A stretch of DNA of 64,000 nt, from contig OZ020523.1 of assembly GCA_963971425.1 (NCBI GenBank), positions 11,094,867 to 11,158,866 on the forward strand. The letters run 5' to 3'. Below the pieces are notes generated by a model, which saw nothing but the letters and a program-made list of their open reading frames with translations, was not told the origin of the DNA and searched no databases. Shown here piece after piece: positions 1 through 64,000 of the stretch (positions are counted from its first letter, which is position 1; each line of letters begins with the position of its first letter). The stretch is from Bryoerythrophyllum caledonicum (lineage: Eukaryota > Streptophyta > Bryopsida > Pottiales > Pottiaceae). A program made the position numbers and the translations under genes.

Positions 1-49
1 ATTTTTTTTGGCGTAATGATATAGGGTTTAGACTTTGGACTTGGCCTTT

Positions 50-194
50 GGGGCTTCACACCACGACCGGCCAAACCTTCAATCTGCAATATTTAATGTA
101 TTTTTTTGGCAAAAAAGTTTGGCCTCTCACCATAGTTTGGACACTTTTTTTGACGGACGGTCACTCGACTTGGGCATAGTGTGAAGCGGCCCTA
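50..194. repeat. Possible Harbinger-like MITE remnant
   Basis: The left part reads GGGGCTTCACACC and the right end, in reverse complement, reads GGGCCGCTTCACAC, an imperfect inverted pair. It abuts the MITE that starts at 196. No clean 3 bp target duplication is visible, so this may be a truncated or nested copy. Confidence 0.35.
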
Positions 195-195
195 A

Positions 196-867
196 GGGGT
201 TGTTTACACTTGAAGGTTTGGATTGGAGTCCATAGACACAAGTGGTACCCCGCTTGAAGGGTGAAACCATTGTAAGCAGGGTACCATCCACCAAACACGG
301 GAGTTCTAAATGGGTTATGGCCCATTGTGTACTTGGGCTGAATTTCTGAGTAGTTATATGAAAATGGGCTCTTTTGAGAACTACCCTATAATGGAAGAAT
401 TTGTAGTACGGTTAGATTACATCTTCAAAAGAAATTTGTGAAGTTTCCAAATGGAATTAAATTACAAAAATGTAGATGCAACTTCAATAGTAAATGCCAA
501 CAGCAAATGTAAACTTTAGCAGTGAATGTCAGCAGTGAATGTCAACAGTGAATGTCAACAGTAAATGTCAGTAGTAAAATATTATAAATGATTGGCAGAA
601 ATAGTTTCTGAAAAGTACTCTCCTGGCCTTCCGGAAATACAACCTCTTAGAGGTTGTAGGAGAAAAGTCTCCTTAAGTTCTGTAAAACACTATTCAAATC
701 TGCCATGTAGGATTCCAACTAGATTTCTCAGCCACGGAAAAAAATTTGGGCCACAACCTGCATTTTGCTTGATGTAAACCCATTTCCAGGGTACCAATTC
801 TTTACTCCAATTAGAACTCGGGAATTCTTTGGGCTCCAGCCCTAACCATCTAGATGTAAACAGCCCC
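196..867. mobile_element. PIF/Harbinger (Tourist-like) MITE
   Basis: The ends form an inverted repeat, GGGG(T/C)TGTTTACA at the left and in reverse complement at the right. TAA is duplicated on both sides (193-195 and 868-870). Three-base TAA/TTA target duplications and G-rich ends are typical of PIF/Harbinger MITEs. There is no transposase, so the copy is non-autonomous. Confidence 0.75.
519..571. repeat. Short tandem repeat inside the MITE
   Basis: About four units of a 13-14 base motif, CAGTGAATGTCAA with small variations, lie head to tail within the MITE. Confidence 0.7.
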
Positions 868-1199
868 TAAGATTACATGTAAATACACAAATGTTTAGAA
901 CCTTGAAGAAATAAAATGGCATTTATCTATAAAAAGATTATTGCATATTCACAACTTTGTGAAGTAATGATAGTGGCATTCAAAACACTTGTATTCAAAA
1001 CTCCTGCAAAACTTGGTTGCCACTCAGTGATCACTATTGGATCGCGTACATGGGACCTAAATGGGTGTCCGAACGGCATTTGGAAGAGAACCTGACGTGC
1101 TCGTCGATTCAACACAATAGATAGGTTCAGCCAAACCTGCGCTTATAGGACGCACGTTTGGGACCAATTTGGTATCACGTGCACGGCCCTTACGTATCG

Positions 1200-2163
1200 T
1201 AAGCCATGGAGCATACTTTTAAGAATGATTTCCATAAAACAAAAGTAGAAGTTTCAAATTACATGACTTATTTTGACTTTCCTATGAAGTGATTTCTTAT
1301 AAGAGTTGCAAGAGAAATCAACATGGCATGAGATGGGCAAAATGTTTCTTTTGTGACACATCTTACTTCACTTGTTTGCAGGTTTGGGGCGTCACTTTTA
1401 CTACTCCCAACACAAAGAGCTCGTCACCAAATGAATTCACCACCGTTGCAGTTGCACGTCTTAGGCCCGCTTTATACTATTGTAAAGTAGAACCCACAGT
1501 AAGCACATAGATGTGTTGTTACGTAGTCTAATGTCAGCATCAACAAGTCTTATGTGGTAACTGAAGAAAAGGCAAGCAAATAATTAAAAGGTTTGAAACA
1601 AATCGATTATAACATGGTTGTGTGTGCTAACAGCATGTATATTGTATTCATGTGAAATTTTTACCACACAAACTAGACAAGTATGGGGCTTTTTTCCCAA
1701 CAACTATTACTACAGTTGGACATTTGATGCAAAAGATATAAATTTTTGTAGTTCAACGGAGCCCATAATGTACATAATAATAGGGACCATTAGAAATTGT
1801 GGTTTCCATTGGCTAGCATAAACTTTCTTGGTGGTGATGTTCACCGGTGGTCTTCACCTTATGAAGTTGGCCGGTGGACTTCACCGTTGGGTGTTTACAC
1901 TACAAACCCGCCAAGACTTCTTCATGCATTACTTTATTCTTTTTTTGTCTTGTCCAACATCCACCGCTTGCCTCAAATAACCATATCTTGGCTGGGACTT
2001 CTTGACCGGCCGGTGGAGTTCTCCACCATAGTGTAAAACCCCCCTTAGTGTGATTGTAGGGCTGCCTAACTTAGAGCGAGGGAGAAAAGGTAATGAAAAG
2101 CTCATTGCTATTGCCAGGGAAATGAATGTGGAGCTGGTTCCCCTCCTGAAATCCAAGCTATGA
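1200..2163 (+). pseudogene. Broken thioesterase copy (end of intron 2 plus exon 3)
   Basis: From about 1,200 the sequence closely matches the 14,910-15,288 part of the intact thioesterase gene. It has the same 3' part of intron 2, the same TTGTTTGCAG acceptor before 1,382 and then exon 3. The exon breaks at 1,463, where a MITE is inserted, resumes at 2,048 and ends with the same KSKL plus TGA at 2,161-2,163. No matching exon 1 or 2 is seen upstream in the window. It is a partial duplicate and not functional. Differences from the intact copy are few, for example VWGV for VWDV and PNLERG for PDSERG, so the duplication is fairly recent. Confidence 0.85.
1464..2044. mobile_element. PIF/Harbinger-like MITE in the thioesterase relic
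   Basis: This 581 bp insertion splits exon 3 of the thioesterase copy. TTA is duplicated at 1,461-1,463 and 2,045-2,047, and the intact gene has a single TTA at this point. The termini are imperfect inverted repeats: GGCCCGCTTTATACTAT at the left and GGGGGGTTTTACACTAT in reverse complement at the right. Confidence 0.85.
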
Positions 2164-2300
2164 TGTACATTTCTGCACCTCATTCCTTAAGTTGAATCAA
2201 CGGACATTTGTTTTATGAGTTTTTTCTCTGGGAACGGGCTCAGATCCACAAGAGAACGTTGGGAACGTGTCTAGATTGCGTGGGAACCTGAAAAACGTGG
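2164..2300 (+). other. Thioesterase 3' flank, duplicated near SYT7
   Basis: The bases after the stop codon match the reverse complement of 21,505-21,656, including GGGAACGTGT-like repeats of a GGGAACG motif. This links the broken copy here to the inverted duplicate next to the SYT7 gene. Confidence 0.75.
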
Positions 2301-2560
2301 GAACCTTGGAAACAAAGTGCATTCCTAATTTAATCAATCATATTCCTAAAATCATAATCTACGCAGTGAACCACTCAACGATCAACCACACAGTCAACCG
2401 TGTAGTCAACCATGCAGTGAACTACAGAAACGCTGCAGTCGACAGCGCGGTCAACAGTGCACTGAACCATGTTACCTTTCTTTTTCTAATATTTTGTAAT
2501 ATAAAAACTACATTAAAATGGATGGACTAATGCGTTGCAAAGCAAGCGCCAAGTGCTAGT
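2300..2560 (+). mobile_element. Helitron-like 3' end
   Basis: The segment ends in a short hairpin, GCGTTGC-AAA-GCAAGCGC, followed about 10 bases later by CTAGT, the layout expected at a Helitron 3' terminus. A diverged copy lies at 49,810-50,095, with the same repeated GTGAACTAC/GTCAACCATG-type phrases. No Rep/helicase gene is present and the 5' end was not identified. Confidence 0.5.
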
Positions 2561-3770
2561 TTATATATAAAATACCTACACAGAAAACAATGAGCCCCAA
2601 ATTACTATTAACTAAACCCTTAAACGTCATTTAGGAACTATAAATACATGTATTTTAATCTGTAGAATACAAAAATTGTATAAAAGTTTAGCCAAACTTA
2701 CATCTTTGGATTGAAGATTCTTCAACTAAAATCTTTCATTTGGAGGTCATTTCAATATTTGAACCTTATCATGTTTAAATACAACACCATCCATATAGAT
2801 CATGTTCAAATACAACACCATCCATGTAGAATATTGTGGCCATGAGTGGCACCTTATGACGTTTGAGGGTTAAGTTAGTAAAGATTGAATATGTTAAATT
2901 GTATTGACTCCATTGCATGTTTGCTTAGCATACGTTTGAACATGACATAATTTTCTATAAATATATACCTCAAACAAACAAAAGACTTTTGTTCTCAAAC
3001 AAAGGAAAGACTTTTGGACCATCACAAATTCTTTCAAAAGCATAACTCTAGATAATTTAACCTGCAAAGGTCATTTTTGTACATTAGGGGACATGTGAGT
3101 TAGACCAGTCTGTAAAATTAATATTTAAAAAAATGGTTTTTGACATTTTTTCTGGGCACAAACAATTTAGAAAGCTTTGCATGGTTTTTTTTCTTTATTT
3201 ATCAAGAGAAAATTTGGTGCTTGAAACAGTAAGAGATGGACTTTGGGGCCGTTGGACACAATATTGTAGAGTTTAATAGTACAATTTCTTACGTGAAGGA
3301 AAGTTCTCGGCAGCCTTCAATGCTTTATTTTACATGCATAGAAATGACAAAGAAATTTAGGATTTCCTTTTTTAATCCCCTAATAGGATATATTTAATGA
3401 TCATTTCATTTACAGTTTGGATTTTAGATCCAAGTATTATTTATTTAATTGAAAGATAAAATTGCTATGATATCCAAAATGGTGGCGTGCTATACCTTTA
3501 GACATAGCACAATTTTTTCCTTATCCTAAATCCTTCATTAATTGTGATATTTGTGGTGCAATGACCTCATATAAGGCAAAGCATGCTTATTTAAAATTTA
3601 TGCAATGTAAGGTAAGCCCCTCCATAACCAACAAAAAGCCATAGCCAACGCCTATAAAATTGGGGTATATCCAATCCTCTTCCATCCCATTACCACCAAC
3701 TCAACTCCAAATGGAGATTTGCTATTAGTCAAGAGCCTTACTTTTGGTTGTTGGTTATGGGGGGTATTTA
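2561..3770. other. AT-rich spacer, no gene seen
   Basis: AT-rich sequence without a convincing reading frame, splice pattern or terminal repeats. A repeated phrase, TACAACACCATCCAT, occurs twice near 2,780-2,825. Confidence 0.6.
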
Positions 3771-4326
3771 TGATAAGATAAAATGATATCAGACCTTACC
3801 TCATTAACTAATGCAAATAACCATGCTTTTATTCATGATCCACATGAGTTACATTGAGATCCCTCTCATCGATCACTACAACCCACGTCCTTGAAGTTCA
3901 TTCGGGTGAGTCCGAATGCCAGAAGTCACGCCTACAAATTGGAGCCCCCTAGGCTCATCCAGGACCTAGTTCTTGATACAACAGTAACTGCATGATGGCA
4001 ACCAAACATACACTAACCGAAAGAAAACTAATTGCTACCAGTCTACCAAAAAGGTAACTTAACTTGAGTCAAAGTGATGTTGACGTGGTTCATCTATAAC
4101 CAACACGTCTCTGGTAAATTTATCCGTTATTCACCTCCTCCCCAGGCTCAGGAGCATTAGCTGCAAACTGAGACTGCACATCTCGATGCCGATAAAGCTT
4201 TAGTTTAGATCCATTATATATTTTTCGTAGAATTTCTCCGGTACGTGAGCTTAACGTATATTTTTCCATTGTCAAAGCTCTAATGTATCACATACGGCCC
4301 ACTCCATTTCGGCTTGAATTTCTGAC
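3771..4326 (+). repeat. Left arm of the gypsy inverted repeat
   Basis: Matches the reverse complement of 9,448-9,925 along most of its length. It holds the retroelement sequence downstream of integrase, probably LTR-derived because it ends in TG/CA form. About 90 bp near 3,920-4,020 are missing from the other arm. Confidence 0.8.
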
Positions 4327-4342
4327 CATGCTGCTTAGATAA

Positions 4343-5195
4343 CTAGTGATCCACCATGAGGACAAAATCGCCACACGAAAACGAGGTTGTCTGTCTAGCA
4401 TTGTCGTGTCTTGCCTTTCTCTTCGTTTGCAAGGTTTCGTAATTCTGCAATGCACCGCGTCTCGTTTCATCGAGTCTTTCTAACAACATCAGTCTCTCAT
4501 TAACCGACTCTTGTTCATTTAATTGGTGATGAACGGCAGTTCTCAGTGAACTAAGTTCGAGTTCAATGGGCATGACTGCTTCAAAGCCAAACGCTAGCTA
4601 AAAAGGTGTGAAGTTTGTCGAGGTCTTATATGCGGTCCGATATGCCCAGAGTGCTTCTCCGACATGTTGGTCCCACTTGCGGCGTTTCTCGAGGACTACC
4701 TTGCCTATGATTCCAATTAGTATTCGATTTGTTTTCTCCACAAGGCCGTTGGCTTGAGGGTAGTACGGCGTGGCGCGACGGTGCTTCATAGACATTTTCT
4801 TGAGCAAGCCGGCTACTAACTTGTTAACAAAATGAGTTCCCTGATCTGTGATTATCTCCAATGGACAACCATAACGACATATAATTTGATTGAACATAAA
4901 TTCCACTGCTGCTTTCTGATTGCACTTTTTAACTGGGGCAGCCTCAATCCACTTAGATAAGTAGTCGATTGCCACAATGAGATACTCGTTTTGTTTTGCG
5001 GTAAAAGGCAAGGGCCCGACAAAATCCACCCCCTACTTCTCGAAAACTCCGGTGGGTAGATGGGGTGGAGCTCACTATAAGATACTACTCTACTTCCATA
5101 GAATTGACATTGCGGTCAGCTCCAACAATATTCATTTGCATCCGCAAACATATTGGGCCAAAAATATTCTACTTGTAGCACCTTGCAAATCATGA
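4343..5195 (-). pseudogene. Gypsy integrase (broken)
   Basis: The main open segment (4,598-5,029) begins MDFVGPLPF and holds integrase core phrases such as IDYLSKWIEA, EIITDQGTHF and YYPQANGLVEKTNR, covering the Asp-Asp-Glu catalytic core of a retroviral-type integrase. The C-terminal part continues in 4,343-4,573 after a break. An in-frame TAG lies just upstream of the GVDFVGP phrase, where relatives usually have Trp. Not functional as it stands. Confidence 0.85.
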
Positions 5196-5582
5196 TATTG
5201 GTTGCAAATGTCCGCCACACATTCCCTTGTCACAGTCTTGTAAAACACGAGAAACCTCGGACTTCATTTATGCTCTGCGCAAGATGCCATCTTTTCTGGC
5301 TTTATACAACTCGTCACTGATAACAATATAAGTGAAGCACATTATGCAAATTTTCTTCCTCTGAGCAGTAGTTGCTTCCTCCGGCAATTTCAAATTTACC
5401 AAGTATTCTTTAATCTCATCGCAAAAGAAGTTGGAGTCTGCAAAGGTATTGCCAATCATGTAGCATTCTCCTTCATGAGACAATGCACCCTCTTATCCAA
5501 CAGGTGGTTGTCCGAACTCCAGAATCAAGAGTGCATGTTTGGCACGGGTTCCTTTCTTGATTTTGATTTCTAAGTCATAAGC

Positions 5583-6860
5583 TTAGAGTGCCACCATGAT
5601 CCTCGCTAATTTGCCCTTAGGGTTTGCTTGTTGGATGAGCTGCCTCAAACATTCATACTCGCATTGCACTAAAACAGAGAACGGGCTGGCTAGCAGATAG
5701 TGCCGAAATTTAGTGCAAGCAAATAGAAGTGACATTCCAAGTTTCTCCAAAGGAGTATACTTCAGTTCATAAGTTGTCATTAAGCGGCTAGCGTAATACA
5801 CTGTGTGAGCACGACCCGATTCATCGATCTGTAATAATACTGCAGCTACTGAAAATTCCGATGCCAAAGGATTCAAGATAAAGCGTCGAGATCAATCAGG
5901 ATGTTTAACCACAAGATCGCTCGCCAACCTGGTCTTGATGAAGTTGAAGGCTTGTTCGTGCTCCTCGTTCCATACAAAAGTGTTGGATTTGTAGATTAGT
6001 GCACTATTGGGACGTCCAATGCCTGCAAGGTTAGCTATAAATCTATTATGATATATAGTTGTCCCCCAGAGCTTCCCAACTTGTTCTTGATTTGTTGGCG
6101 CCTTCATTCTCAATATTCTCATAACCTTCTTAGGATCCACTTTCATGCCTCCCCAGAATACAACGTGGCCTAGTAATTGTCCCTCCTCAAATCCAAGCCG
6201 ACATTTTTCTGGACTTAACGAACACCCATGATCACGTAGTTTTTGGAAGGCGGCTCGCGCATTTTCCACATGATTGCTGCGCAATCCATACACGGCAAAG
6301 TTATCTAAATAAACTCTTATGAATTTCCCGATGAGTGGGCCAAATATTTTTAATTGAAGCCTCTGAAATGTACCCCCAGTGTTGCAAAGGCCGAAAGGGA
6401 TTCTGAGATATGTGTATGTCCCCCACGGGGTTGTAAAGGTTGTATACAACACACTATCTGAGTGAACTCTGTGTTGATGGTAGCCCGCATAACCGTCGCA
6501 AAAAGAATACATATCATGCCCTGCAACCTCGTCAAGTAGTTCATCTATGTGCAGTAGGGGCTGGCGATCCTTCTTTGTAAATTTATTGAGTGCCTTATAG
6601 TTGACACAGACACGCCACTTCCCACCTTTTTAAGGTACTATGACCACGGGAGAAACCCACTCCATGTTCTTTACTTCCGGTATAAAGCCACTTCTTAACA
6701 ACCTGTCCAGCTCTACTCGCAAGACTGCCATTTGATCAGGAGCCATCCTCCTTTGACTCGCGCGTACAGGTTTAGCATCGTTGGTTAATTCAATCTTGTG
6801 TTTGTCCAACATTATGGCAGGGAGATCGCAGTGCCTTGACACGAACAAGTTGGCGTAGTC
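5583..6860 (-). pseudogene. Gypsy reverse transcriptase and RNase H (broken)
   Basis: Reading 5' to 3' on the minus strand, the RT N-terminal part (HKIELTNDAKPVR, ending WVSPVVIVP) lies at about 6,630-6,860 and the palm follows at 5,892-6,600 (TTFTTPWGTYTYLRIPFGLC). The usual YxDD box reads VYLDNFAVY, so its second Asp is Asn. RNase H follows at 5,583-5,876 (VYYASRLMTTYELKYTPLEK). In-frame stops separate the blocks, for example TAA after VIVP and TGA after KHPD. Confidence 0.85.
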
Positions 6861-7204
6861 GTCGACCACTGCTTCCATCGCAATTCTTTCTTGTGGTGAC
6901 AATGTAGGCCCAAACTTCACGACTTTCAAATGCTCTTCCCGTCGTGTTGGTGATACATGTGGGTCTTCTAAGTGCTCCATAGAACCACTAATTAGTTGTG
7001 ACAGAACGTCAATGGCATAGAGTTCTGCCTCCGAAATGTCAGAATCCGCACTCGAATCAGTGGAGGCATCCGTATTCCATGAAGACTCGTCAGTATCACA
7101 TGAAGACAAAGCTTCATGTTTTTCGTGCAAAGCCCGAGCCTGGATCTCAGGTATCACCTGTATACTCACGCGGTTTAAAGGAGATCCAATCTTCATTCGC
7201 CCTT

Positions 7205-8409
7205 TCATTCGCCCTCGTGCTCATGTTCTACGACCCATGAACACTCAACAGCCTGCAGTAGATTAACCTCAGCTAGCTTCAGTAAGGTCGTCGTTGGTTG
7301 CTTCTCAGCTTCTAGGCAATCACTACGGTAGTGGCCTCGTTTGCCGCAGTCATGACAAATAACAAACTGTACTGACCTGTTGTTGTTCGATTTGTTGTCT
7401 GGGCCTGGACTTTTCGATCGCGTGTTGTTTTGTCCTTGGAGAAGAAATAACTTCAGGTCTCTTATAGCTGAGACCAGCTGCATAATCTCCCGATCTTTGT
7501 TGATATCCGCCTTCATCTCCATCACTGCAGGCACAGCTTGTACCAGCTTCGCCACAGTCAGTGTGGTTGCAGCAGTCACCAGTGAAGGCGATGCAATGCT
7601 TTGCAGGTTAAGTTCCTTCTTTGGGCGAGAGAAATGGCAGCTTCAAAAGTCGACAGGTCTTTCCATGCCACGATTTCTTGTATCGTGGGTTTCAATCCGT
7701 CGATGAAACTTCTTAACGCAAGTGCATCAATATTGCTCAGCAACGCAGCCGAATGCTCGGTGTACTTGATCCTCCGTTTTCTCCTCCAGTTTTAGTGATA
7801 CTCAGGCTATGTTGGATGCATGATTGCAACTCACGTAATGTTGGATGCATGATTGCAACTCACGTACGCGTTCACTAAATTGACAAACGCTCTCCTTGGG
7901 TCGTTGCTTGATTAAACTGAGAGTGCCGAGAAGGGCTTGGTAGCTTTCTCTTTCTTGGAACTCGGAAATTAATGCAAAAGTGAGCGCGTTCCATGAACTT
8001 TTGATGGTCACTTGCTCTCGCTCGTACCAAAAGGATGCAGTGTCTTCGAGGTGGATTGGTAAAAGCTCCAACCAGCTCTGTTCGGAACGGTCTCCATTGG
8101 CCATACATGCACAATTGTGTTGTCGTAAGAATTGTTTAGGATCCTCCTTCTCCCTCCCCGTATAAACTGGAATGGACACCATATTCGGTTGACGAGGTTC
8201 CTCTTTGCAACCGTTAGTATTCTTAAGTGTTGAAATAACCTTCCTTGGTCTATGTTGGTCGCAACATGTTTTGGTTCTTGTTGTTGGCTTTTCAAAAAAT
8301 GAGACCATATTGTCTCTTCAAAAAACATTGTTCTAGCTTCTTCTCTATCAAGATTAAACCTACGGTGCATGTGTTTTAACTTTGGAAAGACTAAGAAGGA
8401 AAAGTTCAC
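7205..8409 (-). pseudogene. Gypsy gag with zinc knuckle (broken)
   Basis: The 7,802-8,308 segment has a gag capsid-like region (TGREKEDPKQFLRQH; ASFWYEREQV; LGTLSLIKQRPKESV). The 7,205-7,579 segment carries one CCHC zinc knuckle, CHDCGKRGHYRSDC, typical of nucleocapsid. A frame break lies between them near 7,600-7,800. A 28 base phrase is duplicated in tandem near 7,806-7,862. Confidence 0.8.
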
Positions 8410-8520
8410 TAAGTGTGTAAAAGTTCGCTAACTGTGTGGAAAAGTTCGCTAACTGTGTGGAAAAGTTCGCTAACTGTGTGGAAAAGCTCGCTAACTAGGT
8501 AGAAAACTCCGCTAAGTGTA
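8404..8520. repeat. Tandem repeat, ~21-23 bp unit
   Basis: About five units of AAAAGTTCGCTAACTGTGTGG-like sequence, at least three nearly identical and the last ones diverged. It lies immediately upstream of gag, in the leader of the retroelement. Confidence 0.85.
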
Positions 8521-8690
8521 AAAATATTACTCCAGGTGGTTTCATTGAATTAGTGTCAATGACTCTTCGCAGCTACATGAAATCGAATTGACAACTTCCT
8601 TAAGTTAACTACTTATTAAGTGTGTGCATGAAAGGGCACCATGTTAACAAATACGGCAACCCACCGAGTTTTGATTGGCTTCATGTGCAT

Positions 8691-9376
8691 CTAACTCCCT
8701 CTCTCTTCATCGTTCTTGGCCGCCTCATCAGCAAGCCGATTAAGATCTCTGGGAATATGTAATATTTCAACCGTTTCAAAGCTATGTTTTAGCTTGTCCA
8801 CAGTTTCGAAATAGGGTCGAACTTTGTCGGAACGAACTGACGAATTCCCTGTTGTCTGATTGCAAACCAATTTCGAATCGTCTCGCACCTCTAAATGTTG
8901 GATATTCTTCTCCTTAGCAATTTCGAGTCCGGTGATCAGTGCATAGTATTCTGCCTGGTTACACGTAAGTCCTGGACCTAGATTTCGGTGGAAAATCTCA
9001 TGCTTCCCTTCTGGGCTTTCTAAAACAATACCTGCTCCGAATCCCATGGACTTCAAGCAAGAACCATCAAAGTGTAGTTTCCATGCTTTATTTTCATGAC
9101 ATTACTAATAATTATACCGTCTTTCCTTCTTCTTCTTTCTTCTTTTTCTTTAATTTTATTTTTTTTTTACGCTATCAAACTGCTCAGTCTATTGAATGCT
9201 AATTCATGTTCTTTAGTCCACTCGCATGTCTGAGTAATTTTTTGGAGGGTACTTACTTGCCTTTTTAGCTGTTCTCTTTCCTGGTTTATAAAACTTTGGT
9301 ACAGGTTCTCGACGTATTGGAGGAAACGTCGGAGCTCAAGGATATCACGTGGAGAAGCAAAATATTTTAGAACCAT
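8691..9376 (-). pseudogene. RT connection and extra RNase H fragment
   Basis: The 9,167-9,376 segment resembles the end of a gypsy RT (LRRFLQYVENLYQSFI, then TQTCEWTKEHELAFNRL). The 8,691-9,056 segment resembles a plant/archaeal-type RNase H, with GFGAGIVLESPEG, the NQAEYYALITGLEIAKE helix that carries the catalytic Glu, a LVCNQ segment and HIPRDLNRLADEAAK. Its place upstream of gag is wrong for one element, so it is probably a piece of a Tat-type element caught in the rearrangement. Confidence 0.7.
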
Positions 9377-9447
9377 TTCAGAGTAGAGGCGTGGCTTTTG
9401 TTCTTCACTTTTCTGCTTCGACGGTGCGATGCTCCATGGTTAGTATG

Positions 9448-9925
9448 GTCAGAAATTCAAGCTGAAATGGAGTGGGCCGTATGTGATACATTAGAGCTTT
9501 GACAATGGAAAAATATACGTTAAGCTCACGTACCGGAGAAATTCTACGAAAAATATATAATGGATCTAACTAAAGCTTTATCGGCATCGAGATGTGCAGT
9601 CTCAGTTTGCAGCTAATGCTCCTGAGCCTGGGGAGGAGGTGAATAACGGATAAATTTACCAGAGACGTGTTGGTTACAGATGAACCACGTCAACATCACT
9701 TTGACTCAAGTTAAGTTACCTTTTTGGTAGACTGGTAGACAGAAATTCAACAAAAAGGTAACTGACTTCTCGCATTCGGACTCACCCGAATGAACTTCAA
9801 GGACGTGGGTTGTAGTGATCAATGAGAGGGATCTCAATGTAACTCATGTGGATCATGAATAAAAGCATGGTTATTTGCATTAGTTAATGAGGTAAGGTCT
9901 GATATCATTTTATCTTATCATCAGT
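9448..9925 (-). repeat. Right arm of the gypsy inverted repeat
   Basis: Reverse complement of 3,771-4,326, except for the small gap in this arm. Ends with ...ATCATTTTATCTTATCA. Confidence 0.8.
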
Positions 9926-10329
9926 ACCTACTGTTGGCCACCTACTAAACATGGCTGCACAGTTTGAAAATTCATAACTTATTCAGTTTTCATCGAAAAA
10001 ATATGAAATCATTTGGGTTGGAATTGTAATTCTGTTGGCTATCACAAAAAATAATAGCGTAATTATCTCCTCTCTCCATATATGCACATTCCTTAACTTG
10101 TCGGTTTTAGGGGGCTTACCTCAGTGGAAAATTATGCCATCATTTTGAGTCAAAGTACACTAACCTTGTCCGTGTAGGGTAGAGAAGACCTATACTACAA
10201 TCTTAAAGTAAATGTATTCTACTATCCGCCTAGTCAAAGTTTATGATATTTTTTGAGTGTCATCTTAATGTACTAAACTTTAAGATCCTATAATTGAAAA
10301 TAATAAAACTTTGTTTATATTAGTCTCAT

Positions 10330-10643
10330 CAGCCTTTTTTTTTAGTTTTACAGTTTTAGCAAGAGTTGCGACACAAATTTTTTGGAGACCACGCATTTGG
10401 TGACACAAAGTTTCTCTTGAAACCATACAAAACATAATTTTCTCCATAAACATAGATTTGTACATCCTTTCTAGCAACAAGATGGAGTCCTTGTTGTTCA
10501 TTAGCACCAATATGGCGATATGGCAATGGCAATCAATGAAATTTTGGCAATATAAAATCACAGATTTTCCACTTTTGGGGGAATATTCTTTTTTGGAAAT
10601 TGAATTTTTTGCCTTTTGGCTCCAAATCGCCAAAGGGGGGTTG
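10330..10643. mobile_element. hAT-like MITE with 8 bp target duplication
   Basis: AGTCTCAT occurs on both sides (10,322-10,329 and 10,644-10,651). The matching place in arm B (28,470-28,477, reverse strand) has a single copy, so the insertion is directly visible. The ends start CAGCC and CAACC (right end, reverse complement), weakly similar as in hAT elements. The 314 bp element has no coding capacity. Confidence 0.7.
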
Positions 10644-11308
10644 AGTCTCATTATACAAGGCATGGTTCTTTAGGGATTAATGCTCACATGTAAACAAGAT
10701 ATGGGTTGTGAAGTAACTTGGATTGCACCATCTGGCCCACATTGACAAATGCATGTCTACATAGTAAACCACAAATTAGTATGCCCTAAAAAATCCAGCA
10801 TGAGCCCATGAAACAAACTCGGATTTCATCCGTAGAAGTTCTCAAACTTACTTACCACTCATAACTTGACAACTACCGTAGTAACTTAAGTCCTTCACTC
10901 TTCAATTCTCCAGCAAAATGCTCTTCCTCTTCAAGTAGCGCATTAAAATTCAAACAAGACATCGCTATTGTCGTAGGAATGCACAATGAAAATTTATCTA
11001 GATCTCAACAACTATATTGATCTTTATGAGAAATAATTACTACCTTTTAATATCTATTACTCAACTATTTTTAGTACAAATTCAATCTTATACCTTGAAT
11101 CTTATACTTTGAAAAATATATGCAATCTAGTTTTGATTTGTGCCATTGACCACATTTGATTGTTCCACAATCCATCATGTAGGCAATGGTAGTGAAAATG
11201 GGAGTTGTTTGCCTCAACAAAAACTCACCTGCCACAAGTATAAATATGATTGTAAGGATTTTTACATCCACTAGAATGAATGATGATTGGCAAAAGCTCA
11301 GTGCATCA

Positions 11309-12217
11309 ACCCCTAAATGAAAAAAAAAAGTCCCAAGGTGGGCTTTTGCATATCTTAGGCACATTCCCATGGTTGCAATCTATATATGCAATTCTTGAAA
11401 CTTTGTACAGAGATGCAAGAAGACAAGAGGTATGTGGAAGTATAACTTTTTTTCTCATCCATCTTCTAGAAAAAAGGTTATGCCATCTCAAAGAAAAACT
11501 ATCAAGTGCAGGCACGTCTAGCAACTCCAAAAGCTTTTTCTAGAACACTCTAGTAGATTTGAGATTTTTAGTACTGGCAAATAATATTATTTCCTTTCCT
11601 ATTGTCAAAAAACATTTCTTGTCTATAGTGGAAAAAATGCATTTTATCCCAAGTTAAAGATTTTTACACATTGCCACATATTGTAGGGCAAGGAACCAAA
11701 AAACACTATTTCTTGTCCACATGAAACTTAGAGATCTTCAAATTTTTCAAATTTAATTTCAACTACATTTAAGACGTGGCACTCACTGTTCGGATCATGA
11801 ATCAAAAAAATTATTTTGATCCCAAAAAATTATAACATGAATTGGCACTTTTTGAGCCTCCACTCCGTACACATACCCCTTCTCTACCTCTAAAATTGGT
11901 GTCCAAGGAGTTAATATCATGATCAACAAGATGATATAAAATTTAGACCTTGTGTAGTGCAAAAATTTGAGACCAAGTATAGTCAAAGTTTGCTGATTCA
12001 CTTAAGGCAAGGGCAAAAATGAACCATTTATTCAACTTCATACACTATGATCTTTTAAGTTGTGCGGTCAAAGTTGATAAAATTTTGTGAGTATGTTATT
12101 TATTAAGTGTTGAATAAGATCCTTCAGTAAAAACTAAAAATACTATTTTCTCTTTCCTTCCTTTCTCATTGCACTAGAATTTACAGTTTTGAATGTGTTT
12201 GGTGTGAAATTTACAAA
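11309..12217. mobile_element. Insertion of unknown class in arm A
   Basis: About 0.9 kb interrupts the alignment with arm B between the phrases GCTCAGTGCATCAACC and GCCACAAGATCTTGGG. Its left part (CCCTAAATG, a run of A, then AGTCCCAAGGTGGGC) recurs at 18,290-18,560 in reverse orientation and partly near 62,690, so it is a dispersed repeat. Termini and target duplication were not resolved. Confidence 0.5.
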
Positions 12218-12734
12218 GGTTAGCCACAAGATCTTGGGTTCTACTTCCCTTACGAATCAGAGCATGTGACACTTACTTCCTTGTTTAGCATTCAAAAGAA
12301 TGATCTCAAAGTCCAAAATCAAGTAAGATTTTGACGCTATCACCGGATTTGACTACCAATTGGGTTTGTTACTAGACTATGTGCAGAATTCATGGTAACA
12401 TGGTGAATTTTGTTCAAGAGTTTTGGTAGTAGTCCGGTTGTGTCTATTGCATGGCTGGTCATGGCGCATTCTCTGTGTGCGTTTAGGTTTCTTGTTTGCA
12501 AGTAAAAGTTTATTTTCTTGTGACAATGAAATAAAATTAAAAAAGAGATGCGGCAAGTAATGTGTGTGACAAGTACTGCCAAATGGATGACACTTAAAAT
12601 TAGAAGACATACATCCACTTTTCATCCATCAATGCAGGATAACCTTGCCACCAAGATACAGTCAAAAGAGTAAGTGAAGCATGTCTTTGGGGGGAAAAAA
12701 ATTAATAAAAATAAAAAAGCTGATATTCATCTAA

Positions 12735-13077
12735 GGGCCAGTTTACATTATGGTGGAGAAGTCCACCGGTCATGAATTGTAGGGGAATTCTGAAATTTGA
12801 TTGGCCTAGAGTGACGCTCTTCTCCGATGGGGGTTTACACTACGGCCAAGAGTCCTCCGGTGGAAAACTTTGTGCATGGATGAAAAAATGACATGGCTGC
12901 CAATGTGGCGACACTTTTTGGAGGGGAGGTTCTCCGGAGGTCAAGTTTCTTGGGCGAGCTCAAAGCCTCGGTCAAGAAACATGGCCTTGCACATCGTCCT
13001 TTGCCTCAAAAAATCATGTCTTAGGCTGAAATTCTTGACCGACTGGTGCACTTCTTCACCATAGTGTAAACTGGCCC
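12735..13077. mobile_element. PIF/Harbinger-like MITE
   Basis: A 343 bp element with inverted ends GGGCCAGTTTACA(T/C)TATGGTG. TAA is duplicated at 12,732-12,734 and 13,078-13,080. Arm B near 26,765 keeps the empty site with a single TAA (CATCTAAGATGG on the reverse strand), which confirms both the insertion and its boundaries. Confidence 0.9.
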
Positions 13078-13080
13078 TAA

Positions 13081-13703
13081 GATGGTAAGAGAATTTGATC
13101 TCGTGACGGATTTTGAGCTCCTTCTCTTTCATCCAGATACATGTCTGATACTTGTGTGTTACCTGTGTGATACCAGTGTGATACCTGGACGGATGTTGTG
13201 GTGCTTGATGGTCAACCTCACATTGTCGTGATCACCTGGCGATGGCGGCGAAGGATGAAGAGGGTTTGGCAATGGCCGTGTTTCAGGTGAGTTTTAGACG
13301 CTACCAGCTCCCTCAGCGCGTCCGCCTCCGGTGGCATGAGGGAAAGCTTTGAGAATTGAGCTCTCCCGGCCGGCGAGTGCGAGGCGATGTGGAGCGGGCT
13401 CTTCTTCTTCGAGCACATTGATTGCATGTGGAGGTGACTTAGCCCAATCCAGGTTCGTTGCTCTAGTTGCGTGTCCAACTTCGTTTCTGTATCCGTCCCT
13501 GCATGATCAGAACTGCGCTTTCGATAGTGCTTATGTGCTCGCTTCAAGCGCAAGTCTGCTTTTGTCGAGTTTCGGGAGGACTGCGGTTGTGGAGTTTAAT
13601 GCGTTTGATTAGGCGTGCTTTCGAGAGGATTGAAGAATTCAGATAGGGATTACGGTAATCGGAATGTCTTGTCGTGCCTTTCAGGAGTTTGTTGAGAAAA
13701 GCC
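13081..13703 (+). promoter_or_regulatory. Upstream region of the thioesterase, shared with SYT7
   Basis: This region precedes the thioesterase start and is nearly identical to 26,193-26,770 in inverted orientation, where it precedes SYT7. It probably holds the promoter and 5' UTR. The shared part stops at TCGTGC (about 13,676); the thioesterase continues CTTTCAGGAG, which could be a splice acceptor in the leader. Long open frames on both strands here (for example 13,218-13,553 minus) are GC-rich and best read as chance frames kept because the duplication is recent. Confidence 0.6.
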
Positions 13704-15288
13704 ATGGAGGAGTGTGCGAAGAGGAGGGGCGGCCATGACGATGATGATGGTGAGGGGGTGGGCGACGGGTTTGACGTGCTCAACTTCATCGGCTTCGAGT
13801 GGGACATGGTGTCGCCCGCGGAGATGAGCGGCCGCTTCCGCGTCCTGCCCAAGTCCTCTCAGGTACACACATCACTGCTCATTCTCGAACTTGTTGTCTT
13901 TTCATGTTTGTGGAGGATAGTTCCGTTTCAGCCAATTCCTTCTGTGATCCCAATTGCCGCCAAGTTTATGAGAATTCATTTCCTACTGTGTGATCAGGGT
14001 TTAGGGTTTGTTATGATGTCACAAGGAATTAGCACTTTCGAAGCTGGGAAGGAAGCTTGTTTGTTTTGTTTTTTTTTCCTTCCAATTTGTGACCATTTCA
14101 GCCGTGTTTGTTGGAATTCAACCTTCTTCTCGTTTCAGATGAAAGATGAGCCTTATGTCTACTACATCCCCACTCTTGGAGCCTGAGAATCATATAAATA
14201 TGTGGTGTGTGGCTTGATGGAGTTGGGGTTTATGTTTTGGAGTCTTTCTTTGAACATTGGGTTAGGTTTAGGTGGGGATAGGAATTGGAAAAGGAAGCTG
14301 CTGAGGATTAGATGCCTGGACTAATGGCAATGATCGTTGAGTTTTGGTTGTTTCGGTTACTCACATGAGTGTTGGCTGTGGGTTTATGGTCAGGTTTTAG
14401 GGTTAGGGTTTATAGATGTGGGTGAATTTGTAGGGATTTGTGAGATGGGCCATAAATTTGGCGGTGTGAGTGAAAGATATGGAGGAGTTGAGCAAACGAC
14501 TAGGATAATAAAAGCAGTCACCTTAAACCCTAAACCCTAAAGTTGTGAAAGTTGTGACCTAACCTACACATTGATCTAACTAATTTTCATCATACTAAGC
14601 TAGTGTTGATTGCTTTTTGGGCAAGGGCAGCCGTTTGGGGTGCTTCATGGTGGCATCACGGCGTTTCTGGCCGAGACACTGTCCAGCTTGGGAGCCCAAA
14701 TTGTGTCCGAATGGGCCAGAGTTGCAGGAATTGATCTGACCGTCAGTCATTTGCAAGCAGCACCAATTGGCTCTGAAGTCATAGCGAAGGCGGTTCCTCT
14801 TCGAGTAGGCAAAAGAGTCCAAGTAAGTATCTTCTCGTCTTCTTCTCCTCTAGCACATGTCTCTTTAGGAATACTAAGGGTTTAGGGTTTAATGGACACT
14901 ATGTATAATAAGCCATGGTGCATAATTTTAAGTAAGATTTCCGTAAACCAAAAGTAGAAGTTTCAAATTACATGACTTATTTTGACTTTCCTATGAAGTG
15001 ATTCCTTATAAGAGTTGCAAGAGAAATCAACATGGCATGAGATAGGCAAAATGTTTCTTTTGTGACACATCTTACTTTACTTGTTTGCAGGTTTGGGACG
15101 TCACTTTTACTACTCCCAACACAAAGAGCTCGTCTCCGAATGAATTCACCACCATTGCAGTTGCACGTCTTAGTGTGATTGTGGGGTTGCCTGACTCAGA
15201 GCGAGGGAGAAAAGGTAATGAAAAGCTCATTGCTATTGCCAGGGAAAAGAATGTGGAGCTGGTTGCCCTTCTGAAATCCAAGCTATGA
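13704..15288 (+). CDS. Peroxisomal PaaI/DHNA-CoA-type hotdog thioesterase
   Basis: A three-exon gene (13,704-13,862; 14,631-14,822; 15,091-15,288) encoding 182 residues, with all junctions GT/AG and phase 0. Exon 2 carries the hotdog signature PFGVLHGG (His59-Gly-Gly) and the AFLAETLSSLG helix with Glu68, as in plant 1,4-dihydroxy-2-naphthoyl-CoA thioesterases and PaaI-family acyl-CoA thioesterases, which hydrolyse acyl-CoA thioesters. The protein ends in SKL, a canonical type 1 peroxisome targeting signal; the phylloquinone-pathway enzymes in plants are also peroxisomal. The N-terminus has an acidic run, HDDDDGEG. I chose the ATG at 13,704; an in-frame ATG at 13,674 would add 10 residues. 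A transposon begins about 10 bases after the stop, so the native 3' flank is lost here. Substrate is inferred from family only. Confidence 0.9.
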
Positions 15289-16076
15289 TGTACCCTACAG
15301 TAGGGTGACATTTAAATTGGCGTTTGGGCAATTCCAGGGATGGTGTCCCACACTACTGCCAACTTTGACACCCTCCACAGGGCTGAAAATTTGTTATTTT
15401 ACCTTGAAATTTTGGGGACAACATCATCTCTATGTTGAAAACATGCATACCAAATTTCAAGTCCAGGGGGCTTATCAAACAAAAGATACTAAAGATTAAC
15501 CACCATGGGGTAGCTGTGAGAAATGTTTCACAACTACCAACTTTGATACCCTCCCAAGGATGGAGGAAATTTTTTTGCCCATGGAATTTGTGGAGTGAAA
15601 ACATCTTTATGTTGATTACATGTGGAAATTTTAAAGTCCAAAAATTGCACAAAAAAAATCACATCCCATTTCTACCAGCATGTGTAGTTGTGAGAAACAA
15701 AGGGAAAAACCATTTTACTTCTCCCAATTTTGACACCCTCCCTAGGTATGAGAGTTTGTTATTTCAAACATGAAATTTTTTACACACGGTTATCTTTATG
15801 TTGATAACTTGTGGAAAAATTTTCAAGGCTAGAAAATGTATTCAAAAGAAGATATTCAAAATCTATTAACATGGGGGTTAGCTGTGAGAAAAGTTTTCCA
15901 GCTGCCCACTTTGACACCCTCCCAAGAATTCAAAAAAATTATTTGTCCATGAAATTTTGGGTATGAAGACATCTTCACGTCAAATACAAGTGTGGAAAAC
16001 TTCAAATCCAAAAGATCTATACAAAAAAACATATACCAAGTCTACCAACATGTGAGAAACAAAGGAGAAAGCTTAC

Positions 16077-17304
16077 CACTACACTAAACATGGCTTTTAG
16101 TGTAGTGGACACATAACATAAACCCATACACTAATTGTAAACTTTACAATTAGTGTAGTGACAAAACTATACACTAAATGTCAATTCCAGTAAATAGTGG
16201 AATATAAGTTTTTTTACTTGTAGACATTTAGTGTATGAAACCTAGAAAATGATTATGTGTACATTTCAAGCATCAAAGTAAAGAAGATTTTGTGTGCATG
16301 TAGAAAAACAAGAATTTGCAAGAGAAATATTGGGAAAAATAGAACGTAGATATAGAAGAAAAGGAAAATCCCAAAAATTGGATAAAGAAAAATGTACATA
16401 CGGAGCGAAAATGAAACAACAAGAACAAGATTGGAAAAATAAGAACTTCAATTTAGAAGGAAAGTGAGAAAATAAAGGAATATTGGAAAAGGAAAAAATG
16501 TAAATACACAATAATTACACAATAACTACACAACAAATATACAATATAATAAACAATAAATAAACATCAAATACTCATTACATAATCATTAAATATACAT
16601 TAAATATGCATTAAAAATTCATTAAAATTTTAGTGAATATTCAAATACACATTAAATATACATTAGAAATTTATTAACTATTCATTAAATATTTATTAAA
16701 TATTCATTAAACATATAAATAAATATAAAATATACATTTAAAACTCATTAAAATTTCTTTATAATTTTTTTAAATATACAAATTTACATTCAATATTATT
16801 TAAATATATAGATATACACTAAATATTCTTTAAATATATAAATATACATTATATATACAAATACACACTAAGTATTCTTTAAATATACAAATGTACTTTA
16901 AATATTGTTTAAAAATTCATTAAGTTTTCATTAAATATATAGATATAAATTAAATGTTCATTTTATATTCATTAAAAGTTTCAAGGAATGCAAGAGATAT
17001 TATGGGAATAGTTGGGAATGGGAGGATAAGGAGATGAGGTTGAGGATGAGACAAAGAGAATTAATGCATGGCGGCGAATAGGTGGTTGATTAGGGGCTAA
17101 CACTATTTATCAATTTTTTAACAAGTATTTGTGCTAGGGTAGGTGGTTGATTTGGGGCAAATACTAAAGGTACTAGGATAGGTGGATGATTGAGAGATGA
17201 TATTCATGATAATGGCGGCTAACACTAATTGCCAACTTGTTAACAAATAGTGTACTAGGATAACTACATTGTTCGTACCATTACACTAAAAGCCATCTTT
17301 AGTG
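16077..17304. mobile_element. CACTA-like non-autonomous element
   Basis: Begins CACTACACTAAACATGGC and ends in TTTAGTG, with an inner inverted copy (TTTAGTGTAGTGG at the left). The same design is seen at 50,803-51,899. It is inserted in the old Tc1-like relic; the related intact element shows the uninterrupted sequence. The interior is very AT-rich, with many ATATTAAATATACATTA-like repeats, and has no coding capacity. Confidence 0.7.
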
Positions 17305-17479
17305 TACTTCCAACTTCAACACCCTTCCTAATTTTGGCCACAAGATCATCTCTATGTTCATAATATGTGAGATAGATTTCAAAGCCAAAAGATGAATATA
17401 CAAAAAAAATTATTCCATATCTAGGAATGTTTGTAACAATAAGAAACTACATTGAAGGGGCTTATTCAGAATGTTGAAA

Positions 17480-18200
17480 TATCTTTGACACCTCAGGAAC
17501 TCTATCCAAGAAATAAATCAATTCGCCATCGTAGACCTCTTCCACAAAATCCTTAGCAGAACGTCAACTATTTGGCATAAAGACAAGTTGTGACATTTGT
17601 CCTCCACCAAATGCACCCCAAATCATCAAAGATGTCCGTCCACTAGGAATTATACAACTTGATGAAAAGCGCTCATATGCACTTTACCAAATATGAATTT
17701 ACAAAGAATTTGTTCCAATCTCAAAATAGATTCATCTGTCCAAACAATATGCTTCCACTCTTCTGAACTCCATCCACAGTACTTCTGAGCAAAACCTCTC
17801 CGCTTAGACATGTGAGGGGATGTCAAAAAAGGTTTCTTGACTGCTATTCAACTAAAAATACCACTTTTATATAATACCCTTTAAATAGTACGTCTAAACA
17901 CTTGAATACTGCATATATTAGTAATCTCTGAGACCAAGGAGCCACGATGAGTTTTGCGTCACGTATAATACTATGCACATCTCTCTCACTTAGTTATTTA
18001 GCGTGACTTCCACTGCAAGGTTTGCGCCAAAAAATAACATCTTAAAACGTTTTCACTGACCTCTGAACTGTTCTAACAGTAATTACCGTCATGGCTGCAA
18101 TTTGAACTCCTGTATTTCCTCCCTCACTCAAACCTATAATGCGAGCACAAATTTCAACTGAAATTGCCCATCTCGACTATTTTTTACGTTGTTGATATGA
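17480..18200 (-). pseudogene. Degenerate Tc1-like transposase
   Basis: The sequence follows 19,500-20,130 of the intact transposase at DNA level, for example the AAAATCCTTAG(C/G)AGAACGT and CCAAATCAT(C/T)AAAGA stretches, but has many substitutions and indels and no open frame. The part for the last catalytic residue is missing. Confidence 0.8.
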
Positions 18201-18289
18201 TACTAAACGCTCATAACAAGTAGTCAATATAACACTCAACATATGGCATTTTGATAATATGGATTAGTGAGCACAAAGGACTAAGCCCA

Positions 18290-18560
18290 TGGCATGTTTA
18301 CTAAGGAAATGAAATTACTTGCTAGTATTGAAAATTTCAAATCTCCAAGGATAACCTAGCAAAAGTTTTTGAAGTTGCCCGACATGCTGGCATAGCTTTT
18401 TATCTACAAGCCCACTGAGAATAAAATTTATACTCCCATGTACCTCTTGTCTTCTTGCATCTCTATACAAAAAAAAATTAAAGCATTGTGGCCATGGGAA
18501 CGTGCCCCCAAGATTTGCGAAAGCCCACCTTGGGACTTTTTTCATTTAGGGTTTATAACT
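18290..18560 (-). repeat. Copy of the 11.3 kb dispersed repeat
   Basis: In reverse orientation this matches about 11,310-11,580, sharing CCCAAGGTGGGCTTT and ATGCAAGAAGACAAGAGGTA. It fills the gap between the old Tc1 relic and the intact element. Confidence 0.7.
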
Positions 18561-18591
18561 ATGTACGAACCCGACCAATGCATAGCGTGTA

Positions 18592-19168
18592 CAATAGGGT
18601 GACATTCAAATTGGCCGTTTAGTAGTTCCAGGGATAGTGTCCTACACTACTGCCAACTTTGACACCCTCCCCAAAGCTGAGAAATTGTTATTTTACCATG
18701 AAAATTTGGGGACATCATCATCTTTATGTTGAAAACATGCATAGCAAATTTCAAGTCCAGGACACTTATACAAAAAAACTTATGCAAGATCTACCAACAT
18801 GGGATAGCTGTGAGAAAAGTGTCACAGCTGCCAACTTTGACACCCTTCCAAGAATTGAGGAAATTTTTTTTGCCCATGAAATTTTTGGAGCAAAAACATT
18901 TTTATGTTGTTTGCATGTGTGGAAAATTTCAAGTCCAAAAGACCCATACAAAAAATAATATTCCAAATCTACCAACATGTGTAGTTTTGAGAAACAAAGG
19001 GGAAAACCATTTTACTACTTCCAACTTTGATGCCCTCCTTAGGATTGAATTTTTATTGATACATAGTGAAATTTTTGGCACAAGATCATCTCTACGCTGG
19101 TAACATGTGAGATAAATTTCAAAGCCAAAAGATGTACACAAAAAAAGTTATTCCATATCTACCAACGT
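18592..19168 (+). repeat. Left terminal inverted repeat of the Tc1-like element
   Basis: Pairs with 20,797-21,370 in reverse complement. It is made of loosely repeated internal modules around CCAACTTTGACACCCTCC, seen at about 18,655, 18,833 and 19,020, which may be multiple transposase-binding sites. Confidence 0.9.
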
Positions 19169-20170
19169 GTATGTCCTCCATTTAGCGTCAATCACTGCTA
19201 GTAACCTAGAGGGCATAGAATGACATAGTTGAAGGAACTTTGTACCATTGACTAACTTCCACTCTCTTTCAAGAACTACCTTCAACACATCTAAGCTTCT
19301 AGGGCATTGTTTGCCATGTTGCACAACATCTTTTAACATCCTCCAAACGTTCTCGATTGGATTGAGATCGGGAGAGTTTGCAGGCCAGTTGAGCATTTCG
19401 AGAAGGTGGCTTTGTCTCCATTCTTCACATATTTTGCTCCTATGGACGGGTGCCCCATCTTCCACAAGCACTCCTTGTGGAATTTGACCCATGAAATGAA
19501 CCAATTTGGCATCGTAAACCACTTCTATAAAATCCTTAGGAGAACGTTGACCGTTAGGCATAAAGACAAGTTCTGACTTTTGTCCTCCGGCAAATGCGTC
19601 CCAAATCATTAAAGAAGTCCTTCCGCTTTTAAAAGTAGGAGCTAGACAACTTGATAAATAAAGCTCGTATGTACTTCTCCAAACATGAATTTGCCGAGAA
19701 TTTTTTCCAATTTCAAAAGTAAATTCATCTGTCCAAACAACACGCTCCCACTCTTTTGCACTCCATCCACGGTACTTTTGAGCAAAAGCTAATCGTTGAG
19801 ACATGTGACAAGGTGTCAAAAAAGGTTTTTTGACTGCAATTCGACTAAAAATGCCATTTTTATGTAAGACCCTTTGAATAGTATATCTACACACTTGAGT
19901 AAGACATGCATTGGTAATCTCTGAGAGTGAAGAGCAACGATGAATTTTTGAGTAATGCACAATACTACGAACATCTCTATCACTAAGCTTTTTAGCGTGA
20001 CTTCCACCGCAAGGTTTGCGCTTGTAGGTTCCATCTTCTCTAAATGTTTTTACTAACCTTGTAACTGTTCTAACAAGAACTCCAATAGTAGCTGCAATTT
20101 GAACTCCTGTAAATCCTCCCTCACTCAAACCTATGATGCGAGCACGAATTTCATCTGAAATTGCCATCAT
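19148..20170 (-). CDS. Tc1-like DD34E transposase
   Basis: An uninterrupted single-exon frame of 340 residues. Residues 1-60 form a helix-turn-helix region (EIRARIIGLSEGGFTG; VQIAATIG; VRTVTRLV) that would bind the inverted repeats, with a second HTH-like segment after it. The catalytic residues are visible: Asp148 in VVWTDEFTF, Asp238 in VLVEDGAPVH and Glu273 in SPDLNPIENVW. There are 34 residues between the last two, so this is the DD34E (Tc1) group. The protein cuts and pastes DNA at TA sites. A start at Met1 or Met2 makes no difference. The last bases overlap the inner edge of the left terminal repeat. It appears functional from sequence. Confidence 0.93.
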   Translation of the reverse strand: MMAISDEIRARIIGLSEGGFTGVQIAATIGVLVRTVTRLVKTFREDGTYKRKPCGGSHAKKLSDRDVRSIVHYSKIHRCSSLSEITNACLTQVCRYTIQRVLHKNGIFSRIAVKKPFLTPCHMSQRLAFAQKYRGWSAKEWERVVWTDEFTFEIGKNSRQIHVWRSTYELYLSSCLAPTFKSGRTSLMIWDAFAGGQKSELVFMPNGQRSPKDFIEVVYDAKLVHFMGQIPQGVLVEDGAPVHRSKICEEWRQSHLLEMLNWPANSPDLNPIENVWRMLKDVVQHGKQCPRSLDVLKVVLEREWKLVNGTKFLQLCHSMPSRLLAVIDAKWRTYTLVDME

Positions 20171-20796
20171 AAACTTATAGAGTGTGTGATGCTAGCTACA
20201 GGAGTAGAGTAGGAGTTAGAGCAGAGCAAGGGGGAGGGAAGGGGGCCAAGGGGCTAGAGCAGAGCAAAGGGGGTTGCAGGATTGACACGTGACAATTGGC
20301 AGAGGAAGAAGAACAGGGCTGGAGCAGAGCAAGGGGGAGAGAAGGGAGCCAAGGCGTTGGAGCAGAGAAGAGAGAAAAGGGTCGCCAAAACACAAGCCCA
20401 TATGCATACATGAAAAATCGTTTTGCTCTTAATCACTCATCATGTATGCCCAATGTGAATCAACACTCATGTATCCCACAATACAACACTCTTTGTTTTG
20501 AGGATTGTCTCAACATTCAGTCTATCACAAATCACACACACCATTCCCTTTACATAGTGTTCAATAGATATTTAGAAGAAAAAAATTGTCATGTGTCTAA
20601 TGCACACTTTATGGCCAAGTGGATTCTTCTACATGAAACACCTCTTCACTTCTTCATTTAGATGTTATTGATCTTTTTGAGAAGCATTTATGTTTGGTGG
20701 CTTACTCACATGATTGAGTTCAATGAAAAAGCATGAGGTGTCAAAGATATTTTGACATTTTCAATATGACCTTCAAATTGTTTATCATAGTTACAC

Positions 20797-21370
20797 ATGT
20801 TGATAGATATGGAATAACTTTTTTTATGTATGTCTTTTGGCTTTGAAATTTATCTCACATGTTACCAGCGTAGAGATGATCTTGTGCCAAAAATTTCACT
20901 ATGTATCAACAAAAATTCAATCCTAAGGAGGGCATCAAAGTTGGAAGTAGTAAAATGGTTTTCCCCTTTGTTTCTCAAAACTACACATGTTGGTAGATTT
21001 GGAATATTATTTTTTGTATGGGTCTTTTGGACTTGAAATTTTCCACACATGCAAACAACATAAAAATGTTTTTGCTCCAAAAATTTCATGGGCAAAAAAA
21101 AATTCCTCAATTCTTGGGAGGGTGTCAAAGTTGGCAGCTGTGACACTTTTCTCACAGCTATCCCATGTTGGTAGATCTTGCATAAGTTTTTTTGTATAAG
21201 TGTCCTGGACTTGAAATTTGCTATGCGTGTTTTCAACATAAAGATGATGCTATCCCCAAATTTTCATGGTAAAATAACAATTTCTCAGCTTTGGGGAGGG
21301 TGTCAAAGTTGGCAGCAGTGGACACTATCCCTGGAACTACTAAACAGCCAATTTGAATGTCACCCTATTG
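20797..21370 (-). repeat. Right terminal inverted repeat of the Tc1-like element
   Basis: Reverse complement of 18,592-19,168 with only scattered differences. Confidence 0.9.
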
Positions 21371-21504
21371 TACAATTCCCAACAAACGTTCAGGGTTAAG
21401 TTAACAGTAACTTGGAGCTCATCGTTTTCAATGTAGGTATTTTTCATATATATATAATGATAGAACCAGGAATGCGCTTGAATACTAACATCCCTATGTC
21501 TTCC

Positions 21505-21660
21505 CAGACACGACCCAAGGTTCCCACACGATCTAAACACGTTCCCAACGTTCCCTTGTGGATCTCAGCCTGTTCCCAGATAGAAAACTCATAGAATCAA
21601 TGTCCTCTAATTCAACTAAAGGAATGGCGTGCTGCAATGTACAGTACATCATAGCTTGAG
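21505..21660 (-). other. Inverted copy of the thioesterase 3' end and flank
   Basis: Read on the minus strand it starts at CAAGCTATGATGTAC, the last two thioesterase codons plus stop, and continues through GGGAACGTTGGGAACGTGT. It matches 2,150-2,300. It directly follows the 3' end of SYT7, so SYT7 lies exactly between a thioesterase-type upstream region (26.2 kb) and a thioesterase-type 3' flank. Confidence 0.8.
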
Positions 21661-21738
21661 AGAGATGTTACAAAAAATTGGTTTGATGGCCACCACGTCG
21701 TCTTCCGATTCGATGATGACGCCTTTCGTTTCAGCGGA

Positions 21739-24700
21739 TTACACCTCTTTGGATCTGAACATACCATTCGTTTCACGCTGAGGACTTCCTTTCACTGGAG
21801 CTGGAGAAGCCGAATTCACGAGCCTATGGCTGCTTGACAACCGTTTAACTCCACTGCTCACCATCCGGCTGGCCCTGACGACACCCGAGCCTACTGCGCC
21901 AACACCAGTGCCCACCAGCTTCGCTCCACCTGAGCCAACTGTGGAAAAGCCTGTTCCAACCATCTTCACACCTCCTCCTACAGCATCCATAGCGCCTCCA
22001 ATCACTCCAGCGTTTGCCAGCTCTTCTTTGGCTTCGCGTTCTCCTTTCTCGATGGCCATGGCGATCTCCTGCTCCTCTTTGGTGTACGGGTGGTAAAGCA
22101 GCTGGAGTAGATAGAAAATTAGTTAGTACATCCTTGTTCAAGGGAAGCTGAGATTGAATGGCTCTCATACACAACTTTGTGATTAAAAGCATGAGTCCAG
22201 CAGGCTGCGCATATGACAATTGATTTCGCAATACCAGTCGCAATATATACGAACTCAGGCATACTATCACAACTGTAACTGTTCTGGGTCTCCACATGAT
22301 GAATTCATTGACAGGAAATATACAGGGTGTGCTTCTTGCGGAAGTATAAATGCTATGCTTACTCTGACAGTGATGGAGCCACAATCGCCTTTGTCTTTGA
22401 CTCTGACGAAGTCTAGGGATTTGTACAACTTTTTGGTTACCTCAATCTCAGTATCTGGTTCCAAATCATGTAGCGATATTGCAGTGATACCAAGTACCTT
22501 GTCTGTTCCAATGTCCTCGTCCTTGACCTGAAAGGAACCATAAAGAAGGTCATTATGAGACAAATCATTCGCTAATAGGAACCAGCAACAGAATACTGGA
22601 GAGGAAACCCGAGATATCGTGATCAGAAATCGTCCTTCTTGATATTTGAACGTGTGTCGTAAGTTGTTATGAAAGCCCAAGTCCACACAGATATGCACAT
22701 ATTCCATACTTATGGATATCATTATTTTCCATTTGTCAGTACAAAACTCTTGCATGATCAGCCGTGCGGTGTACAAACCACAGTAGAAACAAGCCAAGTG
22801 CTGGATGAGGTCAGTTTAGAAGCACAAACCTGCAAAACCAGAGTCTGGGTTTCGGTATCCTCCACATCGAAATCGAAGTCCTCATTCCATACAGGATTCA
22901 GATTGCTGTCAATTACTCTAGTTTTCTTCTTAAAGAGCACCCTTACAAAGAGCCGAACATACGGATCTGATTTGCCAATTCTTTCCTTGTTCTTCAGACT
23001 TGTAGCTTTCACCACGGTGACCCGTAACTTGCCTTGAAGTTTCAATCCAAGATCACTGAAGTCAAACATAATAATGTCAAAACGTCTCGCATTAGTCGGA
23101 AAAAAACCGGAAAAAAAGAAAAAAGAGACTTTTGACCTAATGTGGATTTGAGCTGAATTGCTCATCATAATATGCGAGAACTATCAATGGACTGTACAAC
23201 CTATTTTAATTGACAATTTCGAGCATCGACGGAGTTTCCAAGACAATGCGTCAGCTTAACTATTTTGATCCTGATTCTTTTAGTTTTTTTCAACATAGAT
23301 TGAACGATTCGTAAGATTTCACTTCCACAATACTTCAGAAAAACAAAGCGTATATTAAAAGGTGCAATCTTCATTATAAGAATAGACATTATAAGAAGAA
23401 TTACCTTATAATATCTGCAGGTGTGTCACCGACAGGAAGGACAATTCTGTGAGGCCACTCCAATTGATCCGCAACAGAGCTATTCACCATATCCTTCACA
23501 ATAGAAACGAGCACTTAAAGACCAGCAACGCCTAAAGAATCATCGATATGCACCCAAGGAAGAGAATGCTCTAGCTCTAATGAAACGAAGTACAGTAATG
23601 AAAACGATATATGACTGTACTTAAGACCAGATTCACTGGGAAGGACCGCATCGGATCATCAGAAAGAAGATGAATTGATATCAGCCTTGGTTCCATCATG
23701 ATTTACGAAAGATCTACCGCATGAATCGTTTCTTTCGGGTACCAACCTCTATCATGTCGCCCAGGCCTGGGATGGATCCGGCAGTACCACCAATAACTTT
23801 GAGTTTGTAGTCGATTTGGAATTTTGGCTGCAGGCACATAACAAGATCAGCATTGAAATCAACCACTTATTTCTTATCTTATCAGGCAACAAAGTACTTT
23901 ATCTCGATGCAAGTCGTAGCGCAAAACGCTGTTCTCTCTAGATACACAAATTTTGCAAAATCGTCTTAAAATGAACCATGTGCCAGTGGTATTTTACATT
24001 GGGTAGAACAGCAACAACGAGAGCTGATATGCACGGTATCTCATCTGAAAGCTGGAATATCACACGAATGGTTGCAAAGAATGACAACTTCTTCAGCTGC
24101 AGATTGACAACATAAAACTATTAGCTGGACAGTTCACCTCCGACATCACAAATAAACAATTACATCAGTATTGCAGCAATACAAGTACCAAAGTAGAACT
24201 GCGACATCGCTTGGCTTTCCACGTTAACTAAAATCTATGTTATTAAATTCAGTCATTCACGCATTAGGACCACTATTCAAATATAATAATCATTTTCTGT
24301 TTTTTTTAAAATTTTTGGGTTCATAACAGCACTCTTACAGATGCAAAAAAAGTCATGAATCAACTTCTGAATCACCTGAATAGGCAACTCGGTGCCCATA
24401 ACAGCTACGTTAAGCACAATATCTCCATCTCCACCCCACTTAAAGTCCATATCCATATGCACCTGACCCTTCCGCAAACTCTGTAATCTAACTCCTGAAC
24501 ATGAGAGAAAAACTTATCATAATTAGCGACAATCTGCAAGTCAATTATATCAGTCCAAACACAATCAGGAAAAAGGTAAAGAAAGCTTAATAATCTCATA
24601 ATCTGACCATCAATTTGTGGAGGAACTTTTCCAAGATGAAACTTGTCGAGTGTGATCGATGAAATCCCAGCAGGCCTATACATCTCCAACATTGGCTCAA

Positions 24701-25814
24701 GCGCCAGCTTCACCGCTTGTTCAGTGGCCTGCGAATGTATCAGTGGCAAAAACGCCATAATGAACTGCGTGATCTTCTTTGAAACAGTCTTTCGTAAAGA
24801 TTTCAAGACATTTTCACAGAGGACTGCAACAGATGTCTCAATGATACCAATAAACTAAGAGCAGTGACTCTCACTACTGCAATAAAAGAAATTATGACAG
24901 TACACAATCTCATTTGCAAAAAAGTGGACATACCTCCACTACAAATGGCCAAAACTTAACCAACATTTCGTTTAACCAAGTAACCTGTCAAATGCCAGCA
25001 AATCCAACTAAGATCAGCAAGAGCAAAGCATCAACACCTGCGCAAGAAGACACATCGAATCTAAGTTACCAATGAAATAGCGTCAGCGTAGACGTTTCCA
25101 TGGTGAACGATTACGATACACAGAGTGCTTGTTTTGCTTTAGAATCATGATGCTGAAGACCAGGCTCGCAATTAACTAAGTTACATACCTTCTCAAAGGT
25201 CAGGAATGAAATATGGTTTGGATAGTTACTTCCACACAGCTTCTTCAAGTCCACTTCATCTGCTAGACTTAACAGATGAATTCCAGACATCTGGCAACAA
25301 CAATATGGAAAAAATGAAGATTAGCTCGTAATTGTACACCTCAGTAGTACAAAAACAAAATCCCGCTTTAACATTCATGAAACTGGTGCTGAGCTTCAAC
25401 ACATCAAATACAAAGAATTTCAAAGTGGCAATCGATGTAATGTAGAGGCAGAACTGAGTCGGAATAAATCCCCTTCTGATATTGACGGTATGTTATAACC
25501 TTCGACTGAAAGTTCATATACAAAGACTCCCTTGAGAAAAGGTGTCATTCTTCTATCAGCAGCTTCGTGATATTTTGTTTCCCCGATGCAAGTTTATCAA
25601 ACGACAAGTGCAATTGAGCACAATTAAGTAACACGATATGACCTAGTCTAAAACTAGAGAGCTAAAGAACGTGCCGAATCAATAACACAAAGAGCATACG
25701 AAGATCGATTACCTTGCGAACTCTCGCCTTCTTTCGGATGTCCGACAAGTACTGAAACCCCGCCACAAGTGCCACCCCGATGAGAAAACCAAAAAAGAGC
25801 CCGCCGAGCACCAT
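21739..25814 (-). CDS. SYT7: Synaptotagmin-7/CLB1 (NTMC2T4) homologue
   Basis: Eleven exons on the minus strand join in frame to 505 residues: 25,713-25,814; 25,189-25,290; 24,934-24,984; 24,608-24,728; 24,376-24,494; 23,998-24,096; 23,747-23,827; 23,405-23,493; 22,830-23,055; 22,363-22,527; 21,739-22,101. All have GT/AG borders and matching phases. Residues 1-22 are a membrane anchor (MVLGGLFFGFLIGVALVAGF). Residues ~50-255 are a lipid-transfer SMP domain (VTWLNEMLVKFWPFVVE; IFQLSDEIPCIS; IGGTAGSIPGLGDMIE). Residues ~256-388 are one C2 domain (GKSDPYVRL; LNPVWNEDFDF; DEDIGTDKVLG, keeping the acidic loop 3), followed by a charged segment and a Gly-Val-rich tail (GVIGGAMDAVGGGV). Arabidopsis CLB1 has this plan and is about 510 residues. 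The family tethers endoplasmic reticulum to other membranes and binds phospholipid, with Ca2+ dependence. It is convergent with the thioesterase and shares its upstream sequence. Confidence 0.95.
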
Positions 25815-26192
25815 ATCGCCAGTCCTGGATTCTAAGGAACACGCTCCTCAGAACGTAAAATACAGCCTCTCGACTCCGCTACCTTCACATCCAGGCACCA
25901 CGTCCCTTCCTCATCGTAGCAACAAATAACGCCTCCTTCACTACAGCAAAGATCCGCTTCTTCTCTTCACTAGAATCTGCCAAGCGTGCCTTCAATAATT
26001 GTAGCAGACACACCGAAAACAGAGAAACGGTCGAGAACACGCAGTTGCGAAAATATCACCAATCATGAATCCTTCTCTCATAAAACAAGATCCAGAAAGT
26101 GTTTTCGCTTCCTGTATCGAGATTCGCTAGCAAATGTCCATCGCTCAAGAATCACAAAAACGAAAACACCGCACGTGTACAGAAAACCGCAC

Positions 26193-28600
26193 GAAAAGAC
26201 ATTCAGATCACCGTAATCCCTATCTGGATTCTTCAATCCTCTCAAAAGCACGACTAATCAAACGCATTAAACTCCACAACCGACAAAAGCAGACTTGCGC
26301 TTGAAGCGAGCACATAAGCACTATCGAAAGCGCAGTCCTGATCATGCAGGGACGGATACAGAAACGAAGTTGAACACGCAACTAGAGCAACAAACCTGGG
26401 TTGGGCTAAGTCGCCTCCACATGCAATCAATGTGCTCGAAGAAGAAGAGCCCGCTCCACATCGCCTCGCACTCGCCGGCCGGGAGGGCTCAATTCTCAAT
26501 CCTTTCCCTCATGCCACTGGAAGCGGATGCGCTGAGGGAGTTGGTACCGTCTAAAACTCACCAGAAGCACGGCCATTGCCAAACCCTCTTCATCCTTCGC
26601 CGCCATCGCCAGCTGATCACGACAATGTGAGGTTGACCATCAAGGACCACAACATCCGTCCAGGTATCACATTGGTATCACACAGGTAACACACAAGTAT
26701 CAGACATTATCTGGATGAAAGAGAAGGAGCTCAAAATCCGTCACGAGATCAGATTCTCTGACCATCTTAGATGATATCGGCAATAACGGTTTTGAGATAT
26801 ACCTTTTCTCGTACGGAGCCGCAGCCATCTCCGGATATCAGCCAGAGTATAACCTGGGACGTTGGACGGCTTCCATAGTAGGGAGTGTTTTTTTAAAAAT
26901 GATTGTTTCCAATCCTGTCTACAAGTTGGGTACCTGCTTTGCCTTCTCAGCAGCTTTCTATAGATGGCCTCATGGTTATTTGGAGTGGTGGTACAATGCC
27001 ATGATAAGCGTGCCGTCTGAGGTTATGAGGAGGGAGGCATCTAAAACCTCCCTAGTTTTCACGCCGAGTTCCGGAGATGATGTTTGTTGGTCGGTTATCA
27101 TATTTTAGTGACTGCTTTTCCTCTTTTGCTTTCAGTTGCTCACTTCCCCTTTTTCCCAAAGACACACTTCACTCACTCTTGAGTCATTGGTTCATTCGAC
27201 TGTTTCTTGGTGGCAAGGTTACTATATCCTGCATCGATGGATGAAATGCGGATGGATACCTTTAGAAGTGTCATCCATTTTTCATTACTTGTCACATGTA
27301 TACTTGCCGCATTTCTTTATTTTTATTTTTTCACAATACAAGAAACACTTACCTGCAAAGCAATAACCCACATCCACACACGGGTTGGCCACCCATCAGA
27401 CACACGATGGGATTACTACCAAACTCATGAACACAATCCACCATGTTGCCGTGTCTCTTGCACACGGCCTCGAAACAACCCCAATCGGCATCAAATTGGG
27501 TGGTAGTGTCAATGTTATTTTGATTGGAGCTAGCCGTAGCAACCCAGCCCTACGCCACTCTACCGTAATCTGTGAGGCCTTGTCAAGTAACACCTTGCAC
27601 CTTGTGCATGCTCCAACGCTGTTCATTGTACTTGCCGCATTTTCCACTTGCGTTCCCTATACCTTACATGATTTTTGACTTTGAGTTCATTTTTTTAAAA
27701 GTCCTTCAAGAAAGTAAGTGTTAGATGCTCTAATTCATTTGGAAAATTGAACCCAAGATCATGTGGTTAACGCACTGAGCTTTTGCCAATCAACCTTCAT
27801 TCTAGTGGATGTAAAAATCCTTATAGAAAATTGTATTTATACTTGTGGCAAGTGGGTTTTTGTTGACGCTAACAACTCCCATTTTCACAAGTACTGCCTA
27901 AATGATGAGTTGTGGAACAATCAAATGCATGGATCGAAACTAGATCGAATGTATTTTTCAATGAATAAGATTGAAAATAATTTTCCAATGTATAAGATCA
28001 ATTATTTACCACAAATAGTTTAATAATAGCTATTGAATGGTAGTTATTATTTCTCATAAAGATTAATATATATCAATATAGTTGTTGAGATCTAGATAAA
28101 TTTTCAATGTGCATTCCAGCAACAATAGCGATGCCTTGTTTGAATCTTAATACGCTACTTTGAAGTGGAAGAGTATTTCGCTGGAGAATTGAAGAGTGTC
28201 GAAGGACTTAAGTTAGTATGGTAGTTGTCAAGTTGTGAGTGGTAAGTAAGTTTGAGAACTTCTAGGGATGAAACAATCTGAGTTTCTTTCATGTGCTCAT
28301 GCTGGAATATTTATGGCATACAAATTTGTGATGGTTTACTATGTAGATATGCAATTGTGAATGTGGGCCGGTTGGAGCTCAATACCAGATGTGCAATCTA
28401 ATTTTCTTCAGCACTCATATCTTGGTTACATGTGAAAGCATTAACTCCTAATCGACCGTGCGTCATATTATGAGACTAATTTTAACAAAGTATTATTATC
28501 TACAATCACAAGATCTTGAAGTTTAGTAGTTTAAAAAGACACTCAAAATATTTCATAAACTTTGACTGGATGGATTGTAAGATAACAAATGTCTTGTTTG
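26193..28600 (-). repeat. Right arm (B) of the large inverted duplication
   Basis: Reverse complement of arm A (10,195-13,676). The first ~580 bases next to SYT7 are nearly identical to the thioesterase upstream region; similarity falls further out. It keeps empty sites for the hAT-like MITE (single ATGAGACT at 28,470-28,477) and the Harbinger MITE (near 26,765). Arm B has one extra block at about 26,785-27,150. Confidence 0.8.
26785..27150. other. Arm-B-specific insertion, origin unknown
   Basis: Absent from arm A. A frame at 26,899-27,108 (69 residues, starting MIVSNPVYKLG) is open, but I recognise no family and see no splice context. It may be a captured fragment or a chance frame. Confidence 0.4.
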
Positions 28601-28620
28601 AATTTGATATATTGTGTAAA

Positions 28621-29165
28621 GAAAGATCGATAACCACAACAAATCGAGAGTACTAACTAACATCAAATAAACAAAAAACATACACTAAAACAAATATAAT
28701 TAATACACTCTCAAGGAACAAGTATGAAATCACTTCCGTAGTCAAGCTTCTTGCGCTCCACGAAGGGAGAACCAACGAGTGCAAGTAGTATAGGAGAATG
28801 CGGAGCCTTTACTAATGATAAACAATCATTTACAAGCAAAAGTAATCACTAACACACACTCTAACTCACTCACAAAGCTTGACTTGACAAAGACGTCAAG
28901 TCAAGGACGTGTGCAGCGCTATACACACACGCATACAACCCTATGTGGATGAAAATCACCCATGGATGAATGCGGTGTGCCGCCATTCATCCCTAAACAC
29001 ATGTAGATTAGTAACAAACTAATCTACGCTAAAACTACGATACAGAGAGGCCTTCAACGCCACGTCGAGTGATAGCTGTCGTGTAAATAAAGATCGATAA
29101 CCACAACAGATTGAGTGTTCTAACCAACATCAAATAAACAAAAAACATGCACTAAAACAAGTTTA
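28621..29165. repeat. Pair of ~75 bp direct repeats
   Basis: GAAAGATCGATAACCACAAC at about 28,621 and AAAGATCGATAACCACAACA at about 29,096 begin two similar stretches that include ACATCAAATAAACAAAAAAC. They are about 475 bases apart. The DNA between them holds short near-palindromes such as TTGACTTGACAAAGACGTCAAGTCAA but no gene. It could be a decayed LTR-related structure. The spacer from 29,170 to 29,590 shows nothing else I can identify. Confidence 0.5.
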
Positions 29166-29589
29166 CGTAGTACACCTCAAGTTCCCTCTAACGGATAATG
29201 TGACCGAGCTAGAACCATACAACACTAACAAGACTAAACGCCAGGGTGATGTCGCTGCAACAACTGTATGCATTCAGTTGAAGATGTCGCTTGTCGCCAA
29301 ATCAATACGCATATGGAGAAGTAACAAAGAGAGGGTAGGCCATGTGCAATGTAAATCCCATCTTTAATTGCCATAAGCAACTCTGTTGCCAATCCCTTGG
29401 TCAACCTTTACGTTGCCTATCCCTATATCAAAACCAAGAACTTCAATTACATGGCAATCCACGACACAGTGACAAGTCCACGAGGAATTCAAGCCGTTTC
29501 ATTGGGTGAAACGTGGCTCGAAGACCTCTGACAACAAGGGCAAGTTCAATCCCCGGACAGTAGAGTAGAGAGAGACAGCGTCAGACAAG

Positions 29590-29845
29590 CCATATACTAA
29601 CCATGCTGGAAATGGTCACAAAGCAATAGGGTAGCCCTTCTTCTCACCAAATACAAAACTTGGAAGGCCGTTGGGCACAACCGCCAACTCCGGATGAACG
29701 GAGCCATTAATGGATAAATGATAGGGAGTAAAATTCGTAGAGTGCTCCCGACACTCCCGGCCATCCTTGCCTTCCAGCAACAAAATGCCACTGGGCAACA
29801 CATCATTCACGCAAAAAATGATGCGCCCAACCTTGTCATCCAAGG
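29590..29845 (-). pseudogene. PHD-finger-like segment after the integrase
   Basis: Two overlapping frames together read as a polyprotein tail: VLLLEGKDGRECREH-type sequence, then VPNGLPSFVFGEKKG and, in the next frame, ATLLLCDHFQHG. The GEKKGA..LLLCD..QHG pattern is that of a PHD finger with some Cys codons mutated. In chromoviruses a chromodomain often occupies this place; a PHD-type reader would be an alternative way to recognise chromatin. A frameshift separates the halves. Confidence 0.5.
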
Positions 29846-30189
29846 TCGTACGTGCCTCATGCTGCAGATAAATGTAACCCCCGTGGAAAAACGTTGCAGC
29901 TGAGGTCAGTAGGCACCGCTAGGAATACGAGCATACCGTAAGGTGCCACGGTATTGAGCTATGGACAAGTTCTGCATGGCCATGGGCATAGCCCGCTTGA
30001 AGAACTTCACTCGATCCCGTAGGCACTGGGCCCACACCTCTGGATCGTCCCAATCCACAACCGGAGCCAACTTTTCTCAAACGAAACTCGGTAAAATTGG
30101 ATTTTTCCCGTATGACAACCAATACGGACTGAAAGCAACCAGTGAAGCCTGCCGAATAAACCGGTACCCCATCGCAATCCATCATATCA

Positions 30190-30820
30190 TTAGATTCTAA
30201 TCACGGTGGCGACCCTGAAGTAATCCATACTTTTGTAGGCGCCGCTTCACGGTCTGAACCACGCACTCCGCCAAACTGTCCGCTTCGAGGTGATCCCGAG
30301 AAGTGGTACGATGGTTAATCAAAGCCTTGGTAGACAAAGCTTCAAAAGCCCCTAGAAACTTACGCCCCTAATAACTCAAAACCTCAGTTGGAGCTCCAAA
30401 ACAAGCCAACACCCGGTCGAGGAATGCCATGGCCACCAACTCTGAAGTTTTGCGGAAGAGCCACAAGCTCAATCCACTTGCTGAAATGCTCCACCATCAC
30501 CAAGACATATTTGGCTCCGCATAGAGTCACGACAAGTGGACCAACAAAGTCCAAAGACCACCGGTATCCTAGCCCCATAATAGGCAAGGCTGCAACTGGG
30601 GTGACAAGGTGTTGAAGTTGGATCTAACCCGATCACATACTTCACACCGAGAAACATACGTAGCGACATGCTGATACATGTCGGTCCACCAATATTGGCT
30701 GCGCAACATCGAATAAGTTCGTCGCAGACCAAAATGTCCTAGGTCTTCGTGTACTTGCCGTATCAACGAAGCCCTCTGATCTCGCCTTGGAACTATGCGC
30801 CTAGTTCCATCTGGCCACAC
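30190..30820 (-). pseudogene. Gypsy integrase (broken)
   Basis: The 30,569-30,820 part has the integrase zinc-binding region: LIRQVHEDLGHFGLRRTYSM, then CEVCDRVRS. The catalytic core follows in another frame (WSLDFVGPL; YVLVMVEHFSKWIELVALP), then GAPTEVLSY-TAG-GRKF where relatives have DQGREF. More downstream, RTTSRDHLEADSLAECVVQTV and HRD-TAG-NLM fit the same family. At least one frameshift and two TAG stops disrupt it. Confidence 0.85.
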
Positions 30821-31264
30821 CCGAAATAGAAGGTCGTTCTACTACCAGAACCTTGCTATTTGGTGCCCAACTCTACCACGCTCCATAGTAGAAAGAGCTG
30901 GGGGAAGTGTCCCATGTTGTAGCTTATGCAAGACTCGACCGTCTTTCCACACATCGCTAACATCTTGGACCCTATCCAGTTTCTCATCCGTTGCCAAATC
31001 AGACAACGTTGATGCGGAGCTAGACATTAACGGGAGGTAAGCTGCTGCATGCCATCTCAAGACTCCTTGTCATAGTCCCCATGCCATCTCCTTGTCATAG
31101 TCTTGAGATGACATGTCATAGTCCTTGTCATAATTCCCATACCTTCTGACACTAGTCAAATCCTCCTCCAAAGGACTTGGATTGCGAGGTAGACCATCGG
31201 CATCCAAGTTCGTGATGTCGACCCGATGTACAACTTCAAAGTCGTACTCCTGAAGCAAAAAAGC

Positions 31265-31540
31265 CTACCTGGCGAGCTTGTCAGACTCCATGAGCCACTT
31301 CAAAGGCTGATGGTCGATCACCAACGTAGAACGTTGCCCATTCAAATAGGGCCTAAAATGAGCTATGGCCCAAACCATGGCCAAGGTCTCCGGCTCATAG
31401 GATGAATAGTTGGACTTCGCATTGTTGTTGCTCTTAGAAGCAAATGCCACAACGTACTCCCGTCTCTCATCATCCTTTTGAGAAAACACAACCCCCAATC
31501 CGACAACACTCGAGTCTGTGTGCAACTGAAAGGGTCGTGT
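31265..31540 (-). pseudogene. RNase H part of the gypsy element
   Basis: PFQLHTDSSVVGLGVVFSQ carries the first catalytic Asp of RNase H, followed by EYVVAFASKSNNNAKSNYSS and ETLAMVWAIAHFRPYLNGQ. It ends LAR-TAG-AFLLQEYDFEVVHR, where the stop replaces a Trp expected from relatives. The upstream half of the same domain lies beyond the insertion at 33.5 kb. Confidence 0.85.
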
Positions 31541-31545
31541 AGCAC

Positions 31546-33511
31546 CCTAATACCGCGGCCAGGAATGCTAGAATGTGAGTAGTAAGCAATGAACAGTGAG
31601 CGGTGAGCAGTCAGCAACAAGTAATTTATTTTTTCAATTGGGCACCCTATAACCACAAATTTGGGATGATTTACAAGAAACAATTTTACATTGTGACCTA
31701 TTTCCGTGGTATGAAAAAAGTTCAAAATGGGAGAAAATTGGATTTGAAAACCTGGAAATAAACAGTTTGGAGGATATTTGGATGAATGTAGCTAGATGGA
31801 TGAATTTAGATGAATGAGTGCTTAGCTTATAGTTTTAAAAATATAGCAACTTCTAAAATACTAGTAAAAAAATGAAAAAAAAGAGAAAAAAAAACCAGCC
31901 GAGGGGCTCCTCGTTACCGAGGAGTGCCGTGAGGGCAAAATCAAAAAAAAAAAAAAAAAAACCAGCCGAAGGCCTCCTTAGTACCGTGGAGCGCCCTGAG
32001 GGCAAAAACCAAAAAAAAAGAAAAACCACCACCACCTGCCGAAGGGTGCTTCGGTACCGGGAAGCGCCGTGAGGGCAAAATAAAACAAAAACAAAACAAA
32101 ACAAAACCAGTCGTGGGGCTTCTCGATATTGAGGAGCGCCTTGAGGGCAAAATTAAAAAAAAAAAAAAAAACTACCTCTAGAGGGGCACCTCGGTACGAA
32201 GGAGCGCCCTTAGGGCGAAACCAAGGGAAACAAAAAAAAAATACCAAAATACAAAAAATTAAAAATTAATTTTTTTAATAAAATTTTCACCCATTAAAAA
32301 AAATTCTCCTTAAGGGGTTATCTAGATTGCCCATTTGGCACTCCAAACTTCTCTGTAAATTTAAATACAAAAATTCTTGCTTCTACTACAATTTAAGTGA
32401 GGGGAAAAATGGCACCTCGGTACCAAAGTGCCCATTCGGCACTCCAAAATTTTATTTAATTTTGAACAGTAAAATTCTTGTTTCCACTTTAATCTTCATC
32501 GCAGAGGAGCATTAGGCAAACGCAAAGCGTGGGTGAATTGCAAACACATGTATTATGTACACAGATTCTTGTGCAAGGCAAATCTGGAGGACGACAAGTA
32601 TATACATGCACCAAGTCTTAGTTTCAATGAAGTAGAGCTCCTACTCTGCAATAGTAATCTCTAAGTTTTTTGTTTTGGTCATAGTAGTTATGGCAAGTTA
32701 TGGCCTCTTCTATACTTTAACTTTAAAACTACACAAAACTTTGGAGGACCAAAATGGCTCCTTGGTACCAAGATACCCTTTTGGGCTTCACAAAAAACTT
32801 GCGAAGTTCAACGATTTTCACTTGTAGAAATAGTAGAATTTTGTTGAGGAATTTTTTTTGAAACATGTTTTACCCGTTGTTGGGAATGGGAAAAGAAATA
32901 AAAAAAATTAGACAAAAAAAAAGAAATAAATGGGCCTAATAGGCTCTTTGGTACAGAAGAATCTCTTTTGACTTCTTTAAAATCTTGTAGTTCAGGGATT
33001 CCTCTTCACTCTTGAAAGATATATTTTTTATGCGGGATGAATTATAAAGCTCAGTAAACTAACATAGTTTTTGTTTCCCATTACATTTCATGTCGCTCAT
33101 AGAGAAATTTTTGTAAAACTAGATGAGATTTTGAATGGATGCCCTAAACTTCATTCATCCATAAACTCTGTCCATCCATGAAATATATCATCCAAACTTA
33201 TTTATCCATTTAATGACGAGAAACATTCAACTCCATATTAAAGTTTGGTTAGGTTTGTCCCTAAAATTCAACATTTATTTTCATGTGAAGTAATTTCATA
33301 GCCCATTTGTAAGTGAAAAATCACAGAAGACATTTGTAAACCATGGTAATAGGTTGCAAAAACTATTTTTTAAAGAAAATTCCAAATATGATTTACAAAA
33401 AATTCCTATAATTAGGATACTCTTGTCCATTTTTATCCTCCCTCCTCCCTCCTCACTGCTCACTGCTCACCACTCACCGCTCACTGCTCGCATTCTAGCG
33501 TCATTGACGCC
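31546..33511. mobile_element. Uninterrupted 1.9 kb element with GTGAGCA ends (copy 1)
   Basis: It splits the gypsy coding region between RT and RNase H. GTAGCAC occurs at both gypsy borders (31,539-31,545 and 33,512-33,518), consistent with a 7 bp duplication. The ends share the inverted core GCTAGAATGTGAG followed by GTGAGCA/GTGAGCG repeats. Its two halves match the outer parts of the 39,215-59,526 element end to end, including ~0.9 kb on each side. At 32,604-32,607 it keeps a single ACAT where the sister copy carries the giant element. No gene. Superfamily not assigned. Confidence 0.85.
31866..32225. repeat. Tandem hairpin repeats with GGTACC-like centres
   Basis: About six ~58 bp units. 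Each has a run of A, CCAGCCGA-like sequence, then GGCTCCTCGGTACCGAGGAG-like inverted repeats and GCCGTGAGGGC. The long phenylalanine-rich frames on the minus strand here come only from the A runs. The same units appear at 58,970-59,225. Confidence 0.85.
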
Positions 33512-34462
33512 GTAGCACAGGCGCTAAACTGAGCTTCAGCTTCAAAGTAGCAAATGTCTGTTGCTGCTCCCAATCCCAAGTCCATGGAGAGAATAGTCAA
33601 TTGATTAGCAATCAAGCTAAAGTTCTTGACAAATCGGCGATAATAATTCGCCAAGCCAAGAAAAGCTCGAAGCCGTGACACATCGGTTGGGGCAAGAATC
33701 TTCTTCAATGCGTCCACTTTGGCCTACTGCAGGCCAAGACTCCTTGGAACAATCATGTGTCCCAAATATGGCAATTGGTCGTGGAAGAACTTGCACTTGC
33801 CATGGTGCAAGCGCAAACCCTGCCGCCGTTACCTCTAAAACTCCGCCTGAAGATGCCTCACATGCTCCTATGGGCTTCTACTATAAATGATAACATCATT
33901 AATGTACATTGATATGCTACATAGCATCCGGCAAACGATAAACCGGTCAACTTCCGATCCATCACCCTATGAAACTCAACGGATGCATTCTTGAGGCCAA
34001 ATGGGAGAAACTTCCAATGATAGAGTTGATTTCTTCCATCCTGATCAACTCCTCAAAAATGCAGTCTTCACCCGGTCGTCCACCATCAATGGTAACTGGT
34101 AGTAACAAAAACGCAAATCTAGAGTACTGAATATTCTAGCCTGGCCCACTGCATCAAGCATAGAATACCGGTCTCACTTGGTCTTGTGATTGATTGGCCT
34201 ATAATCCCGACACATCAACTTCTCTGTCCAGTTGCTAAAGATATCCTTCTTCGATGGCATAAGCATACTCGCCGTTAGAGAGCTTAATTAAACTAGCCGC
34301 CAATAGCTCGTGACAACGAGTCTGAACCCCGACTTTCTCAAAAAGACCGAGCTTGTACGGTCGTTGAAAGATCGGGTGGTCGTCTTCCAACTGGATGTGT
34401 ACCAATTTGTTTTTGTAGCCCTCCAAATCATGGAGATTAAAGGCAAAACAACTACGATACAA
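33481..34462 (-). pseudogene. Reverse transcriptase of the gypsy element (broken)
   Basis: The 34,235-34,462 segment has the RT entry (HIQLEDDHPIFQRPYKLGLFEK). Minus-strand remains of the palm follow at 33.7-34.2 kb, with stops. The 33,520-33,717 segment is the RT end (MDALKKILAPTDVSRLRAFL; GLANYYRRFVKNFSLIANQL). Coding then stops at the 1.9 kb insertion. Confidence 0.8.
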
Positions 34463-34707
34463 ACGTATATACGCTTGTACCCATCATGCTCGGCACCGGT
34501 AAGATCTGGCCCCAAATCCAAAGACCAATCATCAAACTCCGTGGTCTCCTACTCCACCGTAGAAGATTCACCGCGTACCGTCACGGCCGGTGATTGCTAC
34601 TTGATAGCAGAGAGGGCAATAATGCCCCAAGACTCCTCACTCATTGAATCTACAAAAACTCCCATGTAGTGATGATGAAACGGGGCAAAGATATCCCGGG
34701 CATCTTC

Positions 34708-35930
34708 TCAACCAAAGTCCTCGGCCAAGGCTGTAAAGACATGCTGAGCACAAAGCTCCTCAGCTACATATCTCATCGAACGAAAAAACAACTTCGCTTC
34801 CTTGATCTCCATGAGATGTGGCACCGCTATCTCGTGACCATCAGAGTTCGCCTCCAGCACGCGCGGATGGTCACTCAAGTGGCGTTGAACGGCAAAACAG
34901 AGGCCACAAACCAAAACAAAGGTGTTGAGGACAATGGCTGACCTAACAATCAACGAAATTGGCCCTCAGAGAGATCCGGTGCGGCGGTGGTCCATGTCAA
35001 AAAACCCATTGCCCGCTCCCTCTCATCCGCACAAGGCTCCTCGTAAGTTTGGGAAGTAGAATCCCAAACCATGCCCGGACCGCATGTCCTAAAGGCATAA
35101 GATCCCGGGTAGCACATCAACGTGGGGAACGCCCCCGGAGTGAAACCAACGCGGTTGACCACGGCCAATGGTGGCTCATCATCCTTTGTATCCTCCGTGG
35201 AAACACGGTGGTCGTCCAAGATGTCATCGACCTCACGTTGCACGGGCCGTTGCACTTGAGCAAGTGTAGAGGTGAGCGTCGTAGATGATGCCATGTTGGT
35301 CCAAATCCAACGTGGCTGATGGGTGTAAAAGCCGAACGCCGTGGCATCTATAAACATGGGGGGATCAAGAAGGTGATGGATGTATGTCCCATCCTCATGC
35401 ACCTTTGTTTGTGTATCCTTCAATGGGAGTACATTCTGAAAAATGTACCCCAGTGGTGTCAATTGGTGGATAGTCCACCAGTGGATGAGCCTCAGTAAAA
35501 TCGCAAAGATCTTCGATCGTGGATCATTTGAGCCACGTCCACTGCCCGCCCGTCAATGGCCTTGGCAAGGCTATCCGGCAATCACCAAGTCCACGTGACC
35601 TAAGTGGCGAAGATCATCCTCACTGATCAACGTCACATCACGTGGCAACTTGCCAAAACACCTTTGAATTGCAGAAGGTGGTAATTGCTCCGGATACAAC
35701 GCCAGAAGACGTTGAATGTGATGGTGAGCGGCACGGTTGGTAGCAAAGCCACTATCCACGTGGATATACCGTCGTACCTTGAGCCCGGCCTCTAACCCAG
35801 CCGCGGGTTTGTTGCAATACCGGCTCCACAAGGGTATAATCCTTATTGGATGGTTGCCACTGAATAGTGCGAGCCAACAACGGAGTGTATTAGTCCACTG
35901 AAAGCTATGGAGCATCAATAGTATCCACAA
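34708..35930 (-). pseudogene. Retroelement-encoded cytosine-5 DNA methyltransferase
   Basis: Two frames on the minus strand together show the C5-methyltransferase motifs in standard order. Motif I: LALFSG, then GLEAGLKVRRYIHVDSG. Motif IV: DLVIAG-TAG-PCQGH, catalytic Cys codon 35,565-35,567. Motif VI: GYIFQNVLPL, where the usual ENV is QNV. Motif VIII region: HQPRWIWTN. Motif IX region: AFPTLMCYPGSYAFRTCGPG. Motif X: ADERERAMGF. A domain of unknown function, ending RSMRYVAEELCAQHVF, continues to 34,708. It sits between protease and RT, so it belonged to the polyprotein. It would have methylated cytosines in DNA, perhaps the element's own copies. TAG at 35,571-35,573, a TGA soon after and the lost Glu mean this copy is inactive. 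Confidence 0.82.
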
Positions 35931-36378
35931 TCTTCCGACTGCGGCGTGTGAGCTCCTACTGAGTTCCCCATGGAGGAAGGGGATCCTAGCAATGACGTGC
36001 AGGGATTTCCACTAATCTGTACTCATGCGATTCCGCTACCCTCAACATGAAAGCATATGTCTCCTCCAAAAGCGTAGAATCACATGGCAAATTGGATGCG
36101 AAAGCACTACACCCAAACATTGCATCCGCCGTGGTTGTCGCCGCGCTAGGTGCAAAGACAACCAGAATGAGCTCCTTTCTGCCATCATCGGCAGACCACC
36201 CAGGCCTAATCTAGGCCTACTCCGTCCAATTATCCACTCCAAATTCGAGGGGATCAAGTTTCTGCTGACTCACCAAAGTGTCGTAGTTGGTGGCGCCAGT
36301 TACAGCGCACTGGAGAGATACATGAGAGAACAAAGGACCAATTCCCATGCCAAACATCAATTGCAACGGATGTCGAGT

Positions 36379-36654
36379 TTAGTCCATGGCCTTCTCCGTG
36401 CCCCCAACCGATGTAATAATCGTAAGTAGGCAAGGCTCAATGTTTAAAGCACCTAGATTCAAATCCAGGGCTAGCTGCTTATCAATCATCACAGGCTGAG
36501 CTCTGGAGACCAATATTACACGGAGGGGGGTAGCTCGGGAGGAGTTGCCATCCGTACGACCAACCACCATGACTCCGTCATCGTTTATCAAGCGTAGCAC
36601 CTTTAGACGCACATTGCGTTGCTCCCGTGCCAACCGGGCTGTAACGTCAGACAA
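36379..36654 (-). pseudogene. Gypsy protease region
   Basis: The frame contains VILVSRAQPVMIDKQLALDL and further sequence in the position and style of a retropepsin-like domain upstream of RT. The DTG/DSG active site is not clear, so this call rests mainly on position between the zinc knuckle and the methyltransferase. Confidence 0.45.
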
Positions 36655-37123
36655 TTAAGCTACTCCAGAGATGAAGGACTGATCCTTGGAGGACTCCTTT
36701 ACAGGTGTGGAAGTGGCATGGGCCTCTAACGCAAAAATGGCCTTCGCCGCCAACCTGACCCGCATTACCACCAAATCCTCCTCGGTGGGTGGAGCGGTCA
36801 CTGCCTGCGGCACCTCCAGTGATGGCATGGGCACATTGCCCTACATCATACCACTCGCCTGTGGAGTACACCAAATGGTTGAAAATCCGGTGTCAGAAAG
36901 TCCACATCGGCAACTGCAATACCTTATACGCCAAGGTCTGTGTAGCATCTCCATTAGTGGATGAAAATGGTGGGACTAGGATTGGAGTCAGGGCGGCAGT
37001 AGAAGTCGCCGCATCCGCGATGCTGAACAAAAGAAGTAACCATGACTGACCAATGTGGTCCGGCAAAGCCATGTGGCGTGGACAGCCACTACCACCTGGC
37101 ACAAAGAGAGAAGGTGCCACCGC

Positions 37124-38200
37124 CTATGCAATAGTCTGAGCACGAGTGGCAACTGCTGCCACTACCTCCCCTGAAGCGCTATTCAAATAGTGATCTAGGG
37201 CTAAAGATGAGCCATGACCCTTCATCAAAGGTTGTGTGACCGCTACTTGCCCCAAAGAAGCCATCGCACTCATCTGCTTCCTCAGCTCTGCCATTTCAGC
37301 CCGAAGAGTCTTCATGACATCCGATTTAGCAGCCGAAGATCCTGTGTGATTCTTCGGGTGACGAGCAAAATAGTTCTCATCTTTGTGGCCAGTATAGCCA
37401 CAATGTGAACATGTCGTAGACTTCTTCCCCTTGCCTCGAGCCTTTTTTGTAGTCTTGGGCACCTTAGTGTTGGATTTGGCCTTCACGGTGCTTTCCCCCT
37501 TCTTCTTGGAGCAATTGGGTCCCCTTTGGTGTGAAGTGTCTCCTTCCAAGACCAACAATGCACAACCTTTTCAAGTTGAGCCTCTACTAAGCTACCAACC
37601 GCGGTGGCAAGCTTCCTGGACTTAGGAGGTCTATCAGCGCTGTGACCAAATCCGTGGCCTCGCTCAAGCTCAACACTCTATCAAGCGCTTCCACCTCGGC
37701 AAACGCTTGTGCCAAAGTGCGTTCGCATGATACCGGAAAAGAAGATGGGTTCTAATTGACTCCACCATCCGCTTATCCAGCTTAGAGATGAAGATCTTCA
37801 CTAGCTGGTGCTTCGTGAACATATCACCGGCCTGTACAACCATGCTCATCAACTATTCACACTGCGAGAGATCGTCCTTTTCTAGCGGAAATCTTGGATG
37901 CATTGCATCTGATCACGCTTGAATCCTCCGTACTCCACCTCCAAGTGCACCATGAATTGCGTCAAAGGATTGAAGGCTAGCGGATCGCCAACCGCCATCA
38001 ATGCCGCATGTATTGCCACGGCCAAAGATAACATGGCTCTCATGTAAGATCGTTCGGCCACAACAGCGATGCCCTTGCCCTTGAAATCCTCACAGAGGAA
38101 ACCCTCTTCTACCTTGGGCTCCTCGTTGGAAGTCGAGAGTTAGGGAACGACACTTTCCTTGAGCGCACTGACTAACTCCATACGCTGGCACTTACTAACT
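37124..38200 (-). pseudogene. Gypsy gag with zinc knuckle
   Basis: The 37,124-37,558 frame has a basic stretch and one zinc knuckle, CSHCGYTGHKDENYFARH, where a canonical knuckle has CxxCGxxGHxxxxC; the last Cys is replaced, apparently by Tyr. Upstream, 37,670-37,852 (LVKIFISKLDKRMVESIRTH) and neighbouring sequence are capsid-like. Several stops interrupt it. Confidence 0.75.
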
Positions 38201-38639
38201 CCATACGCTGGCACCAGTACTCCTCAACAGGGCACAATTGTGTATCGTACTACCTGGTCCACCTCTTGTATCACTGGACGGCCTCCAATTCCAAATGTTG
38301 GGGCAAGAGCTCGAACGCATATCAGTCGTTAAACGACGGCGTCAGCTACCGCTTCTCCTTCATCTAGGTTTGTTTTCAGAGGCGTCAATTGAGTAGGGAG
38401 ATGCCCCCAGCCCGTCTTAAGAACCTGTCTTATACAACATGACGAGGATCGTCCTCTATGTCATCAAACATGCCATGCCCCAGACCCGAAGCCTACGATC
38501 AGTATTCAATGCCGGAATTGGCTCAAAAGGCTCGTCGGTAACCGACCCTAGCCCAAAGTCTGTGGTGGAAGCACTCTCTGAGTGCTCTGACAGGGGAAGC
38601 AGTAATATCGACTTCGTGTACTGACTATAAAGAACAAAC

Positions 38640-39202
38640 ACCTCGAGATCTATCTACGGATATTTTTTAAAGAATAAGGGTACGAACGGGCAACCTGCAC
38701 CTGCAAAATCACCAAACTTTGTGGTTCATCGGTCATCACCTCCGACTAGCACATGTCCGACTACAACCCCCCACATAGAAAGGTCTTGCCGACCATGAAC
38801 TCAACTTCACTCCTACGGTACCCTATCACGATCTAGTACAACGAGAAATAGGGCCACCGGAAAACACTGCCAACAAGCCCGCAACAAGGGGAGGTACCAC
38901 ACAAGAATCCAGGAATCAAAACCGGATCCTCTCCTCGAACCATATAAAAGCATAAAAGACAAGGGCTCAAAGCCACCGGCATACGCCTGCAATGGATGGC
39001 CCGAGTCGAAAACCTGCAGTACCAAAGTCTAGCACGAAGGAAAGATTGGAACTTGTCTGCCGTGTTCAAAAATACAAACCCTCCAATGAAATGCAATTCA
39101 ATAGGTGAGAAATGCGACAAACGTCAATCCACTACTAAAATTGGAATAAATGGCGGAATCCCAAACTATAGGTACAAATGTCACTCACATACAAGTAACA
39201 AT
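38640..39202 (-). other. Probable 5' LTR/leader of the gypsy element
   Basis: Non-coding DNA upstream of gag. A TATA-like box (CTTTTATATGG on the minus strand, near 38,942) fits a retroelement promoter. The matching 3' LTR was not found, partly because the outer boundary is occupied by the next element. Confidence 0.4.
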
Positions 39203-40106
39203 GCTCTTGTAATCAACGACGCTAGAATGTGAGCGGTGAGCAGTGAGCAGTGAGTAATGAGGAGGGAGGATAAAAATGGACATGAATAATCTAATTATAG
39301 GAATTTTCTATAAACAATATTTGGAATTTTCTAAAAAAGGTAAAATTTTGCAACCTATTACCGTGGTTTTCAAATGTCTTCTGTGATTTTTCACTTACAA
39401 ATTGGCTATGAAATTGCTTTGCATGAAAATAAATGTTGAATTTTAGGGACAAACCTAACCAAAATTTAATATGGAGTTGACTATTTCTCGTCATTAAATG
39501 GATGAATAAGTTTGGATGATATATTTCATGGATGGACAGAGTTTATGGATGAATGAAGTTTAGGGCATCCATTTAAAATCTCATCTAGTTTAACGAAAAT
39601 TTCTCTATGAGCAACATGAAATTTAATGGAAAACAAAAATTATATTAGTTTTAAATGCTTCATAATTCATCCCGCATAAAAAAATATACCTTTCAAGAGT
39701 GAAGAGGAATCACTAAACTACAAGATTTTAAAGAAGTTAAAAGAGGTTCTTCTATGCCAAAGAGCCTACTAGGCCCATTTTTATTTTATTTTTTTGTCTG
39801 ATTTTTTTGATTTTTTTTCCCGTTCCCAACAACAGGTAAAACATGTTTCAAAATTTTTTTCCTCAACAAATTCTACTATTTCTACAAGTGAGAGTCGTTG
39901 AACTTCACAAGTTTTTTGTGAAGCCCAAAAGGGTTCCTCGGTACCAAGGAGCCATTTTGGCCCTCCAAAGTTTTGTGTAGTTTCAAAGTTAAATTATAAA
40001 AGAGGCAATAACTTGCCATAACTACTATGACCAAAACAAAAAAACTTAGAGATTACTATTGCGGAGTAGGAGCTGTACTTCATTGAAACTAAGACTTGGT
40101 GCATGT

Positions 40107-40132
40107 ATGCCATATTTAACTATTTCTGGACT
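40107..40132 (+). repeat. Left terminal inverted repeat of the giant element
   Basis: Starts ATGCCATATTTAACTATTTC and ends in CTGGACT. It pairs with 58,529-58,554 with one mismatch (G for A near the inner end). Confidence 0.9.
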
Positions 40133-40629
40133 ATGAGGTGAATTTTGGACTAAGGACTAAAAGATAGATCCGGAGATGTGCCTCATAAAAGATAGTGAAG
40201 CATAAAAGTCGAGGAGTTTAGAGTACTATTCTAGCATTAAATGCATCACCAATGACACTTATGAAGGAAGAAATGGCTAGAGCGACCAAATTTGAATTTA
40301 GACAATACGTGAGTCCGCAGCATGCAGCCGGATATCTCCGGGTAAATATCAAGGTGGAATTCAGAAGAAGAACCGAGTCCTGAGAACAAAAATTGATTGA
40401 CATACTGTACATCACAAATGTGTGGTTGGGAAAAATGTGGTAGGGAAAACTGGGACAGAGCTGCGGACAGAAAATACTCGCAATTGATAGAACATGCAAT
40501 CAGATATCTCCGGATGAAATCAGAGTAAGAGTCCAATACTAAACTGTTTCATTATAAAAAAGTGTCACACAATAAATGAGGGGTGGCCGTTGCTAAGAGG
40601 CGCGTGTAATCTATGGAAAATCGATTCAA

Positions 40630-41085
40630 CTATTCTAATTTAAGTGCTTTACAGATGCCCTCTACCCGTCCAGTATGGTGCCTCCCATAAGTTAGATAAT
40701 GAACTATAGCCTTTCTAGGATTCTTGAATGGATCTAGATCTGCAACAACAACACATTTGGGCCACAAATAATGCCTTGTTCGAGGATTAAATGAAGCCTT
40801 CTTGAAGATGTGGAGAAACCTAACATAGCTGGGCCTTCGAGTCTGTTTGCTGGCATAGCAAAAAAGAATATCTGATAAGATGTCTGGGGGCAATAACACT
40901 TGGGCCGCCTCCATGAGCCTATCTGGACGCATAGTAGACCAGATCCCGACATTGAAATACCGCAGTAGTATTCGAATAACATCTGCCATGTCATCAAAGG
41001 AAGGCAGCTGCGTGGAACGGGATTTGGCCGAGTCAAGGACCTCGTCCGAGCAGAGAGGATCGCGGAGAGATATGATTATGACCTG
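40630..41085 (-). CDS. FCP1/HAD-like domain fragment of the giant element
   Basis: Follows an acceptor (TTCTTATTTGCAG) at about 41,086 and ends at TAG 40,630-40,632. It holds the second half of an FCP1-like fold: LLRYFNVGIWSTMRPDRLME, LLPPDILSDILFCYAS, then VVVADLDPFKNPRKA, which lines up with the VDDTPLKN motif of the neighbouring gene. The part with the nucleophilic DxD box is missing, and no convincing upstream exon was found at 41.1-41.4 kb. It may be the end of a longer transcript from the gene at 41.6 kb, or a degenerate duplicate. Confidence 0.5.
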   Translation of the reverse strand, partial: QVIIISLRDPLCSDEVLDSAKSRSTQLPSFDDMADVIRILLRYFNVGIWSTMRPDRLMEAAQVLLPPDILSDILFCYASKQTRRPSYVRFLHIFKKASFNPRTRHYLWPKCVVVADLDPFKNPRKAIVHYLTYGRHHTGRVEGICKALKLE

Positions 41086-41626
41086 CAAATAAGAAGGCAA
41101 GACCATCAAATTAGAAATAGAGCATTGGAATGAGGAGAAAATATGGTAGGAGGAGTTCAAGTGACACGAATTCGACCGGAGATCTCCGGGTGACCCTCCC
41201 AGACCAACGTTCGGCAGTCGAAATGGTCAGGAGAATACTTAGAAGTGATCACAGATATTGGAAGGTGAAGCTTGGAGGCGAGACACTAACAATAACAAAT
41301 AAAAAGAAGGACCTCAACAAATAATGTTACTGACAACAACATTTATCTTCAAAATTGAATGGTCGAAATCCCACAGACATCCTTGACTTAACATTTACAA
41401 AGCATAGAGTTTATAATATCCAGTATAATTCATTGTTCTAAGAAGCCGAAATTATGCCCTTCACCACGGACCGGGCCTCTTTGGAATTTTTGTCTATTGG
41501 ATCACTGGCAAACATCAATGGATGACGTCTAACAAAGTCGGGAACATCCTCATTTGACGCTAGCAGTCCGTAGAGCCATGGGAGAAAAATGGTGGACAAC
41601 CAGGTTTCTTTCGAATTCCTAGTCCA

Positions 41627-44600
41627 TCATGGCGGATGAACTGCGCTGAATGTATCATTAAGGACGTTCTTTAGTGGAGTATCGTCCACAAGCAAGACAT
41701 CCTTGGGAGACCTGGGCCACGCCTTGGTGTTATAAATTGTCAGGTCCTCAAGGAAAATTGGCTTCGACGGATGGAATGGGAGCGTATATGATGTTTTTGT
41801 GCAATGGGCCTGCGTCAGGATTGTGACGCCTTCCGGAATGACAGCACCTTTCTTGCGCAACTCCTTGATAATATCCACAATATTCTTTTCCACCACACTG
41901 CTCCAGAATGAGACAGTAGCCTTCTCTCCCACGAAGTTCAGGAGTTCAGTGGAACCAGACCTTACTTTGATGACTCTCGGTTGTCCCTGTTTGAATTCCC
42001 CCATGTGCACAAGAACTCCATTTAAGTCAAACACGACATGATAAACCCGATTGGATGTTACCTGATCCTCGGTTGGAGGCTCTCGGACGATCGTAGTAGG
42101 CTTCGTCGAACCTGAACCCAAAATAGGAGTACGTAGGCTGAGATGAGGAAGTTGTTCAGCAAAGTGAAATTTCAATTATACATATAGAAGTGTTCCGCAC
42201 TCACAATCCAGAATTGTTCGATGGAAGAATGAGCACTATATAGATGATGGCACATAAGTATGAATGTACATATTAGGCACCTGGGATAGTAGGTGGAGTA
42301 TCCCTAGAAGTCTGAGCTACACCAGCGACTTGAGCAGTCTGTGCGGGGTTTCTGTCACCGACATCCTTCGACTGTGTTGATCCTACGGACCCCTGAATAG
42401 CAGTAACGAAGTGGTAAGAATAAGGTCAGCATCGAATGAACTGTCCTTAGAACAATGAAGAAGGTTTGATGGACAAGTAACTATTCACCTTATCTTTCTG
42501 GGCCCTTGTCCGAATTGTAGGTGGAGGAGGAGGAGCTTTCGCCGTAGGATTCTTCGCGATTGCTTTTTTCTTCTCTTTTTGAGCCAACTGCCCGTGGCTC
42601 CGCGGAGGGCTGCGTAGAGGGCTCATAGCATGTAATTCACGCAATGTCTGCTACGCCGACGCCTCATCCATCGTTTGATCGGTGTCACGCAACGTCAAGT
42701 CTTCGGCACTCTTGCACACAACCTCCACTTCTGGACGCGTCCTCGAAAGGTCGGCCAGCGGGAGATCTCCGGGTGCTCTTTGGGAAACGTCAAAGTCCAG
42801 GCGATCAGACATTGCCGTGTCATCGTCCCGATCAGGCGAAGGAGAACGTGGCATGCCGGAATGCCAACTGGTTTCCTTTTCAGAAGTACCGAGTCTAGCG
42901 TCCGGAGTAGAGTTGCTTCTCGAACTAGGCGAGGCTTGCCTGATAGGAAGAGGTGGTTCATCAACGTCTATCTGTATGGGGCGGATTGGGGTGCCCGCAC
43001 CGACGATCCGCGCGGCAATGGCCAAGGACTGGAGTCCAATGTTGGGTGCCGCTGATGAACTCAGTTCATACCGCACATCAACTTCAATCATCGTGGCATC
43101 AGGTGTCTGCATCACATTGACGAAGTCAGTGTGAAAAACATTAGGATGCAATACAAATGAGAACAGTATGATACACCCGGAGATCTCCGGTTCAAAGTGG
43201 TCTATGTCTACCGGGTGAACTATATCTGAGCAAGGCGATGAGAAATATGAGCCCTAAAATATGCAGGGCATCCTAAACGTATGAACAGCCGGAGATCTCC
43301 GGGTCATGAAGTTTTCTTAGTTGTTATACCTCGCCGCTGTAGTTCATCCTCGACATTGCCCGTGTTAGAACACCAGCGCCTGGAGTTGACCCAGTGATGG
43401 CAGTCTCCTCTGACTCCTCTGCAGCGGCGTCGGGTACGTCGGCTAAGAGATTCATGTGGTACTTGAATATTTCTTCTGCGCAGGATTCTGCCTTGAGTTT
43501 GGCATCTTCGCTGCTCACAATCTCGAGGACCCGCGCATCGTGAGTCTGCAAGATAAAGCCTTCGTAAGGCGTCATCCAAAACATATAACTGAAGACGGAC
43601 CACAAATCTATGACGTTGAGGTGCTTGGGAAGGATGTCCTGCTTACCAATCCGAGGTATGTTAAATGTGGTCCACCATGGACATTGACGACCACCATATC
43701 CTCTCTAATGAACCCCGTGAACAACAAATCAAGGACCGAGATCCTCAGCTCTGGGACACCGATTTGCTTCCAGCGCTGGATGGTTTCTGGATGTTGAGCA
43801 GCTGAATAGAAGGCCTCCATTTTGTCTGCGTGGACTTTGTAGAGCCTCTTGAATGACTGAGCAGGCGTCTCACTCGAGTTGTATTCATATAGGAATACAC
43901 AATACACTGCCTCCTCGACCCCGATTACTGGGGTCGGAAACCAATCACCTGGGTGGGGGAAGTAGTAGACCACATGCGTCGCCCACAATTTCACCTTGCC
44001 CCTGGACTCTCTCTGCCGAAGATTGATGTACCTCTTCAATTCAACAAATCCCGCGACATCGGTGATAAGGACGGACGGTGATCTGACCCTTGTCCTCCCG
44101 TCCTTCGTGTCCACTTCCAGATGGTCGAAAATGGTTCTGAAGTCCAACGCATCCAGGACCTGTGCACGGCATATGTCGTCTTTCACGCGATAGAGGAAAA
44201 AGAAGTAAAAGTGAGGGTCATTGACGTTACGCCACTCCTGAATGTCCGGCATGATAAGTACTTCGGCGATCTCGCCCCTTCTCTCTGGCATAACCCTGCA
44301 GGTGTATTTGGAGTCGAACAGGGACTTGTCATCCGTGGGTGTGGCCTCGGCAGCATCCTCAACGATGTGTTGACTCCAGATGGACACAAGGACGTCCGGG
44401 GTGGGGTCGGTTTCCTTGTTGATCGCCTTTAGTTGACCCTCAAGCCAAGCTTTACCCTTGGCAGAGTGAATAGCGGCGTCCACCCAGGACTCGAGCTGAA
44501 CCCGTCCAATATCCCACTCTGCCGCAAAGGCGTCCCACTGCTCCTTCGTGTAAGGGACGAAGTCAGCAGCCTTCGAGGGAAGGGGGTGCGACTTGTAATT

Positions 44601-47600
44601 TAACATGAGTTCATTCTTCATAGCCTGGATTCTCTTCTCCCTCTTCGCCGCTTTCTCGAGTGTCTCGGCCTGCCCTTTCATAGTACCTTGGTTTGCCGCT
44701 TTGGAGGACTTCACATAGACCTTCTTCGCGAGCACTAACTCCGCGAGGTAGTCAAGGTCTTCAGCGCGCATTTTATAGAGTGGCTTGAAGTCGTTCTACA
44801 CCAAAGGCTTCCGCTTCAGCTTAGCTGGATCGCCAGTCTTCCCGTTCGAGTCTGGTAGGAGTCCAGCGACAAACATCCTATCGATTACGATCCACTTCTG
44901 GACCACCGCGTCATCCATCTCGAATAGAAGAGGGACCTTCGCGTCTTTTGGATCAGTTTTGCCAAGGTGAGTGAAAACCGTCGGCACCACTTGCCGTTGG
45001 AACGTCTGCAATAATATATAACTCAGTGTGTGAGCACCCGGAGATCTCCGGTAGATTGGATTTGTTGCTTGAAGAATGAGCTCATTGATGAAATTGAAAT
45101 ATATTCAGGTGGAGGATGTAAGCTTACCGAGAATTCGTCAGATTGTGGATGACCATAGAGTTGGGGGGCGGGTTTTCCAAACTCAAACTACTTCACTCTG
45201 CACGTTTGCAGCTGCTCGGTAAAACTCTGCTCCTTCCGCAGACCCGTCAGATCTTGGTTCAGAGCGCGCGAGAGTTGTAGCAGGGTCATGTCTTTGGGGT
45301 TTGGTTTGGTCCAAACCGGGATGATAGAGAAGTGCGATATTTCTTCGAGCGTCCACGTTGATGGCAGTTCGTGTGATAAGATCTTGTGCGCCTCCACAGT
45401 ATACTGACCACCAATAATGTAAAAGTGTGTCGTGTCCCTAAGGCAGTCCTCCTTCGTCGGTTTGGTCGCGAAGAACTCCACCTTAGTTCCGTCAAGTTTA
45501 TTCTTCAGTGGCAAGACTCGAATGTGAATCTCTGGAGCCGTGGCCTTCGAGGACGCACGAACTGCATTGATGATTCCTTCGAGCCGTTCTTTCTGGATGC
45601 CCCTGTACACTAATCCTCCAGGGGGGGCCCTATGTAGATTATTGAAATGAACGAGCTTCACGACATCTTTCTTCGTGACAGGGTCTTCTATCGTCAAAGG
45701 CTTATTCTTGAGTATGTATATGTTCTTGAACGCGTCGTCGAGAATCTTGCCAATTGCTTCAACTTCAGTCCTCTTCATTTTGGCGAGGTCAGCCTGTGTG
45801 AAGTTCAGGCGCTTTTCGATCGCCAGGCCAGGCTCATCGGCCTTCGCTTTCTTTCTCTTCTCTGCCCGCGACGAGGAACCTGGGGTCGAAGTTTTCAAGG
45901 TTGTCTTGCGTTTTCTTCCCGGGGTTGATTGTGGTGTCGGGGACAGAATGGGTGTCGGGTCTGGAACGGGCTTTTGGGACTTCTCTTGTGCTTCTGCCAT
46001 CCACTTCTACTGCTCATTAACGTACGCCGGGCTCCATGTATCAGTCGTGGGAGGGCTGAATAAGAAGTTTTCATTCTGACATGTCTCCACCATCTCATCC
46101 GAAATCTTAGATGCCTCCAGAATCAAGCCGTATATGAGAGGCTCGGTGGATGAGTCCACGTTCTCCTGGACGACAAGGAGGCAGACCTCGTCGTCAAGAC
46201 CCTGCATCTCTAGAACCTCGAGTCCAATGTCGGGGTGTCCCCGTTTCCCAATCCGAAGTTGGGGGACGTATTTCCAGGCTTCTTCAGAGGTTTTCAAGAG
46301 CTTCATTCCCCACTGGCTAATGCTCTCTCGGCATTTGTAGACGTAGCCAACATTGTGAATTCCTCTGTAGACAAACTCAGGGAGCCAGAACTCTACAAAC
46401 GCCCCAAGCTTCCCGGGACGACTTTCAGTCGGAAGTGTGGTTGTCCACGAATCCCTGCAAGATGAGTTCGAAAGAACACAAACGCAATTAGAAATCACTG
46501 CAATTGACCGGTAACCTATGGAGAGTCCGTCACTCAAAACCGGCTGTATTCCTAGGGATGGATGATAGAAATCGAGCTTCTAAATCATTTTATTACTGCC
46601 CAAGCTAGGGGAGGTCTTCGCACAATTATCAGATCTACAGACACTTGACTCATCTTAAATCGCTTGAAGTATCTTGCATGAGCTCAGCCGGAGATCTCCG
46701 GTTCGTCAGGTTCGATCTCTAGTCGGCGTGAGGGGGTATCGAAACATGCTTGAAACGTCCCGAGATCTACAGCTCTCTGTCGGATTGTGAGTAGCAATGG
46801 CGTTTGTTTTCGTTTAATTCCATTGCGAAAGTATCCGGAGATCTCCGGCTGATTTGCGGATGTCGTGTGCATTCGTCCAGGAACGATTCGATACGTATCA
46901 GTCGGAGCCAATTCTGTTCTGAACCGGAGATCTCCGGATGATGACCAGAATGTCGAGTTTCACGATATTCTCATCTTCCTACGCGCGTATATGCACTACT
47001 TCGTAACGTCCGGAGATTTCCGGATATTTTTGAGATTTTTTAAATCGTTGGAAAATATGTCAAGATTCATCATTCCTCGACATTATCCGGAGATCTCCGG
47101 CTGATTATTGGAACTCCGTATTCCGTTCGGGATGCAACCGGAGATCTCCAGCTGATGCAAGTACGGATTAACATTGCACTAATCGCAACTTACCATTACG
47201 CGTATATTCACATTCATTCACAGAGAAGTTTGACATACTACTCTGGAAGTTTTACATACTCAAAATTCATGTTTTAAATTACAAACAGACTGAGACGTAT
47301 CAAATGCTCACACAATGCTTTCAATAACCGACCTTACATACAGGAAATTAAATCTACAAATGTTCCGATGGAACGCCAAATGTGACGTTTGCACATGGAT
47401 TACTCTTGTCATTAAATCGGACCGGACTCGAAGGACTCAGTATGGACAAGCACATTCTAACGTTCGTACAATACCATAATCACACGCAAATTCATGAATT
47501 GAAACACACTTCTGTTCATGGGACATCAAAAATAAAATCGACTATAGCCTAACAGATATCTGAATTCTAGTACTCATCCTCTGAGGTTTCTCTTCATTAT

Positions 47601-47774
47601 TTAAGTGTACTTTGTTGTCATACACCCCTAGGAATCAAATGAACAAACTTGAATCACAATAAAATATAGAATCCACACACAGTCGCTCGGACACAGTGGA
47701 AACAGTTCAATGTTGTGGACTTACCGGTCTCCTTTCCATGAAGTCTCACTCGACGTTCCAGCTCCAGTCGCCAT
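41627..47774 (-). CDS. Large element-encoded protein ending in an FCP1/HAD phosphatase-like domain
   Basis: Six exons on the minus strand join with matching phases: 47,725-47,774; 45,128-46,454; 43,330-45,005; 42,489-43,106; 42,281-42,392; 41,627-42,111, about 1,420 codons. The first ~1,100 residues match no family I know; a basic Pro/Ser/Lys-rich stretch (GRKRKTTLKTST; AEKRKKAKADE) could be a nuclear signal, and a proline run (APPPPPTI) precedes the C-terminus. The end is an FCP1/NLI-type HAD domain: VVFDLNGVLVH replaces the usual DLDETL, so the second Asp is Asn, and LLVDDTPLKNVLN is intact. Four in-frame TAG codons (46,007-46,009; 45,188-45,190; 44,796-44,798; 42,651-42,653), one single-base frameshift near 43,680 and a TGA at 41,627-41,629 interrupt it. 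After that TGA the frame stays open to 41,438 with family-like sequence (LSTIFLPWLYGLL; VPDFVRRHP). Confidence 0.72.
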
Positions 47775-48870
47775 TTTCCAACCTCCTCGAGGAACTCCTC
47801 GGAATCGAAGCAAATTCACAGCTCTGGATGACATCAACGTTCAACAACTCAGCTTCACAAACTCTACAATTTTTCAGATGCCCTAGAATTTCAGGTCCAC
47901 ATCTGATTGACAAGATTTCCGTGAAATAAATTTCAACACTGCTCATTTACGGATAACATGCTCATTTACACGCATAACATGCATAACATGCTCATTTCCG
48001 GACCTTCTATACTGAATGCACTGAATACCAGAACCCTATACCCTAAGCCCTACAATTCCGCTTCAACGTCTAACAACATCAGAATTACTCGACTCTCTTG
48101 AACCCTAATGGCGCTTACCGAACCCTACACCTGCCCCAGTGCCGATTCTAAGCAGTCCTGGGAAACTTCGATATTTGATGACAGTGAATTTTAATCTGTG
48201 AGACAGTACATACCTCTTCACTGACCGATTCGGCGCACCCGTTCCTCGTGGTCGTTCGTGAAGATGCCACCCTCGACCGCAACGTCGTTTCAACTTCGCT
48301 CGTGAACCGAGGCGCTCGCTAAATTTAAAAACCTATTTCAGTATCTCTATTCCAGTCCTGCTCTCCGACCTTCAGTCCATATCAAGACAACCTCTCGACG
48401 ATATGCTCAATGTCCCTGACTTTTATCAACACGCACCTCGCACACCGACAGCCTCTCACAGCGCACACCGCCCTAACCTAATGCGTTGACGCCTACTGCG
48501 CAAACCACGAAAAAAACCCCTCCCGCCACTTCCGCTCACTACCTACGACATTACAAAGACAACACCCATAAAAAACAAGAAAGGTTTGATGCTTGGAGTT
48601 CCCCTAACCCGATAGGGACAAGCTGGACGGCTCAAGGGCTGTGACGGCTCATGATGACAGTGGGTGAACTTAAAAATCAGCTCTAATCACGTACATATAC
48701 AACTTGTACATTTCACAATCATGAATTGTCAATGTCGTGAGCATGCGTGACAAGACGTATTGATACCCGGATTCCTGGGTATTACATATGGCTACAGTAG
48801 ATACTCGGGTTCACCAGGTATTAGAGTAACCATCATACTTGAATTTAAAAGGTCATAAGTGAATAAGCTT
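47775..48870. other. Central non-coding spacer of the giant element
   Basis: Upstream of the minus-strand gene. It has no copy of the 14 bp palindrome and no convincing gene. A repeated ACATGCTCATTTAC phrase occurs near 47,940-47,990. It probably holds the promoter of the large minus-strand gene. Confidence 0.5.
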
Positions 48871-48879
48871 AATCTCCCT

Positions 48880-49800
48880 CTCCGTTACTCTCCCTCCCTT
48901 CTTTCCCTCACTTGTTTTTCTTATTTATGTTTTGCTCTCCCCTCCTTCTCCGTCTCCATCTCATTTTTAATCTTGATTCTAGTAATTTTTAGACTCCCCG
49001 TGATTTCAATAATTATACATTCTTAAATTAACCTACTACTCTAAAAATAAATCCCGCACTCTTCCTCGCTTACTCTCCCTCCCTATCCCTTATTCTCCCT
49101 CACTTCCTTACTCTCCCTCTCCATCTCTTTTCAAATTTTGACTTTTTTTTTTATTCCCTAAATTCCCCTAGTGGCATATTCTAAAAATATAAACTACTTT
49201 AAAATAAATCCCTCCCTTACTCTCCTTCTCTTACTCTCCCTCTCTGCCTAATTCTCCCTTGCTTACTCTCCCTCCTACTTGTTTTTAATTTATTATACTC
49301 TTACTCTCCTCTCCTTCTCCATCTCCATCACTATTTTCCTTTTGAAGTTTACTTTTTTGGATTTTCCTTCTTTCAATAAATTCACATTCTAAAATTAAAT
49401 AACTACTCTCAAAAACAATCCCGCACTCTTCCTCGCTTACTCTCCCTCTCTATCCCTTATTCTCCCTCACTTCCTTACTCTCCCTCTCCATCTCTTTTCT
49501 AATTTTGACTTTTTTTTTATTCCCTAAATTCCCCTAGTGGCATATTCTAAAAATATAAACTACTTAAAAATAAATCCCTCCCTTACTCTCACTCTCTTAC
49601 TCTCCTTCTCAATTATTGTCCTTCCCATACTCTCCCTCTCCCTTGATTTTAATTTATTTTACTTTTAATTACCCCTCCTACTCAATATCCATCCTTGGTT
49701 ATTAATATTGTACTATTGTAATAGTAAAATTATTTTTTCTATTCTATTCTATTGCATTATTAAATCATGCATAGGTTTCAAAGAGATATATACTTTGTTG
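48880..49800. repeat. CT-rich tandem DNA, ~370 bp period
   Basis: Many TTACTCTCCCTC-type units. A larger block (CCCGCACTCTTCCTCGCTTA ... TTTTTATTCCCTAAATTCCC) occurs at about 49,053-49,220 and again at 49,423-49,590. No gene. It appears to be part of foreign DNA inserted in the giant element. Confidence 0.75.
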
Positions 49801-49809
49801 TTACTTTTC

Positions 49810-50095
49810 TTCTTAATTATTTTGTGATATTAAAACTACATTAATGGTTGAACTAATGCGTTGCAAAGCAAGCCCCAACTCCTAGCCATAGTACTAAAAT
49901 CATAATTTGCGGAATAAACCACGAAGTGAACTATCGCGTAGTCAACCATGCTGTGAACTACAAAAACGCTACTTGAACCGCGGTGTCAACTGTACAGTGA
50001 ATCATTCCACCTTTCATTTTTTAGTATTTTTAAATATTAAAAATACATAAAAATGGTTGGGCTAATGCATTGCAAAGCAAGGGCCAACAGCTAGT
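49810..50095 (+). mobile_element. Helitron-like 3' ends
   Basis: Two successive ends, ATGCGTTGCAAAGCAAGCCC...CCTAGC near 49,855-49,886 and ATGCATTGCAAAGCAAGGGC...GCTAGTC near 50,065-50,095, have the short hairpin plus CTAG layout. They match the 2,300-2,560 segment. No helicase gene is present. Confidence 0.5.
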
Positions 50096-50401
50096 CTACT
50101 CTAAAATTATATCCATTATCCTCCCTCTCTTCTTTATTCTCCCTCTAACTAAATTATAATGTATCAAAGTCTTAAATAGTTAAAGTTCAATTATCGCTAA
50201 ATTTTCTTACACGCTATTGAATCCAATTTTTTTTAAAGTTATAGTTATTGATAAATTTAAGGTTATAGTTCATAGTATCAATAAATTTTTAATTTATAGA
50301 TTTAAAGGTGATGTAAGCCCTCGACCTTCATGAACCGAGAACCTTCCACGGTGAACCGTAAACCGTGAACCCTTAACCTTCAACCCCAAACCGTGAAGTA
50401 G

Positions 50402-50590
50402 AAACCCTAAACCCTAAACCCTAAACCCTAAACTGTAAATAGTGAACCGTGAACTTTAAACCGTAAACCCTAAACCCTAAACCCTAAACTGTAAATAGTG
50501 AACCGTGAACTTTAAACCATAAACCCTAAACCTAGACCCTAGACCCTAGACCCTAGACCCTAGATCCTAAACCCCTAAACCCTAAAACCG
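50402..50590 (+). repeat. Interstitial telomere-like repeats
   Basis: Runs of CCCTAAA (plant telomere type) alternate with CTGTAAATAGTGAACCGTGA-like segments and then a CCTAGA variant run. Flanking sequence from about 50,330 has further AACCGTGAA-type degenerate units. It is too short and degenerate for a chromosome end; it looks like a telomere-derived or filler insertion. Confidence 0.85.
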
Positions 50591-50802
50591 TGATGAACAA
50601 TCCTGCCTTACCACAGAAGCTGTACCCGTTTTCATAGGACCAGGTTGCTGTACTTTTAAAAGCATCTGCTCAGTTATATATTTCTGCACGTATCTTCAAA
50701 AGTAGACAAATAGCTTCTGTCGAACTAGGAAATTTTGGAGATATTTCACATTGGAAACGAATGTCGACGTTCTACTTGTGTCCTGTAGTGTCAGTTGAAC
50801 AA

Positions 50803-51899
50803 CACTACACTAAAAGTTTCATTTAGTGTAGTGGACACTAAATACAAACCCATACACTAATTGTCAACTACGTAATTTGTGTAGTGACAAAATAGTACAC
50901 TAAATGTGAACTACTACACTATTTGTGAACTTTTGTAAACTTGATTGGAATATTAACTATTTTACTCGTGCACGTTTAGTGTATTGAAAGTAGAAGAGAA
51001 TTATGTGTTCTCAAAGGTGAAGAAGAGAAAAAATAAAACTCACAAACAAAAAATTGGAAAAACAACAATTGCGAAAAAATAATAATTAGGAAAAAACAAC
51101 AATTTGGGAAAACAACAAATAGGTAAAAACAACATTTTTGCGAAAACAACAATTAGGAAAAAACATTTAGGAAAAAACAACATTTTAAAAAAAAACAAGA
51201 ACTATGAAAAAACATCAATTCGGGGAAAAAAGACAACTTACCATTTGAAAAGGTAAACTTTTGTAAAAATAAGCTTTCCCAAATGTGAACATTTGAAAAA
51301 GTAAAGATTTGAAAAAGTAAACGTTTGAAAAAGTGAACTTTTGAAATAATTTACTTTTGAAAAAGTGAACTTTTGAAAACGTGAACTATTTCAAAAGTTC
51401 ACTATTTCAAAGTAAACTTGGAAGAAAGTAAATTTTTGAAAAAGTTAAGTTTTGAAAAAGTAAGGTTTTGAAAAAGTAAAGTTTTGAAAACGTTATTGTA
51501 TGGTAAAGTAATTTTTTGAAAAAGTAAATGTTTGGAAAAAGTAATTGTATGGTAAAGTAAAGTTTTGAAAAAGTAAATGTTTGGTAAAAGTAATTGTATG
51601 GTAAAGTAAAGTTTTGAAAAAGTTAATGTTTGGAAAAGTAAATTTTGTAAAAGTTAACTTTTTCAGAAGTAAAACTTGAAAAAGTAATATCTTGTAAAAG
51701 TAAGCTTAAAAAATATAAATTTCCATGAAGTGTACTCCGATAAAGTTATCATTGATAAAGTAAATTTTGATCGAATTAACTATTTAGAATGTACACTTAT
51801 TTGCAATTAGTACACTATTTGTCAACTTGTTTGCAATTAAAGTACAAAGGTAAGTACACTATTCGTGCCATTACACTAAATGAAACTTTTAGTGTAGTG
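50803..51899. mobile_element. CACTA-like non-autonomous element
   Basis: Begins CACTACACTAAAAGTTTCAT and ends with its reverse complement. The inverted repeat continues through TTTAGTGTA(G/A)TGG for about 32 bases, so each end is itself a hairpin. Same family as 16,077-17,304. No clear target duplication. The 1,097 bp interior is non-coding. Confidence 0.75.
51240..51700. repeat. AT-rich short repeats inside the CACTA-like element
   Basis: Many loose copies of GTAAACTTTTGAAAAAGT / GTAAAGTTTTGAAAAAGT with period about 15-30 bases. Non-coding. Confidence 0.8.
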
Positions 51900-53154
51900 G
51901 GCAGCAGTGGGCTGACTGTTTTCCATGCGTAGGATATAATTTCATTTATAATGGTGAGTACAAGAAGAATAATACGATTACATTATACTTAGTCCATGAC
52001 GTGATACGGCCCTTGTAATCACAAAAGACACACCATGGGGCATACTTCATCTTCCGTTTTCTAATTTGCAGCACTTTGGAAACTAGATGGTTTCCTTACA
52101 ATACGGTCATCCCATGAGTACGAGCCTTTCATTTATCATGAGTGGAATGTGGCCTCGGTCGTGGGCACGTCGAAGAATGCGCACTATCATAATGGTGTAC
52201 AGCAGTTACTATGATAGAGTATGCATGCCCAAGATTCGTTTCAAATTTGAGCGCTTGAATTTTCCCACCAGGAGGTGATGAGGAGGTTGATAAGAGTATC
52301 CTTCAACTCAGCTCTCATCTTTTTTTGCTCTAGAGGTTTGGGATACTGTGGAAGCTGAGCCAGTTAGTAAGAGTGTTTGAGTGCTCGACATCGTGCTAGA
52401 ATTCTGCAGGGAAACAATTAGACAGTAGGTATTCCAGGAGTGTTAGGATTGTATCCTCGTTTAATTTCATATCGGCATTCAATTTGATAGGATTGGTGTA
52501 GATTGTGTTTCTCTCTGCCCTCAAAGTCGACCGGAAGCTGTCGTGTAGTGATTCAGTAACTAAATCGTCTCCTAATTAAGAAATAGATCCGGAGCGCCTA
52601 ATATATTTCGACTCGAGAAATAGGATGACGTGACTGATCGGGGTGTGAATCCGAACAGTTCTCAGGGATTGGCGACTGAATCTTTCTGCCACACCCTCGA
52701 ATATTCCGTACGGCCGATGTTTCGATAACGACATTGATGCGAACCGGAGATCTCCGACTGTTCTAGCCATGACATTCTGGATTCTACCATGCTCACTTGC
52801 AGGCCACGGCAACTATCCCAAAAACATCTGGCTGTCCCATTTTACGAGCCCAGGGTTCCCGGAGATCTCCGGCTATTCAAGGGCGAGATGATCATTGGAA
52901 GATATCACGGCAGCGTGGTTCGGATGAACCGGAGATCTCCGATAAGATTCGAATAGAACTTCTAGCTTCACCCTTCACATCCTCACTTACACGAGGAATC
53001 GACGTTGCTGATGAATATCGAGTCATCCGGAGATCTCCTGCTAGACACACCCTACGATTTTGACCATGGTTTTTCAGTTCTAATCCACGTCCACTTATTC
53101 ATGTTCTAAGGCCATCAACCACCAGCCGAACATCGACCGACGGAGGCCGGAAGA
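51900..53154. other. Spacer upstream of the DUF7869-like gene
   Basis: Giant-element DNA resuming after the nested insertions. It holds four palindrome copies (52,744; 52,859; 52,929; 53,027) close together about 100-400 bases upstream of the gene start, a position suited to promoter control. No gene seen. Confidence 0.55.
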
Positions 53155-56100
53155 ATGTCTGACTCTGATTGGTGGGAGAGTGACTCGGACAATCTTGCCA
53201 TGGTCGCAGCTCAGTGCCCCGATTTCGGTCGAGCGGATTCTATCGAAGAAGATGATCCATTCGAGGAGTCTACTGGAAGGTCGGAGGTTTTGTAGTCAGG
53301 ATTGTCCGTGAACCTCTTTAGGCCAGGCTCAAGCAAAATTGGAGAAGCATCAATTGTCGAGGTTCACCCAGTTGGTCAATGGCTTGGAGTTGACATACCA
53401 GTCGGTTCCAGTGAGTTCGTATTACTCAGACCAACGGCCATTACGTCCTTGGCGGAAGAATTTCCACTCATTCCGTTGCAACGCGGATATTGTTCACTTG
53501 TTCAAACACTTCGGCGGACGGTCCTGTGGAGAAGGGCGGATGTGAAGATTCCAACCGGAGATATCCGGTCCGACGAGTCCCCTTTCGTTCGACGTGAGAG
53601 ATGGGTTGGACTTGAAGTGTAGCGATTGGACGGGAATCTGTTAGTACTCTGCTCTGGTAGAATCATCGCGTCGTTAGCAGGGGATCACTTCCGAAGTGGA
53701 TGCTTGGGAGAAGATAACATTGGTGTAACTGTCCTCGACATTTTTGTGGGGGATACGGAGAGAATTATGAGTCATGAATCGTGGCCCATTCTTGAATGTT
53801 GTTTTCCTTCCGGGAGGTCTTTAAAAAGCACAATAGATCATTTCGCATCCCTGCCTTTACAACCTGATTCTGGTGCTTATTTGGGGGGTCGTGCAAAGGA
53901 GCCTTACCGCTTTATTTTTCGACAGCAAGACCTCAACAAGAAAGAATCCTTCTACACCAAGAGGACTATGGATGATGAAATTCGCAAAGTCAGCTCGGAA
54001 AGGTGCTGTCCCAGACGATGCTGCCAATATTTTCAACAATCCTAGACTCTTTCTGTTAGACAGAAATTCTATGACAAATCCTTTGAAGACCAAAAGGAGT
54101 ATGCGATCTCGGTAGGCGGGCAGTTTCACTCAATTGACGGGGACCGGAAGAGAAAGTACGTCACTCTATTAGGAACGGAGGTCTGCTCCGTTCCATGGTA
54201 CATGATCCATGGAATTTGGAAGTCCACGTTTCACTCGTACATCGCACATTTCAGTAGAGGAATCATCAATGCAACTCACGGTAACAAGGGCATCAAGCGC
54301 CCACGGCTTGCCACTATACAAGCAATGGGGTCAATGACGTCGATTATTAATGACAACGCGGATCAGATGCCTCACCAAATGCGTAGTGTCGGGAATGGTC
54401 GGATTGACACTCTCAAGTATCTTCCTGCGGAAAACAACTGGAAGCAAATTCGAGCCAGCGTCAATGTTGTACGTTATTTGTCCCTGCATAATGATTTGGA
54501 TTAGAACTCTCTTTCTTCAGTCGACCGAAGTCCTAGTTAGTGAACCGGAGATCTCCGGCTGTGTCATCGTTGACATGAAATGACCTTCATTTGCTATTCT
54601 CTATATTTCGCATTGTCTGCTGGATTGTCCTTTTGAAATACTCTTCTCACTTTAATTTTTTTTCATCTTGCAGACAAACGACTCCTACGGTCTTCCTCCT
54701 GTAAGTCAGTCCACAGTTAGTAGGGTAAGAAAGGAATTCTTTGAGAATGTTGCTATTAAGCCATCTGGAAGCACCTTCGCAAAATGCAGTACTTGCGATG
54801 AATTCAATCAGTTCTTACTGACGACTCCAAAGGGAACGCCCGCTTACGAGCTATTCTATAGCAACAGGAAGGCTCACTTGAATCACCAGCAATCTTGCCC
54901 GAAGCTCTACGCGACATGGAGAGAGGAGTCGAAGGCGAAGCCGCTGACCTTTCTTTGTGTCATTCACGACAAGAGGGACACTGCGAAGACTGCCCTTCCT
55001 CTCATGTGGAGGACTACGAAGGCGACATCTGGTCTCGGACAGCTTCCCATGAATGTCACTGGAATGGTGGCTCACGGTCATGTCGACGGAGCGTATGCTC
55101 ACTATGCTCCTGCTTTATGGCCTGGAGATTCGAACGCCACCATCTCCTCTCTGGCAAAACTTTTTTGGCGGCTTGAGGGAGCACCTTTACATGAGACACG
55201 CGTGCTCTTCGAGCACCCACCTCCAAACTCGATGTTCGCGGCGCTCATGAGGGGAAAGAGCAGGTGCGTGGACGCTTTAGAGCCCGTGGAGCCGAGTGCT
55301 TTTAAGGGACCGAAACCTTTGCCACCGAAATTGTTCCTACAGCTTGACAACTCAGTGAAGGATAACAAGAACCAATACTTGATGGCATTCTTATCACTGC
55401 TAACTGCTCGAGGTGTTTTCAAGGAGATACAGGTTGGCTTCTTGGTAGTCGGACATACGCATGAAGATATTGATGCTTACTTTAGTCATCTCTCGAAAGA
55501 ACTGAAGAAAAGCAGTACATATATTCTAGCAGATTTGATGAAGGCATTCATGAAGTCACAGAAACTAGCCTTCATGCCGGAAGTTATCCAAGAGGTCGCC
55601 GACTTCAAATCGTATGTCGATGGCTATCTATACAGCGGGGCGGGACGTCTGGTGGGACTTAGTGATATGCATCTTTTCAAGTTCTTCGTTGACAATGACG
55701 GTGTTCCGGTCATGAAGTTCAAAAAATCTGCCATTGACGCAGAGTGGTTATCCATGAACAGAGAGCCGATAAAACTTTGGAAGGTAAATGACTTCAGACG
55801 TCCCATGCTTCCAACAGGATCTCCCAAGCCCGTTCCATTCAAGCCTATATGGGGTAATGAGGAGCAGAGCCTTGTTGGAAACCAAGATGTTGCCAGAGAC
55901 AAGGCTAGAAAAGCGACGGAGAACAAAAACTTTATAAAGACGGGGCTTCGGAAGTACGTTGACTACTGGGCGTCCGGAATGACTAAGTGCGCAGGGTACG
56001 CGGACTCTATTCGCCCATATCTGCAGTACTGGAAGGATGTCATCGACGAGCTTGACAAGCCACTTCCCCAGACGCCTTCCGAACTCGAAGAGGGATTCTG

Positions 56101-56515
56101 GCCTGCCCATGATTGGAGAGGCCCTCATGAGGGAGGTGAAAATCTTCAAGGACTGCTTCCACAACCAGAGGATGTGACTCCCGAGGATGAGGTTCTTGAG
56201 CCTTACTGCGGACCCGCTAATGAAGCCCCCAAGTCCACATTTAATCCTTGGCGTGACATTCGTCATGGCTCCTGGGTTTTAGTAAGACCTAGTGATCCTG
56301 ATATCTATCCTGTCTGGCAGGGAAGAGCAGTTTCGGAGGTCGTCAAGGAAGATGGTAATGTCAACTACGGGAAATTCGTCGTTAAGTATTGGGAGCCTGA
56401 TAACAAGCAGAAGAATCTGAAGAGGAAGTACCAGGACTGTTGGGAAGCCACTTGGGTTGCGGACCAAGAGAAGTCTGTTTGGTGTCATGTGAGTTCCGTG
56501 TTGTTTGCGACCTAG
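53155..56515 (+). CDS. DUF7869-like protein, candidate transposase of the giant element
   Basis: Exon 1 (53,155-54,474, 440 codons) and exon 2 (54,674-56,515) join at phase 0 to give ~1,053 codons. Exon 1 ends with HGIWKSTFHSYIAHF, typical of this family just before the core. Exon 2 has a CSTCDEF Cys pair, then an RNase H-like pattern with acidic residues: Asp in VIHDKRDTAKTALP (54,968), Asp in FLQLDNSVKDNKNQY (55,346) and Glu/Asp in VGHTHEDIDAYF (55,463-55,477). I infer a DDE-type catalytic triad. Three in-frame TAG codons lie in exon 1 (53,293-53,295; 53,620-53,622; 54,043-54,045) and no TAA or TGA. A GTGAGT donor at 56,491 with an acceptor at 56,768 could replace the last residues by a third exon ending in TGA at 56,841. 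It is the only enzyme-like candidate on the element for moving it. Confidence 0.75.
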
Positions 56516-57495
56516 TCAAGCAAAGTTAATCAACTTACGAGGTCCATTCCACGGAAAATGAAAGAAGCAACGCTTGTGAACTTAGAGAAAGCGAATGCCA
56601 TTGATCCCTAATACGTTTATCAGTCCCTCTACCTATAATTCAGTTCTGTGAAACTCTCTTCGTGAAAAATCTCGAAGAGTTGCTACGTTCACACCGAAGA
56701 GCACCGGAGATCTCCGGCTGTGGGCGCTTTTATTTATCTGGGCCCCAGTTCGGCATCCTTTCTTTCAGCTCTCGCTAGTCATCGTGAAGGGGACCGAAAT
56801 TGTGCTCTTTCATTCAATGAAATTTTGGTACATTGAGGAGTGACAGAGTTATTGTTGACCCAATTCTGCTAGCGGTATATTTTCGGACCCTCACGTCTTT
56901 CTGAAAGCTTACCGGAGATCTCCGGCTATGGAAGTATATTTTGTGGACCTAAGGATGTTCGTATATTGCCAAGTTTTAGTTGGTGAGATCTAGCCGGAGA
57001 TGTCCGGATAGGAGATTCACATCCCCATTCTCGTCAATGGGGTTCCAATTTTGAGCTTTCCAATTTTGAGCTTACCTAGTTGTTCTGAATAGTATTGAAT
57101 CATATCCGGAGATCTTCTGTGACTTCGATAATGCATTTCAATTTACGATGGATGTTTCAACAATGTATCAGAGACCTTTTGGTTATTCCCGTGGTTGTTT
57201 CCTTCATAGATTTTTGACATGCCACATCTAAAATGATAATACGCGGTCAATTACACACTTCATATCAGTTGTACAAGGACCTTCTTATGATTGATGTGAT
57301 GCTAATGGTTGGCGGCGGAGATTGTACTTCGCACATCATGTTACGACAGCACGCTTGACGCGTCGCCTCCCATGTTGGTCATTCGTGTCTATGGAAGCTA
57401 CCTTTATTTCTATCAGTCTCGGTGTTATGGCGACTTATATCAATGACTCATCCTTTACCTACGCTCGAGACCTGTAATTAATGGGTTGGTAGGGA

Positions 57496-57508
57496 GGATA
57501 ATATAAGA
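57496..57508 (+). promoter_or_regulatory. TATA-like box of the small acidic gene
   Basis: GGATAATATAAG lies about 90 bases upstream of the ATG at 57,595, a normal TATA distance once a short 5' UTR is allowed. Confidence 0.5.
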
Positions 57509-57594
57509 AAGGGTTCGGGTCTGCACCAATTCATATGTTTTGTCTTTCAACTTGTTAGTTTTGTTAGTCGATAGCCAGGGTCGAGAGAGAGAAG

Positions 57595-58032
57595 ATGGCT
57601 TTGGCAAGTAGGAAGAGGGAGAGGGAAGAGTCTGATTCGGTAGACCGTAGAGTTTCTCAAAGGATTGTGAGCGACGCTCAGGGTTCGGAGAAGGGACGAG
57701 TGCTACGCTTTCAAGTTGGGTACACAGGGGCGATAGGTTCCATTCGGCGTGCTCGGGACGAACTGGAGGAGGACGCTCAGAGCAAGTATGCTCCAGAGGA
57801 GGAGGACGGCAGCGACTATGAAGCGGAGGACGAGAACGAGGTCGACTGTGATGAAGATGAGACGGTCTTCGGAGGTCGCTTGGTTGAAGATGAGGAGGAG
57901 GATGACTTCCGGTATGTTGACAAGGAGGAATCTTCTTCGGAGGGCGGCTGCAGCCCATTTCAAACTGGTTGTGACACAGGGTCTGATGTTGATTCGGACA
58001 TGTACGCGCCGGCGCACTGGAAAGATCTTTAG
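57595..58032 (+). CDS. Small acidic protein of the giant element
   Basis: A single open frame of 145 residues starting MALASRKREREESDS. A short basic start is followed by long Glu/Asp-rich stretches (EEEDGSDYEAEDENEVDCDED; EDEEEDD) and a Ser/Asp tail. The composition resembles histone-binding or activator proteins, but I recognise no family. A TATA-like box lies upstream. It sits between copies of the palindrome near the right end of the element. The opposite strand also has a 210 codon proline-rich frame (57,455-58,087), which I take to be the antisense shadow of the acidic codons. Confidence 0.6.
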   Translation: MALASRKREREESDSVDRRVSQRIVSDAQGSEKGRVLRFQVGYTGAIGSIRRARDELEEDAQSKYAPEEEDGSDYEAEDENEVDCDEDETVFGGRLVEDEEEDDFRYVDKEESSSEGGCSPFQTGCDTGSDVDSDMYAPAHWKDL

Positions 58033-58528
58033 AAGTCTTCAGAGGTAGTGCCAGGATAGGTTTTGCTCTTTCATGCAGGAGTTTCACTGAGACTAGTCAT
58101 TGCTGTCTCGTAGAGTTGATCAAGTATGTGATGGTCTTGTAAACGGACTCCCTTCCGAAAAAGCAATTTTGTTTTTGAAAATTGACCATCTGTTTTCTGC
58201 TTTCCCTACTTTCGATCGGATATCTCCGGCTGTTTTAACGGCATCCATGAAATGTCAATGCCTTCTGCTCTAAATTCATTTTCTCTAAATTCTTCCCCTA
58301 AATACTCCCTGGGAAGAAAATCGAGTCAGTACAATTTCTATCGATAATACTGTACCTCGCCTTGAGCAAGGTTCTATCACTGTAATCGATTCGTATCGTC
58401 TGACTGAAATCATCCGGAGATATCCGGCTGAATGACTAAGTTTATTTTTATTTGTATCCCTCTCAATCTATTGGGTTCCACAATTCTACTACACTGAAAT
58501 CCTTCTTCCTTATTTCTGGACTTTGCAA

Positions 58529-58554
58529 AGTCTAGAAATAGTTAAATATGGCAT
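58529..58554 (-). repeat. Right terminal inverted repeat of the giant element
   Basis: Reverse complement of 40,107-40,132 with one mismatch. Just inside lies a perfect-looking hairpin, TTTCTGGACTTTGCAAAGTC then TAGAAA (58,512-58,538), absent from the left end. Confidence 0.9.
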
Positions 58555-58969
58555 ATGTATTTACTTGTCATCTTCCAGGTTTGCCTTACACAAGAATCTG
58601 TATACATAATACAAACTATGTTTGCAATTCACCTACGCTTTGCGTTGGCTTAATGCTCCACTGCGATGAAGATTATAATGGAAGCAAAATTTTAGTGTTC
58701 AAAATTACATAAAATTTTGGAGTGCCAAATGGGCACTTTGGTACCAAGGTGCCATTTTTCCCCTCACTCAAATTGTAGTGGAAGCAAGAATTGTAAAATT
58801 ATGTAAAAATGTAGTGAAAACAAGAATTTTTGTATTCAAATATACGGAGAAGTTTGAAGTGCCAAATGGGCAATTTGAATAACCCCTTAAGGAGAATTTT
58901 TCTTAGTGGACGATTATTTTTAATTTCTTTTTTTTGATAAGTTTGTATTTTTGTTTTGTTTCCCTTGGT

Positions 58970-59225
58970 TTCACCCTTAGGGCACTCCTCAATATCGAGG
59001 AGCCCCTCTGCTATTTTTTTTTTGAATTTTTGATTTTTTTGAATTTTTGAATTTTTTTTTGTTTTTATTTTGATTTCGCCCTTATGGCCCTCTTCGGTAT
59101 TGAAGAACCGTTCGGCTTGTTTTTTTGTTTTCTTTTTTTATTTTTTATTTTTTTGGTTTCGCCCTTAGGGCCCTCCTCGATACCGAGGAGCCCCTTGGCT
59201 GGTTTTTTTTTCTTTTTTTTTCTTT
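58970..59225. repeat. Hairpin tandem repeats, inverted copy of 31.9 kb array
   Basis: Four units of T-run plus CCCTTAGGGC(A/C)CTCCTC(A/G)ATA(T/C)CGAGGAG. They match the 31,866-32,225 array in reverse orientation and lie at the same place in the host element. Confidence 0.85.
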
Positions 59226-59539
59226 TTTTTACTAATATTTTAGAAGTTGCTATATTTTTTCTAACTATAAGCTGAGCAGTCATTCATCTACATTCATCTA
59301 TCTACATTCATCCAAATATCCTCCAAATAGTTTGTTTTCGGGTTTTTTAATCCAACTTTCTCCCATTTTGATCTTTTTTCATACCACAGAAATAGGTCTC
59401 AATGTAAAATTGTTTCTTGTAAATTACCCCAAATCTATGGTTATAGGGTGCCCAACTGAAAAAAATAGATTGCTTACTACTCACTGCTCACCGCTCACTG
59501 CTCACTGCTCACATTCTAGCATTCCTGCTCTTGTAATCT

Positions 59540-62500
59540 ACTTCCAAAGTTTAGCACTACCATTTTTAATTTTTTTTTAAAGTCACATCAACGATGAGAT
59601 TGTATAAGCAATCAGAGAGCGTTTGTGGTGAGCGGTGAGCAGAAAAGAAAATTTTAAACTTAGCAAAAACAATTAAAATATTAAAAATTGCATAAATTTG
59701 GATTTTAAAAACTATCTTTTCTATATAAAACTATCTAAATTTAGAAAATATAGGGACCTATTCTCGTGGAACATTTTTCTCATTCTTCCTTGTAGTATAG
59801 AAAATTCTATCTTCAATTGAATCCATCAAAACACTCCATGCAATTCAATTCTAGGAACTTTTGTGGGGAATGGATCTTTTCGTTTAGTGTATAAGTTGCT
59901 TAAGGTCACATGAAGGTTGTAATTGTGTTTGTTATTGAATTAACCCAAAGTATACTCTTTAAGAAATTGATTAATATTCCGGAAACACTCTTAGTCCAAT
60001 CGAATTGATAGTAACCTTAGTATGCAGCTGATGTATCTATGATCAATTTGATAGTCACAACATTGTAAATTCCTTTACCTTATTCTATATTACGAATTGT
60101 ATTATGCCATGTTGTGTAATTGAAATTAGGGTTTTAATACTTAATTCATGCAATTCTCCCATTCCTCTTTACTCCATCCCTACTTCTTGTAATTTGATCT
60201 CAATCCTCCATTGAGATAACTTTGCGTATGTCAAATGCCTTGATTGTAATTCTTGGATTCCCACATATCAATTTACCATCCTAATCCTCCTTAAATACAA
60301 AGACTTAATTAATTTCAATCATAGTTATAATGATCTATTTGATGAAGGCTATGCATACCTCCTGTCAACTAGAAGACTCTCAATTGGGTTAATGTATTTG
60401 TATGTCAAACCATTCAGTAAATCATCTAATGGATATGGTTGGCCAAATACATTTCCATCAAAACATAATTCAATCAAGCATTCACATTTCCTTTTGACTT
60501 TGTATTTTCTATGTTATAATTTGATGCATGTATATTACTCTCACACTTAGTAACATACACTTAACTCCAATTGATAGAAAATTCAAGTCATAGTTATTGT
60601 AGGATCGTCATCTTTACAATTAACTTCTTAACATCCAGTATATAGTCACGGCTGTAATTCTCAGGCAACCTTGGACCTCTCCTGGATTCCCACTTATCAA
60701 CTCAATCTCTCCCTCTCTCTCTTATCCAGTTGATAACATAACTATGGACTCCCCCGAACACTTCCAACTATGACTCAACGTAATCCCCAATCCCTGACTT
60801 TAGCATCAAATAGATAGCTGAAATCAGGGTGTATGCACGTTAGTGAATCCAATTGATATGTAACAGGTGGAACCAAACAACTCCAGTAATCCAACTCATA
60901 TCCAGTTGATCACACATCGATTTGATAGTGTATATATGTGTATAGTAATCCAGTTGATATGATCATAACATAACCACTATCACTATACCGTCACGAAACT
61001 CTCTAATCGATGATCATAACATGATCGAGTAGATCCAAGCTAAAATAATGACTAACACTGTAAAATATAATCGCTCAAAACTAAGTGTGTAGTGTTTTCT
61101 TGGCCCTCCTCTCTTTCTCTTATAGTTATAGCCTATAGTTGGTTATACAATTGAGTCGTTTCACATTCTAACTACCAAAACTACTTTACATATCCATTTG
61201 ATTTGAATTCACATATCCGAACCTAATTCAAGTGGATTTAGAGACTCTATTCACACCAAAACAACATAATCTACATCAATTTGAAAAATTTATTACTACA
61301 CTCCTTATGACGAATATACATGATTTTTGAATTTTGGGAATTTCAATGATAAACTATAAAATTTGGAAAACGGAGGTCCTAGTACCGCGGAAAATGTCAC
61401 AAATTCTCCTTTTTGCGGATGTTAGTAATAGCCCTTTTGTCTCGAAATTACTGCGACAAATGATAAATTGAGGTGGGTGGTGAAACTTGGAACGAATGAA
61501 ACGGGAGACATGTATACAACGTCACATTCATGAAGTGGCATAAACATTGAATCTATGGATATATGATTAAAAAAGAATATGCAAACATGATACGAGGCAA
61601 AGACAAAACACAACAATATCGGCCAGTTGTATAATGATCACTGTTATGGCAACGTCCCTAGTTCTTGTTTGCCTACAAAGTTTCAAGCAAACTTCTACAA
61701 TAGAATTGCTCTAACTACGAGTATGAGTTCCTTGAAGCTGAATGTTGCGACATGGACAACAAGTTCCTAGCTTGCCGAGCTTGCACATGACTCCATAGAC
61801 AAATTAGAAATGCTTGTGATTAACCCATGACCAACCGAATTGGTTGACCTTCGCCTGCATTGAAACAAAGTCTAGACATGTTCAAGCCGGAATTGAATTC
61901 AACATAACAATGCTCCAAGGCGTGGCTAGTAGAAGAGTCAACCTCAAGATCTACGATGGAATCAACCCGTTGAAGGTTAACATTGGGCGCATCCAAATCA
62001 TTGTCTTCATCGTAAAGGCGGACCTCCATTGATGAAGTTAGGTAGCAATTGGTCCGCCGGACCTACGCTTCACTACTTTGGTGGACCGAAACATAGGATG
62101 CTTGTCAATGTCCTCTGAAATTGGATATGCGACGAGGCCAACACCATCAAAATTGGTTAATCGGAAAAGTTGGTGGGAAGACACTTCTCGCTTTTGTGGA
62201 AGTTGGAAACTAGCGCTTTTGTGGAAGTAGCCACTCCTAAACCTAGGAAAACAAGTTTCTTTTTTAAATAGAGAAATGTTTTTTGGATCTAAAATTGGAA
62301 CAATGGATAGAAGTATCATGCATTCTTCTATTGAAAGAAAAAAATATTACTTTGAAAAGGTGAAATCCTTAATTTCTATGCGTTTTTAAAAACAATGAAG
62401 GTTGCCTAGAACTTTCCTTCATTGCTGCCTTCCACCAAAAAATGCACTATTCAACTCTACAGTGGTATTATTCAAACTCTACAATAGTACTACTTAGGTT

Positions 62501-62800
62501 TGTAGTACCTTGCCCACCCTGCCCACACTCCCCGTTTTAAACTTTGAACCTCGATAACTTTAATTTCGTGTATTTGTTTCAAGAATTTTTTCCCCCACGA
62601 AGCTATTGCTTAAATACATCTATGATAAAAATTGCAAAAATTCGTGATCTAAATTGATATCGATGTAAGCTACCCAAAATCACTAGAAGCCTACCTTGGG
62701 ACTTTTTGCATTTAGAAACTAAGAAACAATTTTTATGAATTAAGGTATTTTTCACTGTGAGAATTTTACCATAGGTCATATGAAAAGAATCAGTCATCTT
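59540..62800. other. AT-rich spacer, no recognised gene
   Basis: Long AT-rich non-coding DNA. A GTGAGCGGTGAGCAG stretch at about 59,627-59,641 resembles the ends of the 1.9 kb element and may be a fragment. Two minus-strand frames (61,820-62,029, starting MEVRLYDEDNDLD; 62,038-62,319) are open but in different frames, and I recognise neither. A short AGCCTACCTTGGGACTTTTT phrase near 62,690 is related to the dispersed repeat at 11.3 and 18.3 kb. Confidence 0.55.
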
Positions 62801-62809
62801 TACAAATAT

Positions 62810-63990
62810 GCAATGATTGTAAAATAGGCACCTTGGTATCAAAGTGCCCATATGGAGCACTATTCTTACTTGTAGTTGCATTTTTTCACAGAAAAGAAAT
62901 CCTACCATTTTTCACACAATAGAAATCAATGAACTTTACAAATATTCAATGAGGGGGAAATAGCACCTCGGTACCAAAGTATCCATTTGGCACTCCAAAC
63001 TTCTACTAAAATTCTTGTCTCTACTACAAATATACATAATTTTAGTGAGGAGAAAAAATGGCACCTCGGTAACAAAGTGCAAATTAGTACTAAAGAGTAG
63101 TTCCGATGGGAAATTTTTTGGTTTTTCCTCCATGTCCTTCGATTCTTGAATCTACATTGTAGAGGTTGTTCTTCATGAGCCTTCTTAGAACTGAGGAGTA
63201 GTCTCCATTGTGTTTCTTTTGGGTTTTTCCTCCGTGCCATTCTTAGTTTCCTAAACTCTACACTTTATTGGTTGTATCTTATGAGCCTCGTCGGTACCAA
63301 GAAGCTCTTCCCATTAGTGCCGATGAGCCTATTTAGGTCCTCGCTTATAAGTGCATAAAGCAAGATATGACCTCACACTGAAATAAAGAGCAGAAAACCA
63401 AGAGCCCAGAGAACGGCCCCTCGATGCCAAGAAGCCTATTTAAATTGCACATGAAGAATGAAAAAACATGATTTTGGCTAGTCATGAAGTGAAGAATAAA
63501 AAACAAATAGCCCAAGCAACGGCACCTCGGTACCGAGGTGCCTATTTAGGTTGCACTTGAAAAGTGCAAAACCATGATTTGGGCAAGAAGCAAAGTAGAG
63601 ATTAAAAACAAAATAGCCTAGAGAATCGCTCCTCGGTACCAAGGAGCCTATTTCTATTGCAAATAGAGAGCGTGAACTAGTAAATGTGCAAGATTTAAGT
63701 TGAAAACATGAAAAACGCCCAAAAAACCGCATTTAGTCTAAAACATTGAGAATACACATTATAGAACCGCACCATAATGCTGAGGAGTCTATCAGCCTAC
63801 GTCCAACAGAATGCAGAACTTAGAAACAAGCAATCCACCTGAGTGTATATATTAGGTTATGAGAAAAACATGAGGAAAGAACAAAAAAAAGGATTCTATG
63901 GAGACTGCTCCTAGGTGCGGAGGAGGCTTATATGATACAACGACCAAAGTGTAGATATTAGGATCCTAAGAAAGACATGGTGAAAAAACC
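62810..63990. repeat. Repeat family built on GGTACC palindromes
   Basis: About eight copies of GCACCTCGGTACC(A/G)AGGTGCC-like inverted repeats. From about 63,360 they fall into ~115-120 bp units, each followed by TATTTAGGTTGCACTTGAA-type sequence. The motif resembles the hairpins of the 1.9 kb element (GGTACCAAGGTGCC at about 58,740). The window ends inside it. Confidence 0.75.
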
Positions 63991-64000
63991 AAAGAAAATG

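Follow-up and report, generated by a model that had tools for sequence, protein, structure and literature searches.

The segment between positions 40,107 and 58,554 of the window (the whole stretch of 64,000 nt of Bryoerythrophyllum caledonicum DNA that was analyzed) is a multi-copy class II transposon of about 18.4 kb, with 26-bp terminal inverted repeats (TIRs) and 4-bp target site duplications (TSDs). It belongs to a lineage of giant transposons of which two families, the window family and F2, are well documented and a third, F3, was partly read. F2 (complete) and F3 (partly read) have related ends, the same layout of gene A and gene B, and palindromes of their own. Comparison of the copies indicated that the palindromes of the window family are under constraint, being more conserved than their surroundings.

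In the window sequence, the element (40107–58554; 18,448 bp) is an exact insertion, and its ends are those given by the first-pass annotation on the basis of inverted termini and an ATGT on both sides. The left TIR (40107–40132, plus strand) pairs with the right TIR (58529–58554, minus strand), and the ATGT on the left (40103–40106) is duplicated on the right (58555–58558). The length of 26 bp previously assigned to the termini was confirmed, whereas their identity was not complete in the window copy, which has one mismatch at position 22 (G/A); the repeats were perfect over 26 bp in nine of the ten other copies fetched. The empty site was found in a sister of the host repeat that lies in inverted orientation (31546–33511 by the limits of the first-pass annotation, with an aligned part of 31560–33477), in which the four bases occur once (32604–32607). 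According to the self-comparison of the window, positions 32602–33477 of the sister are an inverted match to 40108–39229 (90.8%), and positions 31560–32025 and 31937–32607 match 59527–59056 and 59227–58555. These inverted alignments on both sides of the element overlap at 32604–32607, the four bases of the empty site, and corroborated the sister copy described earlier. A 2-bp duplication (TG), possible from the window alone, was rejected because the ten other copies fixed the length at 4 bp.

The 437-Mb assembly, in which the window occupies C11:11094867–11158866, was searched with the initial 20 bases of the terminus (at most two mismatches), and the reversed word was used as the control. The window-family terminus was found at 333 places (173 + 160), compared with 1 + 0 for the control. 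Among the first 100 places listed there were 40 neighbouring plus/minus end pairs, 31 of which were spaced by 17–23 kb and 12 by 18.2–18.6 kb. Ten whole copies were fetched; they were chosen for near-standard length, so their range of 18,228–18,526 bp does not measure size variation. All ten aligned collinearly with the window copy from end to end, each as a single piece or as several, with an identity of 90.5–94.2% (mean over BLAST pieces, repeat pieces included). The TSD was a perfect 4 bp in 10 of the 11 copies (including that of the window, with its ATGT as annotated) and had one mismatch in the other, and the target sites were AT-rich and varied. Shared ends alone would be weak evidence because the copies were found through the terminus; a real mobile family is indicated by the independent TSDs together with the shared interior. 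The expectation of several elements of 10–20 kb with common ends, 4-bp duplications and the same gene set was borne out by the terminus search and the ten copies, and its opposite (absence of further copies, or a gene set not tied to the ends) was excluded for the copies read.

Gene B was placed at 53155–56614 on the plus strand by a two-exon hand model (53155–54468 and 54674–56614; 1,083 codons). The DUF7869-like protein noticed in the first pass was verified by a Pfam match to DUF7869 (PF25273) with an E-value of 4.4e-45. The search for DUF7869 relatives found 174 sequences, of which 120 were listed; 64 picked from the listed ones were scanned together with the window sequence, and the domain was matched in all 65. 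The named relatives among those listed were from Physcomitrium, Ceratodon and Riccia. In the 65-sequence alignment, conserved D residues were located in QLDN and GHTHEDID (D227, D267 and D269); the D of IHDK (D105) was near-invariant in a 15-sequence alignment and absent from the 90% list of the 65-sequence alignment. Pfam gave no transposase family other than DUF7869 in gene B, and Transposase_23 (TNP1) was matched in 4 of the 65 DUF7869 sequences with a best E-value of 0.043. The DUF7869 profile had no match among PDB chains at E-values up to 10, and no mention of 'DUF7869' was found in the open-licence papers searched. Judged from its sequence, gene B probably encodes the transposase.

Gene A is located on the opposite strand (41438–46454, minus strand). 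Its hand model of 1,411 codons, which was mapped in the ten other copies, consists of six exons with consistent phases (46454–45197, 45005–43647, 43545–43330, 43106–42489, 42392–42281 and 42111–41438) and lacks the first exon, so that "exon 1" denotes the first identified exon. The exon models fit the two large spliced genes recognized earlier, and the presence of an FCP1 domain was substantiated by a NIF/FCP1 match (PF03031; 41627–42111, minus strand; E-values of 2.2e-8 and 3.7e-10); this domain forms the C-terminus of a single long gene on the minus strand. In gene A of both the window family and F2, the FCP1 motif is DLNG, where DLD would presumably be expected, and this may have a functional consequence. 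Within exon 1, the part at 45197–46006 (minus strand) carries a conserved YIIGGQHTVEA core that is ParB-like by motif only and reads YIIGGQYTVEA in the window copy; the core VYRG...IIGGQHTVEA...NQ is common to five database proteins (P0121–P0125). Pfam gave no match to a ParBc domain in gene A, the ParB profile scored 15.2 (a score reached by 4 of 30 shuffled controls), and the hhalign score was 15.1 against 15.9 for the reversed control. A ParB reading of gene A would draw on the motif resemblance and on the Ectocarpus case discussed below, and is not supported by the profile comparison.

No methyltransferase family was matched by the exon-2 ORF of the window at E-values up to 1 in Pfam, nor by that of F2 at E-values up to 10 in Pfam and NCBIfam, where the matches were below the cut-off (e.g., Perilipin_2, 0.0016). 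A catalytic DPPY-type motif was not visible by eye in gene A. Gene A of F2 and F3 contains GDLVFSAFGGSKF / GERVFGVYCGSKF, and EIVMDLTASTG in a neighbouring frame resembles methyltransferase motif I by eye; this frame matched no methyltransferase family. When an 871-aa query of exons 1 and 2 was used, no relative was found among the 8,000 candidates scored, and tblastn of phages and plasmids found none. In the PDB search, pieces of gene A yielded nothing more than weak matches of a basic stretch to histone H2B. An identity with DUF6551 was rejected as too weak (two of six sequences, best E-value of 0.029).

The small acidic gene of the first-pass annotation was recovered as an ORF of 145 aa (gene C; 57595–58032, plus strand), free of internal stops and frameshifts in 9 of the 11 copies. 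A 176-aa ORF (40630–41160, minus strand) appeared vaguely HAD-like by eye and had no Pfam match. The core of the element (47200–52700) is free of palindromes and rich in repeats; the other copies have it too, at varying length. The Rfam search found nothing, PHROGs gave weak matches only, and the search of viral contigs gave nothing useful.

The element's own repeat family, as proposed in the first pass, was found to be a dispersed palindrome, CCGGAGATCTCCGG, all 24 window occurrences of which (at most two mismatches; 0.04 expected) lie inside the element, with none outside. The first of them is a subterminal variant, CCGGATATCTCCGG (40328–40341). A cluster of six (46688–47151) lies upstream of the earliest exon identified in gene A, another of four (52744–53040) lies upstream of gene B, and two are subterminal at the right end (58216–58427); palindromes are found near both ends and also within the introns of gene A. 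The model exons cover 43% of the element and contain two of the 24, leaving 22 outside; the centre is GATC in 18. Each of the 11 copies carries 23–25 palindromes; their positions hardly change from copy to copy, apart from the occasional lack of one or two sites, and none was found in 1 kb of flank per copy. The exact CCGGAGATCTCCGG was counted at 2,718 sites genome-wide, whether in elements or not, compared with 3 sites for the reversed word.

Divergence among the 11 copies was lower at the palindromes than in their flanks. Outside exons, and counting an additional weak site close to the left end, the palindromes diverged by 4.9%, against 6.7% for flanking positions, and 1 of 300 random sets was as low. 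A and T positions gave 1.1 and 0.7% versus 5.0 and 4.5%, being about 4.5–6 times less divergent than in the flanks, and CpG positions gave 9.2% versus 11.4%. In a second test, sites were found in one copy and divergence was determined among the others, exonic flanks included. A/T divergence was 1.0% inside and 4.6% outside with the window copy as reference, and 0.8 and 4.1% with copy L023; none of 200 random sets was as low with either reference. G/C positions were only mildly conserved (6.3% versus 8.7% and 6.6% versus 8.0%, respectively).

When a distant DUF7869 relative was used as the genome query, at least 44 matches were listed (candidates scored, 43 of 4,738), and 39 of these listed matches were open frames of 937 or 956 codons. 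The 956-codon frames define F2, two copies of which (22,813 and 22,327 bp) were fetched; their main blocks are 99.4–99.8% identical, and both have 4-bp TSDs (AAAA and AGGA). The F2 end, AACACCATATTCATTATATTGGGAG, has CCATATT in common with the window-family end, and the F2 terminus had 1,260 + 1,263 matches in the genome with 0 for the control. On C1 below 31.2 Mb, all four of the F2 ORFs listed lie between listed F2 end pairs that are 22.8–33.8 kb apart. Much shorter F2-end pairs, resembling MITEs, were also counted by hand among the matches listed, 14 spanning 162–163 bp and 9 spanning 237 bp. F2 carries the DUF7869 protein as an open 956-codon frame on the plus strand and a homologue of gene A on the minus strand (hhalign E-value of 6.9e-8 between the two families), with an FCP1 frame downstream (E-value of 6.6e-19). 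Its palindrome is TGCATATTCAGCTCGASTCGAGCTGAATATGCA, with 23 and 19 inner half-sites (at most two substitutions) per copy and none in the flank of about 7 kb of each copy; 8 of the 23 and 4 of the 19 are within a 34-bp tandem array. The centre reads GASTC in 11 of the 23 sites, and 8 array sites read GACCC.

F3 is the family of the 937-codon frames, from which 15 kb of one copy was read and one end, AACGCCATATTCATTAAAATGAGAC, was seen. Its gene A homologue (E-values of 6e-35 and 4e-59) is on the strand opposite to the DUF7869 frame. Near-copies of a palindrome around TATCCTCGASTCGAGGATA were found nine times in one stretch (at most 5 of 23 positions changed) and seven times in the other (at most 4 of 19), with a GASTC centre in 10 of the 16 sites; neither the window palindrome nor the F2 palindrome was found in the F3 stretches read. 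Such GATC/GASTC-like centres recall adenine-methylation sites. The count of the commonest recurring perfect palindrome was 12 for the window family, 13 for F2 and 6 for F3, against 1 for each of the controls (three window stretches outside the element, the other F2 flank, and each of 20 shuffles). CCTCGGATCCGAGG occurs six times in the right flank of one F2 copy, which also has a frame on the minus strand containing a motif that looks methyltransferase-like by eye. The sequence with CCTCGGATCCGAGG may represent a fourth family, in which the commonest recurring perfect palindrome occurred five times.

The window copy has four in-frame stops in gene A and four in gene B (all TAG), which were overlooked by the first-pass annotation; over both genes there are seven TAG, one TGA and no TAA. 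Internal stops were present in gene A of all 11 copies and in gene B of 10, and gene C had a stop in one copy and a frameshift in another. Some copies are frameshifted. In the length-conserved copies, the stops comprised 38 TAG, 9 TGA and 4 TAA. Of the eight stops in the window copy, four (codon 149 of gene A and codons 156, 297 and 1052 of gene B) were also listed, with up to eight stops given per gene, for one or two of the ten further copies, and none is common to all copies; two stop sites are W in the closest relatives. Singleton changes were C-to-T or its complement in 263 of 473 cases in gene A (5 length-conserved copies of the 11) and in 251 of 414 cases in gene B (8 copies of the 11), and C-to-T rates at CG and CHG in the coding exons were 2.2–2.8 times that at CHH. 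A reassigned TAG codon was rejected given the separate stop set of each copy, the frameshifts, the TGA and TAA stops, the W in relatives and the C-to-T excess. Changes that are mainly C-to-T and fastest at CG and CHG fit silencing by plant CG/CHG methylation followed by deamination.

The element has the features of TIR class II subclass 1 (inverted repeats, a TSD of fixed length, an empty site and multiple copies). EnSpm/CACTA elements have CACTA termini, a TSD of 2–3 bp and a Tnp2-type transposase; they were rejected, given termini of ATGCC..., a 4-bp TSD and no such Pfam family in gene B. Maverick/Polinton elements carry a DNA polymerase/integrase and Helitrons a Rep-helicase, and both were rejected because a Pfam scan of nine ORFs detected neither. 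The Sola superfamily, reportedly described by Bao et al. in 2009, is said to have a 4-bp TSD, AT-rich targets and conserved D residues in its putative transposase. The catalytic triad of the Sola transposase is DDD. A Sola-type TSD of 4 bp was perfect in 10 of 11 window-family copies and in both F2 copies, and the accessory gene is on the strand opposite to the transposase in the window family, F2 and F3. The earlier statement that the gene set matches no plant superfamily that could be named was only partly right; the 4-bp TSD and the opposite-strand accessory gene point to Sola1-type giants, and the window element is likely a member of the Sola1 group. The element resembles the superfamily in its 4-bp TSD, its AT-rich targets and the conserved D residues of its putative transposase.

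According to passages of PMC12477816, giant Sola-1, KDZ and EnSpm elements are present in algae and giant elements often carry accessory genes. The same passages describe Sola1-1_Ec32 of Ectocarpus as a giant transposon of 21.5 kb, with a gene for a 1,104-aa ParB-like and methyltransferase protein opposite to its transposase, and cite similar proteins from green and red algae; the authors propose that accessory proteins of the ParB-like kind might bind the transposon that encodes them and modify it, and no target site is named in these passages. A table of PMC9033089 lists Sola1 for Physcomitrella, and a passage of PMC3627910 gives Sola2 TSDs as AT-rich and 4 bp long. The word 'Sola' has 0 occurrences in the main texts of PMC7466625 and PMC6431247. 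Like the window element, Sola1-1_Ec32 is a giant DNA transposon with an opposite-strand accessory gene, the product of which exceeds 1,000 aa. Its second domain is a recognized methyltransferase, whereas the window family has none by profile and a C-terminal FCP1/NIF domain instead. The dispersed palindromes of the window family have no counterpart mentioned in the main text of PMC12477816, where the word stem 'palindrom' has 0 occurrences. The giant KDZ and EnSpm elements of algae are of the same size class and have accessory genes (passages of PMC12477816), whereas gene B of the window matches DUF7869 only and the TSD is 4 bp. The closest published relative of the element is Ectocarpus Sola1-1, and the giant transposon itself is of a kind already known. 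Family-specific dispersed palindromes in such elements are unreported as far as the open-licence literature was searched, mostly on neighbouring topics.

Many copies of a short protein-binding word within one element or replicon are found in the subterminal TnpA sites of Spm/En and in bacterial ParB-parS; here, in contrast, a long palindrome recurs across most of the 18–23 kb and is different in each family. The best joint explanation, which we hold to be rather probable, is that these are giant families with a DDD transposase encoded by gene B, probably of the Sola1 group, and an element protein that reads the family's own palindromes. On this view, gene B would encode a transposase of the DDD type, which would bind the TIRs and mobilize the element through cut-and-paste. 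The gene A product, most likely, or another element protein would bind the palindromes of its own family and coat or mark the element along its length, by which its own DNA could be told from that of the host. The marking might be used for joining the distant ends, or for shaping transcription or chromatin against host silencing, and the FCP1-like domain may recruit or mimic the RNA polymerase II machinery. Methylation and decay of the window-family copies read would have followed. The palindromes could instead be sites for the product of gene B or gene C, or for a host factor. The idea of a self-recognition code in a lineage of giant plant transposons, in which every family has its palindrome and a co-diverging element protein reads it and coats or marks the ∼20 kb, as a eukaryotic functional analogue of ParB-parS or self-methylation in end pairing or anti-silencing, is put forward tentatively, at somewhat less than an even chance.

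It is unlikely, though far from negligible, that the element is an ordinary giant Sola1-type transposon with passenger accessory genes, the palindromes of which are amplified host-factor sites (e.g., promoter or enhancer elements). The placement of 22 of the 24 palindromes in intronic or intergenic sequence and the clusters ahead of genes A and B, together with the frequency of accessory genes in giant elements (passages of PMC12477816), speak for this reading. However, the palindromes differ among families in one host, which one common factor would not predict, and they also occur near both ends and inside gene A introns. The palindromes might also be selfish repeats within the element, in the form of hairpins that multiply through conversion or micro-transposition and play no part in recognition. 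Their near-identity and the 34-bp tandem array that holds 8 of 23 and 4 of 19 F2 sites would agree with this, but nearly constant positions in 11 copies, the 4.5- to 6-fold lower divergence at A/T positions and the avoidance of exons by 22 of 24 sites make it improbable.

A similarly small chance was given to gene A being a ParB-methyltransferase relative, of the kind reported for Ectocarpus Sola1-1, that chemically marks adenines or cytosines of the element at the palindrome. The domain pair reported in passages of PMC12477816, the GDLVFSAFGGSKF / GERVFGVYCGSKF of F2 and F3 gene A, the EIVMDLTASTG seen by eye, and the centres (GATC in 18/24 window sites, GASTC in 11/23 of F2 and 10/16 of F3) argue for it. 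Against it are the lack of any methyltransferase match in Pfam or NCBIfam and of a visible catalytic motif, such that the domain may be dead, and a varying centre that reads GACCC at 8 F2 array sites and leaves a partial resemblance. A chromosomal segment inserted by chance, or an error of assembly, had nothing in its favour beyond the rarity of such a size; eleven copies with common interiors and independent TSDs refuted it, and its probability is negligible.

In the preferred explanation, in which an element protein reads the palindromes of its own family, these palindromes would be candidate target sites for the proposal made for Ectocarpus. They are many per element, family-specific and, in the window family, constrained, and the proposal thereby becomes testable. 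The finding bears on how a DNA transposon of 18–23 kb may join its distant ends or resist silencing in a plant.

Inside the core of the 18.4-kb element, namely its palindrome-free, repeat-rich middle, 32-bp inverted arms, which start CACTACACTAAA and lie 1.1 kb apart (window 50803-51899), looked CACTA-like by eye. This segment gave an unbroken alignment in six of the 10 whole family copies fetched from elsewhere in the assembly (chosen for near-standard length) and was aligned in pieces in the other four. A degenerate telomere-like AACCCTA array was also found inside the element (window 50354-50586).

The host repeat into which the element inserted has its own recurring near-palindrome around CTCGGTACCGAG (window 31869-32241, 58929-59231, and 63394-63661), and the repeat itself may be related, as a non-autonomous element, to a family with dispersed palindromes. 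Elsewhere in the window, repeat pieces in inverted orientation, with identities of up to 92.5%, span about 18 kb (window 10220-13677 and 26189-28579) and possibly represent another large inverted-repeat element. A Tc1/mariner-like frame of 347 codons (window 19148-20191) and gypsy-like pol pieces (window 5892-8317), both on the minus strand, were recognized by eye.

For F2, the second giant transposon family of this genome, another palindrome, CCTCGGATCCGAGG, occurred six times in the right flank of the copy on contig C4 (about 8180-9893 of the fetched stretch L032). A frame containing EIVMDLTASTG lay on the minus strand of this flank, closer to the F2 copy; these features possibly mark a fourth family. 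Short inverted pairs of F2 ends were observed among the F2-terminus matches listed in the assembly (e.g., C1:463965-464127 and C1:6874732-6874968). When the first 100 matches listed on contig C1 were counted by hand, 14 pairs of 162-163 bp and nine of 237 bp were obtained, and these are probably MITEs that the young F2 family has mobilised.
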